From assembly GCA_003159495.1 (NCBI GenBank), contig PLPI01000083.1, positions 1 to 53,917 on the forward strand: a stretch of 53,917 nt of DNA, written 5' to 3'. Shown in pieces: positions 1 to 53,917 of this stretch; the first letter of the stretch is position 1; every line of letters starts with the position of its first letter. The position numbers and the translations under genes are program-made. A model generated the notes under the pieces. That model was not told the origin of the DNA. It saw only the letters and a program-made list of their open reading frames with translations, and did no database searches. This DNA is from a candidate division FCPU426 bacterium. GTDB lineage: Bacteria; Oederibacteriota; PGYV01; Palsa-1178.

Positions 1-126
1 ACACCATCGCAAAATTTCCGCGGGCGTAGCTGTAAACGTAGGCGTATCTGCCAGCGCGGATGAGGCAGCCGTAAATATTATTACTGCAAAAAAAAGTACC
101 TCCGCTGAAATTCTTATTTTTTTCAT
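1..126 (-). CDS. Secreted T/P-repeat protein, N-terminal fragment (runs off window)
   Basis: Only the first 42 codons are inside the window. They read as a signal peptide (MKKIRISAEVLFFAVIIF, ending ALA before Asp) followed at once by TPTFTATP. That is the same Thr/Pro repeat style as the large surface protein at 33401-35839. The start is supported by an AGGAGA ribosome-binding site 6 bases upstream. An ECF-like promoter motif (160-184) sits about 35 bases before the start codon and matches the motif in front of the ECF sigma gene at 2204-2788. The rest of the protein and its function cannot be seen. I infer a secreted or surface protein that may belong to the ECF regulon. Confidence 0.7.
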   Translation of the reverse strand, partial: MKKIRISAEVLFFAVIIFTAASSALADTPTFTATPAEILRWC

Positions 127-159
127 ATTTCTCTCCTTTTATTTCCTCGCACTTACTAT

Positions 160-184
160 GACAGAAACTGCCAAAAAAAGTTCC
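160..184 (-). promoter_or_regulatory. ECF-type promoter motif before the truncated T/P-repeat gene
   Basis: On the minus strand GGAACTTTTTTT is followed, 14 bases after GGAAC, by TCTGTC. The arrangement resembles RpoE-type promoters (GGAAC, about 15-16 bases, TCTGA) and is nearly the same as the motif at 2808-2833 in front of the ECF sigma gene. Confidence 0.5.
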
Positions 185-186
185 AA

Positions 187-1149
187 CTATTTGTTTTGAT
201 CAGCCGCAGCGGCCGTTGTGGTCACATTGTTAAAAAAATCAACATCCACAGATATCCTGTTGGTCTGTCCCAGCACGTCGAAGGGCTGGTATGAATATGA
301 GAACCTCACGCTGTCCATTTTTAACCCGATTCCAAGCGAAACCGACTGTTCTGAATAACGGAATCCATATCCCGCTCTCAGAGATAAAACATTGAATAAT
401 AGCACTTCCGTTCCTATGTCAAGAGTTGGAAGTTCGTCATCCAACAGCAGCCTGTTAACATCCAGTCCAGCAGTAACTTTTGCCTGGTCGCCCATTGGAA
501 ACTTTATCCCCAAACCGGCCTTGATATTTGCCGGGAGCGGGTCCGCAACTGATATATATGCCGACTGACTGCCGAGATTCTGAAGGCTTATTCCGGCAAA
601 TGTGTCCGGATCGGAATTTATTTTTATAAGCACACCCAGGTCACCCGCAACGCCATTTTTTGAGTAGAGATAAAGCTTTGAATCGAAATATTTCAGGTTT
701 ACGCCCGCTGAAAACCAGTCATTGACCTGATATGCGTATGACAGTATAGCCACAAGGTCGTAATTATCCACGTTGCCCACCTGGTCGCCATAGTCGTTAT
801 AATAAGGAAAGTCAAAGGTATAATCCACATAAAAAGCCGCGCCTATCACGCCGTATTTTTTAGGATCAAAGGGTATGGCGCCGGCTAGATACTCGCAGTT
901 TGTATCGCCAAAGGAAGAAAAATGGGTGAATGACGCCTGCGGATATTTTATATTAATCAGCCCGGCTGGATTGAACACAATAGCGTTGAGGTTGTCGGCT
1001 ATGCCGGCAAATACATTTGACATGGCGGCTGTTTCGGCTGGCGGCTCCACCCTTAAAAAATCAGCCCCTGTTTCCCCCGCCGCAAAAACATATAACGGCG
1101 ATAGCACAATAAAAATAAAAACAACTATGAATTTAAATTTTTTTAGCAT
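187..1149 (-). CDS. PorV/UPF0164-like outer-membrane protein
   Basis: A 320-residue protein with a signal peptide (MLKKFKFIVVFIFIVLSPLYVFA) followed by features of the PorV/PorQ/UPF0164 family. The mature N-terminus reads GADFLRVEPPAETAAMSN, then IVFNPAGLINI, the 'NPAGL' signature of this group, followed by alternating aromatic and glycine residues typical of a beta-barrel. The frame stays open upstream to 1320. I chose the ATG at 1149 because the signal peptide begins there, a GAGGG sits just upstream, and a longer form would overlap the anti-sigma gene ending at 1212. It lies 62 bases downstream of that gene and is probably co-transcribed with the ECF sigma/anti-sigma pair. In Bacteroidetes PorV works with type IX secretion; whether it does so here is unknown. 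Confidence 0.7.
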   Translation of the reverse strand: MLKKFKFIVVFIFIVLSPLYVFAAGETGADFLRVEPPAETAAMSNVFAGIADNLNAIVFNPAGLINIKYPQASFTHFSSFGDTNCEYLAGAIPFDPKKYGVIGAAFYVDYTFDFPYYNDYGDQVGNVDNYDLVAILSYAYQVNDWFSAGVNLKYFDSKLYLYSKNGVAGDLGVLIKINSDPDTFAGISLQNLGSQSAYISVADPLPANIKAGLGIKFPMGDQAKVTAGLDVNRLLLDDELPTLDIGTEVLLFNVLSLRAGYGFRYSEQSVSLGIGLKMDSVRFSYSYQPFDVLGQTNRISVDVDFFNNVTTTAAAADQNK

Positions 1150-1211
1150 AATCCCTCGCATTGCAGTATGCTTTCCCTGTAAATACCTTAAAAATTTCCC
1201 CGGAATAATTT

Positions 1212-2207
1212 CTATTTTATAACCGCGGCCTTTATCCTTTTTTCGACAAGGTCCGTCTTTAAATAGACAAAATAAATATCGGCCCCGGCAACGGCTCCGC
1301 TGTCGCACGCGCCGTTCCACGACTGTTCATAAATCCCGGGCTCTCTAAAACCCCTGAACAGGGTCTTAACCGCCTCACCTTTTCTGGAGTAAACAATAAT
1401 ACTTACGTCGGTTCCGGTTTTGATCTCATATTTTATCTTCATTGAGCCGCCAAGCAAAGGGTTAAAAACATTGGACATCACCTCGAACGCGCCGTCCATT
1501 TTAGCGCCCTTAAATGCCACGGCTGTCGGCGTTTCAGCCGGGTTAGACGCGGCCGACATCCGGCCATGATTTGATGCCGCGTCCGGTGAATTAATATTTT
1601 TCCCCGCCGAATTTAAGGCCGCAAACGGAGCGTTCCCGTTTTTTACCGGACCTCCGCCGGCCCCTTTATCAACATTTTCATCCGGCAGCGCCGCAATTAC
1701 CACAGAAGCCGTCTTTTGAGAATCATCTTTTTTAATGCTGTCCGGCCGTACCGCATTGACGGCAGCCGCAATTTTTACCGGCGCTTTTTTCACCTGGGCC
1801 ATGCTTCTATCATTAAAATCCGCCCGCTTTGCGTACTGCATAACAGCGGGTTTTGAAGCCGTTACAACAGCCCTTTTTTCAAAATTACCATGCAGTAAAA
1901 TTACCGCAAATACGAGCGCCGCGGCGGCAGCTGCGCCTTTAAGGGCAAATCCCGTATCCGGCCTGGCTCCGAATATCCTGTCCAAAAGCGAGGGGGAAGG
2001 CACGCCTATTTTTTTCCAGACCTTTGAATTAAAATCGGCGGGAATGGCTGTTTTTTCCACGCATAAAAGCGACTCTTTTAAAACAACCGCGGCTTCAAGC
2101 TCTTTTTTACATGAAAGGCATTCCCCGGCGTGAATCAGCATATCCCTGCCGGGTTTTTCCCCTTCCATGACGCCGTCTATGGCTTCCCTGAATTCGCGGC
2201 AGTTCAT
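1212..2207 (-). CDS. Anti-sigma factor with zinc-finger and C-terminal FlgD-like Ig domain
   Basis: 331 residues. The N-terminus has the zf-HC2 anti-sigma pattern (Cys3, His26, Cys30, Cys33). One membrane segment follows at about residues 90-107, then a low-complexity Ala/Pro/Asn-rich linker. The last 90 residues form a FlgD-like Ig domain (VYSRKGEAVKTLF, GADIYFVYL, ending KRIKAAVIK). That ending closely parallels KKIKFAVIK at the end of the surface protein at 33401-35839, so the two domains look homologous. The start codon overlaps the sigma gene stop by four bases (ATGA), as expected for a sigma/anti-sigma pair. The protein probably sits in the inner membrane, holds the sigma factor through the zinc finger, and exposes the Ig domain outside the cytoplasm. 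The Ig fusion is unusual for an anti-sigma factor. Confidence 0.8.
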   Translation of the reverse strand: MNCREFREAIDGVMEGEKPGRDMLIHAGECLSCKKELEAAVVLKESLLCVEKTAIPADFNSKVWKKIGVPSPSLLDRIFGARPDTGFALKGAAAAAALVFAVILLHGNFEKRAVVTASKPAVMQYAKRADFNDRSMAQVKKAPVKIAAAVNAVRPDSIKKDDSQKTASVVIAALPDENVDKGAGGGPVKNGNAPFAALNSAGKNINSPDAASNHGRMSAASNPAETPTAVAFKGAKMDGAFEVMSNVFNPLLGGSMKIKYEIKTGTDVSIIVYSRKGEAVKTLFRGFREPGIYEQSWNGACDSGAVAGADIYFVYLKTDLVEKRIKAAVIK

Positions 2208-2788
2208 AATTTGTCACCGTTCCTTTTTAAAATAATTTCCCTTAATTTAAGCCTCGCCCTGTTCAGCCTCGATTTCACGCTTCCAAGCGGTATCCCGAGC
2301 ATGGCGCTTATTTCATCATATTCAAATCCCTGCATATCCCTGAGCACTATCACATTCTTTGATTCCGTGTCAAAGCCGTCAAGGGCGGCCATTATCATGC
2401 TGTGCGTTTCCGCGGCTTCTAGAGCCTCGTGGACTCCTGCTGTTTTATCCCTTATCTGCACTTCATATTCTTCCCCTTCGGCTCCCGCCGTAAGAGAATC
2501 GGTAGCGAAATACTTCCTGCGCTTTAACATATCTAGCCTGTTGATGCACATATTGACCGCCACCCTGTAGAGCCATGTAGAGAACTTTGACTTATGCTCA
2601 AATTTATCCATTGACGTATAAGCCGCGCAGAAAACATCCTGGGCCATATCAAGGGCCTCTTCCCTGTTGCGCATATATTTCATGCAGATACCGGAAACAA
2701 CCTGCCTGTATGCCGTTATAATCCTGTCAAAAGCGGCTTTATCGCCCTTTTGCGCTTTCTTTACGGTTTCAATATCTATTTCCTGCAT
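2204..2788 (-). CDS. ECF-family RNA polymerase sigma factor
   Basis: 194 residues with sigma region 2 (about residues 25-95, including EALDMAQDVFCAAY and FSTWLYRVAVNMCIN) and region 4 (about 135-185, with FEYDEISAMLGIPLGSVKSR as the helix-turn-helix). Regions 1 and 3 are absent, which defines the ECF class. It is followed by its anti-sigma factor with a four-base overlap and then by a PorV-like barrel. An RpoE-like promoter lies 20-45 bases upstream (2808-2833), suggesting it transcribes its own operon. The RBS is GAGGGAG, spaced 5 bases from the ATG. The identity as an ECF sigma factor is firm; the signal it responds to is not known. Confidence 0.92.
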   Translation of the reverse strand: MQEIDIETVKKAQKGDKAAFDRIITAYRQVVSGICMKYMRNREEALDMAQDVFCAAYTSMDKFEHKSKFSTWLYRVAVNMCINRLDMLKRRKYFATDSLTAGAEGEEYEVQIRDKTAGVHEALEAAETHSMIMAALDGFDTESKNVIVLRDMQGFEYDEISAMLGIPLGSVKSRLNRARLKLREIILKRNGDKL

Positions 2789-2807
2789 TTGCTCCCTCTT
2801 AATATTA

Positions 2808-2833
2808 GTCAGATTCCCCGCTAAAAAAGTTCC
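2808..2833 (-). promoter_or_regulatory. ECF-type autoregulatory promoter
   Basis: Minus strand: GGAACTTTTTT, 15 bases between GGAAC and TCTGAC. This is close to the E. coli RpoE consensus (GGAACTT, 16 bases, TCTGA). It is placed correctly to start a short leader before the sigma gene at 2788. Confidence 0.6.
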
Positions 2834-2969
2834 ATAAATTAATGAGCCCGCTTATTATATATCAATCACGGAACTTTTCAATTTTTATTTATTAATTTCC
2901 CGGTTCATTTCCCGGAATTCCCTGATTACGGCCGGGTTCCGCATTACGGCACAGACAATTAAAAACTGC

Positions 2970-2998
2970 TTTCACACTCCCGCTGTTTATGCTAAAAT
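2970..2998 (+). promoter_or_regulatory. Probable sigma70 promoter of glgP
   Basis: TTTCAC and TAAAAT are separated by 17 bases, with TATGC directly before the -10 as an extended element. It lies about 50 bases before the glgP start. The match is moderate at the -35. Confidence 0.45.
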
Positions 2999-3050
2999 AA
3001 TCGTCACTTATTAATAAAGGAAGATACTTATTACAATCAGGAGGAATTTG

Positions 3051-5612
3051 ATGAAATTCAGAGAGTTTAATGTTGTGCCTAATTTGCCGGAAAAGCTCAA
3101 ACCGCTGCTTGGACTGGCATATAACATCTGGTGGGCTTGGGACGCGGAAGCTTTCGGACTTTTCAGGGATATAGACCCGGACGTATGGTCCGAAACATCG
3201 CACAATCCGGTTAAACTGCTTTATAATGTCACACAGGAGCGCCTGAACCAGGTGGCTTCCGACGAGGGCTTTCTTTTCAGGGTGGAATCTGTCGTCAAAA
3301 GGTGCGAAGTCTATATGAATCGCCAGTCCTGGTGGGATAAGGTAAAAAGTGCCGTCCCTGAGGATTTTCTTATCGCATATTTTTCCGCGGAATACGGCCT
3401 TGCGGAGTCCCTGCCGGTATATTCCGGCGGCCTCGGCGTGCTCTCCGGCGACCATTTAAAATCGGCTTCGGATCTCGGCCTTCCTTTTATAGCGGTCGGG
3501 CTTTTATACGGACAGGGATATTTTCACCAGTACCTGACCGCCGATGGATGGCAGCAGGAACGCTATGTAAACCACGATTATTACGTTTCCCCGATAACCC
3601 TGCTTAAGGATAAAAATAACCAGCCCCTGGTGCTGTCGATCAAAATGCCCCATGCAGACGTCAAGTTCCAGGTATGGCAGGTAAAAGTCGGGCGCATTTC
3701 CCTTTACCTGATGGACACCAATGTGACTGAAAACACCCCGGCGGACCGCGAAATAACAGCTCTGCTATACGGCGGCGACGAGGAAATGAGGATCAAGCAG
3801 GAATTTCTGCTTGGCATAGGCGGCATGACTGCTCTGACCGCGCTCGGGTTAAACCCAACCGTGACCCACATGAACGAGGGCCATTCAGCGTTTTTGGCCC
3901 TTGAGCGCATCAGGATGACCATGGTAAAAAACAACATGTCCTTTGCGGAAGCGCGCGAGGTTGTCGCCGGTTCCTCAATGTTCACCACCCATACGCCCGT
4001 GCCGGCCGGAAACGACCGTTTTCCATTTGGCATGATGGAAAGATATTTCAAAAATTACGTGGAACAGAACCTCAAGATATCATTCAACGATTTTTTCAGG
4101 ATGGGGCGCGTAAATCAGGACGACAACAACGAAACATTCTGTATGACCGTGCTTGCCCTCAAGCTTTCGGATTTCAACAACGGCGTTTCAAAGCTACACG
4201 GTCATGTGTCGCGCGATATGTGGAAGGATATATGGAAAGGCGTGCCCCTTGACGAGGTGCCAATAACCCATATCACAAACGGCATTCACATGAACTCCTG
4301 GATTTCAAAGGAAATAGCCGACATATTCTTCAGGTATCTCGGCACGCGCTGGGTTGACGCTCCGGACGACCACGCCATATGGCAGAGGATAGGCGAAATA
4401 CCCGACACGGAACTCTGGAGGACGCATGAGCGCCGTAAAGACAGGCTGGTCTCGTTTGTACGCAGAAAATTAAGAAAACAACTTAAGGACCGCGGAGCCT
4501 CAAAAGAGGACATAGACAAGGCCGGAGAAGTCCTGAATCCGGAAGTGTTGACAATCGGATTTGCCAGACGCTTTGCCACATACAAACGCGGCACGCTTAT
4601 ATTCAGGGACCTTGAACGCATCAAAAAAATATTAAACAACAAAAACATGCCGGTCCAGATAATTTTTGCCGGCAAGGCGCATCCGAAAGACACGGCCGGA
4701 AAAGAATTCATAAAGAAAGTTTTTGAGATAGCGCAGAGCGAGGATTTCCGAAACAACGTCGTCTTCCTGGAGGATTATGACCTGAACTCGGCGCATTACC
4801 TGGTTCAGGGAGTTGATGTCTGGCTGAACAATCCCATAAGGCCCCTTGAAGCCTCTGGCACATCCGGAATGAAAGTCAACTTTAACGGCGGGCTTAACTG
4901 CTCCATAATAGACGGCTGGTGGGCCGAAAAATCCGATGATGACAACGGCTGGAACATAGGACGCGGCGAGGATTTTGAGGATGCGGAATACAGGGACAGT
5001 GTTGAGTCAGGGCAGATATACGACATACTTGAAAACGACATGGTACCGCTTTATTACAAACACGGCAAGGACGGGCTGCCCCACGACTGGGTAAAAAAGA
5101 TGAAAACATCCATGCAGACCCTGTGCCCCATTTTTAACACCAACAGGATGGTCATGGAATACACCGAAAAATTTTACATCCCCGGGGCAAAACAGATGTA
5201 TAAACTTGCTTCCGGAAATTTTGAAAAGGCAAAATCAATCGCCAAATGGAAGGACTCGCTTTCCAAAAAATGGGGCAACGTCCATATCGTCGAACTGACA
5301 TCCGACATATATAATGACCTCAAAGTCGGCGACTCTATCAAGGTCCAGGCTGTTATCGACCCGGATGGAATGGCGCAGGAGGACCTTCTGGCGGAGATTT
5401 ATTACGGTTATCAGCGCGGCAAAAAAGAAATGGAAAATATCACCACGGTAAAGATGGTGTTTTCCGGCAACAAAGATAAAAATATCATTTTTGAAGCCTT
5501 AATAAAACCGGAATCCTCCGGAACCGTTAACTTTACCGTAAGGCTTCTTCCATACAACGCGGACCTGAACGTAAAATTCCTGCCCGGCTATATAAAATGG
5601 AGCGAAGTATAG
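3051..5612 (+). CDS. glgP: Alpha-glucan (glycogen/maltodextrin) phosphorylase
   Basis: 853 residues, cytoplasmic. It cleaves alpha-1,4-glucans with phosphate to give glucose 1-phosphate. The N-terminal about 110 residues (NLPEKLKPLLGLAYNIWWAW) match the extra domain of the 'short' alpha-glucan phosphorylase subfamily, followed by AYFSAEYGLAESLPVYSGGLG. The pyridoxal-phosphate lysine is Lys608 in EASGTSGMKVNFNGG. The C-terminal about 90 residues form an additional beta-rich segment. The start is the ATG preceded by AGGAGG at 3039-3044 with six-base spacing; an in-frame TTG just before it is less likely. It is one of only two plus-strand genes here, followed 43 bases later by a small gene. The phosphohexomutase at 39962-41389 could use its product, but the two genes are far apart. 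Confidence 0.95.
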   Translation: MKFREFNVVPNLPEKLKPLLGLAYNIWWAWDAEAFGLFRDIDPDVWSETSHNPVKLLYNVTQERLNQVASDEGFLFRVESVVKRCEVYMNRQSWWDKVKSAVPEDFLIAYFSAEYGLAESLPVYSGGLGVLSGDHLKSASDLGLPFIAVGLLYGQGYFHQYLTADGWQQERYVNHDYYVSPITLLKDKNNQPLVLSIKMPHADVKFQVWQVKVGRISLYLMDTNVTENTPADREITALLYGGDEEMRIKQEFLLGIGGMTALTALGLNPTVTHMNEGHSAFLALERIRMTMVKNNMSFAEAREVVAGSSMFTTHTPVPAGNDRFPFGMMERYFKNYVEQNLKISFNDFFRMGRVNQDDNNETFCMTVLALKLSDFNNGVSKLHGHVSRDMWKDIWKGVPLDEVPITHITNGIHMNSWISKEIADIFFRYLGTRWVDAPDDHAIWQRIGEIPDTELWRTHERRKDRLVSFVRRKLRKQLKDRGASKEDIDKAGEVLNPEVLTIGFARRFATYKRGTLIFRDLERIKKILNNKNMPVQIIFAGKAHPKDTAGKEFIKKVFEIAQSEDFRNNVVFLEDYDLNSAHYLVQGVDVWLNNPIRPLEASGTSGMKVNFNGGLNCSIIDGWWAEKSDDDNGWNIGRGEDFEDAEYRDSVESGQIYDILENDMVPLYYKHGKDGLPHDWVKKMKTSMQTLCPIFNTNRMVMEYTEKFYIPGAKQMYKLASGNFEKAKSIAKWKDSLSKKWGNVHIVELTSDIYNDLKVGDSIKVQAVIDPDGMAQEDLLAEIYYGYQRGKKEMENITTVKMVFSGNKDKNIIFEALIKPESSGTVNFTVRLLPYNADLNVKFLPGYIKWSEV

Positions 5613-5655
5613 GGTTGTTCCGGGGATAATATTTTAATCATGAGGGGTGTATAAA

Positions 5656-6039
5656 ATGTCAATGCGTTCACCGAAAGAAATGAAGATGCACGATACGATT
5701 ATCAGTTCTCTGGCCGGAATATACAGGTCAAAAAATGCCCAGATGGTAAGCACGAACCTGGAAACACAAAAAGCCGTCATGAAAGGCGTGACTGTGGATC
5801 TTATCGTAAAAAACCCGATTACATATATTTTCAAGGTGGAGACGGAATCAACCGTCACCGAAGGCGAAGCAATCGCCTGGAAGGGAATATCCGAACAGCT
5901 CGGGACATTTTTTTTGATGGTCCCGGACCCATTGAAGGGCGATGCAAACAGAATTGTGGCAAAAGCCGGCCTGAAGAACGTAAAGATGTGCTATTACAAG
6001 ATTGCGGACAACAAACTTAAATTTACGAATCTTCCTTAA
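5656..6039 (+). CDS. Small conserved-looking protein of unknown function, possibly PD-(D/E)XK-like
   Basis: 127 residues from the ATG preceded by TGAGGGG at 5641-5647. No signal peptide or membrane segment. The middle reads VTVDLIVKNPITYIFKVETES, then TEGEAIAWKGISEQLGTFFLMVP: an Asp, a beta-hairpin and an E-x-E followed by a helix. This layout recalls the PD-(D/E)XK nuclease-like fold, but the usual catalytic Lys is replaced, so any catalytic activity is doubtful. The gene is probably co-transcribed with glgP and ends at a bidirectional terminator. I do not recognise a named family. Confidence 0.65.
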   Translation: MSMRSPKEMKMHDTIISSLAGIYRSKNAQMVSTNLETQKAVMKGVTVDLIVKNPITYIFKVETESTVTEGEAIAWKGISEQLGTFFLMVPDPLKGDANRIVAKAGLKNVKMCYYKIADNKLKFTNLP

Positions 6040-6058
6040 AATAAAAGTTTTCAACAAT

Positions 6059-6089
6059 TAAAAAAGGCGCCGCAGGGCGCTTTTTTTTT
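6059..6089. terminator. Bidirectional intrinsic terminator between convergent genes
   Basis: A GCGCC/GGCGC stem with a GCAG loop is flanked by an A-run on the left and a run of nine T on the right. It lies between the small plus-strand gene ending at 6039 and menA ending at 6088, so it can serve both directions. Confidence 0.8.
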
Positions 6090-6990
6090 AAATGATAAAA
6101 GCAATTATCAGTGCCGCTCCGGCAATCATATGTGAAACGAGCGTCAAAGCACAGGCCAATCCGAGTTTTCCCGGGGTTTCGTATTTTCGGTAAAGTTCAA
6201 CAGCCGCATAAACGGAAAACAGCGACCCGAAAATGGCGAACCCGCATGCTTTTGGGACAAACCCGGATAATGCCGCAGCGGCTATTACAGCATACGCCGC
6301 AATTGAAACAACGGCGTAAAGAATCACCCCGTTCTTTTTGCCGAGCCTTACAACAAGATTGTCCTTTCCCGTATCCCTGTCCGCCTCAAAGTCGGGAAAT
6401 TCGGCCATTATTACGAAAGCTGCCGTAAGCAGTCCTGCCGGGATGGATATTATGACGGGTACAGCGCTGCATGCCCCCGCCTGTACCATAAACGCCGCAA
6501 GCGTAATCAGCGGCCCAAAAACAGCAGCTACCAGTATCTCGCCGAAACCCGTACGGGAAATTTTAAAAGGAGGAGCGGAATAAAATATCCCGGCCGCAAG
6601 TCCTCCCGCCAGAAACCATAATATGGACGGGCCTGCTTTCAATGATACGGCCGCAAGCATGGCTGCAGCCGCCAGAAACAGCAGTATGCCTTCCGCCAGT
6701 ATTTCCCGCGGAGACAACCTCCCTTTCTGGAGCATCCTTGACCCTCCCGAGAACGGCGGTATAAATCCCGCATTCACATTATCTGTGCCATCTAAAGCGT
6801 CAAAGTAGTCGTTGATTATGTTTGTCCCCAGGTGAATAAGGCAGAATCCGGCGAGTGTAAGGAAAAAAATATCCGCCTTAAATACCGCCCCGCCGCGTCT
6901 GGCTATCACGCTTCCCAGCATCACCGGTATGATTGTTGTGGATAATATACCCGCGCGGGTTTCTAAAATATACGCCCATAGTTTTTTCAT
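6088..6990 (-). CDS. menA: UbiA-family prenyltransferase, probably 1,4-dihydroxy-2-naphthoate prenyltransferase
   Basis: 300 residues and about eight to nine hydrophobic segments, so an inner-membrane protein. The two metal/diphosphate-binding motifs of the UbiA superfamily are present: NIINDYFDALDGTD (residues 57-70) and DFEAD (200-204, in the context EFPDFEADRDTGKDN). The 'EFPDxxxDxxxGKxxLVVRLG' second motif is typical of MenA, which attaches the polyprenyl chain in menaquinone synthesis. Other UbiA members cannot be excluded without the rest of the men pathway, which is not in the window. A strong AGGAGGG RBS precedes the ATG. Confidence 0.78.
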   Translation of the reverse strand: MKKLWAYILETRAGILSTTIIPVMLGSVIARRGGAVFKADIFFLTLAGFCLIHLGTNIINDYFDALDGTDNVNAGFIPPFSGGSRMLQKGRLSPREILAEGILLFLAAAAMLAAVSLKAGPSILWFLAGGLAAGIFYSAPPFKISRTGFGEILVAAVFGPLITLAAFMVQAGACSAVPVIISIPAGLLTAAFVIMAEFPDFEADRDTGKDNLVVRLGKKNGVILYAVVSIAAYAVIAAAALSGFVPKACGFAIFGSLFSVYAAVELYRKYETPGKLGLACALTLVSHMIAGAALIIAFII

Positions 6991-7040
6991 ATTCCCTCCT
7001 GTTGGGTACTATAGAAAAAATATGTTTTATTTAAACCAGG

Positions 7041-7134
7041 AGTTTAGCGGGTGGGACTTTTTTAAGACCCGGCGCCGCTAAAACCCTTATAATATCGGGC
7101 GGCCGTTACTTAAAAAAGTCCCACCCGCTAAACT
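7041..7134. repeat. Perfect 26-bp inverted repeat with 42-bp spacer
   Basis: Positions 7041-7066 (starting AGTTTAGCGGGTGGGAC) and 7109-7134 are exact reverse complements. The 42-base spacer contains a GGCGCC. The element fills most of the gap between menA and mfd. It could be a long hairpin terminator of mfd read-through, a REP/MITE-like remnant or a structured RNA. Poly-T tracts occur inside the arms (CTTTTTTAAG), not after the stem. Confidence 0.85.
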
Positions 7135-7155
7135 AAAACCGTTTTCGACCAGTAT

Positions 7156-10100
7156 CTATTGTATTATGCTTCCAATGGCCTCGGCCGCCCCTTTACGCCC
7201 CGAAACCGATATTTCCATTTTATTCCCGGCTGTTTTCACCGTCTTTTTATTCGCCTCGGCAAACTTTTTCGCATCTTCGACGGGCTTTTCGCTCCAGTAA
7301 ATAACTATCATATTTTCAGCCGCCCTTATCTCATAGGCCTTGAATTTCCTCCCTAGCGCCTTTAGCGCCGCAACAAAAAGGATATTTTTTACCTCCTGTG
7401 GAACCTCACCCCAGGCGTCCTTCATATAATCCCCGATTTCCTTTATCTCATCCATGGTACGGGCGGCAAAAAGCCTGCGGTAAACGCGCAGTTTTTCACC
7501 GGAATCCCATATATAACTTTCCGGTATAAAGGCCTTGAAGTCCACCTTTATTTTTGTGTCTATCTCCTCGTCATAATCGGCGTTTGAGAGCCTCGCTACA
7601 GCCTCCTCGAGCATTTTACAGTAAAGCTCGAACCCTATTTTTTCCATGTTGCCGTGCTGTTTGGTCCCGAGCAGGTTGCCCGCGCCGCGCAGTTCCATAT
7701 CTTTCATGGCAATTTTAAACCCGGCGCCCGGGTCAACATAACTTTCGATGGTCCTGAGCCTTTCCTTTGCTATTCCGGAGAGGTATTTTACATCCTTCAC
7801 AAGCAGGTATGCGTAAGCCTGCCTGTCGCGCCTGCCCACCCTGCCGCGCAGCTGGTAAAGCTGTGATAGGCCGAACCTGTCGGCGGAACTCACTATTATG
7901 GTATTTACGTCCGGCAGGTCAAGCCCGGATTCTATTATGGTTGTGCTGATTAACACATCATACTTTCTTTTCAGCAGGTCCACCATTATTTTTTCAAGCT
8001 GCATTTTATCCATCCTTCCATGGGCCGCGCGGAAACGCACTCCGGGAAGGCTCTGCTCAAGTTTTTCCTTGACGCTGAAGATGGTCTTGATATTGTTATG
8101 GACGTAAAAAACCTGCCCCTTGCGCAGAACTTCCCTCAAAATTATTTCCTTTATGATTGCCGGCCGCTCCTCGGCTATATAGGTTTCTATTGCCCTTTTG
8201 CCCGGAGGCGGGGTGGTAATTGTCGAAATATTCCTAATCCCTGACATGGCAAAATATAGTGTCCTTGGTATCGGCGTGGCTGTAAGAGTTAGAACATCCG
8301 CCTTCGGGTACTTGTCGCGCAGGTGTTCCTTGTTTTTTACCCCGAAGTGCTGTTCTTCGTCGATTATAATGAGACCCATATCGCGGAACTCGACAAGCCC
8401 GCCCAGAACGGAACTTGTTCCTATCAGGATATCCACGGCGCCGGATTTTATCTCCTTTAGTATCCCGGTTTTTTCCTTCTGCGGCACGAGCCTGGAGAGC
8501 ATCTTAATATTAAATGGATAATCCGCCATGCGTTCCTTAAAGGTGAAATAATGCTGCTGCGCCAGAAGTGTTGTGGCGGTAAGCACCAGCACCTGCCTGC
8601 CGGAATTTACAGCCTTGAATGCCGCCCTCATGGCCACTTCAGTTTTTCCGAACCCGGCGTCGCCGCAGACAAGGCGATCCATCGGCTTTTCCTTCATCAT
8701 ATCCGCCTTGACGTCCCTGATAGCCGTTTCCTGGTCCTGAGTTTCGTCGTATATGAAGGCGTCTTCAAACTCCTTCTGCGCCGCATCGTCCCCGGGATAC
8801 CTAATGCCGCCAGCCACCTCGCGCCTGGCATATATACGCAGCAGTTCTTCCGCCATCAGGTGGAGCTGTTTTTGTATCTCTTCCTTTGTTTTTCGCCAGC
8901 CGCCGCTCCCCAGCCTTGAAAGCTGCGGGGATGTTTCGGAACCCACATATTTGTCTATCATCCCTATTTTATATACAGGTATATAAAGCTTGTCGTCGCC
9001 GTCGTAACGCAGATATATAAAATCGGAATTTTCGTCGTCTATGTTCATGGTTTTTATCCCCTCAAAAACGCCGATGCCGTGTTCCCTGTGTACGACAAAA
9101 TCCTTTTCCTTGAGTTCCATATAATGTTTTACGGGCTTTAAGTTTTTGTCCTTCCTGCGCGCGGCGTATTTCCCCCTGTACCGGGAAAATATTTCCCTGT
9201 TGGAAATAAAGCAGGCCTTCGCGTCAGGCAGGGCGCAGCCCGAGTAAAAATTTGCGCTTAAAAAATCGGTATTTTTTAAAAGGTTCACTCCGTTGTTTTT
9301 ATCATATTCTTCAAAAAGCTCCATCAGGTGCATTGTTTCGCCGTCGTTGTCCGATATTATCCACGTAAAATAGCCGCCGTCGGAAAGCGTCCTCATATAA
9401 TCAAAGAAAACTTTTATATCCCTGTTAAACGCCGGGTTCAGGCGCAGTTTGAAGCTGACGCCGTGCGTCGATTTCATCACGGAAAATGTCTTCAGTTTCC
9501 GGAAAGGGGCCATCTTCCTGAAGGCCGCGGGAAGGGTAAAAAGGTTTTCCTTTATATCGCCGCTGCCGATATATTTTTCCACCTTTTTAATTTTGTCTAT
9601 TATTTCTCCTTTTATGGCGTCGACATCATCGGTTATTATCAGCGTATTTTTGGAGTCAAAATAATCCAGGATGGAGGATGTCTCGCTTTTATCCTTGCTC
9701 CCCGGGTTAAAAAGCAGCAGCTCCGCGGAGGTAATATGGCTGGTGGTTGAATACGTATCCGTGGAAAAAAATCTGAGCGATTCTATCGTGTCGCCGGATA
9801 GCTCTATGCGCACCGGATAATCGTAGTCGGGGGAGAAAATGTCTATTATCGACCCCCTGACGGAATACTCAAAAACATTCTCGACCTTCAGCACCCTTTC
9901 ATATTTATTGCCGGAAAGCATTTCGGATATTTTTTCCGGCACCAGCCTGTCGCCGGTTTTCAGGCTCACGCGGAATTTTTTTATCTCCGCGGCCGCCGGT
10001 ATCTTTTCCACCACGGCGTTAATGTCGGTAATCAAAATTTTTCTCTGCTTTTTAAATATTATCTCGTAAACCTTCGCCCGTGATTTCGAAATTTCCCTGG

Positions 10101-10395
10101 AAGCCTGTATGTTGCGGTATATCAGCGAATCGTCTTCGGGATAAAATAGTATGTCCGCGCCGGTCTTGAAGTAATCCCTCAGGCTGGATATCTCCGAATA
10201 AAGCCCGAAAAGCTGCTCGGAAGATGTTATTATTATTATGTCTTTATCCGTTTCGGATATTATTTTTGAATACAGGATCCCCTTGAAAGAATCGCCGACG
10301 CTTTCCGCGAATATGTTCCTCTCCCCTGATTTGATTAGGGACAACAGCCTCTGTATCTCCGGTGATTCCGAGAGCCTTTCTTTCATAGTAATCAT
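7156..10395 (-). CDS. mfd: Transcription-repair coupling factor Mfd
   Basis: 1079 residues. It displaces RNA polymerase stalled at DNA damage and recruits UvrA. In order: a UvrB-homologous N-terminal module (about 1-380), the RNA-polymerase interaction domain with HREHGIGVFEGI (about 450), and a superfamily 2 translocase with Walker A GDAGFGKTEVAMR (about 572-584), DEEQHFG as motif II (about 678) and QLYQLRGRVGRR as motif VI. The TRCF C-terminal domain follows (TKIKVDFKAFIPESYI). Length is near the usual 1100-1150. The start ATG has AAGGGA five bases upstream; another in-frame ATG lies three codons later. Confidence 0.97.
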   Translation of the reverse strand: MITMKERLSESPEIQRLLSLIKSGERNIFAESVGDSFKGILYSKIISETDKDIIIITSSEQLFGLYSEISSLRDYFKTGADILFYPEDDSLIYRNIQASREISKSRAKVYEIIFKKQRKILITDINAVVEKIPAAAEIKKFRVSLKTGDRLVPEKISEMLSGNKYERVLKVENVFEYSVRGSIIDIFSPDYDYPVRIELSGDTIESLRFFSTDTYSTTSHITSAELLLFNPGSKDKSETSSILDYFDSKNTLIITDDVDAIKGEIIDKIKKVEKYIGSGDIKENLFTLPAAFRKMAPFRKLKTFSVMKSTHGVSFKLRLNPAFNRDIKVFFDYMRTLSDGGYFTWIISDNDGETMHLMELFEEYDKNNGVNLLKNTDFLSANFYSGCALPDAKACFISNREIFSRYRGKYAARRKDKNLKPVKHYMELKEKDFVVHREHGIGVFEGIKTMNIDDENSDFIYLRYDGDDKLYIPVYKIGMIDKYVGSETSPQLSRLGSGGWRKTKEEIQKQLHLMAEELLRIYARREVAGGIRYPGDDAAQKEFEDAFIYDETQDQETAIRDVKADMMKEKPMDRLVCGDAGFGKTEVAMRAAFKAVNSGRQVLVLTATTLLAQQHYFTFKERMADYPFNIKMLSRLVPQKEKTGILKEIKSGAVDILIGTSSVLGGLVEFRDMGLIIIDEEQHFGVKNKEHLRDKYPKADVLTLTATPIPRTLYFAMSGIRNISTITTPPPGKRAIETYIAEERPAIIKEIILREVLRKGQVFYVHNNIKTIFSVKEKLEQSLPGVRFRAAHGRMDKMQLEKIMVDLLKRKYDVLISTTIIESGLDLPDVNTIIVSSADRFGLSQLYQLRGRVGRRDRQAYAYLLVKDVKYLSGIAKERLRTIESYVDPGAGFKIAMKDMELRGAGNLLGTKQHGNMEKIGFELYCKMLEEAVARLSNADYDEEIDTKIKVDFKAFIPESYIWDSGEKLRVYRRLFAARTMDEIKEIGDYMKDAWGEVPQEVKNILFVAALKALGRKFKAYEIRAAENMIVIYWSEKPVEDAKKFAEANKKTVKTAGNKMEISVSGRKGAAEAIGSIIQ

Positions 10396-10410
10396 TGTCT
10401 TTCCCTTCGG

Positions 10411-10520
10411 AAAATTTAGAATTCAAAACCAAAAATTACAGCTTTTAAATTTTTAAATCAAGGAAATTTCCTGGCTTTTACTTTTGAGGTTGTAATTTTT
10501 GGTTTTAAATTTTAAATTTT
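10411..10520. repeat. 30-bp near-perfect inverted repeat, AT-rich
   Basis: The arms 10411-10440 and 10491-10520 pair over 30 bases with two mismatches; the inner 16 bases (AAAACCAAAAATTACA) are perfect. The 50-base spacer contains its own small palindrome (GGAAATTTCC). It occupies nearly the whole gap between pgpA and mfd and differs in sequence from the repeat at 7041-7134. Confidence 0.8.
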
Positions 10521-10526
10521 TACTTT

Positions 10527-10982
10527 CTAAATGGCCTTAAAATAGATCAGTATCCACATCAACGCGAGCCCCTGGAAACCCGATATTGCGTCATCGGCCA
10601 TTATTCCGTTTCCGCCTCGCAGCGCCTGTGACTGGTATGCCGGAAAGGGTTTTATGATGTCAAGTATCCTGGCCACAAAAAAACCCACGATGAGCCTTTT
10701 CCATGTGAAGGGTATCATGAACATGGTTATCAGGAACCCCACAACCTCGTCTATGACAACCTGCGACGGGTCCTCATCCTTGAAAATAACCGCGGCGTAG
10801 TTTGACGCCCAGACGCCCAGAAAATAGAGAGCTATTGTTATGGACGCGTAGAGCCACGGGTTCATCGCCTTAAAAAAGAGGAAATAAAAAGGGACAAAGG
10901 CGGCCGTGGCGACGGTGCCGGATCCTTTCGGGAAATACCCTGTATAAAAAAAAGTGGTGAATATTATTATAATTTTTCTCAT
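10527..10982 (-). CDS. pgpA: Phosphatidylglycerophosphatase A
   Basis: 151 residues with three to four membrane segments. The PgpA signature is present: FKDEDPSQVVIDEVVGFLI (about residues 68-86) and FFVARILDIIKPFPA (about 102-116). The enzyme dephosphorylates phosphatidylglycerol phosphate to phosphatidylglycerol. It lies three bases downstream of pgsA, which makes its substrate, so the two steps are encoded side by side. Confidence 0.92.
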   Translation of the reverse strand: MRKIIIIFTTFFYTGYFPKGSGTVATAAFVPFYFLFFKAMNPWLYASITIALYFLGVWASNYAAVIFKDEDPSQVVIDEVVGFLITMFMIPFTWKRLIVGFFVARILDIIKPFPAYQSQALRGGNGIMADDAISGFQGLALMWILIYFKAI

Positions 10983-10985
10983 TTG

Positions 10986-11636
10986 TTATATCCCGTCGTC
11001 GAACATGCGTTTGTTCTTGAAAAAATAATCAAGTCCGGAGATGAGCGATACCGTCGCGGCCAGAAACATCAGCCAGTACGGCGCGTAATATACGACCTGG
11101 ACGAGAATGTCCCCGGCATTTCCGAGCCTCATGAGAATCTCCTCCCATGTCTGCCTTTCGTTAAAATACTCGATTGTGTCCTGCACCACTTTCAGGAACA
11201 AAACAGTTGTGATGGCCGTCATTTCAATCACGGTTTTTGCCTTTCCCCAGTTTGAGGCCATGATTATTTTGCCACCCTGCGCCGCCATGATCCTTATGCC
11301 GTTAATCAAAAATTCCCTGCTGATTATTATTACCACCATCCATGCCGGCACAAGGTTCATCTGCACAAAACAGAGCAGTGTGGATATCACAAGAATCTTG
11401 TCCGCCAGCGGATCCATGACCTTGCCGAAATCGCTGACTATGTTGTATTTTCTGGCAAGAAAACCGTCGAGCCAGTCCGATATGGCAGCTACGATGAACA
11501 AAAAAAGTGCGACATAATTAAAGACGATATTGGCGGCCAGAATAGACGGAATAAATACTACTATAATCATCATACGAAATATGGTGATCCTGTTCGGCAG
11601 TTTCCTCAGTGACTCGCTGATTTTCTTTTTTTCCAT
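10986..11636 (-). CDS. pgsA: CDP-diacylglycerol--glycerol-3-phosphate 3-phosphatidyltransferase
   Basis: 216 residues, multi-pass inner-membrane protein. The CDP-alcohol phosphotransferase motif D-G-x2-A-R-x8-G-x3-D-x3-D is complete in DWLDGFLARKYNIVSDFGKV followed by MDPLADK (about residues 57-83). The neighbouring pgpA supports PgsA rather than another CDP-alcohol transferase. Its ATG follows the rimO stop codon directly with no spacer, indicating translational coupling. Confidence 0.93.
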   Translation of the reverse strand: MEKKKISESLRKLPNRITIFRMMIIVVFIPSILAANIVFNYVALFLFIVAAISDWLDGFLARKYNIVSDFGKVMDPLADKILVISTLLCFVQMNLVPAWMVVIIISREFLINGIRIMAAQGGKIIMASNWGKAKTVIEMTAITTVLFLKVVQDTIEYFNERQTWEEILMRLGNAGDILVQVVYYAPYWLMFLAATVSLISGLDYFFKNKRMFDDGI

Positions 11637-12923
11637 TTAAACCGCACCTTCAAGGTCAAATTTTGAGTATTTGGTTATTTTACAATCGTAAAACTTTCCG
11701 GTTTTAAGGGATTTTTTGGACTTTATTACAACATAACCGTCAATATCCGGAGCATTTTCCTGCGTCCTGGCAATGTAAATCCCATTTGCCCTGCGCCCTA
11801 TAACAAGCGCTTTTTTCATTTTACCCTTTTCCCTGCTGTTATTATAATAGCAAACCTCTGCCGAGGCAAGGGCTAATATTTTTTGCCGCTCAAGCGCGGT
11901 TTTTTCCTTCACTTTTTTTTCCAGGGTAAAAGCGTGCGTGCCCGGCTCGTCGGAATAGGCAAAGATGCCCGCTTTGTCAACATATCCGGCGGCAATAAAT
12001 TTTTTAAGTGCCAAAAAATCCGCGGCAGTCTCGCCGGGATAGCCTGTAATAAACGAGGAACGCAGGCAGAGCCCGTCAATGGACCGGCGCGCGTCCCTGA
12101 TTATGCCGGTAATCCTGTCAATTCCGTGGCCGCGCCTCATCGAGGAGAGTATCTTATCAGATACATGCTGGAAAGGGATGTCGAGGTAACGGCATATCCT
12201 TTCATCCTTTTTCATTTCCCCGATGACGCCGTCAATTACGGCAGCGTCGGGATAAAGGTAAAGGAGTCTTATCCAGAAATATTTCCGCGTTGATGCGCAT
12301 ATTTTTTTAAGAAGTTCCGGCAAAACCGGTTTTTTGTAATTATCCCTTCCGTAATAGGCCAGATCCTGGCTTATCAGGTTTATCTCTTTTACCCCTGAAT
12401 CCACCAGGTTGTTTATCTCGCTTACTATATCCTGTATCTTACGCGACCTGTACTTTCCCTTTATCGACGGAATTGTGCAGAAAGAACACCTGTGGCCGCA
12501 GCCTTCGGAAATTTTTACATACGCGGATACGCCGTTTAAAAGGGCCGTATGCTCGCCCGAGGAATATATGCATGGTTTTGAGGAAGTATATACTCCGCCT
12601 ATGTCGACGGCTCTCCTGATATTTGCGATGTCATTGACCCCCAGCCATGCGTGGACGCCAGGATATTTTTTTCTGAGATTGGCTATATCTTTTGTGACAA
12701 AACATCCCGCCGCTATAACCTTCGGCCCGTTTAAGGAAAGCATTTCTCCGATGGCGCCGTCAGCCTCGTCACGGGATGCCTGTAAAAAACCGCATGTATT
12801 TATAATTACATAATCGGCTTTTTCAGGATTGTTTGTCAGGTGAAAATCCTTCAGGTAGGAAAGCATAACTTCGGTATCGACAGTATTTTTCGGGCATCCG
12901 AGCGAAATAACGCCGAGCCTCAT
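11637..12923 (-). CDS. rimO: Ribosomal protein S12 methylthiotransferase RimO
   Basis: 428 residues. The N-terminal UPF0004 domain starts MRLGVISLGCPKNTVDTE, the RimO-specific form. The radical-SAM motif is CGHRCSFCTIP (about residues 141-151), and a TRAM domain closes the protein. RimO/MtaB-type enzymes carry two 4Fe-4S clusters and methylthiolate an Asp of ribosomal protein S12. It is the first gene of the rimO-pgsA-pgpA run. Confidence 0.96.
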   Translation of the reverse strand: MRLGVISLGCPKNTVDTEVMLSYLKDFHLTNNPEKADYVIINTCGFLQASRDEADGAIGEMLSLNGPKVIAAGCFVTKDIANLRKKYPGVHAWLGVNDIANIRRAVDIGGVYTSSKPCIYSSGEHTALLNGVSAYVKISEGCGHRCSFCTIPSIKGKYRSRKIQDIVSEINNLVDSGVKEINLISQDLAYYGRDNYKKPVLPELLKKICASTRKYFWIRLLYLYPDAAVIDGVIGEMKKDERICRYLDIPFQHVSDKILSSMRRGHGIDRITGIIRDARRSIDGLCLRSSFITGYPGETAADFLALKKFIAAGYVDKAGIFAYSDEPGTHAFTLEKKVKEKTALERQKILALASAEVCYYNNSREKGKMKKALVIGRRANGIYIARTQENAPDIDGYVVIKSKKSLKTGKFYDCKITKYSKFDLEGAV

Positions 12924-12970
12924 TTCCTGTTTTCCCCGGCGTTAATACCCGCGAATGGCATCATCAGGGC

Positions 12971-13471
12971 CTATCTGTAATTCGTGAACTGCGTATCTAT
13001 GCCGAAATCATGGCCTTTTACCGCCTGCATCACGGCCTGCAGGTCGTCTTTTTTCGGGGCCGTAACCCTGATTACGTCCTTCTGTATGGAAGCCTGTATC
13101 TTTTTCAGGTTCTGTTCCTTTATGAATTTCACTATTTCCTTTGCCTTTTCCTGGGGAATGCCTTCCTGTATCTTGATTTTCATGACCATCTTGTTCATGC
13201 CGGATTGAACTGCCGGTTCGCTTGCGAGGGCCTTGAGCGGCACCCCCCTTTTTATCATCTTGCCCCTCAATACTTCCTCTGAGGCCTTTATTTTGTAGTC
13301 GTCGGTTGTGGTTATTACTATTTCATGATCTTCCTGTTTTAACTCTATGTTGGTATTTGTGTCCCTGAAATCATACCTTGTGGTTATCTCCCTCATGGCC
13401 TGGTCAATTGCATTGACCACTTCCTGCATTTCTATTTTTGAAACTATATCGAACGAGCTCTCTGACGCCAT
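12971..13471 (-). CDS. yajQ: YajQ family nucleotide-binding protein (UPF0234)
   Basis: 166 residues, the full family length. The ends are diagnostic: ESSFDIVSKIEMQEVVNAID at the start and GHDFGIDTQFTNYR at the end. Two ferredoxin-like halves are visible. Some YajQ proteins bind cyclic di-GMP and act as transcription co-regulators; whether this one does cannot be told. The start ATG has a perfect AAGGAGG six bases upstream. Confidence 0.95.
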   Translation of the reverse strand: MASESSFDIVSKIEMQEVVNAIDQAMREITTRYDFRDTNTNIELKQEDHEIVITTTDDYKIKASEEVLRGKMIKRGVPLKALASEPAVQSGMNKMVMKIKIQEGIPQEKAKEIVKFIKEQNLKKIQASIQKDVIRVTAPKKDDLQAVMQAVKGHDFGIDTQFTNYR

Positions 13472-13503
13472 ATCAAACCTCCTTTATACGATATTTTTAT
13501 TTA

Positions 13504-14400
13504 TCAGGGTTTTGCCGAAACGGTGGATGCCGTCGGCGCCTCAACAGCCGGTTTTGGTGCGCTTGCCGTCGGTGCAGGAACCTGTGTGGGTGTGTCCTCT
13601 ACCCTGCTATGGTTTCCCCTTTTAAATCCCTCTGATTTGTCGATGTACCAGTTCTTTCCAGCCTCAAATATCAGGCCGTTTATGACCTCGCCTGCTTCGC
13701 CTATTGCGCCTATTGAATCGCCGTTGACAGTAAATTCAACGCCGCCCGCGTTGCCGACAAGAAAAACTATCCTGTTAATGTCCTTGTAATTTTTATCTTC
13801 CCCTTTTTTCAGCAAAAAGTCATCTTCGGGGCTCCCCTCATAACGAGCCTTCATCCATACATCTTCCTTGGCGTGGATTGTTATGTTAAGGGTTGCAGGC
13901 GCCGTAACAGTCGCGGTGTAAATATTGGCCGCCGCCGCCTGCGCCGCGGGTTTGCTTTTTCCCGCGAAAACAAATACCAGGATGGCCGCGATAATCACAA
14001 CCGCGATTCCCGCGCCTATCATTATTATATTTTTACTGCTCATTATGGTCAGGTCTATCCCCTTGACGGATTCAAGTTCCCTGGGTTCGGTTTCCTTTAT
14101 TATATCGCCCACGACAATTCGCTCTTTCGGCTTTATCCTGTCCTTTTTTTCCGCCTCCACGACCTCGGGAGAATAATCGAACATCTCCATCATTTCCGCC
14201 GTGTCAAGCTTCAGGAACCTTGAATATGTTTTCAGGAAAAGCTTCATATAAATGGGCTTTTCAAAGTGCGCCATATTTTCGTCCTCTAAAGCCTTGATGT
14301 ATGAAGGATCCATCTTGAGTATCTTGTGAAGTTCGGCGTATGAAAACCCTTTTTCTTCCCTTGCCCTTTTTAATATTTCCCCGTATCCTTTTATAGCCAT
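13504..14400 (-). CDS. rodZ: RodZ-like protein: HTH, membrane anchor, DUF4115 domain
   Basis: 298 residues. Residues 7-65 form a Cro/CI-type helix-turn-helix (GEILKRAREEKGFSYAELHK). One membrane segment lies at about 129-150 (IIMIGAGIAVVIIAAILVFVF) and an external DUF4115 beta-domain at about 170-265 (VTAPATLNITIHAKEDVWMK). The tail is Ala/Pro/Thr-rich. This order matches RodZ, which links MreB to the rod-shape machinery; mreB is not in the window. A strong AAGGAG RBS precedes the ATG. Confidence 0.82.
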   Translation of the reverse strand: MAIKGYGEILKRAREEKGFSYAELHKILKMDPSYIKALEDENMAHFEKPIYMKLFLKTYSRFLKLDTAEMMEMFDYSPEVVEAEKKDRIKPKERIVVGDIIKETEPRELESVKGIDLTIMSSKNIIMIGAGIAVVIIAAILVFVFAGKSKPAAQAAAANIYTATVTAPATLNITIHAKEDVWMKARYEGSPEDDFLLKKGEDKNYKDINRIVFLVGNAGGVEFTVNGDSIGAIGEAGEVINGLIFEAGKNWYIDKSEGFKRGNHSRVEDTPTQVPAPTASAPKPAVEAPTASTVSAKP

Positions 14401-14424
14401 AAATCTCCTTTTTCTCTTATCCGC

Positions 14425-15369
14425 TTATTTCGCGGAGTCTTTTTGCATTGAGCCCGTAAGGCTTGCCGCGTCGATCTCCTCGGTGCCTTCAGGCGCCTTA
14501 AAACTAAAATTTTTGGACGAAAGCGACGGTTCCTTTGCGGCCTGCGCTTTTGTATAATTTACGGTATCCTCAAAGGTGACTTCCATCAGCGCCCCGTCGT
14601 ATTTCATGGAAAGATAAACCGGTTCCATGCTCTTTTTGTCTATCTTTGCCGTTACCTCTTCGTAATTAAGCCCGCTGTCCTTTAACGGAAACATGTCAAG
14701 TGAATATGTATTATCATCCGACGTAAGCGTGGTTTTGGAATTTTTTACATAACGCGCGATTGAGTTCCCCATATCCGTAAAAACTTTCGCGTTCATATCC
14801 GCGCCTTCCATGGACTGTTTCATTACCTGCTTTAATTCCGGGGTATATATCCATATTGTCTTCCCGTCGGAAACCATAATCTGTTCTGTCGGCTCGGTAT
14901 AATGGACGCGGAATTTGTCCTTTTTTTCAATTATTGCCGCGCCCTTTGCCACCTGGGGAGCCTGCGCCGCGCCGGATGCCTGGGCCTGTGTATATGTCGT
15001 CTTTAATGTTATATTTGTTTTCGTGGCATAAAAGTTTTTATCAGCCGCTTTGATATCGTCCACAAGCTTTGTTAATGCGTCCGGCGTCGGAATCGGTCCG
15101 GCGTTTGCGGTTTCCACAGTTTTTACTTTTTTAACCGGAGCCTTATGGGTTACGGCTGTTTTAGTTTCATGATTTGAGGCCTGCTTACTGACGGCTTCAG
15201 TGGCCGCGACGGTTGTTACCGCCTGAGGAACCGCGTATGATGTCACAGGTGAAACCGCGGCCTCATCTGTTTTTGCCGTATTTGTCGTCTTGCCAAGTAC
15301 GCACGAACATGAAAAAACCACAAATATAAGCATTGTTATCGAAAAAGTAAGCTTTATAGCGTGTTTCAT
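14425..15369 (-). CDS. lolA: LolA-like outer-membrane lipoprotein carrier
   Basis: 314 residues. The hydrophobic N-terminus ends VVFSCSCVLG, so either signal peptidase I or II could act; a lipoprotein form is possible. A Thr/Ala/Lys-rich linker of about 75 residues follows, then the LolA/LolB fold (VDDIKAADKNFYATKTNITL, KGAAIIEKKDKFRVHYTEP, ISDGKTIWIYTPELKQV-like segment VSDGKTIWIYTPELKQV). LolA carries lipoproteins across the periplasm, which fits the many lipoproteins encoded just upstream. The ATG at 15369 has GGAGG four bases before it; an earlier in-frame TTG would leave that RBS inside the gene. Confidence 0.8.
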   Translation of the reverse strand: MKHAIKLTFSITMLIFVVFSCSCVLGKTTNTAKTDEAAVSPVTSYAVPQAVTTVAATEAVSKQASNHETKTAVTHKAPVKKVKTVETANAGPIPTPDALTKLVDDIKAADKNFYATKTNITLKTTYTQAQASGAAQAPQVAKGAAIIEKKDKFRVHYTEPTEQIMVSDGKTIWIYTPELKQVMKQSMEGADMNAKVFTDMGNSIARYVKNSKTTLTSDDNTYSLDMFPLKDSGLNYEEVTAKIDKKSMEPVYLSMKYDGALMEVTFEDTVNYTKAQAAKEPSLSSKNFSFKAPEGTEEIDAASLTGSMQKDSAK

Positions 15370-15426
15370 TTTCCCTCCGGACAATCGCCTTTCATTATTA
15401 TATAGCCATTCATAAACATGGACTCT

Positions 15427-15455
15427 ATTTTAATGAGAATTCGGGGTAAATGCAA
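15427..15455 (-). promoter_or_regulatory. Probable sigma70 promoter of the lolA-rodZ run
   Basis: Minus strand TTGCAT, 17 bases, TAAAAT, about 55 bases upstream of the LolA-like start. It separates this transcription unit from the VirB-like cluster ending at 15513. Confidence 0.5.
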
Positions 15456-15468
15456 GGGAAAAAATAAA

Positions 15469-15492
15469 GGAATGCCCTGCGGAATGCCCTGC
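15469..15492. repeat. Short tandem repeat, 2 x 12 bp
   Basis: GGAATGCCCTGC occurs twice in direct succession in the gap after the GGDEF gene. No function is evident. Confidence 0.7.
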
Positions 15493-15512
15493 AATGAACT
15501 TTTTAATACTGT

Positions 15513-16856
15513 TTATTTGTTTTCGGCAGGCAGTGACGTCGTCCAGCCGTCGCCGTCTTTTACAATCTGATTTCTGCCGTGGTTCTTTGCGTAGTAAAGC
15601 CTTTTGTCTGCCAACTGGTGGGCTTCAGTAAAGTCTTTAACTTCTGCCGGATATTCCGCAAGTCCGCCGCTGCATGTTACAATCCTAACCGGCTTTCCCT
15701 GGCTTTGTTGAACCTTTATATGTAATGTACTTTGTATATAGAGCCTAAATTTTTCTGTCTTTTTGAACGCGGCCGCTTTATCGCCAAAATATAGGGCAAC
15801 AAATTCTTCCCCGCCGTATCTGCACCACGTTTCAACCTGTTTTTTGCCGTCCGGTAAATCCTGTTTGAAAAAATCCTTGCCTATCTTTGAAAATTCAATT
15901 AAAGCAGCATCGCCCATTTTGTGACCGTACTCGTCATTAATAGTTTTGAATTTATCAATATCAAAAAAACAAAATACAAACCCGGCGCTTTGAGTAGTGG
16001 TGTCTGGAGTAAAATAGCTTAAAAGTCTCTCATCAAAAAATGCGCGGTTATTTGACCCGGTTAATGTGTCCGTATAACGTTTACGCTGTTCTGTGTCCAC
16101 CCTGCGCTCTGCGTGTTCTTTTTCAAGCTCCAGGTTCATCAAATGTGCGTAGGCAGGGTCGTAACTTTTGCGGAAAAGGGACTGTAAAAAACTTTTTGGC
16201 TTATACAATTTGCCTATACTCTTTTCGGTCTTTTCAACTGCAAAATTATACAGATTTATAATATTCTGGTCGTTATACCCCATTTCAATGAGCCGGCCGG
16301 CTGTAACAACCACGTTTTTATGGTCCCCAATCCTGTAATAACAGCCTGTCAGCTTAATAAGTATCCTATGAACGCCTGTTACACGCTCCACAATTTTTAA
16401 ATAATAATTTTTGGCTTTTTCAAATTCGTTTTTCTTGCGCAGGGCGTCGGCAAGAAGCTCTGTGCAGGTTAATTCCTGTGAATCATTCAAGTCCTTTGTC
16501 AAAATATACGTGCATGCATCAATGACAGCCGGATAATTGCCTATGAGGAAATGGCCCAGGGCAAGGTCAAGCTGTAAGTCTATATTGTCCGGTTCAATTT
16601 CAATCATTTTTTCACAAATAGCGGTCAGATTTTCGCCATTCTGTGTGCGTTTAAATATCTCGATTGCCAGTTGTGCAAGCTTCATATTCAACGGGTCGAT
16701 CTCGCCGGCATGGCGGATCTCTTTGAAGGCTTCCCTGTAATTTTGCGCTGAAAAATAAGCCTGCGCGTTGGCATAATAGCGCAAAAAGAGATCCCGGCGT
16801 TGTTTTAATTCAACTTCTGTAAATTCAGTCCGGCCTAATGATTTGATTTCTTCCAT
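15513..16856 (-). CDS. TPR-GGDEF diguanylate cyclase, last gene of the VirB-like cluster
   Basis: 447 residues. The first about 225 are tetratricopeptide-like helices (YYANAQAYFSAQNYREAFKE). A GGDEF domain occupies about 255-430: FFDIDKFKTINDEYGHKMGD binds metal and substrate, and RYGGEEF (about 345-351) is an active signature. The inhibitory I-site (RxxD) appears as KxxE, so product inhibition may be altered. It should synthesise cyclic di-GMP in the cytoplasm; no membrane segment is present. It starts three bases after the VirB8-like gene, so it is very probably co-transcribed with the secretion-like cluster. Cyclic di-GMP commonly controls surface attachment and secretion. Confidence 0.9.
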   Translation of the reverse strand: MEEIKSLGRTEFTEVELKQRRDLFLRYYANAQAYFSAQNYREAFKEIRHAGEIDPLNMKLAQLAIEIFKRTQNGENLTAICEKMIEIEPDNIDLQLDLALGHFLIGNYPAVIDACTYILTKDLNDSQELTCTELLADALRKKNEFEKAKNYYLKIVERVTGVHRILIKLTGCYYRIGDHKNVVVTAGRLIEMGYNDQNIINLYNFAVEKTEKSIGKLYKPKSFLQSLFRKSYDPAYAHLMNLELEKEHAERRVDTEQRKRYTDTLTGSNNRAFFDERLLSYFTPDTTTQSAGFVFCFFDIDKFKTINDEYGHKMGDAALIEFSKIGKDFFKQDLPDGKKQVETWCRYGGEEFVALYFGDKAAAFKKTEKFRLYIQSTLHIKVQQSQGKPVRIVTCSGGLAEYPAEVKDFTEAHQLADKRLYYAKNHGRNQIVKDGDGWTTSLPAENK

Positions 16857-16859
16857 TTT

Positions 16860-17471
16860 TTATTTTCCGATCTCAATTTTAAAATCATCAACGAGATACT
16901 GCCCGTCCTGATTAACTATTGTGAGCGTCCATGTAGAAACGCTTGTCCTCGAGGCTCCTGTACGGCCGTTTTCATATTTAATGTCCCCAAGGACCCTTAC
17001 ATATGTTTTATCACCGTCTTTTTTATACATTATAGCGTCATATGTGGGACTTATAATCAAATCAGCGTCAATGATGTCCTGTTCAAAAGCGTTGTCGTAA
17101 TATTTCACCTTATATTTTTCCAAAAAATTTACGGTCATCATCTTTTCAAGGTCATTTCTTATGTCCAAATATGAATCGCGGTTGTACCAGTAGAATTTGT
17201 CCAGAAATTTCGCCGCAAATGCTTTTACCGTATTTACCTCGCTGTCAGTTTCGGAAATTGGCAGGTTTTTGGCTGCTGCTATGCGTTGTGATGTGCCGGA
17301 ATTGCCGCTGAATATGAAAAATATGATAATTACAACTACAATTAAAAACCCGGCGCCAATTGCAATAAATTTGCCGGAGCCTACTGCGGGCAGTTTCGGC
17401 CCGCTTGCTTTTGGTACATCCCCGATGTCCATTTCATCATAAATATTCTTATTTACATTCTTGTCTGCCAT
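16860..17471 (-). CDS. VirB8-like inner-membrane protein
   Basis: 203 residues: a cytoplasmic tail of about 33, one strong membrane segment (FIAIGAGFLIVVVIIIFFIF, about 34-53), then a 145-residue external domain with the helix-sheet pattern of the NTF2-like fold (KAFAAKFLDKFYWYNRDSYLD, then strands ending TWTLTIVNQDGQYLVDDFKI). Single membrane pass plus NTF2-like domain, next to a VirB4 ATPase, is the VirB8/TrbF/TcpC design, although sequence similarity alone is weak. An AGGAGG RBS lies inside the end of the VirB4-like gene. It would anchor the inner-membrane complex. Confidence 0.68.
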   Translation of the reverse strand: MADKNVNKNIYDEMDIGDVPKASGPKLPAVGSGKFIAIGAGFLIVVVIIIFFIFSGNSGTSQRIAAAKNLPISETDSEVNTVKAFAAKFLDKFYWYNRDSYLDIRNDLEKMMTVNFLEKYKVKYYDNAFEQDIIDADLIISPTYDAIMYKKDGDKTYVRVLGDIKYENGRTGASRTSVSTWTLTIVNQDGQYLVDDFKIEIGK

Positions 17472-17472
17472 G

Positions 17473-20046
17473 TTAATTTCCTCCTGTTGCGACTAATCGC
17501 TCTATCGCTTTTTCATAATTGTAATTTTCTTCCTTCAATACCCGCGCCTTTATGGGCGCGTCGGTCTTGTTAGTTGTGGCAATCCAGTTTAACGGCGGGT
17601 TGGGCCTTATCTTTACCAGGTTGGACCCAAGCTTGCCAAACTTCACAAACGCGTCTGAATATTCCCCTTTTACCTGGTCAAGTGAGCCTATCAGGGCCTT
17701 TTCCTGGTCGTTTAGGTCCAGATTCTTCTGTATATTGCCCAGATCAGCATCGGATTGTTTAAAAAGGATAAAATTTTCGACATTTTTAAACAGTTGCGCC
17801 GCATCCGGGTTGTTCATGAAGTCCGACATCTGCTGTGTGGCAAAGGCACATACAAGCCCCATATGGCGCGATCTCTTCGACAAATTAAGCAGGAACGTCA
17901 CACCAGCGGCGAACCTGGCCAGCGTCCAGGTTTCATCAACCATGAGTAGTTGCTTTTTGCCCCGCTTCTTATTCTGCTTGAATTTTTTTGTTAAAAAGGT
18001 GCTGATGATGTAGACGGCAAGAGATTGTAAATCCTCATCTTCCGGCAATCCTGACGTGTCAAACACTATAAACGAGGCAGATAGATCAATGTTTGTTGCA
18101 CGGTCCGTGAATTTTGCGTATTGGCCATTTTTAATATAACTGTTTAATTTTTCGGAGATCTCCAATATTTGTATTTTCCAATCTGCTTTTTCTTTTACCA
18201 TACCCGCAAAAGTCTTGCAAAAATCAGAGAGTATCGGCGTTGTTTTCTGGTCGATTTTTCCGTCTTTCACTTTCATATATCCTTTATATGTCTGTGCTAT
18301 CGCCGTTTCTATCAACGACCTTTCCAACTGCCATGCGCTGGCCGATTCACTGCATAGTATGGTTTTAAAAAATCCAACAATTTGAGCGATTTTATTTGAT
18401 GTTACCATGCCGTCAATGTTTATGTCGTTATCATTGCTGGTGGCGTCAATGAGATCTTCGTCAAAATCTACGCAGTCAAAAATGTTTACGGAATATTTTC
18501 CTTCAAGGTCAAGGGCCAGATATTGCCCCCCCTGCATATTACATAAAAACTCGTATGACTTGCTTTTGTCTACGATAAATACATCATGGCCCCAGGCACC
18601 GAGATTGGCAAGTATTGTATTAATTGAAAATGATTTTCCGGAGCCGGGAATACCCATAATACACATATTGCCGTTCGTAAAATCCTCGCTCCATGGATAA
18701 TAATAGATGGGCTGGTGCAGTTTATTACAGCCAAGAAACGCCCCACCTTCGGTCGTTGAGGAGTCAAATGTAAAAAAGTCAAAAGTTGATATTGCATCAT
18801 CTGTTGATACCGTATAAGAATGTCCTCCATAATTTACACAAAACGGCAATGTGGATTTAAAGCATTTCATCTGCTCGTATGCACCCTTCCAGAATGGTAT
18901 TCCCTGAAAAATTTGTTTTACAAATGCTATACTATCCGACAGATTTTGTTTGCTGCTTTCCATAAGCGTAATATACAAGCCAAATTTTAAAAAACTGATC
19001 TGTCCGGCCGCTTTACGCTGTAATAGATTGTCGTATTTTTTCATCAAATCTTCAGTTGCATAATTCTTTATGAATCCTGAATTTTGGGAACTCGCAACCT
19101 TAAGTTCTTTTTCAAGACGTTTTTTCACGTTGTCCTGATTGATACCTTCAAAAATAATAGACATTCTGTACGGCCGATGTAAATACTGCATGGATTTTAA
19201 AAATCCGGCCATACTGGTCATGGGGAGGTCCGAAATGTATATCGTCTGACAAAATTTATCGCCTATTTGCAGATAATCCTTATTGCGTTCAATGGCCGTA
19301 CGCGCAATTGTATTTGACGACGTATATACAGCGTCAATGTTCCCGGCATCGTCGTTTATGCAGTCTTCCACCAGGTGAATGATTTCCTCTTTTTCCAGGG
19401 GCCTTAAATTTCCGAACCGCCTCATATTCGATAAAAAAGCTGTTTTATTTATATCCAAAAAATCCTTGTTCTTGATCATTGTTTTTGTGGGATCGGTTTC
19501 ATTACCGGCCAAATCCTGTAAACTCACGCGGTCATATGCATATAAAATATAATATTCATAATCATATACGTTATTGATCTTCACAAATTCATCGAGCCAT
19601 GCCCTTAAAAACCGGGGATATTTATTTTTAATGTAATTGTCATTTAGCGTATTGCTGATTTTTTCCGCAAGTACCGTATTTTTATCCATAAGCGCGTTGT
19701 TTAGTTCCTTTTGTTTTTCTTCACGGGCCGCCGAAGTTAGCTTGTCATATAGAGTCATACGCGCCGGCAGGTCATACGGTCTGGTTTTAATAAGTATTTG
19801 TACCTTCTCACCGGTTACCAGGGCATTTAAAATTCCCTGATAAGTCGCAAGACTTGATTGTACGCTGTGTGTGTCAATAGTATCTGGGTTGGTTGTCGGT
19901 GTTAATTTGTATATGGCCACCGGCCGGACCTTATTAATGATTAAATGTCCTTCTATGATGTCCGTCATATCCTCGATTAAAGCCTTTGCCTGGCCATATA
20001 ACGGCTGTTTTTCTTTAGTATTTGTCTTTATCTTGATCTGGCTCAT
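17473..20046 (-). CDS. virB4: VirB4/TraC-family type IV secretion ATPase
   Basis: 857 residues, cytoplasmic face of the inner membrane. The N-terminal about 400 residues form the CagE/TrbE-VirB domain. The motor domain has Walker A IMGIPGSGKSFSINTIL (about residues 461-477), a conserved YPWSEDFTNGN just before it, Walker B KQLLMVDETWTLA (about 697-709), and SKRSRHMGLVCAFATQQMSD downstream. VirB4 powers substrate or pilin handling and is the most conserved part of type IV systems. The start overlaps the VirB3-like gene by 32 bases. No second motor (VirD4 or VirB11) is encoded nearby. Confidence 0.92.
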   Translation of the reverse strand: MSQIKIKTNTKEKQPLYGQAKALIEDMTDIIEGHLIINKVRPVAIYKLTPTTNPDTIDTHSVQSSLATYQGILNALVTGEKVQILIKTRPYDLPARMTLYDKLTSAAREEKQKELNNALMDKNTVLAEKISNTLNDNYIKNKYPRFLRAWLDEFVKINNVYDYEYYILYAYDRVSLQDLAGNETDPTKTMIKNKDFLDINKTAFLSNMRRFGNLRPLEKEEIIHLVEDCINDDAGNIDAVYTSSNTIARTAIERNKDYLQIGDKFCQTIYISDLPMTSMAGFLKSMQYLHRPYRMSIIFEGINQDNVKKRLEKELKVASSQNSGFIKNYATEDLMKKYDNLLQRKAAGQISFLKFGLYITLMESSKQNLSDSIAFVKQIFQGIPFWKGAYEQMKCFKSTLPFCVNYGGHSYTVSTDDAISTFDFFTFDSSTTEGGAFLGCNKLHQPIYYYPWSEDFTNGNMCIMGIPGSGKSFSINTILANLGAWGHDVFIVDKSKSYEFLCNMQGGQYLALDLEGKYSVNIFDCVDFDEDLIDATSNDNDINIDGMVTSNKIAQIVGFFKTILCSESASAWQLERSLIETAIAQTYKGYMKVKDGKIDQKTTPILSDFCKTFAGMVKEKADWKIQILEISEKLNSYIKNGQYAKFTDRATNIDLSASFIVFDTSGLPEDEDLQSLAVYIISTFLTKKFKQNKKRGKKQLLMVDETWTLARFAAGVTFLLNLSKRSRHMGLVCAFATQQMSDFMNNPDAAQLFKNVENFILFKQSDADLGNIQKNLDLNDQEKALIGSLDQVKGEYSDAFVKFGKLGSNLVKIRPNPPLNWIATTNKTDAPIKARVLKEENYNYEKAIERLVATGGN

Positions 20047-20314
20047 TATTCTCTCCCGGCATATAAATTTTAGGCGATCTTAAGCTTTCAAAAAAATTTA
20101 AAAAATATCCGTCCGGCAAATTCTGTGATAATTTCACGGCTACAATCACGTTTGCCGCAAGGAACATAAAAAAAATGAACGCTGTCAAAAAATTCTTGAA
20201 TATGCCGTAAAATATGAACGCAATTATTACGTCAACAACAACGCCGCCGGCAATCCACATAATATGCGTGGACGTAAACCCTCCAAGAATTTCCGCTTCC
20301 TTGTCAATATTCAA
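20015..20314 (-). CDS. VirB3/PrgI-like small membrane protein
   Basis: 99 residues with two adjacent membrane segments (about 19-40 and 45-63) near the N-terminus and a short polar tail. The start NIDKEAEILGGFTSTHIMW and the tail DGYFLNFFESLRSPKIYMPG resemble VirB3/TraL/PrgI proteins, which sit directly upstream of virB4 in most type IV loci. It begins with TTG, supported by AAGGAG six bases upstream. The 32-base overlap with the VirB4 gene fits tight coupling. Identity rests on topology and position more than on sequence. Confidence 0.72.
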   Translation of the reverse strand: MNIDKEAEILGGFTSTHIMWIAGGVVVDVIIAFIFYGIFKNFLTAFIFFMFLAANVIVAVKLSQNLPDGYFLNFFESLRSPKIYMPGENNEPDQDKDKY

Positions 20315-20324
20315 TTTTTTCTCC

Positions 20325-21965
20325 TTAACCTATAAAGTTTTCAGGCATAATTGTGGCGGAGCCGTCATTAGGATGTGTTGAACCGCCGCCTTTTGAATTG
20401 CGTATTGCTTTAATAATATCATTAGCCCCGCTTCTGAAAGTCGCACCCAGTGAACTTCCGGAGCCAAAGCCTCCAGCGGCGGCAGTATAGGCAATATCCT
20501 TAGCCCTGCCCATAGACTGTGAAAAAACTTCTGATTTTTTTTCACCTCCATTTCCGCCATTTCTATCGCCACCGCTGCCGCCAAACCCGGTAAGTTTGCT
20601 CATATCAGGAAGAAAACCGGCACCATTTATAACTCCACCGGCAAAAGGCGCGGCTCCTAAAGCCGGAGGAAGCGTCATGGCCGCAGGCATGTCCGCAACT
20701 GTGCCGGCACTTCGCAGCATTGACCCAAATTCACGCGAGCCTGACTGTGCTATTTTCAAAAACGTATCACCACCGGTGAAAAATTCAACCAATTTGCCGA
20801 CCTGTGTCATCAGCATGAAAACTCCAAAATACATCATCAATTTTATTATCGACGGCAATCCCGCCCCGGTTGCAGTAGTACCCAGCGTGAGGTTGCTCAA
20901 AGATATTGCGAACAAAAGCATAAACAATAATCCCCAGACAAACGAATACAGGCAGGTGCCGACAAAAGATTTAAACCAGCGCACGAACATATCCCATCCG
21001 GATAAAATCGTCAGTGGAATTATTAAAATACCGAGAAAATAAGCCAAAAACAACTGGACCAGTTGCATTCCTTTTAATAGCAATATCTTAACAATGAAAT
21101 AAATAAATATGCACGAAACAAGCATTTCAACAACTATGCCAACCCAGAGATGCACCATGCCCGCGGGCGTTGAATAAATTGTGTCAATTTCCGGAAATGT
21201 CAGGTTGTGTGTGCTTGAAATCAGATTAAGCGTGTCCGGGTCGTTGGTAAGCGTGGCCGCAAAATTATTGCCGAGACTTGATGTTGTTATGTTTGCAATG
21301 TCAAAACCCATATATCCCAGCACGTGTGAAAAAAGCTGTATTACAACGCTATACAATAGCGAATAGCTTATTATCAAAAATACAACTATTGTAAAATAAC
21401 CAACCAGCTGTACTGGACTTTCGTTTTTAAACAGTCCCGTAACCAGTTTTAAAACTACAAAAATGTAAAGAAAAACTCCAACAAGCGTGTATAAAAAAGG
21501 CATTACTGTGCCTGATATATAATTTACAGTGGCAGCACCCACTCCAATATCAATTGTATTTGTTACCGATTTTGTTATAACCACACCGGTTGTTGCGTCG
21601 GTTGTGTGTTGTGTGCCGCTATAGTCAGTTAAACTTTGACCTGTGCTAATATCCCAGAGCCTCAACAGGCTCTCGCAAAGCATATTAAAAGCGCTGTCCA
21701 CGAGCGATTCAAAGGCATTTTTAATTATCACGGCCGCTTTGGTAACATAATGCTCCACCATATTTACACCGCAGGCGTTGGAGAACCATTGCAGTGCCTC
21801 TTCCATACCCTGTGCAATCCAGTTGGATGACTGTTTGTTGTTGGATATTTGTGCCGACGCAGGCACGGGCGTTGCGTTTGTCGTGTCGTCCGCATAAATT
21901 GCAAACGGTGCGAATAATAACAGCAGCAAACAAATTATTTTGACCGGATAATTTTTTATCATCAC
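20325..21965 (-). CDS. VirB6/TrbL-like polytopic membrane protein
   Basis: 546 residues. A cleavable signal sequence (ending FAIYADD) is followed by an amphipathic stretch and about six to seven membrane segments between residues 150 and 405. A Gly/Ser/Ala-rich, polar tail of about 140 residues completes it (GFGGSGGDRNGGNGGEKK). This is the layout of TrbL/VirB6 proteins, which form the inner-membrane channel part. It sits between the pilin-like and VirB3-like genes as in many type IV operons. The start may be the GTG at 21965 or the adjacent ATG at 21962. Confidence 0.75.
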   Translation of the reverse strand: MMIKNYPVKIICLLLLLFAPFAIYADDTTNATPVPASAQISNNKQSSNWIAQGMEEALQWFSNACGVNMVEHYVTKAAVIIKNAFESLVDSAFNMLCESLLRLWDISTGQSLTDYSGTQHTTDATTGVVITKSVTNTIDIGVGAATVNYISGTVMPFLYTLVGVFLYIFVVLKLVTGLFKNESPVQLVGYFTIVVFLIISYSLLYSVVIQLFSHVLGYMGFDIANITTSSLGNNFAATLTNDPDTLNLISSTHNLTFPEIDTIYSTPAGMVHLWVGIVVEMLVSCIFIYFIVKILLLKGMQLVQLFLAYFLGILIIPLTILSGWDMFVRWFKSFVGTCLYSFVWGLLFMLLFAISLSNLTLGTTATGAGLPSIIKLMMYFGVFMLMTQVGKLVEFFTGGDTFLKIAQSGSREFGSMLRSAGTVADMPAAMTLPPALGAAPFAGGVINGAGFLPDMSKLTGFGGSGGDRNGGNGGEKKSEVFSQSMGRAKDIAYTAAAGGFGSGSSLGATFRSGANDIIKAIRNSKGGGSTHPNDGSATIMPENFIG

Positions 21966-21973
21966 AATACCCG

Positions 21974-22318
21974 CTACTGCCAGCCGTTGGTAATGTTATT
22001 TACTCCGGTGTTCAATTCCGCGCCCTTAAACAAAAACGCGCCGAGCAAGGCCCAGGCAATCGCGCATATTACAATGGTCCAGAGCGCGTTTTTAACCATT
22101 TGATCGCCCTTTATATCACCCGAGTTGCGTAAATGCAGGCCCCACATCAGGTAACCTACCGAACTTAAAGTAACTATACCGGCAATAATTCCTACAACCC
22201 ATTTACCGTATGCCATAACATTCTGCATGTATGAATTTGAATCCGCAAAAATAGCCGAAAAAATACCAAGAACAAAAAGCACTGTCAGAAACAAAACTTT
22301 TTCCATTTTTACCTTCAC
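21974..22318 (-). CDS. VirB2/TrbC-like pilin
   Basis: About 114 residues. A signal peptide ending AIFA-DS precedes a mature protein of about 85 residues with two hydrophobic helices (YGKWVVGIIAGIVTLSSVGYL and NALWTIVICAIAWALLGAFL) joined by a short polar loop. That is the VirB2/TrbC pilin plan. I chose the GTG at 22318 because AGGAG lies seven bases upstream; a TTG at 22324 is too close to the RBS and an ATG at 22306 has a weaker one. It may polymerise into a pilus or act as a conduit subunit. Confidence 0.75.
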   Translation of the reverse strand: MKVKMEKVLFLTVLFVLGIFSAIFADSNSYMQNVMAYGKWVVGIIAGIVTLSSVGYLMWGLHLRNSGDIKGDQMVKNALWTIVICAIAWALLGAFLFKGAELNTGVNNITNGWQ

Positions 22319-22332
22319 TTTCAATCTCCTTT

Positions 22333-23322
22333 TTAATTATTATTTACTGCTTTTACGTCCGTACTGCTTTTCTGTATTGTAGTTGCCCCGGGATTTGAAC
22401 TGCCCACAACCTGTGTTGGGCCCGCAACGGCTGATGATGAAGAGCTTGTCGCGGGATTAATAACTGGTGTTTGACTGACTTTAAATGAGGCTGTTATTGA
22501 ATTTGAAGTTGCGTTTACGTAAGTATTTATTCCTGTGGCAATCTCTGCCCCAGTGCCTGAATCGCTAATAGGTGTATTATTCAACCAGCAGGTTACCATA
22601 TTGCTTATCATTGGCCCTAAAGACCCGCCCATAATGGTTCCCAGCGTAGTGCCCAACGGCCCAAAAATTGAACCCAGCGCGGCCATAAGAACCTGCATTC
22701 CGGCACTTGACAAGACGGGTAAAACAGAATCGAGAAATCCCTTAAAAAACTGTGAAAAGGGACTTAAAGCGGCTGTTTCGGAAGTTGTCGGTTTATACGA
22801 AGTATCAACCGGCATGGTTGTTGCTGCACACGCGGCTATATTTGTTGCCGTCTGCTGGGCGGAAATCGTGTCCCCTGTAGAAACATAGCCTGATTCAGCC
22901 GCAAGGCTTGTTGCCAGAGGTTGATAATTCGGTACTCCGGAAGCTTTTAAATCAGCGGCCAGGGACGCCATTTGTGCCGCTGCTGATAGCTGCATTGATG
23001 TCCCGATAGCTGAAGCCGCGGTTTGCGCCAGCGCGGCTATAGCTTCCGCTATTTTACTCATGGTATAAGGGCTCTCGGCCGTCTTTCTATAGTAATTCGC
23101 GCCCAATCCCGATGTCTTATATTCGCTGTATGCGCTTCCCTTTTCCTGATAAATTGCCGCGTCAGCGCTATTATTCGGACCCTTTGCATTCTGCAGTTCT
23201 TTTAACGCGTCAAGAGTCTGATCCTTTGCGGCCTGTAAATTATCCTCAGTCGTTGCCGCAAAAGATAAGACCGGTATCAGGGTCAACAGTCCAACAAGTA
23301 CAAGCGATAATACTTTTTTCAT
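22333..23322 (-). CDS. Secreted protein of unknown function in the VirB-like cluster
   Basis: 329 residues. A clear signal peptide (MKKVLSLVLVGLLTLIPVLSFA) is followed by an Ala/Ser/Gln-rich helical region, a hydrophobic Gly-rich stretch at about 195-245 (GSIFGPLGTTLGTIMGGSLG) and a Ser/Thr-rich tail. Two Cys residues lie around the hydrophobic part. The position immediately before the pilin gene is one where VirB5-like minor subunits can occur, but I see no specific signature. The hydrophobic Gly-rich segment could insert in a membrane or drive oligomerisation. A GGGAGG RBS supports the start. Confidence 0.7.
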   Translation of the reverse strand: MKKVLSLVLVGLLTLIPVLSFAATTEDNLQAAKDQTLDALKELQNAKGPNNSADAAIYQEKGSAYSEYKTSGLGANYYRKTAESPYTMSKIAEAIAALAQTAASAIGTSMQLSAAAQMASLAADLKASGVPNYQPLATSLAAESGYVSTGDTISAQQTATNIAACAATTMPVDTSYKPTTSETAALSPFSQFFKGFLDSVLPVLSSAGMQVLMAALGSIFGPLGTTLGTIMGGSLGPMISNMVTCWLNNTPISDSGTGAEIATGINTYVNATSNSITASFKVSQTPVINPATSSSSSAVAGPTQVVGSSNPGATTIQKSSTDVKAVNNN

Positions 23323-23338
23323 TTTTCCTCCCTATTTT

Positions 23339-23917
23339 TTATTGCGCAGTTTTAACCACGTCTTTTTTATACAGGGCAATAATCTGCGGCTGTATTTCAC
23401 CGTCAATATTTGTCTTTAATATCATCAGATATATTGGACTATAAGCATAATTTATACGTATGGGCGCATCAGGGGCCTTGATATCGCTTAAATAGCCTGT
23501 GTACACATCCATTTTCCTGCCGTTATCACGTATTACAAGTCCCTCAACCGGATTCTCTGATTCAAACGTCACATCAAAGTACTGTTTCCCGGGATATTCT
23601 ATGACCTCGGCTTTACAATTTCCCCATGCTGTTGATGCTGAAAAATTGTAAACGTTTGGTTTTGTCGGAACGGTAACAACCGCTGCCGCCTGCTGTTTAG
23701 ATGCAGTTTTTTGCGCTTTCCTGCCCTGCCTGTGCACGATTTTTCCAATTACGGCTTTTGGCGCGGGCGGAAGGCGCTGTGCCCTTTTCGCATTTTCTTG
23801 TTTGTACATTTTGGCCATGTCCCAGATTTCGTCCTTTTGTAACTGTAAGGACTCATCACCGGCATAAAGCAATGATCCAACAAAAAGGGCTGTAACGATT
23901 ATTAACAATTTTTTCAT
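23339..23917 (-). CDS. Secreted beta-rich protein of unknown function in the VirB-like cluster
   Basis: 192 residues with a signal peptide (MKKLLIIVTALFVGSLLYAG), a basic, helical linker (about 20-80, rich in Lys/Arg/Gln) and a C-terminal domain of about 105 residues that looks mostly beta (CKAEVIEYPGKQYFDVTFES, PIYLMILKTNIDG). One could compare this with the N-terminal domain of VirB9/TraK, the outer-membrane-associated ring protein, but the similarity is too faint to assign. It lies between the secreted protein at 22333 and the barrel gene at 23939, so a periplasmic linking role is a reasonable guess. Confidence 0.65.
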   Translation of the reverse strand: MKKLLIIVTALFVGSLLYAGDESLQLQKDEIWDMAKMYKQENAKRAQRLPPAPKAVIGKIVHRQGRKAQKTASKQQAAAVVTVPTKPNVYNFSASTAWGNCKAEVIEYPGKQYFDVTFESENPVEGLVIRDNGRKMDVYTGYLSDIKAPDAPIRINYAYSPIYLMILKTNIDGEIQPQIIALYKKDVVKTAQ

Positions 23918-23938
23918 CTTTGCTCCAAATTTTTGTCT

Positions 23939-25105
23939 TTAATACTCATATCCTATATAACCATACCAGCTCGGCCCGCCGCCCGGAGCGCCGTTGAATT
24001 GCAGGCTTTCCGGTGCGTATACGTTGCCCGACCCGTAAACCGTTGGAACGCCATTAACCATGATGTTATGAAAAGTAAAATCATTATTGGCGTTTGAAGC
24101 GGCCAATCCATAACGGAATTTATCGATTGTGTTTTTTATTACAAAAAACCATGGGGCTGTTTCAGGATTAAAACCTTCTGATAGCGCCGACACCAGGGGA
24201 AATTGCATTTCAAAAATAGCGGTATCAACCATAAACAGCCATTTTTGAAAACTATGCAATTCAAGCCCGGCCGCCATTACGGATGTCTGCTCCGTCATGT
24301 CAGTGTTTAGTATCCCGAAAGACGCATTAATTTTTACATGTCTCATAATATCCGTGCTTGCGGATATATCAATACACGGATTGCCCGATAAAATTGAATA
24401 ATCAAAATATTCTGTCGTTCCTGTGCCAATATTACAGATAATTTGCGTTGGATTCTCAAATACATCCGAACTAAACCTTAATTGCCACAAATAATACTCC
24501 TGATATCCGTTATAAGTAGTATATGCATTGTCAAACATAGTTGGGAAATAATAGAAAGACAACGCAATAATTGGAAGGTCAAGTTCTGATACATCCGGCA
24601 CTCCGGCCTTCAGGTAAAAAGGAACAGTAATGCCGATTAAATCCAGATATCTTTGCCCGGCCGTGCAATACGGTCCAAAATAATTAAGTGTTGAAATTGT
24701 TTTAGTCAATTCCTCACGCCCGGCCGTAAATGTAAACCACTGCCCTACATAGCTTATTTTTGCCGTCATTAAATTTATATCAACCGGCGTGTTGCTGTTT
24801 GAAAAAGGTTTAACAAATCGAATATAACTTTCAGCCGTAAAATTATTGAAAAGAGTTTGTTTTGCCTTTATTCCAAGCTCACTGGTGTACTTATTGCCCC
24901 AGCCGTCTTCCTGAAAGGTGCTTTTAAGATCGTAAACAATCTTTGTTGCCATACTGGCGGAAACATTAGTATTTTGTACCGTCTGTGATATATCGTTTGT
25001 TGCCTGCGCCGTGGGCGTGGAGGGTTGTGCTGTTGGTGTTATGTTGTCGGCGTATAAAAGTGATGTGCTACATAATAGTAACACTAACCATTTAATTATT
25101 TTCAT
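23939..25105 (-). CDS. Predicted outer-membrane beta-barrel, copy 1
   Basis: 388 residues. A signal peptide (ends SLLYAD) and a Thr/Pro/Gln linker lead into a porin-like barrel of alternating polar/aromatic strands, ending YIGYEY with the terminal aromatic residue typical of BAM substrates. It is a clear paralog of the product of 27589-28794: both contain ELTKTISTLN followed by FGP and CTAGQRYLD, then an FYLKAG, a YYFPTMF and a YAPE segment. Two barrels encoded within a type IV-like cluster are not part of the standard VirB set. I infer an outer-membrane component or pore. No named family recognised. Confidence 0.75.
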   Translation of the reverse strand: MKIIKWLVLLLCSTSLLYADNITPTAQPSTPTAQATNDISQTVQNTNVSASMATKIVYDLKSTFQEDGWGNKYTSELGIKAKQTLFNNFTAESYIRFVKPFSNSNTPVDINLMTAKISYVGQWFTFTAGREELTKTISTLNYFGPYCTAGQRYLDLIGITVPFYLKAGVPDVSELDLPIIALSFYYFPTMFDNAYTTYNGYQEYYLWQLRFSSDVFENPTQIICNIGTGTTEYFDYSILSGNPCIDISASTDIMRHVKINASFGILNTDMTEQTSVMAAGLELHSFQKWLFMVDTAIFEMQFPLVSALSEGFNPETAPWFFVIKNTIDKFRYGLAASNANNDFTFHNIMVNGVPTVYGSGNVYAPESLQFNGAPGGGPSWYGYIGYEY

Positions 25106-25117
25106 GTTTTACCTCAA

Positions 25118-26296
25118 TTATTGTATTTGTGTTCCGTTGACGTTCCCGACATTGGTCATATAAATTGGACCAGTACCAGTGTTACTTGTAAAATAAGGAA
25201 AAACAAACCGCATTTTGATAATATTGTTGTTCAAATCATCAACAAAATTTACATCAACATACGGCACAGGCTCCCACAATGATAATTGATTAGGTGGGCT
25301 TTCCGCGCTTTGATGATTTGGCCCTTGTCCTGTAATAGTAATAACAGAGCTTACCACGGACACCGTGCTTGTTAAAAATGCGGGCCCCGAACTTACACCA
25401 TAACCAACTATTATAGGAGTAAGACTGCTCGGCACAAATGAACCTGTTATAAAAGGTGCAAAATTATAAAGTTCATAAGTTTCGCTGGTGTCCCATTCAG
25501 TTCCCGCGCCGCGCGAGGTCGTTGAGGTAAATGTTATTGATGTGTATGTAAAGGCAGATATGCTTGCCGTCCAGCTTTTGGTAACCGCTTGTGTTGGCGA
25601 GGTTAATGTAAATGCAGAACTTACTGCTTTAACCCAAATATTAAAATTTGTACCATAGTCAGTTTCAGCATCTTTAAAATAAAGTGTTATTGTTGCAACA
25701 TCTCCGTTGTTTACAAGCGTACCTAATCCGTTGGTTGTGCTCACCGTATAACTGACAACTGCTGGTGATGATAATATATTGGAAGGGTCGGACAATACTG
25801 TGACCGTATATGTCATTGGAGCAGGTGCTGTTAAAACAGCCTGATAAATTAATTGATTTGCAATAATAGGTACATTGTTAGTGCCACTAACCAAATTTAA
25901 AGAAATTGAACCTCTTCCTCTGTTAATGGCGGTAAAAGTTGTTGATGTCGTGTCCACATTATAGTTTGCCTCTAAATAATTGTTACTTGCTCCGACATCT
26001 GCAAGCCAAATTCCCTTAGAATGTAAATTTTGGAAAGTAATTGCCCCGTTTGTGTCTGTAGTTGCATCAATTACTTGTGCTGGTACAACCTGGGTCGGAG
26101 AATGCATTATAATGTTTGTATTTGCTTGCGGTGTGCTTTGTGTATACAAATAGAACTGATAGCTGTATTCAGGTGTGGGCGTTCCGTCGTTTGCGTCCAC
26201 CGGGCCGTTAGGACTTGACCTCTTTTTACAGCTTACAACGGACAGTAACGACAAAACTAAAACGATTGCAAAAATTAAAACTAAAATCTTTTTCAT
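25118..26296 (-). CDS. Lipoprotein A1 with transthyretin-like N-terminal domain
   Basis: 392 residues. The lipobox ends SVVSC with Cys23, followed by KKRSSPNGPVDANDGTPTP. The next about 90 residues resemble a carboxypeptidase-regulatory or transthyretin-like Ig fold (TTDTNGAITFQNLHSKG). A Thr/Ser-rich beta domain follows with YTVSTTNGLGTLVNNGD and VATIT, shared nearly word for word with the product of 26353-27567. It is probably an outer-membrane or surface lipoprotein. It lies 12 bases upstream of barrel copy 1. The signal-peptide DNA and leader resemble those of the lipoprotein gene at 31221-32036, suggesting cassette duplication. Confidence 0.75.
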   Translation of the reverse strand: MKKILVLIFAIVLVLSLLSVVSCKKRSSPNGPVDANDGTPTPEYSYQFYLYTQSTPQANTNIIMHSPTQVVPAQVIDATTDTNGAITFQNLHSKGIWLADVGASNNYLEANYNVDTTSTTFTAINRGRGSISLNLVSGTNNVPIIANQLIYQAVLTAPAPMTYTVTVLSDPSNILSSPAVVSYTVSTTNGLGTLVNNGDVATITLYFKDAETDYGTNFNIWVKAVSSAFTLTSPTQAVTKSWTASISAFTYTSITFTSTTSRGAGTEWDTSETYELYNFAPFITGSFVPSSLTPIIVGYGVSSGPAFLTSTVSVVSSVITITGQGPNHQSAESPPNQLSLWEPVPYVDVNFVDDLNNNIIKMRFVFPYFTSNTGTGPIYMTNVGNVNGTQIQ

Positions 26297-26352
26297 TTTG
26301 TTTCTCCCTTGAATTTATGGCCTATTATTTGTTCATCAATTTTTTTTAAAAT

Positions 26353-27567
26353 TCATGGTATTTGAACCCCTTGTACAAGACCTGAATTATACCAATAAAA
26401 AGGCCCGTTTTGAGCGCAACCACAAGTCCATGTTGATGATGATGTTGTATATAATGGATTTGTAAAACGCATTTTAATTACATCACGCGATTGTTCGTCC
26501 GTAAACTGTACGTCCACATACGGAAGTGTATACATATGATTAATTTGCGTAGTGTTGCCCGATGAATAATTAAGTTGTTCGCTTTGCCAAACATCATCAC
26601 TGTCATACGATGTTGTCATTCCTGTAATTTGATTGCCCGCAGGCCCAGATCCTATTACCTGTGGAAAAATTGCTGTTGGTATAACAGGGCCTGTTATATT
26701 GTACATAAAATTAGTAAATTGGCACGACTCTGCAACCGTTCCATTAAAATATAAAGTTTGTACAGCAACCGATCCGGTAAAAATCTCCGAATAGTATGTA
26801 TAGCAGGCAATGTCACACGTCCAGTCTTTTACAATAGCCATTTTTGATGTTGCAATTGTATATTTATTATTACTTGCCGTAAGCCAAAAGTTAAATCCGG
26901 AGCCGTAGTCATTTTCCGCTGAAGTAAAAGATATCGTAATTGTCGCCACGTCGCCATTGTTTACAAGCGTACCCAGTCCATTGGTTGTACTTATTGTGTA
27001 ACTTACCGGCAATGCTCCTGCCGCTGTAAATGTGCAATCGGATGACAGCGATATATTATAATTCATTGGCGCAACAGTAGACAGCGTTGCTGTATACACC
27101 AAGGTATTGGCTATGATCGGTATATTACTGGTTGTGTTTGATGAGCCTTTTAACGTAAATGTTATTGTGCCAGGCCCTCTATTAATAGCTGTAAACGTTG
27201 TTGTACTTGTATCGATACTATAATTGCCTTCCAAATATCCGTTGCTTGCGCCAACATCCATATTCCACACGCCGCGCGCATGCAAATCCGCAAAAATTCC
27301 CGAACCATCCGGATTAGTATACAAAGTAATTGATTGCGTTGGCACCGTTCCGGGTTGAGACGACATTGTAACAAGCGTATTTGCTTGCGGGGTTCCCTGT
27401 GCATACAGATATAAATTATAATTATAATCCGGCGTTGGTGTTGGTGAGGCTATGCCCGCGTCTATAGCACTCGGACCGCCTGGATTTACCCGTTTTTGAC
27501 AACCCACTATAGATAACACTGACAAAACAAAGATAATTATAAAAACCGAAACAAAAAACTTTTTCAT
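26353..27567 (-). CDS. Lipoprotein A2, paralog of A1
   Basis: 404 residues. Lipobox ends SIVGC (Cys23), then QKRVNPGGPSAIDAG and TPTP. Domain order matches A1: an N-terminal Ig-like domain (YTNPDGSGIFADLHARG), the segment TFTAINRGPGTI, then YTISTTNGLGTLVNNGD and VATITI. The two proteins are obvious paralogs with divergent C-termini. The ribosome-binding leader (AAGGGGGAACAAA before ATG) is almost the same as that of the gene at 31221-32036. It follows barrel copy 2 by 21 bases. Likely an outer-membrane lipoprotein working with one of the barrels. Confidence 0.75.
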   Translation of the reverse strand: MKKFFVSVFIIIFVLSVLSIVGCQKRVNPGGPSAIDAGIASPTPTPDYNYNLYLYAQGTPQANTLVTMSSQPGTVPTQSITLYTNPDGSGIFADLHARGVWNMDVGASNGYLEGNYSIDTSTTTFTAINRGPGTITFTLKGSSNTTSNIPIIANTLVYTATLSTVAPMNYNISLSSDCTFTAAGALPVSYTISTTNGLGTLVNNGDVATITISFTSAENDYGSGFNFWLTASNNKYTIATSKMAIVKDWTCDIACYTYYSEIFTGSVAVQTLYFNGTVAESCQFTNFMYNITGPVIPTAIFPQVIGSGPAGNQITGMTTSYDSDDVWQSEQLNYSSGNTTQINHMYTLPYVDVQFTDEQSRDVIKMRFTNPLYTTSSSTWTCGCAQNGPFYWYNSGLVQGVQIP

Positions 27568-27588
27568 TTTGTTCCCCCTTGAAAATTT

Positions 27589-28794
27589 TTAATATTCATA
27601 CCCAACATATCCATACCAGCATGGCGCTCCGCCGGGGTTTGCGCCATTGAATTGAATTCCTTCCGGCGCGTAAACGTTGCCTGATCCGAATGGCGGAACA
27701 AAGTTCGGGTTGTAAGAAACCAATGAATTAAATGTGTAGTCGTTGTTTGATGTTGTTGCGGCCAGACCATACCGGAATTTTCCAATCTTGTTCCTTACTG
27801 AAATAAACCACGGAAATTTTTGCGGATCAAATCCTGCTGCAGCACCCTGTATAAAGGGCATCTGGGTCTCAAAGATTATTTCATCAAAAGCAAAAATCCA
27901 TCCCTTGAAATTATGTAATTCAATGCCACCTGCTATTACGGACGTATCATTAAATAGAGATGTATTTAGAACACCACCTGATAAATTTATTTTAAAATGA
28001 TTTCCTAAATCTGTACTCAAAGAAATATCAATTGCCGGATTTGTTGACAGGATAGAATAGTTAAAATAATCAGATGTGCTTTTTCCAACATTTAGTATCA
28101 GTTGCGATGGGCATTTTGCAATCTCTGCGTTTGCCCTGACCTGGAAAAGGTAATATTCCTGACTGCCGTCGTATGATGTATGCAAGAAGTTGAACATAGT
28201 AGGAAAATAATATGCCGATAATGCCAACGGCGGCAAATCTATTTCTTCAAGCTCTGGTATGCCGGCTTTAAGATAAAAAGGAATTGTGAACCCAACAAAA
28301 TCCAAATATCTCTGTCCTGCGGTACAAAACGGCCCAAAGAAATTAAGCGTTGATATTGTCTTTGTCAATTCCGCCCTTCCTGCCGTTATGTTAAAGTAAT
28401 TATTCACGTACTGGAACTTTGCGGTTAAAACTTCCGTGGTAACAGGTAAATTTTCATTAGACATAGGTTTATCAAACCGAATATACGCTTCTGCCAAAAA
28501 ATTATCAAAAAGTGTCTGTTTTGCTTTCAACGACAATTTATTTGAGATCACCTGCCCTGCGCTGTCTTCCTGATAGTCGGTTTTAATATCAATAGAGTAT
28601 TTCGTGGCCGGTGCTGATGTTGATGATATAGATTGCACTGTAGCATCCGCCGGCGGCGTTTCAGTTACAATAGCCGTAGCCGTTGCTGTTACGGCTAAGG
28701 CTGTTGATGTAACTGCCGCTGGAATTGTTTTTGCAATTAAGCTCGTTACAAATAGTGAATTTAAAATAAACATAAGCGTAACAAATTTTTTCAT
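27589..28794 (-). CDS. Predicted outer-membrane beta-barrel, copy 2
   Basis: 401 residues. The signal peptide is followed by a longer Thr/Ala/Ser linker than in copy 1, then the same barrel domain: QEDSAGQVISNKLSLKAKQT parallels the copy 1 segment with KYTSELGIKAKQT, and FGPFCTAGQRYLDFVG parallels FGPYCTAGQRYLDLIG. It ends YVGYEY. Conserved and variable stretches alternate as expected for strands and loops. The order of transcription is barrel 2, lipoprotein A2, lipoprotein A1, barrel 1, so the duplication is not a simple tandem of the pair. Confidence 0.75.
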   Translation of the reverse strand: MKKFVTLMFILNSLFVTSLIAKTIPAAVTSTALAVTATATAIVTETPPADATVQSISSTSAPATKYSIDIKTDYQEDSAGQVISNKLSLKAKQTLFDNFLAEAYIRFDKPMSNENLPVTTEVLTAKFQYVNNYFNITAGRAELTKTISTLNFFGPFCTAGQRYLDFVGFTIPFYLKAGIPELEEIDLPPLALSAYYFPTMFNFLHTSYDGSQEYYLFQVRANAEIAKCPSQLILNVGKSTSDYFNYSILSTNPAIDISLSTDLGNHFKINLSGGVLNTSLFNDTSVIAGGIELHNFKGWIFAFDEIIFETQMPFIQGAAAGFDPQKFPWFISVRNKIGKFRYGLAATTSNNDYTFNSLVSYNPNFVPPFGSGNVYAPEGIQFNGANPGGAPCWYGYVGYEY

Positions 28795-28807
28795 TTTTAA
28801 ACTCTCC

Positions 28808-30043
28808 TTAGTATGAAAAATCTGGTAGTTCTAGAGCAGTTAAAACCATATTAAATCCATCATCGTTAAAAAAACGAATTTTAAATCTTAAATCCGTCCA
28901 GTTTTCGTTAAATGATAATGTACCAATTGCATTAACCTCATATACAATGCCATTATATAAATCCATTGTGTTAGGTACATAAAAAAAATTATTTATTGGG
29001 CCAGTAAACCACGTTAGAGTTCTGCCCTGTTCGGATGGTATTACCCAATAAGTTCCGGAAGTTGTAGCCGCGCCAAAATTAATAGCTCCGGAAGTTACCG
29101 AACTTGTCAGAGAAGTCCATGCATTATTTTGGTAATATTGGACGTCTACTATTTGTATTTTTACAGGGATGCTGTCCGGAAAATTTGTATGATCAATTAT
29201 CTGTGTGTCAGTCCCGATATTGCCACCCGTGCCAACTCCACCGGTTGCATTAAGACACAAAATAAAATGAAAATAATTGTTATATGATAAATCATAAGAG
29301 TATCTTATGGGAATTTCATTTCTGAAATTTTGATATTTAAGCCTAAAGTTCCATCCTTGATAAAGAGCATATCCGTTTATTGTATCTCCGACGGGATATT
29401 TGTAACCTAAAGTTATTCCCCAAGCAGTAAAAGTTAAAGGCGCATAATAATATCCTTGCTGATAATATTTAGGCGTTTGTATAGTTAAAGTTGACGTATC
29501 ACCGTTGTTTGTTACACACGACGGTGTAAATTTCCAATTAAATGACGGTGGCAATCCATCAACCTCAAGACTTAGCGGGCGCTGTGTGGTTGTAATATAT
29601 TTTACATGATAAGTAACTGTGTTTGGTATACATGTAAATACATTAACTGATTTTGGATCAAGCGTCATGTCCAATGAAAATACCCCGCGATCTATAACAA
29701 CAGGCATCCAGTCTTTTGTAATATTAATGTTATACGTCAAAGGACTGGTAAAACCATTGGCTATGTCATCAGGCATTATAAGATGATGTATACCAAATCC
29801 ATTAACCATTAGCATTAAATAACCATTACTATTGGTGGTTCCGCCGGCAGCGTCAATGGTCATATAGACAGGTGTTGCCACAGGTGTCCCACAATTAAGG
29901 AGTGTAATACCGACATGCACAGCGGGCGCCGGTGTAGGTGTTGCATCACACGGTCCTCCTGGCAGTCCTTTTCTTACACATGCGTTTGTTGATATAATTA
30001 TAATCGTTAATAAAATAACAACTAAATATGCTTTTTTAGTCAC
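28808..30043 (-). CDS. Lipoprotein C2
   Basis: 411 residues, GTG start with GGAGATTAAT just upstream. The lipobox ends STNAC (Cys22), followed by VRKGLPGGPCDATPTPAP. The N-terminal domain contains TTNSNGYLMLMVNGFGIHHL and an NNGDTSTLTI stretch that echoes NNGD-VATITI of lipoproteins A1 and A2, so all four appear to be one extended family. It is closest to the next gene upstream (30053-31219), sharing IPDDIA/IPNDVAHGFT-type and GDTISGYALYQ/GDTINGYALYQ segments. The DNA here is visibly AT-rich compared with the flanking housekeeping genes. Function unknown; surface or outer-membrane location inferred. Confidence 0.72.
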   Translation of the reverse strand: MTKKAYLVVILLTIIIISTNACVRKGLPGGPCDATPTPAPAVHVGITLLNCGTPVATPVYMTIDAAGGTTNSNGYLMLMVNGFGIHHLIMPDDIANGFTSPLTYNINITKDWMPVVIDRGVFSLDMTLDPKSVNVFTCIPNTVTYHVKYITTTQRPLSLEVDGLPPSFNWKFTPSCVTNNGDTSTLTIQTPKYYQQGYYYAPLTFTAWGITLGYKYPVGDTINGYALYQGWNFRLKYQNFRNEIPIRYSYDLSYNNYFHFILCLNATGGVGTGGNIGTDTQIIDHTNFPDSIPVKIQIVDVQYYQNNAWTSLTSSVTSGAINFGAATTSGTYWVIPSEQGRTLTWFTGPINNFFYVPNTMDLYNGIVYEVNAIGTLSFNENWTDLRFKIRFFNDDGFNMVLTALELPDFSY

Positions 30044-30052
30044 ATTAATCTC

Positions 30053-31219
30053 CTAATAATTTGTACCACAGTTTAAAATATAATTAAATCCGTCACTGTT
30101 TGAAAAGTTTAGTTGATATTGCATTGTATTTGCACTGACTCCATAAATACCAATACCTAAGAAACCTTGAATTAATCCACCATAAATATTTGTGAAATTT
30201 ATTGTTGCATTTAAATTTTGTACCGTTGTTGTAATGCTTGTATAGGTCAAAATATTTGATATAAATTGAGGATTCGTTTGAATATATGAATTAGCTGTTG
30301 TATAAGTAATTCCGAGGTAATAATATGTTAACGAGCCTGGTACGATACTAATCTGCAACGGATACTGTGTTGGAAAATTACTTAAATTTTGACCCTGAAA
30401 TTGTTTGCCAAAGTAACTATAAGACGTATATGCTGATGCTTGATCTATTATATTGGTTATTCTCACCGTGTCCGTGACACTAACACCCGATAAGTCAAAA
30501 GCCCAATTTTGATATAAAGCGTATCCACTTATAGTATCTCCCGCCGGAAACGTTGCTCCTAATCCATCGCCGTCATCTCCAAATGCAGTAAATGTTAAAT
30601 ATGAATAAAATTTACCAAGCCGCCAATATTTAGGCGTTGTAATTGTAAGCATTGATGTGTCTCCATCGTTTAGTACATACGGTGGTACAAATTGCCATGT
30701 AACAGTTGCAGGCAGGCCTTTAACAGACAGGGTATATTTTTTTTGTGTATCTGTTTTATAAAATATATCGTATTTAATATTATTTACCCCCGCTCCAAAC
30801 GCATCAATGTTTAAGGGGTCAAGCGCTACGGATATCAACTGTGTCCCGCGGTCTATTGTTTTAATAGTCTGATCCGTTGTTGCATCAAGACTATAGTCTA
30901 ACGGTGTAGTAAATCCGTGTGCAACATCATTTGGTATAACAATCCTATGGTTGCCATAACCATATAATGCAAGACCAACATATCCATTAGCGTTTGTTGT
31001 GCCGCTTGTGGTTATATTATTGTTTGACAACAGCTGGATCAGTACGCCACTTGCCGGTATACTATTATCTGTCAAAGTAATCTCTGCACTTAATTCCGGC
31101 AATGGTGTTGGCGTTGCATCATAAGGAGCTCCCGCCGGATTGGTTTTGTTACAGCCTGCCAAAACAACAAAAATTAGAACTGTTATAATGATTGATAACG
31201 TTTTTAATTTTTTAAACAT
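30053..31219 (-). CDS. Lipoprotein C1, paralog of C2
   Basis: 388 residues from the ATG at 31219, which has GGGAG six bases upstream; a longer reading from 31237 would overlap the preceding gene. The lipobox ends VLAGC (Cys23), then NKTNPAGAPYDATPTPLPE. It shares with C2 the order: DATPTP tether, transthyretin-like domain (TSGTTNANGYVGLALYGYGN), LDPLNIDAF/LDPKSVNVF, VLNDGDTSMLTITTPKYW and GDTISGYALYQNWAF. The C-terminal third differs. The gene is AT-rich. Probably an exported lipoprotein of the same apparatus. Confidence 0.72.
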   Translation of the reverse strand: MFKKLKTLSIIITVLIFVVLAGCNKTNPAGAPYDATPTPLPELSAEITLTDNSIPASGVLIQLLSNNNITTSGTTNANGYVGLALYGYGNHRIVIPNDVAHGFTTPLDYSLDATTDQTIKTIDRGTQLISVALDPLNIDAFGAGVNNIKYDIFYKTDTQKKYTLSVKGLPATVTWQFVPPYVLNDGDTSMLTITTPKYWRLGKFYSYLTFTAFGDDGDGLGATFPAGDTISGYALYQNWAFDLSGVSVTDTVRITNIIDQASAYTSYSYFGKQFQGQNLSNFPTQYPLQISIVPGSLTYYYLGITYTTANSYIQTNPQFISNILTYTSITTTVQNLNATINFTNIYGGLIQGFLGIGIYGVSANTMQYQLNFSNSDGFNYILNCGTNY

Positions 31220-31220
31220 A

Positions 31221-32036
31221 TTAAACTCCCGGCACATAATATATTAAAATATTGTCAAGATATACTGTACCAAAAGTATACTCACTGTTTATATTTGTAA
31301 AGATGCCAAAAAATGTCGGATAAACAGTATCATTTGCATAAATGACCGTCCCGGTTAAAGTACACTCAACAGAGTTATAGCAAATAATATTTTGAGCAAT
31401 CATCAAATCGTTAAAATATACATCATATGTATTTGTGCTTAAATTTATAACAAGTGAATATTTATTAAAAATATTAAAATTATATTGACCAGCAGTATAA
31501 TAATTGGATTTGCTCGTGTATACATTAATTGCACCTGTCGTATTAAGATCAATTCTGGCCTTTTCAAGTTGATTTATATATAATGTAAATCCTTTGGTGC
31601 CTGTTCCGTCTTTTTGGACATAAAAGCTGGCATATATTATGCCCGATAAAGTATTCGGTATTGCATCCACAAAGGGGCCTTTTAATATTTCACGCGCCGC
31701 GTCGATTGTTATACCTTCAATCATTAATGATTTTTGATATGATACAAAAGCCGTGTTGGTTACAACATTATATACGCTGTTGGGCGCTGTTGCCATGCAA
31801 CTTATACAACGTTGCCACGTGCCAGCCGAATTGGTTGGCGTTACACCTACAGCATAACTCTCAAAATTTTCATTCATTAGTATAGTTGCATTGGCTGGTA
31901 TATCGCCAAAGTTCAATCCCGGCGTTCCTGTAGAACCGGGTGCGCCGCTGGGCCCAATATGTCCCTGTGGCCCTTTGCATGAGAGTACGGAAAGTGTAAT
32001 TACAAACCCAATAATAATCACTAAAATCTTTTTCAT
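31221..32036 (-). CDS. Lipoprotein with short collagen-like stalk and beta-sandwich domain
   Basis: 271 residues. The lipobox ends SVLSC (Cys20). It is followed at once by six Gly-x-y triplets (GPQGHIGPSGAPGSTGTPG), a collagen-like stretch. The remaining about 230 residues look like a concanavalin/LamG-type jelly roll: LMNENFESYAVG at the start, YNFNIFNKYSLVINLSTNTY, and the closing VYLDNILIYYVPG strand. Such domains often bind sugars or proteins. RBS AAGGGGGG is very strong. It precedes the C1/C2 lipoproteins in the direction of transcription. Confidence 0.72.
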   Translation of the reverse strand: MKKILVIIIGFVITLSVLSCKGPQGHIGPSGAPGSTGTPGLNFGDIPANATILMNENFESYAVGVTPTNSAGTWQRCISCMATAPNSVYNVVTNTAFVSYQKSLMIEGITIDAAREILKGPFVDAIPNTLSGIIYASFYVQKDGTGTKGFTLYINQLEKARIDLNTTGAINVYTSKSNYYTAGQYNFNIFNKYSLVINLSTNTYDVYFNDLMIAQNIICYNSVECTLTGTVIYANDTVYPTFFGIFTNINSEYTFGTVYLDNILIYYVPGV

Positions 32037-32054
32037 TTTGTTCCCCCCTTGAAT

Positions 32055-32591
32055 TTACGGCTTAAAGCCAATTTGTTTTTGTGTAATAGGTTCCTTTTTC
32101 TTTTCTGTCAATTGCTTCAATACGTTAAAAATTATTACAAAATTATCGTCGTGCTTTTTCAGTTTGTCCAATATTTGCTTATGCGTGCTCAAATACTCGC
32201 GCATTTTTATAAAAGCATTTACTACTGCAATACTCACCTGGGCGGCTTTTTTGCTTCTTAAAATGCTCGATAGCATTACAACGCCGTGTTCGGTAAATGC
32301 ATAAGGTTGGTACTTAATGTTATGTCCTCTCTTCAAGGTCACAATTTGTGACCTTGAAGATTCATCTTCCTTTGAGGTTCCAATTTGCGACCTCAAAGAA
32401 GTGGCTTCTTCAATCGTAAGCTGAAACATGAAGGTTTCAGAAAAACGCTCTATGTTTCTTTTAACGGCCTGATTTAACACTTTTGTTTCAATTCCATAAA
32501 ACACAGCAAGGTCGCTATCCAGCATGACTTTCTGACCTCTTATGAAATAAATCTTTTGTGCTATGTTTTCTATCGGTATTAAATCGTTCAT
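32055..32591 (-). CDS. ORF6N-domain DNA-binding protein
   Basis: 178 residues. The ORF6N domain covers about residues 8-100: IYFIRGQKVMLDSDLAVFYG, ETKVLNQAVKRNIERFSETF, then YAFTEHGVVMLSSILRSKKA and AVVNAFIKMREYL. The C-terminal part is a helical coiled segment. ORF6N proteins are DNA-binding and common on phages and mobile elements, but also scattered on chromosomes. It overlaps the PH-domain gene by four bases (ATGA) and is followed 18 bases later by the lipoprotein at 32036, so it could regulate this cluster or be a hitchhiker. Confidence 0.85.
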   Translation of the reverse strand: MNDLIPIENIAQKIYFIRGQKVMLDSDLAVFYGIETKVLNQAVKRNIERFSETFMFQLTIEEATSLRSQIGTSKEDESSRSQIVTLKRGHNIKYQPYAFTEHGVVMLSSILRSKKAAQVSIAVVNAFIKMREYLSTHKQILDKLKKHDDNFVIIFNVLKQLTEKKKEPITQKQIGFKP

Positions 32592-33061
32592 TTTATTCTT
32601 ACCCTTATTATCTGCTGATCAATTGCTTTTTTGAGTGCCATTGGATTATCTATGTAATTATGCAGGCTCGCCTTGTCCCCGCCGGTTCCTGCCGGGATAA
32701 CTGAACCAAAACCCAGCAACCGGCCAATGAATGTTTGTTTAAGTTGAATACTCTCAACCCGGTTTATAAAGATTTCCCTGGCTGTGCGGCTAACGATTCC
32801 GACTTTAACGATAATTCTTTTGTTTGTTACCCCAAATTCCGATCCCATGTATTCAGAGAATGTTGATAGTGCAATGAAAAGTCCTACTGCTCCAATTGCA
32901 TACCCCGCGTATCCGGCATATCTTGTATATATATGAAGGTACCTGGATAATATTACCCCCGCCAAAAGAACCAGCACCGGCGATAAAAAAATAATCCAGT
33001 GAAGCCTGGCAATGTAAAGCAAGCGTTCCCCTTCTATCAAATTCTTTTCCGTGTAGCCCAC
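32588..33061 (-). CDS. PH-domain (DUF304-type) membrane protein
   Basis: 157 residues, GTG start behind GAGGGGGAA. Two membrane segments lie at about 23-70 (WIIFLSPVLVLLAGVILS and YAGYAIGAVGLFIALS). A bacterial PH domain follows, with EFGVTNKRIIVKVGIVSRTA and EIFINRVESIQLKQTFIGRLLGFGSV, the bPH2 signature. The cellular role of such proteins is poorly known. It is the first gene after the promoter at 33176-33204 and heads the whole cluster. Confidence 0.85.
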   Translation of the reverse strand: MGYTEKNLIEGERLLYIARLHWIIFLSPVLVLLAGVILSRYLHIYTRYAGYAGYAIGAVGLFIALSTFSEYMGSEFGVTNKRIIVKVGIVSRTAREIFINRVESIQLKQTFIGRLLGFGSVIPAGTGGDKASLHNYIDNPMALKKAIDQQIIRVRIK

Positions 33062-33400
33062 GCTTCCCCCTCGATATTTTTATTGATACGTTTAAACAGA
33101 AATATCACGCTGATCATAGATTGTAATTCATGCGTTTTTTAGTCGGTCAATATAATCAGTAAGCCTATTTACTCCATTAAATAGCCAGCTGTCTTTTGAG
33201 TCAATATCTCTATTAAGTTAGTCCGATTTAATCTAGAAAAGTTCTAACATTTTTAAATTATTTTTGCAAGGGTTATTTATATGTCCCATCCGTTATCCTT
33301 GTTTCATCGTTTAAAACCGTTGTTTCGGGCGGATTTAGTTTAAAAATCTGTTTGTCTGTCAAGAAATGTTCCATAGGGAACCTGGCGTCATCCGCTTCGC
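33062..33400. other. Intergenic region ahead of the VirB-like cluster
   Basis: 339 bases with no credible gene. The left half holds a sigma70-like promoter directed towards the PH-domain gene (listed separately) and a second weaker minus-strand candidate (TTGACC, 19 bases, TACAAT). The right half, next to the end of the T/P-repeat gene, shows no clear terminator. A small GTTCC-n-GGAAC dyad lies near 33368-33381. Confidence 0.6.
33176..33204 (-). promoter_or_regulatory. Sigma70-like promoter of the VirB-like cluster
   Basis: Minus strand TTGACT, 17 bases, TTTAAT. It lies about 115 bases upstream of the PH-domain start. It is the only good promoter I see ahead of the 17 co-directional genes down to 15513; most junctions inside are short, overlapping or coupled. 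Confidence 0.55.
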
Positions 33401-35839
33401 TTAGTTTATCACATCGTCGTCGCGGGCCTGTTTTATTACCGCGAATTTTATTTTCTTTACCTGTATTGTCCCGCTGTTCGATTTCGCCTCAAGGACTATT
33501 ATATACAATCCGCTGGCAGCCGGGGTTCCCTGCGCTGATGAAACGTCCCATATAGCGCTGCCGGCCTCGAGCGCGGTCGTGATTACCTTTACCAGTTCTC
33601 CCGCAGTGTTGTATATCCTGATATTTATCGTCCCCACCGCGCCCGGCTGCCATGCTATAGTGGCATCGGGATTTGATGACGCCGTGGCCATGATAAATGG
33701 ATTTGGATACGCCTTTTGGCCGCTGATGAGGTTGTTTGCGGAACCGTTTAATATGCTTACACTTTTCGAAACTGTTACGCTTTCGCTGTTTATAAAAAAT
33801 GCCTGCACCTGTATCTCATATACACCGGACCCGACAAGCTCACCCTGCGCGTTTTTGCCGTCCCAGTAATATGTGTTCCCAGCTCCGTAGCTTATGGAGA
33901 CAAGGTCCCCGGGCGTCCCTATGGAATAGATGTCATCAACGCTTAATTTAAGCATTCCTGAAGCGACCGGCGGCTGTTGTATCCTCTGTATAAGTTCACC
34001 GGCGCTGTTATAAATCGATATCAGGGTCATTTGCTGGGGTGTCATCACCTGCACTTCAATTACCTTTGTGTTCACGTGGCCGTATGTATCCACATCAGTT
34101 ATTTTTACATAATAAATACCCGGCGGCACCTGCTGTCCTGAATCACTCATCCCGTTCCATGTAAATATTACCCGCCCCGCGGACGGCTGGCCCGGAGACG
34201 TCATATTTGCGAAATCAAAGGATATCCCCTGCCCGCCGGATGGAACCAGCATGGTAGACGGCGCCCCGTTTACAAATGTTGTTATATCTGCAATCACGCT
34301 TGAAACAGGCGACTCCCCTATTTCCTTTACTTTCTCTCCCGCTTCATTATACGCCGCAATTTCCAGAAGGTATGGATACGGCGCCGGCGTCGGCGTTATG
34401 GTCGGGGTCATTGTGTATGTAAAAGTCTGTGTGAATGTCGATGTCGCCGTGAATGTCGGCGTAAACGTGGCCGTGTATGTCGCGGTATATGTCGGCGTGG
34501 CGGTATTGCTCCGCGTGAATGTGGGCGTATCCGTATTAGTTATTGAATTTGTCGGTGTTGCAGTGTATGTGGCGGTTGACGTTGATGTGTTGCTCTGCGT
34601 AAAAGTCGGGGTATATGTGCATGTGTCGGTGTATGTCGGAGAATCCGTGAATGTCGGTGTATAGGTGGGCGTATCAGTGGGAGAATTAATTGGAGTATTC
34701 GTGAAAGTAAAGGTTGCCGTAAATGTCGGCGTGTCGGTTGATGTCGCGGTAAATGTTGCCGTCATTGTATATGTAGGCGTGTCCGTCGGCGTATCCGTAT
34801 TTGTGTAAGTGTATGTTGACGTATCCGTGGAAGTAAATGTGGGCGTTACGGTAAAAGTCTGCGTGTATGTGGGCGTGTCCGTCGGTGTGTTGGATGAGAC
34901 CGTGTCGGTCGGTGTGGATGTCAGCGTAAAAGTCGGAGTGTCCGTCGCGGTTGCGCTATATGTGGGTGTATCAGTAGCCGTATAAGTCGGAGAATCTGTA
35001 GCCGTGGCCGTATAAGTTGGCGTATCCGTGGACGTAAACGTACTTGTGAATGTTGACGTGAAGGTCGGCGTGTTTGTTTTTGTAAATGTTGATGTCGGCG
35101 TGAAGGTCTGCGTATATGTATTAGTAACGGAGCGCGTGAATGTCGGTGTAATTGTCCTTGTAAACGTCGGGTCAACTGTCGGGGATGGAGTTCCCGTGTA
35201 CATTATATACGCCACATGGTTCGTAAAGCCAAAATCGCTCAGCCCCACATTCTGCACGCCGGTGGGCGTGACAGTCGGGGTGGCTGTATATGTCGGTGTC
35301 GGCGCCGTTACATTTATCAGCACACACATATTGCTATTAGTGCCCATTGATGGGTTTAAATAAATGTTCCAGTCCGCGACCGCGACAATTATCCAATATG
35401 TTCCTGTCGGGTAATTAATCGGGATGGTGATGGGAAGCTGGCCCCCTTCAATTCCAGAAATTTGATAACTTGTCCCGGCCGTGCACTGCGTCCCGCACCC
35501 AACTTGACGTCCGCCGCTTACCGAGCCTGCAGGAAGAAGTACGTTAACCCCGGCTTCGCTTACTATTATATCCTGGCCCGGTGTATTTCCAACCCTTAAG
35601 GCGCACTGTGTTGACAGCGCCACAAAATATCCAATCTGCCTGTTTGCTGTATCGCTGGCATATGTAAAATTAAGGTTGAGTGTCTGGCCAGCTATTATAT
35701 TTATCGTGCTTGGCGTTATCACGGAAACCGTAAACGCGGCTGACAGAGGGGAAATAAACAGGAAAACTGCGGCTGCGGCAAATAAACCGCTTCTAAAAAG
35801 ATTCATATGCGGCGGTTTTGTTTTTTCAATAATTTTCAT
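33401..35839 (-). CDS. Large surface protein with T/P-rich stalk and FlgD-like Ig domains
   Basis: 812 residues. A signal peptide (about 12-35, [17 protein letters not shown]) precedes a beta domain of about 150 residues. Residues about 180-495 are a low-complexity stalk of TPT, TFT, TYT and TDTPT units. Two to three FlgD-like Ig repeats follow ([39 protein letters not shown]), each with a W-D/NG-x-G segment. The last ends KKIKFAVIK. Terminal FlgD-like domains often serve as secretion or attachment signals in related systems. The stalk is repeated at DNA level too and may vary between strains. The start overlaps the preceding gene by 14 bases; an ATG at 35806 is possible. Confidence 0.85.
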
Positions 35840-36836
35840 TGCCGGAAACCCACTGTCTTTTGCCGGTAATTATATTGAACGCACCGCCTGCCATGGCAAA
35901 GAGATCCTCTGCGGGCCCTTCCGCTGGAAACCGGTTTGCCGCGACCCAGACGCATACCACCCCCGCGGCGTTTGACGCGACAGTTACCGGCCAGCTAACA
36001 ACCACATTGCTGCCGTATGTTTGCGTGGTACACCCGCTGTCGCATCCCACAAAATCGGTAACCAAAGGGAGTGTGTCCCAGATGTTAAAATTTACTGTTG
36101 CCACGTCGTAATTATGATAGTCAAAACAGTAGGTTATAACCTGCCCCAGGCTTACGTTCGTGGTGCTGATAGTTTTTGTGATGCTCACCGGCGAACACGG
36201 AGTTGTAAAATACTGCCTCACAAGGTTTGAGTCCCCAGTATTTACCGCGCCGCATCCCGAATTATATGACATATACGGCACCCACCCGCCATATGTTGCG
36301 CCGTTAAAAACCGGGTCCGTTATGGAATCATCGATGTTCCCGTTTGCCTCGCAGGTATAAGCCGTCTCTGTCCATCCTGAATCATCGTAACCCAGCGTGT
36401 TCCAGCCGGGTGGAAAAACCTGTGGATTGGTTGCGGAAAATATATTTCCGTTGGAAGTCTGCCTTATGGTTGATGCATTTCCGTCGCTGTAAGCGACCAC
36501 ACTGTTGCCGTTGTCCATGGTTATCAACAGTTTATATGTAACCCTGCATACGCTTCCCTCGGTATCGTAATAATTTATGGCCAGCACATGGGGCCCGCAT
36601 TTTGTAAGGCAGCCTGTCACGTCTTCTGTAAATGTTTCGTCCCACGGGCTGTTCGATGTAATCTTGCCCGTATCGTAAATAAGGCAACCGTCAATGTACG
36701 CGGCAAAACAGTCGTCCGCGGATATGAGAAGCGTGGCGGATGTGATGGCAAGAGGAAAAACAAAAAACGGCATAAAAAATAAAATAATCAGCAGGGGTAA
36801 AAAGAATCTTTTTCTGCCGTGGCTGCTTGCGCACAT
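35826..36836 (-). CDS. Secreted protein with DUF11-like domain
   Basis: 336 residues. A basic N-terminus and long hydrophobic segment ([20 protein letters not shown]) form an export signal. The middle, with [19 protein letters not shown], is a jelly-roll-like module often seen in cell-surface proteins. Residues about 218-310 ([37 protein letters not shown]) resemble DUF11, a beta-sandwich repeat of surface proteins. About a dozen Cys residues occur in the external part, which suggests disulphides. It is translated just before the T/P-repeat protein and overlaps it, so the two may work together on the cell surface. Confidence 0.75.
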
Positions 36837-36862
36837 ATTTTATAATGCCTCCATTAATCGGC

Positions 36863-36890
36863 GTCAGACAGCGCGATAAAATTTATTTCC
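36863..36890 (-). promoter_or_regulatory. Possible ECF-type promoter before the surface-protein genes
   Basis: Minus strand GGAAA, 17 bases, TCTGAC. The -10 hexamer is the same as that of the ECF sigma promoter at 2808-2833, but the -35 has one mismatch and the spacing is longer by two. Confidence 0.3.
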
Positions 36891-36983
36891 CTTTAGGGCG
36901 GCGTTTCCCGGTCGCGTAATTTTCACGTTAAAAATTATTTGGTAATAAAATAAAACCGTGTTTCATTTTTGTCATGTTATAAA

Positions 36984-37012
36984 AATATATATCAGATTTA
37001 GCGGTTAGTCAA
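36984..37012 (-). promoter_or_regulatory. Sigma70-like promoter of the surface-protein pair
   Basis: Minus strand TTGACT, 17 bases, TATATT, about 150 bases upstream of the gene starting at 36836. It is the better of the two candidates in this gap. Confidence 0.5.
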
Positions 37013-37107
37013 TGTTTTAGTGGATTGACGGTATGGTTTTGCTTAATCGGTTAATCTTTATTTATTATAATTAAAATAACCGGAGTACTTACGATAATAT
37101 AATTTTT

Positions 37108-39462
37108 TTACTCGCCCTTCCACTCGCGCGGCTTGTTGCCGTCGGCGGCAGATATGAGCCCCTTTTCCTCCATCATGTCAACCACCCTGGCGGCCCTTGA
37201 ATATCCTATGCCTAGCTTTCTCTGGAGAAATGATGTGGATATCTTGCCCTTGTCTCGCGCCAGATCGCACGCGCGTTTGTACAAATCCGGGTCCATGTCG
37301 TCTTCGTCTGAAAATCCCGACCCTTTCGGCAGGTCGTCTTCCTTTATGTTAAACTCGTCGGAATAGACTGCTTTGCGCTGTTTTTTTATGAAGGAAACTA
37401 TTTTGGGTATCTCGTCGCGCACAAAAGCCGCCTGTCCCCTGATTGGTTTTACCATGTTCGCGGGATTATACAGCATATCACCCTTTCCTAAAAGCGCCTC
37501 GGCCCCTTTTGTGTCCATTATTGTGCGTGAGTCTATCTGCGATTTTACCTTAAAAGCTATGCGGGATGGAAAATTGGCCTTTATTATACCTGTAATGACG
37601 TCCACGGACGGCCTCTGTGTGGCGAGTATTATGTGGATGCCCACGGCCCTTGCCAGCTGTGCCAGCCTCTGGAGCGATTCTTCCACGCTTGATTTTGCCA
37701 TGGTCATCAGATCGGCAAGTTCGTCAATTATCAGCACGATAAAAGGCAGTGATTTTTTGTAATCCTCGGGCTGGACGTCCGGGTCCTTTCTTATGTCGTC
37801 GTTGAACTCCATTATCTTGCGGTTGTATATTTCTATGTTCTGCGCCCCCTCTTCGGAGAGCAGATCATACCTCGACTGCATTTCAGCCACCAGCCGCCTT
37901 AACACATAAGCCGCGTGTTTCGGGTCGGTGATTACCGGCGCGATGAGGTGCGGCATGTCGTTATACTGCGTGAGCTCGACTTTTTTCGGGTCAACCAGCA
38001 GGAGCTTTACCTCGTCAGGCGTGGCCTTGTAAAGGATGGACATTATAATGGAATTTATACACACTGATTTTCCCGAGCCTGTGGAGCCGGCAATAAGCAT
38101 GTGGGGCATGTCCTCGAGCCTGGCGATGACGGGCTTTCCCGAAAGGTCCCTGCCTATGGCGAGCGTTAAAAGCGAAGGCGAGCCCGTGAAAAGTTCGTCC
38201 TCTATGAGTTCCTTTAAATATATGGTCTTCTTTTCAATCTTCGGCACCTCAATGCCCAGCAGCGATTTTCCCGGCACGGCGGCCACCCTTACCATTTCGA
38301 CCTTCATGGCAAGCGCTATGTCCGCGGAAAGATTTTCAACGCGCGATACCTTCACTCCGGTGGCCAGCTCAAGGTCAAAACGGGATATAACAGGTCCGTC
38401 AACCACGTTGACTATCTCCGCCTCAATGCCGAAATCGGAAAGGGTCTTTTTAAGTTTTTCGGCGTCAGGGCCATAATCGTATTCCTTTTCACCGGCGGCG
38501 GCTTTTTCAGACTTTAAAAGGCTTGTGGGCGGCAGTGTATAGTCCCCTTTTATAATAAGAGCCTGTGTCGCACCCTGCTTTTTTTCCGTCTCGACCTGCC
38601 TTGTTATGGTAAGCTTCTCTTTTTTTCTTGGCTTTTCTTTTTCTTCTTCTTCATCCCCATCTTCTCCGGCTTCTTCTTTAACCTTTTCCGCGGAGCGCGG
38701 CTTTGCTTTTTCCCTCGCGTCCTCCTTTTTTTTGTCTTCCCTGCCGGCTTCCTCCTTGACCTTTTCCGCGGTTTCCTTTATGGATCCCGACATCACCGAG
38801 CCAAGATAAGCAAAAAATCCGGCGAATCCCTTGATGCCTTCCTTTCCAATCTGATAAACGGCTATCATCAGCTTTTCCTTGCCCAGCAGAACAAGCGCAA
38901 CGGCGAAAAGTATGAAAGTGGCTATATAGGCCCCCACAATGTTGAACCACTGTGATAGAAATTTGGAGCCAAATTTTCCAAACACACCGCCTGTGTAAAA
39001 AATAAAATCCCTGTCAAATATTCTGTAAGGGGCCGGTGTTTTTTGCCAGAATGAAACAAGTTCCTTTGAACCGTAAAAAACATCAACTTTCGGCAGTTTA
39101 AAAGCCTGCGTATCCGGCCCCGAGAATATCAGCGCAAGAGCCAGCGATAGGGAGGCTGCAAGAAAAACAAAGCCGAGCATGATGCCCGCCTCATGGTGTT
39201 CCTGCTCCTTTTTGAGCATGTTAAGGCCGAAAAACCCCACAACAAACGGTATCAGGTAGGCAGCTTTGCCGATGACCAGGTACAACACCCTGGAAATAAC
39301 CTCGCCGAATATTCCCAGAAGGTTCCTGTCGCTTACTATTATAAAGGAACAAAATATGATAGCAGCGCATAAAAGGTAGCCCAGCCCGGTGAATATCCCG
39401 CTGTCTTTGGATTTTTTTGCGCCGTTTTTAGGCGCTGCCTTTGATGATGATTTTTTTCCCAA
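37108..39462 (-). CDS. ftsK: DNA translocase FtsK/SpoIIIE
   Basis: 784 residues. Four to five membrane segments occupy residues 25-210. A charged linker (Glu/Lys-rich, about 225-310) follows. The motor has Walker A AGSTGSGKSVCIN (about 454-466), LLVDPKKVELTQYNDMPHL, LPFIVLIIDELADLM as Walker B, and ILATQRPSVDVITG. The C-terminal gamma winged-helix is complete (RACDLARDKGKISTSFLQRK). FtsK pumps chromosome dimers through the closing septum and activates XerCD at dif. The frame begins with TTG, supported by GGAGA eight to nine bases upstream. Confidence 0.96.
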   Translation of the reverse strand: MGKKSSSKAAPKNGAKKSKDSGIFTGLGYLLCAAIIFCSFIIVSDRNLLGIFGEVISRVLYLVIGKAAYLIPFVVGFFGLNMLKKEQEHHEAGIMLGFVFLAASLSLALALIFSGPDTQAFKLPKVDVFYGSKELVSFWQKTPAPYRIFDRDFIFYTGGVFGKFGSKFLSQWFNIVGAYIATFILFAVALVLLGKEKLMIAVYQIGKEGIKGFAGFFAYLGSVMSGSIKETAEKVKEEAGREDKKKEDAREKAKPRSAEKVKEEAGEDGDEEEEKEKPRKKEKLTITRQVETEKKQGATQALIIKGDYTLPPTSLLKSEKAAAGEKEYDYGPDAEKLKKTLSDFGIEAEIVNVVDGPVISRFDLELATGVKVSRVENLSADIALAMKVEMVRVAAVPGKSLLGIEVPKIEKKTIYLKELIEDELFTGSPSLLTLAIGRDLSGKPVIARLEDMPHMLIAGSTGSGKSVCINSIIMSILYKATPDEVKLLLVDPKKVELTQYNDMPHLIAPVITDPKHAAYVLRRLVAEMQSRYDLLSEEGAQNIEIYNRKIMEFNDDIRKDPDVQPEDYKKSLPFIVLIIDELADLMTMAKSSVEESLQRLAQLARAVGIHIILATQRPSVDVITGIIKANFPSRIAFKVKSQIDSRTIMDTKGAEALLGKGDMLYNPANMVKPIRGQAAFVRDEIPKIVSFIKKQRKAVYSDEFNIKEDDLPKGSGFSDEDDMDPDLYKRACDLARDKGKISTSFLQRKLGIGYSRAARVVDMMEEKGLISAADGNKPREWKGE

Positions 39463-39535
39463 AATTATTTTCTCCAGTTTTTCTCAACGGCTATTATACA
39501 TTAAATATGATTTTTTAATTAATTATTTCAATAAT

Positions 39536-39576
39536 AAAAACAACGTGGAACTCATTATAAGCTCCACGTTGTTTTT
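39536..39576. terminator. Strong intrinsic terminator after the short gene
   Basis: AACAACGTGGA pairs with TCCACGTTGTT (11 bp, extendable past one mismatch), flanked by A-rich and T-rich runs on either side, so it can end transcripts in both directions. It lies about 35 bases past the stop of the 12-residue frame and isolates ftsK. Confidence 0.85.
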
Positions 39577-39610
39577 GGTGTTACCCCATTTGCGTTTTCC
39601 ATGAGATTAT

Positions 39611-39649
39611 TTATTTTTTTTTCTTTTTCGCTGCTTTTTTCTTTGCCAT
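39611..39649 (-). CDS. Tiny Lys/Ala peptide (12 residues)
   Basis: Reads MAKKKAAKKKKK then TAA. GGAAGGGG lies ten bases upstream of the ATG, and an in-frame stop right before it fixes the start. The sequence resembles the basic tails of histone-H1-like proteins but is only 12 residues. It lies between a near-consensus promoter (39743-39770) and a strong terminator (39536-39576). It may be a true micro-peptide, the second frame of a dicistronic small mRNA, or a chance frame in a small RNA of about 200 nt. Confidence 0.4.
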   Translation of the reverse strand: MAKKKAAKKKKK

Positions 39650-39652
39650 GTG

Positions 39653-39724
39653 TTAATCACCCCTTCCATTTTGAAGATTTTTTGTAATCCAAGCCTTTTT
39701 GCTCATATCTTGTGTTCCATTCAT
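39653..39724 (-). CDS. Small ORF (23 residues) ahead of the Lys/Ala peptide
   Basis: Begins MNGTQDMSKKAWI and ends LQNGRGD. AGGA lies eight bases upstream of the ATG. The predicted transcript start is only about 12 bases before it; an internal ATG at codon 7 gives a 17-residue form. The stop is three bases from the next start codon, and its last codons contain the RBS of the Lys/Ala peptide, an arrangement typical of coupled reading. No family recognised. A leader peptide or a non-coding RNA are the alternatives. Confidence 0.35.
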   Translation of the reverse strand: MNGTQDMSKKAWITKNLQNGRGD

Positions 39725-39742
39725 GCGTTGTATCCTACAGGT

Positions 39743-39770
39743 AGTATATATTATATGTCTTTTTTGTCAA
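39743..39770 (-). promoter_or_regulatory. Near-consensus sigma70 promoter of a ~200-nt transcript
   Basis: Minus strand TTGACA, 16 bases, TATACT. This is the strongest promoter in the window. Transcription from about 39736 to the terminator at 39536-39576 would give an RNA of roughly 200 nt. Confidence 0.7.
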
Positions 39771-39961
39771 TACCATTTAATCTATTTATACCTGATTATG
39801 GTCGCTTTTAACGTTTTTTTGGAGTTTTCTTTTATTTTTTGCAATTTTTCACACTTTTTTGTTGACATTTTTTTCCACAGGTTATTCACAGTTAGTTAAC
39901 ATTAACATAGTTATTGTAGTAGTCTGCAAATACAACCGGATTTGGCAGGAAAATTATTTTT
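39771..39961. other. AT-rich region with three DnaA-box-like sequences
   Basis: Three plus-strand matches to TTWTNCACA occur within 46 bases: TTTTTCACA (39845-39853), TTTTCCACA (39871-39879) and TTATTCACA (39882-39890). The last two are only two bases apart. The surrounding 180 bases are T-rich and carry no gene. This could be a DnaA titration or regulatory site. A replication origin is less likely since no dnaA, dnaN or rpmH is near. Confidence 0.5.
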
Positions 39962-41389
39962 TTACTGCGTGACAAATTTTTCACCTTCGGCCATTATGTC
40001 ATCAAGCGTTTTTTGTTCCTTTGCCTCGCCGTAAAGCCTGACTATTGGTTCCGTCCCGGAAAATCTTGTCATTATCCACGTGTCATCGCCGAGTATAAAT
40101 TTGAAACCGTCTATTGTTATGGTTTCCTTGACCTCGTATTTGCCTATCTTCGCCATTTTTACCGATTTTAATTTTTTCATGAGCGATTCTTTTTTCGCGG
40201 CCGTGAGCCTGAAGTTCTTTCTTGCCGACAAAAACCGTCCGGTTTTTGCCTCAAGCTCTTTTAAAAGGGTCCTGATGTTTTTCCTGGTCCTTGCCGCCAT
40301 TTCCACCACAAGCAGGCATGCCACTATGCCGTCTTTTTCCGGTACGTGCCGGTAAACCGTGAGGCCGTTTGATTCCTCGCCGCCTATTATTATGTCCTCT
40401 TTTGTCATTATCTCGCCTATGTACTTGAATCCGACCGGAGTTTCATGGAGTTTTAATTTGTGCAGTTTCGCGACTTTGTCTATCATCGAAGATGTGGCCA
40501 CCGAACGCACCACCGAGCCGTGCCAGTCGGGCCTGGTTTTGACCAGGTAATCCAGCAGCAGCGGGAGTATGTTGTTTGCCTGTATATATGAGCCGTCGGA
40601 ATCTATTATCCCGTACCTGTCCGCGTCGCCGTCCGTGGCTACGCCGAGCGCGGCCTTTTCTTTTTTAACCGCCGCGATGAGGTCCTGCACATTTTTTTCC
40701 GACGGTTCCGGCGGGAAGCCGCCGAAAAGAACGTCTTTTTTGTCGTTAATGACCTTTATATTCGCCCCTGCTTCCTTTAACAGCCTGTCAAGGTAGCCCC
40801 TGCCCGTGGAAAAAAGCGGGTCTACCACAATTTTAAGCTTTGATTTTTTTATGACGTCAAAATCCACTATCTGCCTTATGCGGTCCAGGTATTCTTCAGA
40901 CGGGTCAAATAACTTGATGAGCCCCTGCTTTACCGCGTTATCCATGCTTATTGATTTAATGACCTTGACCTTTTTTATATTTGCCTCTATCTGGTCGGTG
41001 TCCTCGGGCGTGGCCGGCCCGCCCCATGACGGCGAAAATTTCAGGCCGTTGTATTCCGGCGGGTTGTGCGATGCCGTAAAATTTATCCCGCCCGCGGCTT
41101 TTTTCCTTATTATCTGGTAGGCTATAACCGGAGTCGGCGTGTCCCTGTCGCAGAGCATGGCTTTGATTCCGTTGCCGGCCATTATCTCGGCGGCTGTCTG
41201 CGCGAATTTATCGGATAAAAACCTGGCGTCGTAGCCTATGATGACCGGCTTGCCGTTGAGTTCCCGTTTTGACTTGATGAACGAAGCTATCGCCTGGCAG
41301 ACTGTCTTTACGCTGTCAAAGGTGAAATCATCGCTGATTATACCCCTCCAGCCGGACGTGCCGAATTTGATTTCAAGTTTGTTTTCCAT
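39962..41389 (-). CDS. Phosphoglucomutase/phosphomannomutase (alpha-D-phosphohexomutase)
   Basis: 475 residues, cytoplasmic. It interconverts hexose 1- and 6-phosphates. Four-domain layout: FGTSGWRGIISDDFTFDSVK at the N-terminus, the phosphoserine loop NFTASHNPPEYNG (about residues 100-112), the metal loop ATDGDADRYG (about 253-262), the sugar loop GGEESNGL and the phosphate-binding RFSGTEPIVRLY near the end. Length and motifs fit the bacterial phosphoglucomutase/phosphomannomutase type; preference for glucose or mannose cannot be read. GGAGGAACATAA gives a strong start. It is the next gene after gatB. Confidence 0.92.
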   Translation of the reverse strand: MENKLEIKFGTSGWRGIISDDFTFDSVKTVCQAIASFIKSKRELNGKPVIIGYDARFLSDKFAQTAAEIMAGNGIKAMLCDRDTPTPVIAYQIIRKKAAGGINFTASHNPPEYNGLKFSPSWGGPATPEDTDQIEANIKKVKVIKSISMDNAVKQGLIKLFDPSEEYLDRIRQIVDFDVIKKSKLKIVVDPLFSTGRGYLDRLLKEAGANIKVINDKKDVLFGGFPPEPSEKNVQDLIAAVKKEKAALGVATDGDADRYGIIDSDGSYIQANNILPLLLDYLVKTRPDWHGSVVRSVATSSMIDKVAKLHKLKLHETPVGFKYIGEIMTKEDIIIGGEESNGLTVYRHVPEKDGIVACLLVVEMAARTRKNIRTLLKELEAKTGRFLSARKNFRLTAAKKESLMKKLKSVKMAKIGKYEVKETITIDGFKFILGDDTWIMTRFSGTEPIVRLYGEAKEQKTLDDIMAEGEKFVTQ

Positions 41390-41449
41390 TTATGTTCCTC
41401 CGGTTGATTGAAGTTGTATTTTTTTGGAATATTCTGAAATATGGATTAT

Positions 41450-42916
41450 TTATGCCGATATTTTTTTCTTTAAAAGCTCATTTACCATCTGCGGGTTTGC
41501 CTTGCCGCCCGTGGCCTTCATTACCTGCCCCACAAGAAAGCCAATGCCGCCGGCCTTGCCGCCCTTAATCTCGCCGACCACAGATGCGTTTGCGGCAATA
41601 ACGGCGTCCACGGCTTTTTCTATCACAGACGTGTCGGATATCTGGACGAGCCCTTTGTCCTTTACTATCTTTTCCGCATCGCCGCCGGATGCGAACATCT
41701 CCTCAAAGACCGTTTTCGCTATCTTGCCGCTTATAGTCCCGTTCTTTATTAATTTTATGAGCCCCGCAAGTTTTTCCGGGGTGATTTTCACAAGGGATAT
41801 TTTTTCCATCCCCGCTTCGTTCATTTTTGAGTTCATTTCGGTCATCATCCAGTTGGAACACTGCTTTGCCTCGCCGGAAAGTTTCGCTGCCCTTTCAAAA
41901 TAATCAGCGGTCTCCTGGTCGGATGTAAGCACACCAGCGTCATATGCCGGTATGGAATATTCTTTCACAAACCTCTCCGCCTTCTGCAGCGGCAGTTCGG
42001 GCAGTTCTTTTGCTATTTTATCCACGTAGCTTTTTTCAATGACAAGCGCGGGCAGATCAGGCTCCGGAAAATACCTGTAGTCGTTGGCCTCTTCCTTTGA
42101 CCTCATCGGCTGTGTCTTGCCCTTATTGATGTCCCACAGCCTTGTCTCCTGTATTATTCGCTCCCCGGCCTCGATCATTTTTATCTGGCGTTCTACCTCA
42201 TATTCGATGGCCTTCTGAACGTTCTTAAACGAGTTCATGTTCTTTATTTCGACCTTGGTCCCGAATTTTTCCTGTCCAAAGGGCCTCACCGACACATTGG
42301 CGTCGCAGCGCAGTGAGCCCTCTTCCATATTACAGTCCGATACGTCAGTGTATTTCAAAATCGCCTTTACTGTATTAAGGTATAGATACGCTTCCTCCGG
42401 GCTCCTCATCTCCGGCTCGGAAACTATCTCCGCGAGCGGAACCCCGGCCCTGTTGTAATCCACCAGCGATTCCTCGGCTTCGCCTATCTGCCCCGATTTG
42501 GTCAGGTGAAGCAGCTTGCCCGCGTCTTCTTCCATGTGAAGGCGCGTTATTCCTATCCTTTTTTTACCGCCCTTTTCGTCCACGATATCAACCCATCCTT
42601 TTACGGCTATGGGCATGTCATACTGCGATATCTGGTAGGCTTTCGGAAGGTCCGGGTAGTAATAATTCTTCCTGTCAAATTTCGATTTTTCCGCTATGGT
42701 GCAGTTCAGGGCCAGCCCGGCCTTTATGGCGTGATGCAGTACCTCGGAGTTAAAAACCGGCAGGCTTCCCGGCAGCCCCAGGCAGTTCGGGCATATGCAT
42801 GTATTTGGCTCCTCGCCGAAAGAATTGGAGCATGAGCAGAATATTTTTGACTTTGTGTTGAGCTCGGCATGCACCTCGAGCCCTATTACTGTTTCGTATT
42901 TGTCCTGTTGTTCCAT
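41450..42916 (-). CDS. gatB: Aspartyl/glutamyl-tRNA amidotransferase subunit B
   Basis: 488 residues. It starts [20 protein letters not shown], the GatB signature, with [19 protein letters not shown] as its zinc site, followed by [20 protein letters not shown]-type [13 protein letters not shown] and [18 protein letters not shown] follow, and the YqeY-like tail domain ends MVNELLKKK. GatB activates misacylated Glu-tRNA(Gln) or Asp-tRNA(Asn) with ATP and receives ammonia from GatA. It is encoded with gatC and gatA, with one small zinc-ribbon gene in between. Confidence 0.97.
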
Positions 42917-42930
42917 TTATATCCCTTTTT

Positions 42931-43239
42931 TCATTCCTTTGTTTCAGTCTCTTCCTTGTCTTCCTTTTCCTCTTTCTTGAATTCCGCGGTCTTTTCTTCC
43001 CATTCCCCTTCGGAAAGGATTACCAGCGGCCTGTCGGAATAATTCTCCGTGTCCTGGCCCTCTGTATCTACATCATCCGAGCCGCAAGTCGCGCACTGGA
43101 TTGAAGTCTCGATGTCGCCCGAGTCCTTCTGGTCGTATCTTGTAAATGTACCTCCGGCGTACTCCCAGAGTTCAAGCGGTTTATAATCCGTTACCATGAC
43201 CAGAAATCCGGTCTTGTTGCCGCAGCTTCTGCAGTTCAT
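42931..43239 (-). CDS. Zinc-ribbon protein inside the gat operon
   Basis: 102 residues. Two CxxC pairs (CRSCGNK near the start; CATCGSDD at about 48-55) are spaced to hold a zinc ion. A beta-rich stretch lies between (FLVMVTDYKPLELWEYAGGT). The last 35 residues are very acidic and charged (Glu/Lys). A GAGGAGG RBS is strong. It lies between gatA (10 bases away) and gatB (14 bases away), so it is co-transcribed with the amidotransferase. I do not recognise a named family; a link to tRNA or translation is only suggested by position. Confidence 0.8.
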   Translation of the reverse strand: MNCRSCGNKTGFLVMVTDYKPLELWEYAGGTFTRYDQKDSGDIETSIQCATCGSDDVDTEGQDTENYSDRPLVILSEGEWEEKTAEFKKEEKEDKEETETKE

Positions 43240-43249
43240 CTTATCCTCC

Positions 43250-44710
43250 TCAAAATTTTGGCTTTACTGTATGCCAGTTTGTTTTTTTCTGGTAAAAATC
43301 CGCGATATCGAATATCTGCTGTTCCTTAAAGGGCGCCGAGAGCACCTGCATGCCCACGGGCAGTCCGCTGGAATCAAATCCGGCCGGCAACGACATGCCA
43401 GGCATCCCTGCCATGTTCGGGGCTATGGTGAAAATATCGGAAAGGTACATTGTAAGCGGGTCCGCGGCTTTTTCGCCTATTTTAAAAGCCGTGGTGGGCG
43501 ATGTCGGCGTGAGTATGACATCGACATTCTCAAATGCCCTGTCAAAATCCTGTTTTATGAGGGTCCTTACCTTCTGGGCCTTTTTATAATAAGCATCATA
43601 ATATCCCGACGAAAGCACATATGTCCCGAGCATTATCCTGCGCTTTGTTTCCCTGCCGAATCCCGCGCTCCTGGATTTCTTGTACATGTCTATCATATTA
43701 TCGGCTTCCCTGTCGCGCAGGCCGTACTGTACGCCGTCAAACCTGGCGAGGTTTGAGGAAGCCTCTGCCGGCGCCACGACGTAATAAACATCAAGGGCGT
43801 ATTCCGTGTACGGCAGGCTTATTTCCTTCACAACCGCGCCGGAATTTTCGAGAAGCTTCACGGCTTCCATTATTTTTGATTTTACCTGCGCGTCCATGCC
43901 GTTTATAAAATATTCCTTCGGCAGCCCTATTTTCATCCCCTTTATATCGGGCCTCAGATTTTTAACATAATCCGGCACTTCCACCGGGGCCGATGTCGAA
44001 TCCCTGCGGTCCACGCCTGCCAGGTATTTCAGCAGTATGGCGTTGTCGCGCACGCTTTTTGTAATGGGGCCAATCTGGTCAAGGGATGAACCGAACGCGA
44101 TAAGGCCGTAGCGGGAAACCCTTCCGTAAGTCGGCCGCAGTCCCGTTACATTGCAAAGCGAAGCGGGCTGTTTTATGGAGCCGCCCGTGTCGGAACCAAG
44201 GGCCGCGATGCACATATCCGATGCTACCGCAGCGGCAGAGCCGCCGGACGAGCCGCCCGGAACGCGCGTTAAATCGTAGGGGTTATGCGTTGTCTGGAAC
44301 GAGGAATTTTCAGTTGAAGAACCGAACGCGTATTCGTCCATGTTCAGTTTTCCGGTAAAAAGGGCCCCGGCCTTTTCAAGGTTTATCAGGGCCGTTGCCG
44401 TATACGGCGGCTTGTAGCCCTTTAACATCTGCGCGGCGCATGTGGTCTCGTATCCCTCAAGGCACATATTATCCTTCAAACCAATCGGAATGCCTGTGAG
44501 TTCCGTGACATTGTCATTTTTTATTATGCGCTCTTCTGCCTTTTTTGCCTGGGAATAGGCCAGCTCTTTTGTCAGCATCAGGTAGGCTTTGACTTTCGGG
44601 TCGACGGCCTCAATGCGTTTATAAACGCTGTCGAGTATTTCCGACGGCTTTATTTTTTTCTCTGTGAGCTGTGTGTGCAGCTCTTCTATTGTAAGGCCGT
44701 TCAGTTCCAT
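43250..44710 (-). CDS. gatA: Glutamyl-tRNA(Gln)/aspartyl-tRNA(Asn) amidotransferase subunit A
   Basis: 486 residues. Amidase-signature enzyme: catalytic Lys in GIPIGLKDN (about residue 76), cis-Ser in GGSSGGSAAAVAS and nucleophile Ser in GSDTGGSIKQPAS (about 150-180). It releases ammonia from glutamine for GatB. The TRVPGGSSGG context and C-terminal NMAGMPGMSLPAGFDSSGLP are typical of GatA. The start has GGGAGCA upstream; gatC ends 18 bases before. Confidence 0.97.
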   Translation of the reverse strand: MELNGLTIEELHTQLTEKKIKPSEILDSVYKRIEAVDPKVKAYLMLTKELAYSQAKKAEERIIKNDNVTELTGIPIGLKDNMCLEGYETTCAAQMLKGYKPPYTATALINLEKAGALFTGKLNMDEYAFGSSTENSSFQTTHNPYDLTRVPGGSSGGSAAAVASDMCIAALGSDTGGSIKQPASLCNVTGLRPTYGRVSRYGLIAFGSSLDQIGPITKSVRDNAILLKYLAGVDRRDSTSAPVEVPDYVKNLRPDIKGMKIGLPKEYFINGMDAQVKSKIMEAVKLLENSGAVVKEISLPYTEYALDVYYVVAPAEASSNLARFDGVQYGLRDREADNMIDMYKKSRSAGFGRETKRRIMLGTYVLSSGYYDAYYKKAQKVRTLIKQDFDRAFENVDVILTPTSPTTAFKIGEKAADPLTMYLSDIFTIAPNMAGMPGMSLPAGFDSSGLPVGMQVLSAPFKEQQIFDIADFYQKKTNWHTVKPKF

Positions 44711-44728
44711 TACTGCTCCCGCGGGAAA

Positions 44729-45013
44729 CTATATTATTTTTGGCACCTTAAAAGCGTTGTTTTCGATGGAAGGCGCAGCGGCAAATACCTTTTTGTTGTC
44801 CAGGGAAGGCTCCACCACATCGGCGCGCATGACATTTTTCATATCCATGACAAAATATGTGGGCTCCACGTTATCCGTGTTTATCTTTGACAGCCTGTTT
44901 ATGTGTTCCAGGATATCCGAGAGTTCTTTTGTGTAGCCGTCTATCTCGGCCTCGCTTATCTCGAGCCTTGAAAGATTGGCTATGTACTCAACATCTTTGC
45001 GCGTAATTGCCAT
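44729..45013 (-). CDS. gatC: Amidotransferase subunit C
   Basis: 94 residues, the usual length. It starts MAITRKDVEYIANLSRLEIS and ends NAFKVPKII, both diagnostic of GatC. It wraps around GatA and stabilises the GatAB complex. The ATG at 45013 follows AAAGGCGG; a reading six codons longer has no better RBS. First gene of the gat operon. Confidence 0.95.
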   Translation of the reverse strand: MAITRKDVEYIANLSRLEISEAEIDGYTKELSDILEHINRLSKINTDNVEPTYFVMDMKNVMRADVVEPSLDNKKVFAAAPSIENNAFKVPKII

Positions 45014-45622
45014 TTTTCCGCCTTTAAGCAAAATTCATGCCGTATTTAAAAAATGCCCATCAGACGCGGTAAAGCGCCCTGTTTTTCTTTTAATTAGAAG
45101 CAGAATAAATTTATCACAAAAAAAAAGGTTATTCAAGGTAAAATTGATTCAATAATGTCTTGGCTGGAATTATAACTGTAGGATAAATCTAAAAACATTT
45201 CCAACAATATCATTTAAGTGTATTATAAATTATTTGAGTCCAACTGTCAAATCCGGTGTGTATAATGTATATTATACGTGGAATTTATTAAAAATATATC
45301 TTTGAGAACGAGGATTGAGGGTTCAGTATTGGGGGCAAAACCGATGGCCGGGCCACCACATAGGTCGGCCCCTACAAGGACCCAACCAGAAGATCCAATT
45401 CTCGAAGGTGGGTCATTACACAGAAACAAGGAAAAATGTGGTTGTTATGACCGGATTGGGTGTCGTCTTGAACGGAATTTATAAAAAAGTTGTAATCTTG
45501 TATATATCTATAGAAATTATGTTTCCACAAATTGTTTAATTGATTGAACTACTTCATTAAGTTTTTCTTGTTTAATATGGCCAATAACTTTTTGGCCGGT
45601 TATATTTGACTCTAATTTGTTT
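45014..45622. other. Gene-free gap with REP-like palindrome and inverted repeat
   Basis: About 600 bases between gatC and the Fic gene. It holds an 18-base perfect dyad GTATAATGTATATTATAC (45260-45277), one degenerate REP-like palindrome (45350-45379), and the displaced tail of the Fic gene (45517-45660). A frame of 68 codons on the plus strand overlaps the REP and is not credible as a gene. Confidence 0.6.
45350..45379. repeat. REP-like palindrome, degenerate copy
   Basis: GGGCCACC, ACATA, then GGTCGGCCC and CCTACAAGGA. It matches the copy at 47865-47895 (GGGCCGCC, ACACG, GGGCGGCCCC, TACAGGGA). Similar palindromes are widespread in intergenic DNA of many bacteria. Confidence 0.6.
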
Positions 45623-45660
45623 TTACAACCAGTAAATATTTTGCAAAGGCTGTTTATGGT
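45517..45660 (-). pseudogene. Displaced C-terminal tail of the Fic gene (+1 frame)
   Basis: After the Fic frame stops at 45623, the frame one base further on stays open to a TAA at 45517-45519 and reads FTGCKNK, then VIGHIKQEKLNEVVQSIKQF. Its pattern resembles the C-terminal end of 'mobile mystery protein B' (FTWG, then a Y-I-x-A-L helix and a final helix ending in F). A one-base insertion or two-base loss near 45650 would explain the break; an assembly error would look the same. Confidence 0.45.
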
Positions 45661-46111
45661 AATGCAAAAATAAATCCGCCGAAAATCTCGCGTGCCGGCC
45701 GTTCCCGTTTACAAAAGGATGTATCTTTACCAGCCGGTGATGCAAACGGACGCTTTGCTCTAAAATATCAAAAATCTTTTTATCTTTCCAAAACAGAATG
45801 TCATCACATAATTTTTTCATCTCAACCGGTATGGCATGCCAGTTAAGACCGATATTAAGGTTGCTCTTCCTGAATTCCCCTGCCCATTTCCATGTCTGGC
45901 CGAACATGTCACGGTGTATTTTCCTGAAAAACTCTGTATTTGTTTTAAAAGTCCTCTTCCCGCCAAAATATTTTTCAGCTGCCTGCAGTATATTTGTTGT
46001 TTCCCATTCATCAAGCTGTTTTTTGTTGGTAATATGGCGGGGAATCAACCCTGAAAAATCCTCTATCGGGGTTGCGCCTTCGGGGTAATTAAGTTTCATA
46101 TGTCGTCCCAT
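45623..46111 (-). CDS. Fic-domain 'mobile mystery protein B', probably C-terminally frameshifted
   Basis: 162 residues. PEGATPIEDFSGLIPRHIT at the N-terminus and WKWAGEFRKSNLNIGLNW are characteristic of mobile mystery protein B. The Fic core is HPFVNGNGRHAR (about 131-142); His and the GNGR loop are intact, with Asn where most active Fic AMP-transferases have Asp or Glu. Family members run to about 190-200 residues, so this frame is short by about 35. The missing part seems to lie in the next frame (45517-45660). It overlaps the HTH partner gene by 16 bases. The pair is organised like a toxin-antitoxin module. Confidence 0.8.
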   Translation of the reverse strand: MGRHMKLNYPEGATPIEDFSGLIPRHITNKKQLDEWETTNILQAAEKYFGGKRTFKTNTEFFRKIHRDMFGQTWKWAGEFRKSNLNIGLNWHAIPVEMKKLCDDILFWKDKKIFDILEQSVRLHHRLVKIHPFVNGNGRHARFSADLFLHYHKQPLQNIYWL

Positions 46112-46554
46112 AGTGAACGGCCCGGCATAGACGCTAATCTTTCGGCCAGTTTTTTAACGCGGTCCCGCCTGCCTGAGCTGTGGGGCTGTTGTAATTCCAT
46201 GGCCATACCGGCCTCTGTGCGGTCCACTATCTTTTCGGCTTTTTCAAGGGCCCTTTTATCAACCTTACGTAAAAGGCTTTCTTTTGAACTTAATGAAAAA
46301 TTAAGGCCAATATTAAGCGGCTTAAGAGCTTTTTCTATGGTCTCAATACTGCTGAATGCGCCCCTGTTCTCCAGTTTGTTCAATGCCTGCTGTGAAATGC
46401 CTATTCTTTTGGCAAGCTGAGCCTGGGACATCCCCAAAGCCTGCCTTACATCGGCCATTTTCCTGCCAATTTCCTGTGCAGGAAATAATTCATGCGATTG
46501 TATTGATTCTGATACCTGTTTTAGTCGTAACCGTTTGGTTTCTTTTGAATTCAT
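46096..46554 (-). CDS. HTH 'mobile mystery protein A', partner of the Fic protein
   Basis: 152 residues. The Xre-type helix-turn-helix lies at about 30-85 (MADVRQALGMSQAQLAKRIG, ISQQALNKLENRGAFSS) and the protein ends MPGRSLWDDI, the typical close of mobile mystery protein A. The long N-terminal helix and the conserved MALELQ-like MAMELQQ segment also fit. Two palindromic operators lie just upstream (46574-46591, 46607-46624), the second at the start point of a strong promoter, so it very likely represses its own operon. RBS AAGGG. Confidence 0.85.
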   Translation of the reverse strand: MNSKETKRLRLKQVSESIQSHELFPAQEIGRKMADVRQALGMSQAQLAKRIGISQQALNKLENRGAFSSIETIEKALKPLNIGLNFSLSSKESLLRKVDKRALEKAEKIVDRTEAGMAMELQQPHSSGRRDRVKKLAERLASMPGRSLWDDI

Positions 46555-46573
46555 GAAATCACCCTTTCATATT

Positions 46574-46591
46574 AACAACTTTTAGGTTGTT
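46574..46591. promoter_or_regulatory. Operator 1 (palindrome) of the HTH/Fic operon
   Basis: AACAACTTTTAGGTTGTT, extendable to ATTAACAAC...GTTGTTAAT. It is the same palindrome type as operator 2, with one changed base, and lies 33 bases from it, about three turns of the helix. It sits about 20 bases before the ATG at 46554. Confidence 0.7.
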
Positions 46592-46606
46592 AATATGAAT
46601 AAACCA

Positions 46607-46624
46607 AACAACCCTTAGGTTGTT
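46607..46624. promoter_or_regulatory. Operator 2 (perfect palindrome) of the HTH/Fic operon
   Basis: AACAACC CTTA GGTTGTT, perfect 7-base arms. It covers the predicted transcription start just after the -10 box at 46628-46633, so a bound protein would block initiation. Confidence 0.75.
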
Positions 46625-46627
46625 AAA

Positions 46628-46656
46628 AGCATACAGCGTTTTTACAGAGATGTCAA
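46628..46656 (-). promoter_or_regulatory. Strong sigma70 promoter of the HTH/Fic operon
   Basis: Minus strand TTGACA, 17 bases, TATGCT. Both operators lie directly downstream. Confidence 0.7.
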
Positions 46657-46717
46657 TATTAATCGTTGACTAATCACATTGCTCTTCCCGTTTAATTTTG
46701 AAACAAATATAAACCAA

Positions 46718-47662
46718 TCATCCACCGAACGGGTCGTTCCACTGCCATCCGCTTTTTCCCGTTTTCCTGAAATGTTCCAGCCTTCTTATGGTTATCTCCG
46801 CAAAGACCGGGTCGTTGTCACAGGTAAAAACCTTCCTTCCTAGCTTTTCTCCCGCTATCAGGGTTGTTCCCGAATGTGAAAAAAAATCTCCCGCAAGGCC
46901 CCCCTTTTTGCTTGAAGCCTCCATGATGCGCTCGATGGCGGCAAGGGGTTTTTGCGCGTAGCATCCCGCCACATTTTCCTCGAGCCTGTAGAAAATCTGC
47001 TGGATATCCACCCAGACATTGCCCGGCCTTATAAAATCCGACCGTGAACGCCCGCTGTTTTCCGTAATCTTGCCGCCGACTTCCTTATAATAACCCTTCA
47101 ATATCCTGGGGATTTTGGTATAGACAACCTTAAAATCGGGCTTGCCGATAGTGTAATAAAGCAGTTCCTGGCGCACCCACATCCAGTTTTGTTGTGTGCC
47201 ATAGCCGCGCTGGTTGCGCATGGTTATGAAATTTTTAGGTACAAAACCCTCAAATTCCCTCATCATGAGCATGAAATCGGGAAGCGGCTGGAAGCCGTCG
47301 CGCAAATCCGCACCGAGCCAGACGTAAAAAGAGGAATTTTTTGCCATGACACTCATGGCATTTTCAACCCAGGCCCTGGAAAATTCCATATATTTGTCCA
47401 GTTTTGTCCTGAAAAGCCCGCGCGTATTCGCCCCGCCCACGGCCACATTATAAGGCGGGTCGTTTATCATGATATCGGCCTTTTCGCCGCCGAATAATTT
47501 TTCAACGCCGCTTTTATCCCGCGCGTCAATAACGCCCACCCTGTGGCCCTTTAATTTATCCACCCATATCTGCCCGGGGCGCAGCCTGCATTTTTTCAAA
47601 ACCGCCCGCCTGCGAGGCCCGTCAACGTCAAGCCGCGGTGTTTTTTCTTTTGTATCGGACAT
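46718..47662 (-). CDS. Solitary DNA (N6-adenine or N4-cytosine) methyltransferase
   Basis: 314 residues from the ATG at 47662, which has AGGAGA eight bases upstream. The frame stays open upstream through the MITE-like repeat, which is not coding. Motif IV is NDPPYNV (about residues 68-74). Motif I follows near the C-terminus as FFSHSGTTLIAGEKLGR, where most enzymes have FxGSGTT. Order IV then I marks the beta group. The target base and site cannot be told; DPPY fits adenine-N6 or cytosine-N4. No restriction endonuclease gene is next to it. Position between an HTH/Fic pair and repeats suggests an accessory, possibly transferred gene. Confidence 0.85.
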   Translation of the reverse strand: MSDTKEKTPRLDVDGPRRRAVLKKCRLRPGQIWVDKLKGHRVGVIDARDKSGVEKLFGGEKADIMINDPPYNVAVGGANTRGLFRTKLDKYMEFSRAWVENAMSVMAKNSSFYVWLGADLRDGFQPLPDFMLMMREFEGFVPKNFITMRNQRGYGTQQNWMWVRQELLYYTIGKPDFKVVYTKIPRILKGYYKEVGGKITENSGRSRSDFIRPGNVWVDIQQIFYRLEENVAGCYAQKPLAAIERIMEASSKKGGLAGDFFSHSGTTLIAGEKLGRKVFTCDNDPVFAEITIRRLEHFRKTGKSGWQWNDPFGG

Positions 47663-47697
47663 TTTTAATCTCTCCTGTTTCTGCGTTCCTGCCCCGG

Positions 47698-47861
47698 CTG
47701 CCTTAGCTGGCGGAATTTTTTTTATGGCCGGTCGTCCAACAATAACTACCGTGTCAATCAAGCAAAGGTAGAACTTTAATACCAATGTTTTTTCTGTGTA
47801 ATCCGCCTGAAGCAAAAACTTCGGACGACAGCCGTAAAAAAAATCCCGCCGGCTAAGGCAG
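47698..47861. mobile_element. MITE-like element, copy 1
   Basis: 164 bases with terminal inverted repeats of nearly 40 bases: CTGCCTTAGCTGGCGGAATT at one end pairs with the reverse complement of AATCCCGCCGGCTAAGGCAG at the other, continuing through a GTCGTCC/GGACGAC pair. No coding capacity. A second copy about 88% the same lies at 50231-50389. A REP-like palindrome follows three bases later. It sits just upstream of the methyltransferase start. Confidence 0.8.
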
Positions 47862-47864
47862 TGC

Positions 47865-47895
47865 GGGCCGCCACACGGGGCGGCCCCTACAGGGA
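47865..47895. repeat. REP-like palindrome
   Basis: GGGCCGCC, ACACG, GGGCGGCCCC then TACAGGGA. Perfect 8-base stem. Related to the degenerate copy at 45350-45379. Confidence 0.7.
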
Positions 47896-47934
47896 CAAAA
47901 ACAAAGGGCTGATGGCACAATGCCGTTATTTTTC

Positions 47935-47971
47935 TTTCTACTTTCTCCTATCTACTTTCTGTAAATTCTTG
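47935..47971. repeat. 37-bp direct repeat, copy 1
   Basis: Starts TTTCTACTTTCTCCTATCTA and matches 50413-50449 at 35 of 37 positions. Each copy lies within 10 bases downstream of a stop codon (genes ending at 47980 and 50452), between the gene and the MITE-like element. Confidence 0.8.
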
Positions 47972-47979
47972 TCCTTCTA

Positions 47980-49806
47980 TTATTCCTGGGCGTTTTCCCT
48001 TTTCTGCGCGTCTTTATAGAGCATGTTTATCTTTTCATCCCTCTGTTTTGACTGGTCCCACATATCCATTGCCGAAGAATAATCCCCGCCCTCGTAGTAA
48101 AATCTCCCCATAAAATTATACAGGGGGTACTCTTCCGGGAAATCGGATATAGTATCCTCGAGATATGTCTCTTCCTTTTTTTTATCCTGCTCGCCGTAAA
48201 GCCTGGCCATTAAAATATGCGCCGCTACACCCGGATATTTTTCAGCGTAAGCCTTAAGTTCCGCCGCGGCATCATCGTATTTGTCCTTTTCGTAAAAATT
48301 CGCGTCGTTTTCGGGGTCGATATATTTCAAATAATTTGTTGTCTTTGCCGGATTTACCAGCAGGACGCTCTGCCCGTCAAAATATGCGATTTTATACCCG
48401 GCTGCGGTAAATCTCGCCGCGAGAGGGCTCCCGATTTTCAGCAGCGCTGAATTAACCCCGTATTTTTCCATTATGGACATCGGGTCAAGCTCGTTTTTCA
48501 TTATTATGTCATATTCCTTTTTCACATCACCCGGCCTGTTTGCGCCGCCGTCGTACATGAGCTTATAAGCCGGCGCGGAAAAATAAACGCAGGAGGCCCA
48601 GTCAATGGCGATAAAAAGATTCTGAGGCGGTTTTTCAGCGTTTATATACGCTATCGCGCCGTCCGGGAATGCTCCCGCCGCCGGCTTTAAAAATTTATAC
48701 GCGCCAAACGCGCACACAAGCGGTATCATGACCGCGTATAAGGTTATTTTCACCCCGGCAAGGTCGTTTTCCGTCCATTTTCTCGGCCATACAAAATTCC
48801 ACCTGAATATAAGCGATGTGTAATACATGGCCGCCGGCAGGGTGGCGGCGACAAAAACCGGTATAAAGTCCATATCTGCCGCGCAGGCCAGAGCGAGTAT
48901 TACCGACATGGCCATATCCTTTATAAATTCGGCTTTCCTGCCGACATCCGATGATTTTTCGTTCAACGCAAGGACAATGATGAAAACGAGCAGGTAAAGG
49001 CACAGCAGTATGAAATAGCCCGGCTCCAGGCCTCTTGAAAAAAGCTCCTGCTTCCATGCGGCGATCCCGGCCGAAAAATGTACGGCGGGATTTATGTAAA
49101 CCGCCGTAAACGCCGGGGATAAAAGCGTGGCAAGGGCCACTCCGGCAAATGATATCAAAATGGCCGGGGAGTTGTACTTTTCCCTCTTTTCAGGGACCTC
49201 GTTGGCGTCAGCTATGTAATAAAAGGTGTAAACGGCGGTAAGAACCGCGGCGGCCGGCGAAGTCTGGGATGTGTTCGCCCAGAAAAGCGCGGCAAATGGA
49301 AGCGAATAATAAAGCAGGTCGTTCTTTTTTGACGGCTCCTGCTCGAGCACAAATACAAAATATGCGGTAAGAACCGGCGCAACCAGCGCGGGGGTTATTG
49401 CCGAATGATAACACAAAATAACGAACCCCAGCAGTCCCACGGGCATGGTTATGGAAAGGTATTTCCCCTTCTGCTTTTTAAATACGGCAAGAAAAATAAA
49501 GAACGCCATGAATACCAGCGCCGCGAACTTTATATACCTCAACCCCTGCATTCCCCGCATTATATATGAGGCGGCGTACAGCGAAAAATCAAATAGCCAT
49601 GAGCTTTTATCCCATTTCACCGGCCCGGTAAAAGATGCCTCGTCGGCCTTTGGAAAAGTAAGGTCCCTTAAAAATTCCCTGCCTGAAACCGCGCGGCTGT
49701 AAGTCGTATTATCCGCGAATGAATGATAGCAGGCGGAAAACATGGCGGCCGTAACCGCCGCCGCGAAAAGAACCTTCAGCGCAATATCAATTATCCTGCG
49801 TGCCAT
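47980..49806 (-). CDS. Polytopic membrane protein with C-terminal TPR
   Basis: 608 residues. A first hydrophobic segment, an external loop of about 65, then about nine to ten membrane segments to residue 375. A soluble external part follows (about 376-500), closing with TPR-like helices (LYNFMGRFYYEGGDYSSAMD and WDQSKQRDEK, about 540-600). The topology resembles GT-C glycosyltransferases or O-antigen-ligase-type proteins, but I see no acidic catalytic motif in the first loop comparable to DREE in the protein encoded at 50452-51918. Name left open. The start has AAGGGG upstream; the cupin gene ends 14 bases before. Confidence 0.75.
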   Translation of the reverse strand: MARRIIDIALKVLFAAAVTAAMFSACYHSFADNTTYSRAVSGREFLRDLTFPKADEASFTGPVKWDKSSWLFDFSLYAASYIMRGMQGLRYIKFAALVFMAFFIFLAVFKKQKGKYLSITMPVGLLGFVILCYHSAITPALVAPVLTAYFVFVLEQEPSKKNDLLYYSLPFAALFWANTSQTSPAAAVLTAVYTFYYIADANEVPEKREKYNSPAILISFAGVALATLLSPAFTAVYINPAVHFSAGIAAWKQELFSRGLEPGYFILLCLYLLVFIIVLALNEKSSDVGRKAEFIKDMAMSVILALACAADMDFIPVFVAATLPAAMYYTSLIFRWNFVWPRKWTENDLAGVKITLYAVMIPLVCAFGAYKFLKPAAGAFPDGAIAYINAEKPPQNLFIAIDWASCVYFSAPAYKLMYDGGANRPGDVKKEYDIIMKNELDPMSIMEKYGVNSALLKIGSPLAARFTAAGYKIAYFDGQSVLLVNPAKTTNYLKYIDPENDANFYEKDKYDDAAAELKAYAEKYPGVAAHILMARLYGEQDKKKEETYLEDTISDFPEEYPLYNFMGRFYYEGGDYSSAMDMWDQSKQRDEKINMLYKDAQKRENAQE

Positions 49807-49820
49807 TTTCCCCTTCTTTC

Positions 49821-50135
49821 TTAAACCTTCAGTTTTATAAAATTAAGGTGCGCTGTTTCATCCGTGTTGTTGTTAATTGCGTGCGTCTCGCCGGCCTCCG
49901 CCAGAAAGGCGTCCCCCGGTTTTGTCTTAAAAACCTTTCCGCCGCATATAAATTCCGGCGCCCCGGATATGAAATAAAAAATCTCCTGTTCGTCCGCGTG
50001 GATGTGAGGTTTTATCTCATCGCCCGGCCTTAAATATGAAGTGCCGAACGCGTATTTGTTATCCGATGTAAAAAGATACTTGGAGCCGGAAATTTTGTTC
50101 CTGAATTCAACCTCTTTGTCATTTATCATTTTCAT
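49821..50135 (-). CDS. Small cupin-domain protein
   Basis: 104 residues, a single cupin barrel. Motif 1 PGDEIKPHIHADEQEIFYFISG has the two His and Glu that bind metal; motif 2 PGDAFLAEAGETHAIN has the third His. Single-domain cupins of this size include sugar-binding, dioxygenase and sensor types; nothing visible decides among them. RBS is weak. It is probably co-transcribed with the membrane protein at 47980-49806. Confidence 0.85.
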   Translation of the reverse strand: MKMINDKEVEFRNKISGSKYLFTSDNKYAFGTSYLRPGDEIKPHIHADEQEIFYFISGAPEFICGGKVFKTKPGDAFLAEAGETHAINNNTDETAHLNFIKLKV

Positions 50136-50230
50136 TAAATACCACCATCCTTCACCCCGGGCTTCCTGCCCTGTTTTAGAGGGAGCAAGCCCCCTCTCTA
50201 CATTAAACGTTCTATGCTGCCGCCAAACAG

Positions 50231-50389
50231 GCCTTAGCTGGCGGAGCTTTTTTTATGGCCAGTCGTCCAACAATAACTACTGTGTCAATCACGCACAGGT
50301 AAAACTTTAATAACAATGTTTTTCCTTGTAATCCGCATCAAGTAAAAACTTCGGACGACGGCCTTAAAAAAAGCCCCGCCAGCTAAGGC
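50231..50389. mobile_element. MITE-like element, copy 2
   Basis: 159 bases. Same ends as copy 1 (GCCTTAGCTGGCGG / CCGCCAGCTAAGGC) and the same interior, including CAACAATAACTAC, GTGTCAATCA and ACTTCGGACGAC. Differences are scattered base changes and short indels, as in an old dispersed family. Confidence 0.8.
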
Positions 50390-50412
50390 AAACCAACCAG
50401 GCCTGCCCTGTT

Positions 50413-50449
50413 TTTCTACTCTCTCCTATCTACTTTCTGTAAGTTCTTG
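50413..50449. repeat. 37-bp direct repeat, copy 2
   Basis: Two mismatches against 47935-47971. It ends two bases before the stop codon of the GT39-type gene (complement, 50452). Confidence 0.8.
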
Positions 50450-50451
50450 CC

Positions 50452-51918
50452 TTACTTTACAAGGTTCCTGTATACCGTTATCGTCGGCGTGTCCATTACC
50501 TTCCTGTAATAATTGTCAAGAAATGCCTGGAACGCGGCGTATGTCCCCTTTTCAAGCACCACCCACACCGGTGTGTGGTTGAATAGCACGCCGGTCACAG
50601 CGTCCCTGTCGCCGGCAAAATACCCAAGCGGATATGAATAAATATATTTTGTCGCCGCCTGCGCACCGGTCATAAAATACAAATCCGGCATGTTTGGCCA
50701 CGCAAAGAGGAAATATTTGTCCCTGACGACTCCTCCCGAATCAGAGTTTATCATATCCGCCGCCGCGCTTACATTGTAATAATATTCAATGGTATATCTC
50801 CCGGTCCTTAAATAGTCCGGGGCCTTCATTATTACAGCCTGAAAAATTATAATTACGGTTATCAGCGCGCCCATAAGCACGGCCGCAATTGAGGCTGAAG
50901 ATGTCTTCTTTTTTACCCAGACAAAAATATCCCTTAACAGCAATGCGGCGGCAAGGGGCATTATTGCCGTAAGTATCAGGTAATAATGGGGATAAAGCCC
51001 CCTGAATATCATTACCCCCGCAAGCAGGGTTATAAAAGTCATGGATAAAATCCCGCAAAAAGCCGGTTCCTTTTTCCTGAATGAACTTACACCGGTATAA
51101 ATTATCCCGGCGAGCGGCAGAATATTCTGGGATGTAAACATTCCCGCGCCCAGCTTAATCAATTCACCGGCTTCGCCGCGCACTGAATTAACCGCGAAAA
51201 ACGAGCCGAACATTATGACGCTGTTTATAAATTCCCTGAGAATACCCCTGTAAAGCAGCCAGCTGAATACCAAAAATATCAGCGCCGTAAATCCCGCAAG
51301 GTACCAGGCAAGCGAAAAGAGCCTCTCTTTTTTAAGATAAAAAACAATATAAAGCGCCGGGGCAAGTATAAAAAAAATAGTCCCGGGGTCCATGGCCAGC
51401 GCGGCCGCAGCGAAAAATCCCGAGATAAAAAAACTGATATGTTCGTATCCCTTTTCAGCTTCAGCCGCAAAAAAAAGCGACGCCAGCACGGGGAACTGTG
51501 CGAATATTTCCGGATATGAGCCCAACCCCTGCATCATATAATTATTCATATAAACCGAATAAATCAATGTGGCGAGCATCGCGTAAAATGACGAAGAGCT
51601 CACGCTCCTGGCCAGCATGTAAAGCAGAAGTATTATAAAAATAATATATATGGTTGTAAAATACCTTATGGCGTCCGTGTCCGTTCCAAATATTGAAAAA
51701 GCCGCCTTATAAACGCTGTATATAAGCGGCGGCCTGTAATCGAATATATCCCTGTAAGGCATCACGGTCTGTGACATGTTTTTTGCCATGTAGGCTATTG
51801 TGCCTTCTTCGCGGTCAAGGGGCAGATGCAGCGACTGCATCCTGAACAATCCCGTAAAGCAGGCAAGTATGAGCAAAAAGACAAGCTCCTTCCACGAGAT
51901 ACTTTTCAGATTCCCCAT
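50452..51918 (-). CDS. Glycosyltransferase family 39-like (PMT/ArnT) membrane protein
   Basis: 488 residues from the ATG at 51918, which overlaps the stop of the dehydrogenase gene by one base (TGATG). About ten to eleven membrane segments. The first external loop has LPLDREEGTIAYMAKNM, then YRDIFDYRPPLIYSVYK: acidic residues and the RPPL turn are the hallmark of GT-C, family 39 enzymes. These move sugars from polyprenyl-phosphate carriers to protein or lipid outside the inner membrane. The Thr/Ser-rich surface proteins in this window are conceivable acceptors, but there is no direct evidence. Confidence 0.85.
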   Translation of the reverse strand: MGNLKSISWKELVFLLILACFTGLFRMQSLHLPLDREEGTIAYMAKNMSQTVMPYRDIFDYRPPLIYSVYKAAFSIFGTDTDAIRYFTTIYIIFIILLLYMLARSVSSSSFYAMLATLIYSVYMNNYMMQGLGSYPEIFAQFPVLASLFFAAEAEKGYEHISFFISGFFAAAALAMDPGTIFFILAPALYIVFYLKKERLFSLAWYLAGFTALIFLVFSWLLYRGILREFINSVIMFGSFFAVNSVRGEAGELIKLGAGMFTSQNILPLAGIIYTGVSSFRKKEPAFCGILSMTFITLLAGVMIFRGLYPHYYLILTAIMPLAAALLLRDIFVWVKKKTSSASIAAVLMGALITVIIIFQAVIMKAPDYLRTGRYTIEYYYNVSAAADMINSDSGGVVRDKYFLFAWPNMPDLYFMTGAQAATKYIYSYPLGYFAGDRDAVTGVLFNHTPVWVVLEKGTYAAFQAFLDNYYRKVMDTPTITVYRNLVK

Positions 51919-53036
51919 CAAAGGGCCTCTTTGAGTATCTTTTTCACAGCCGCCTCGTCCATTGCAACGGGATTATACGACATTGACGCGGAGTACTCCA
52001 CCCTCTCCATTATCTCATCCGTCTTTTCGCCGGCGCGCGGTATAATGGCCGATATCCTTGCAGGTATCCCGAACGACCTGTTTATTGACTTGATTTTTTT
52101 TATGAGGTCGATGCCCGTGACTTTTTTTATCTGCTCGAGCTGGGCAGAACACGCGCTCATGTTGTGTTTGAGCACATATGGTAAAAGCACCGCGTTTACC
52201 AGCCCGTGGGGCAGGTTAAGCACGGCTCCCACCGGATGGCCTATGCCGTGTGCCGCGCCGAGCCCGGCATTGGCGAAAGCCATCCCGGCGGTAAAACTTC
52301 CGAGCATCACATTATACCTTGCCTTTTTATCCCCGCCGTTCTTATAGGCCGCGGGAAGCCCGTCCACAAGCAGTGTGAGAGCCTTTAGTGAAAGTATTTC
52401 GGTTAGTTCGTTGGCGTTCTTTGAAAAAAGTGATTCGACCGCGTGTGTGAGCGCGTCCATGCCAGAATGTGCCGTCAGCTCCGGAGGCATTGAGAGTGTG
52501 AGCCCCGGGTCGATGATGACAGCCGAAGGCACCATGGATTCGCCCCTTAAGGATATTTTTATTTTTTTCTGCGTATAATAAAGCACGGCGTTTTTTGTGG
52601 CCTCGGACCCGCTCCCGGCTGTTGTTGGTATGGCAACCATATATCCCGTATCTTTCCTGACCGGTATCTTTGAGTCGAGGTATTCCTTTACGCTTAAGCG
52701 GTCCCTGTATATTCCGGCCACGGCCTTTGCGCAGTCAATGGCAGAGCCGCCGCCAAGCCCCACAAAAAATTCCGCCCTGTAGCGCCTGGCAAGCTCCACC
52801 GCGGCATCCACAGTCTCGACCGAAACCTCGGGCTCCACCCCCTCAAATACAAAAACCTCTTTTGACTGTTTCCTTATTAATTTTCTCGCGTTGTCCAGCA
52901 GCCCTGATTTTCTGGCGAAATTACGGCCGGTTATGATGAGCCCGCGCGTGCCCCTGAATGGTATATCCTGCAGTCTTTCAATGGAGTTATAGCCGACAAA
53001 AACCTTTCCGGGAAATAACATGGAAAAGTCCTTCAT
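51918..53036 (-). CDS. Iron-dependent alcohol dehydrogenase
   Basis: 372 residues from the ATG at 53036, overlapping the MEMO gene stop by four bases (ATGA). Type III dehydrogenase: NAD-binding GLGGGSAIDCAKA, IPTTAGSGSEAT, then metal ligands in HSGMDALTHAVES and AAHGIGHPVGAVLNLPHG. The substrate cannot be predicted; the family includes butanol, glycerol, lactaldehyde and propanediol dehydrogenases. A longer frame is open upstream but would lie within the MEMO gene. Confidence 0.93.
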   Translation of the reverse strand: MKDFSMLFPGKVFVGYNSIERLQDIPFRGTRGLIITGRNFARKSGLLDNARKLIRKQSKEVFVFEGVEPEVSVETVDAAVELARRYRAEFFVGLGGGSAIDCAKAVAGIYRDRLSVKEYLDSKIPVRKDTGYMVAIPTTAGSGSEATKNAVLYYTQKKIKISLRGESMVPSAVIIDPGLTLSMPPELTAHSGMDALTHAVESLFSKNANELTEILSLKALTLLVDGLPAAYKNGGDKKARYNVMLGSFTAGMAFANAGLGAAHGIGHPVGAVLNLPHGLVNAVLLPYVLKHNMSACSAQLEQIKKVTGIDLIKKIKSINRSFGIPARISAIIPRAGEKTDEIMERVEYSASMSYNPVAMDEAAVKKILKEAL

Positions 53037-53848
53037 ATGACAGCCACCCCCGCGTATCCCACGACTTCGGAAAAATCGCCCGAGGTTTCGCCTGAATTTG
53101 AATATTGCACAAGCTTCCCGCGCTTTGCCCCGGCCGCTTCGCAGCTTTTCATCATCACGTAAGCAGGCAAAACCCCGCACATTGAATAGCCGTTGTCCAT
53201 GACGGCATCGTACATTCCGTCCGCGTCGAGTTTTTCCATGAACGCTATCACCTTTTCATCCTTTTGCCGCGCGCTATCCGCGCTTTCATAATGTGTCATA
53301 TCCGAGGACGCCAGAATAATGGCGTCTTTTCCCTTTAAAGCTTCCGCTACCGCCCCGGCCAGAACGTTTAAAATTTCCCGGTTGCTTTCCCTGACGCATA
53401 TTGCAACCATTGATATATCGGCCCTTAATACCTGCAGGAACGGCAGCTGGACCTCTATGGAATGTTCCCGTGCGTGCGCAAGTTCGTCAAATTCGGCCCA
53501 TTCGCATTTATCCACGATATCCCCGGAAATATCCGCGTTAATTTTTACGGCCCCCAGCGGAGTAATCCAGCTCCCGGCCGGGTAAACAGATATTCCCTTC
53601 CCCATACCGGTATGATTCGGCCCGAGTATCACAATGGTACTGGGTATTTCCACCGACGAAAAAACCTTTCCCGCCACCGCCCCTGAATATATATAACCGG
53701 CATGCGGGGCCATAATGCCTTTTGCCTTTATTTTTTTTCCGGCGCCGGCGGCAAGGAACGCGTCAACCTGCTTTTTTAATTTCTCTCCGTTTTTCTCATA
53801 AAAAGACCCGGCAACCACCGGCTGTCTCACGGCTTGTTTATTTTCCAT
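53033..53848 (-). CDS. MEMO1-family protein (AmmeMemoRadiSam system protein B)
   Basis: 271 residues from the ATG at 53848, which follows AGAGGCGGGAT. Family signatures: RQPVVAGSFYEKN at the start, GIMAPHAGYIYSGAVAGKVF, VILGPNHTGMGKG, LAHAREHSIEVQLPFLQ and SSDMTHYES, which place the His residues of the metal site. It is often encoded next to an AMMECR1-domain protein and a radical-SAM enzyme; those would lie upstream of this window if present. It heads the overlapping run with the dehydrogenase and GT39-type genes. Confidence 0.92.
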   Translation of the reverse strand: MENKQAVRQPVVAGSFYEKNGEKLKKQVDAFLAAGAGKKIKAKGIMAPHAGYIYSGAVAGKVFSSVEIPSTIVILGPNHTGMGKGISVYPAGSWITPLGAVKINADISGDIVDKCEWAEFDELAHAREHSIEVQLPFLQVLRADISMVAICVRESNREILNVLAGAVAEALKGKDAIILASSDMTHYESADSARQKDEKVIAFMEKLDADGMYDAVMDNGYSMCGVLPAYVMMKSCEAAGAKRGKLVQYSNSGETSGDFSEVVGYAGVAVI

Positions 53849-53917
53849 ATCCCGCCTCTCTATAAATAAATACTGTCTTAAAACCCCGCACATGTTACCT
53901 GATCCGGGGTATATGAC

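Follow-up and report, generated by a model that had tools for sequence, protein, structure and literature searches.

An ECF sigma operon in a candidate division FCPU426 bacterium as a putative link between transcription and T9SS-like export of surface proteins

In a genome related to FCPU426/Goldiibacteriota we find good support for the wiring of an ECF sigma factor pathway to the surface cargo of an export route resembling the type IX secretion system (T9SS). An earlier note had proposed such a connection to surface-protein export from the DNA letters, and it is borne out by the conservation of the operon, by a promoter motif and the genes downstream of it, by kinship between the C-terminal domain (CTD) of the anti-sigma factor and those of cargo proteins, by the membership of the operon's barrel in the PorV family and by the presence of a SprA homologue. 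Moreover, we consider it somewhat probable that the operon encodes a transmembrane signalling module in which a tethered cargo mimic couples the transcription of surface proteins to the T9SS-like route by which they are themselves exported. The window, that is, the whole stretch of 53,917 nucleotides analysed here, forms one complete contig (C105); the genome bin to which it belongs measures 3.05 Mb and is 97.8% complete. Among the relatives, traced through a neighbouring phosphorylase gene, are bins that bear the labels candidate division FCPU426 and Candidatus Goldiibacteriota.

The sigma operon and its promoter motif

All genes and motifs of the operon lie on the reverse strand. The first gene (2204–2788) encodes an ECF sigma factor of 194 aa with regions 2 and 4 only (Pfam Sigma70_r2, E=2.8e-16; Sigma70_r4_2, E=1.6e-12; TIGR02937, 108 bits). 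It overlaps by four bases the gene for a single-span anti-sigma factor (1212–2207), identified by its zinc-finger motif, its transmembrane helix and its adjacency to the sigma gene. The residues of the zinc-finger anti-sigma signature (H26, C30 and C33) are invariant in an alignment of eight orthologues, whilst zf-HC2 was matched in three of eight members, the window protein not being one of the three. The protein consists of a cytoplasmic zinc finger, one predicted transmembrane helix (residues 87–105, positions 1893–1949), which is the hydropathy maximum and occupies the equivalent place in all orthologues, a variable low-complexity linker of ~130 residues and a conserved CTD. The latter is a cargo-like Ig domain (residues 241–331, positions 1215–1487; NVFNP...AVIK) supported by AF2, Foldseek and family matches across members. 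A PorV-family outer-membrane barrel, a candidate dedicated carrier, is encoded next (187–1149); its most likely start is the ATG at 1149 rather than a GTG at 1320.

The earlier note had described an operon of three genes. All three are confirmed; however, the operon runs on into a fourth gene, the start of which (1–126) is cut by the contig edge and was recognised by translation and by a syntenic gene in relatives. Its N-terminus reads as a signal peptide followed by the T/P-rich repeat DTPTFTATP, and the gene is predicted to encode a T/P-rich secreted surface protein. The syntenic counterparts are 1325–1455 aa long and end in a CTD of the same subtype. A 5′-open T/P-rich gene on contig C79, with a CTD of that subtype, could possibly be the continuation of this gene, but the two were not joined, given that the contig ends do not overlap.

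As the earlier note had suggested, the same operon was sought in relatives, and it was found. Across this genome and FCPU426/Goldiibacteriota-related genomes there are 29 anti-sigma genes that combine a zinc finger with a terminal CTD. A sigma gene adjoins all but one (28/29), and a PorV-family gene lies no more than three genes away on the same strand in at least 22 of the 29, a lower bound because several contigs break off before this can be judged. The operon is conserved across several families and occurs in more than one arrangement. Type A, represented by the window, comprises sigma, anti-sigma and PorV-family genes followed by the CTD-bearing surface protein described above. In type B a LacI-type regulator and a PorV-family gene precede sigma and anti-sigma, with a surface protein of ~1270–2160 residues behind them. 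Three deeper-branching loci of type D (G014, G025 and G028) have no PorV-family neighbour in view. The host genome holds one type A operon and one of type B (contig C118), and these are the two of its nine ECF operons in which the anti-sigma factor carries a CTD. Exactly those two adjoin a PorV-family gene; the anti-sigma candidates of the other seven have neither a CTD nor a PorV-family neighbour.

Comparison of upstream regions revealed the motif GGAAC-N14/15-TCTGTC before both the sigma gene and the cargo gene of most type A operons. In the window, GGAAC-N15-TCTGAC (2808–2833) lies 19 nt before the sigma ATG, one base off the consensus (TCTGAC) and in the same place as in relatives, and a second copy, GGAAC-N14-TCTGTC (160–184), stands 5′ of the fourth gene and is likewise kept before the cargo gene in relatives. 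Both here and in relatives the sigma gene has a predicted autoregulated ECF-type promoter, GGAAC-N14/15-TCTG(T/A)C, and because the motif sits in this autoregulatory position we infer that it is read by the sigma factor. No comparable sigma promoter was recognisable in the upstream regions of type B operons.

Across 14 genomes GGAAC-N14/15-TCTGTC was matched 58 times, compared with 19 for a reversed control, and in the host genome seven times compared with none. In 24 cases the motif is no more than 50 nt from an ATG that has a ribosome-binding site. Five of these cases concern the sigma gene itself, and in each of the remaining 19 the gene behind the motif has a start resembling that of a signal peptide or a lipoprotein. 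Of these 19 genes, nine end in a CTD, and in three more cases the next ORF bears one. The motif genes encode surface proteins and lipoproteins, and none that looks like a chaperone or BAM-type gene was seen among them. As the motif was derived from the operon genes, those copies are not independent; the independent ones in the host genome are on C104, C79, C98 and C56. Two further matches were set aside, one on C97 that is inside an ORF and one at C118:3196 that has no evident downstream gene.

The C-terminal domain and its cargo relatives

The earlier note had read the end of the anti-sigma factor as a FlgD-like Ig domain terminating in KRIKAAVIK, and both a FlgD_ig match and the predicted fold agree. 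FlgD_ig was matched at E=4.5e-4 with the whole window protein and at 5.3e-5 with the domain alone, both below the Pfam curated cut-off, and an NCBIfam search with the domain alone gave no match. Over 28 aligned anti-sigma and cargo domains (threshold E≤0.01), FlgD_ig was matched by all 28, CHU_C, a T9SS signal family, by 22 and TIGR04183 by 16. AF2 predicts residues 236–331 to form a seven-strand Ig domain (pLDDT 93.6). Foldseek ranked FlgD (3osv) first; its next matches include the CTDs of PorZ (5m11), PorU (6za2) and RgpB (7pq4) and the substrate CTDs 8glk_D and 8gl6_D, which are bound in T9SS translocon structures, besides unrelated Ig-like domains. The sequence match to FlgD is at least as good as that to T9SS CTDs, and the domain may therefore have a generic Ig role. 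Indeed, FlgD and T9SS CTDs are such close Ig relatives that sequence alone cannot choose between them, and the choice rests instead on position, neighbours and regulon. As to position, an Ig-like domain is found at the extreme C-terminus of every anti-sigma orthologue seen to its end, and the likeness to a CTD is therefore not due to chance. Moreover, the domain is homologous to generic cargo CTDs of the same genome (hhalign probability 99.3).

The earlier note had called for a comparison of the anti-sigma C-terminus with the terminal domains of the genome, and this placed the CTDs of promoter-bearing genes among the closest. A profile built from type A anti-sigma domains only was scored against ~60 terminal domains of the host genome. 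Besides the two anti-sigma proteins, the best matches were on C104 (86 bits), C98 (68), C97 (64) and C79 (63 and 59), and the promoter motif is carried by the C104 gene, the C98 gene and one of the C79 genes. The C104, C98 and C79 domains start with NV[IF][ND]P, not the usual YPNPF, and mostly end in K.AVI[RK], a start and end that they share with the anti-sigma domain. A tree unites the CTDs of all anti-sigma factors and of most regulon cargo in one clade, beside a CTD protein that is encoded directly after SprA. Local supports are 0.82–0.94, moderate because the domain is short. The label of anti-sigma or cargo changes four times on this tree, compared with a mean of 24 when labels are shuffled. 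It is therefore likelier that the anti-sigma genes acquired the CTD long ago, with little exchange since, and repeated independent capture is not supported.

A parallel had also been drawn with the last domain of the protein at 33401–35839, which ends in KKIKFAVIK. This domain is a real relative (TIGR04183, 38.9 bits), but it is of the canonical YPNPF type and is not the closest; given the closer cargo domains on C104, C98 and C79, we discarded the protein as a special counterpart. Moreover, the correspondence varies between operon types. The cargo of one type B operon (L040) scored 7.8 bits with the type A profile, and type B operons place a cargo CTD beside an anti-sigma factor of another subtype, so mimicry would not be one-to-one everywhere.

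T9SS type A C-terminal sorting domains direct the export of proteins that have a signal peptide, as the cargo homologues do. The anti-sigma factor is not such a protein: in place of a signal peptide it has an N-terminal cytoplasmic domain and a transmembrane anchor.

The PorV-family barrel and the export machinery

The third gene had been described as PorV-like, and this is confirmed by three lines of evidence. The protein scores 156 bits with NF033709 (cut-off 90), a profile comparison with the solved PorV 6h3i gives E=1.3e-19, and the two best PDB matches of the AF2-predicted barrel are the PorV chains of T9SS complexes, 8gl6_F and 6h3i_F. However, it misses the canonical equivalog models (NF033710, 58.7 against 250; NF033711, 92 against 220). 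It is a member of the PorV family and not a canonical PorV or PorQ equivalog.

A search for T9SS homologues, which the earlier note had proposed, succeeded in part: a SprA homologue is present, but no PorU C25 peptidase was found in the host genome. Colinear TIGR04189 segments of SprA occur in most of 26 genomes, and intact genes in relatives encode ~1880–2170 residues. The host copy is split across the ends of contigs C21 and C51, with 74 and 109.5 bits set against a whole-protein cut-off of 200. The C25 peptidase was found in 3 of the 26 genomes, and there was no credible match to GldM in any of the 26, so energisation would differ from that of the Bacteroidota system. Since GldM was not found, nor C25 PorU in the host, the canonical T9SS is incomplete here, and we speak of a T9SS-like route and not of an established canonical system. 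Neither an absence of type IX-like genes nor unrelated folds, which the earlier note had named as refuting its proposal, was observed: there is a SprA homologue, and the predicted folds are those of FlgD/T9SS CTDs and of PorV.

The host genome contains about 28–30 PorV-family genes and 39 TIGR04183 matches. Genome-wide, 21 of 30 PorV-family matches have a CTD match on the same strand within 2.5 kb, where 1.9 would be expected. In these pairs the CTD gene is mostly just upstream, which is the place held by the anti-sigma gene in the window. An M50 protease is encoded in the host, as in all 14 control genomes.

Proposed mechanism, alternatives and known systems

The best explanation of the anti-sigma CTD is that it is a putative cargo mimic which docks on the export route. 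The sigma factor would transcribe its own operon, comprising sigma, anti-sigma and PorV-family barrel, and, from further promoter copies, genes for secreted proteins, many of them with a T9SS-type CTD at their end. The zinc-finger domain would hold sigma at the inner membrane, whilst the CTD, of the cargo subtype, would be presented on the long flexible linker in the periplasm. This tethered, non-exportable mimic may engage the receptors of cargo, namely the SprA translocon and the PorV-family barrel encoded in the operon, such that its occupancy would show if carriers are empty or already loaded. Sigma would then be released when an RseP-type protease cleaves the anti-sigma factor in a regulated manner. 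If empty carriers activate sigma the result would be a homeostatic loop, and if docked carriers silence it, an integrity sensor. In known T9SS, PorV takes CTDs once they have passed SprA; a CTD tethered to the membrane would thus have to enter SprA itself or reach PorV in some other way. Binding of CTDs by PorV is known from Porphyromonas gingivalis, where a CTD protein, PorA, also acts upstream of SigP, the sigma factor of the T9SS (PMC7712824), which makes contact between the anti-sigma CTD and PorV plausible. Against a cargo mimic we count the sequence match to FlgD, the differing CTD subtype in type B, the type D loci without PorV in view, the failure to find GldM and the deviation TCTGAC in the window's own promoter.

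A tentative version of this idea is an export checkpoint like that of FlgM, in which the anti-sigma factor would act as decoy cargo of the T9SS-like system, tethered to the membrane. Free SprA and the dedicated PorV carrier would capture and pull the decoy CTD, leading to proteolysis, release of sigma and more cargo; with real cargo on the carriers the decoy would be left alone and sigma would stay off.

The main rival, which we regard as unlikely though still a serious contender, holds that the anti-sigma factor took a generic Ig sensor from the abundant pool of CTDs, and that it binds a periplasmic ligand, chaperone or protease; cargo would be regulated but export not sensed. FlgD_ig is indeed the strongest family match, three type D loci show no PorV neighbour in view, and there are precedents for anti-sigma factors that bind a ligand with their extracytoplasmic domain, RsiV binding lysozyme (PMC5014341) and the SigI/RsgI systems sensing biomass (PMC4711584). 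However, a generic sensor would not account well for a CTD subtype common to the anti-sigma factors and the cargo of their regulon, or for the motifs kept at the domain start and extreme C-terminus, as in export signals. Moreover, the position of the anti-sigma gene upstream of a PorV-family gene follows the pairing of cargo and carrier seen across the genome.

We think it improbable that the system monitors the integrity of the envelope or outer membrane, with the CTD stably docked on the barrel, bridging the membranes and keeping sigma off until loss of the barrel or membrane damage frees it and the surface layer is rebuilt. The linker of ~130 residues could span the periplasm, operons of types A and B both include the barrel gene, and in type A both barrel and cargo genes are behind sigma promoters; set against this, the motif genes gave no hint of chaperones or BAM-type proteins. 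Lastly, some motif matches do fall in coding sequence or have no nearby gene, but it is highly improbable that the neighbourhood is a coincidence, with sigma controlling other genes and the CTD having no link to export, in light of the conservation of the operon across families and of the motif at both promoters, and of 19 out of 19 well-placed non-sigma motif genes that look exported.

If the proposed cargo mimic is correct, a cell may regulate its production of surface proteins by sensing its own export route, and candidate phyla would possess a self-contained circuit with an export-signal domain as anti-sigma sensor and a predicted promoter and regulon. How diderms match the production of surface cargo to the capacity of outer-membrane carriers is poorly known, and the T9SS regulation that we found in the literature comes from Bacteroidota. 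Promoter and CTD subtype together would also offer a sequence handle by which surface proteins of uncultured lineages can be assigned to pathways. The earlier note knew of no described anti-sigma factor of such composition; our searches of the open-access literature concur, having found none with a T9SS or FlgD-type domain.

Several known systems share parts of this arrangement. In flagella, FlgM couples an anti-sigma factor to the export apparatus whose cargo genes are transcribed by its sigma factor, FliA (sigma-28), and we propose a similar tie here. However, FlgM is a small soluble protein that a type III apparatus exports in one piece, whereas the present anti-sigma factor is membrane-anchored, has an ECF partner and is linked to a T9SS-like route. 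In FecA-FecR-FecI cell-surface signalling, genes for an outer-membrane barrel, a single-span anti-sigma factor and an ECF sigma factor are also found together, but here the barrel is of PorV/FadL type and not TonB-dependent, and the anti-sigma factor has an Ig domain resembling a CTD as its outer domain. The outer sensor domains of RsgI proteins are related to domains of the proteins secreted by their regulon. RsgI/SigI of Clostridium thermocellum also share with our case a transmembrane anti-sigma factor, several paralogues and release by proteolysis, proposed here (PMC4711584, PMC12203970); their outer domains, however, sense polysaccharide in a Gram-positive organism, whereas in this diderm the shared domain is of the export-sorting type. 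In the PorA/PorXY/SigP system of P. gingivalis, T9SS genes are under the control of an ECF sigma factor, and PorV binds the CTD of a protein acting upstream (PMC7712824). PorA, however, is a separate secreted surface protein, SigP is activated via a two-component system, and no anti-sigma factor bears a CTD there; in the present operon the anti-sigma factor itself ends in the CTD, and it is cargo that makes up the inferred regulon. As for the T9SS itself, the genome shares with SprA-PorV-CTD systems a homologue of SprA, a large number of PorV-family barrels and CTD proteins by the dozen, but its PorV-family genes, ~28–30 in number, are paired with cargo, in place of one general type A carrier.

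PorV-family genes and their neighbours

PorV-family genes are multiplied in the genome to which the window belongs, with about 28–30 copies spread across many contigs (e.g. C45, C135, C109, C81, C98, C18 and C139). Most have a gene bearing a type IX secretion/FlgD-type C-terminal Ig domain (CTD) immediately upstream. In Bacteroidota, by contrast, type A substrates are served by a single general PorV (PMC12635249). The gene order here gives the impression of a dedicated carrier for every cargo.

The SprA neighbourhood

In most relatives examined, the gene directly 3′ of SprA, the translocon, encodes a CTD protein of roughly 975–1495 aa (L210:4452-7700, with equivalents in loci L379-L383, L385 and L387). 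A C25 peptidase domain, as in the canonical sortase PorU, was not found in the 26 genomes searched, three excepted; this CTD protein could therefore be a functional counterpart of PorU. At L211:2146-4173, fibronectin type III domains share a reading frame with the N-terminal SprA segment.

Other genes near sigma loci and in the window

Wherever the contig shows the region clearly, the type-B PorV–sigma–anti-sigma cluster is preceded by a LacI-type regulator (e.g. L040:11003-11998), whose N-terminus is very conserved (MRVTIKDIAKKVGVTPATVSMVINN). The sigma motif (GGAAC-N14/15-TCTGTC) recurs without mismatch at C118:3196-3221 (+ strand) of the window's genome, with no evident gene downstream; this copy may have decayed or may belong to a small RNA. 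Read by eye, window positions 17473-31237 carry what looks like a conjugation or type IV secretion gene cluster, with a VirB4-like ATPase and a TrbL/VirB6-like membrane protein, and after it duplicated genes for barrels and lipoproteins. In deeper-branching relatives (loci L314, L315 and L316), the CTD anti-sigma pair has as neighbours a multi-span membrane protein of 1135 aa and a gene resembling 3-dehydroquinate dehydratase.
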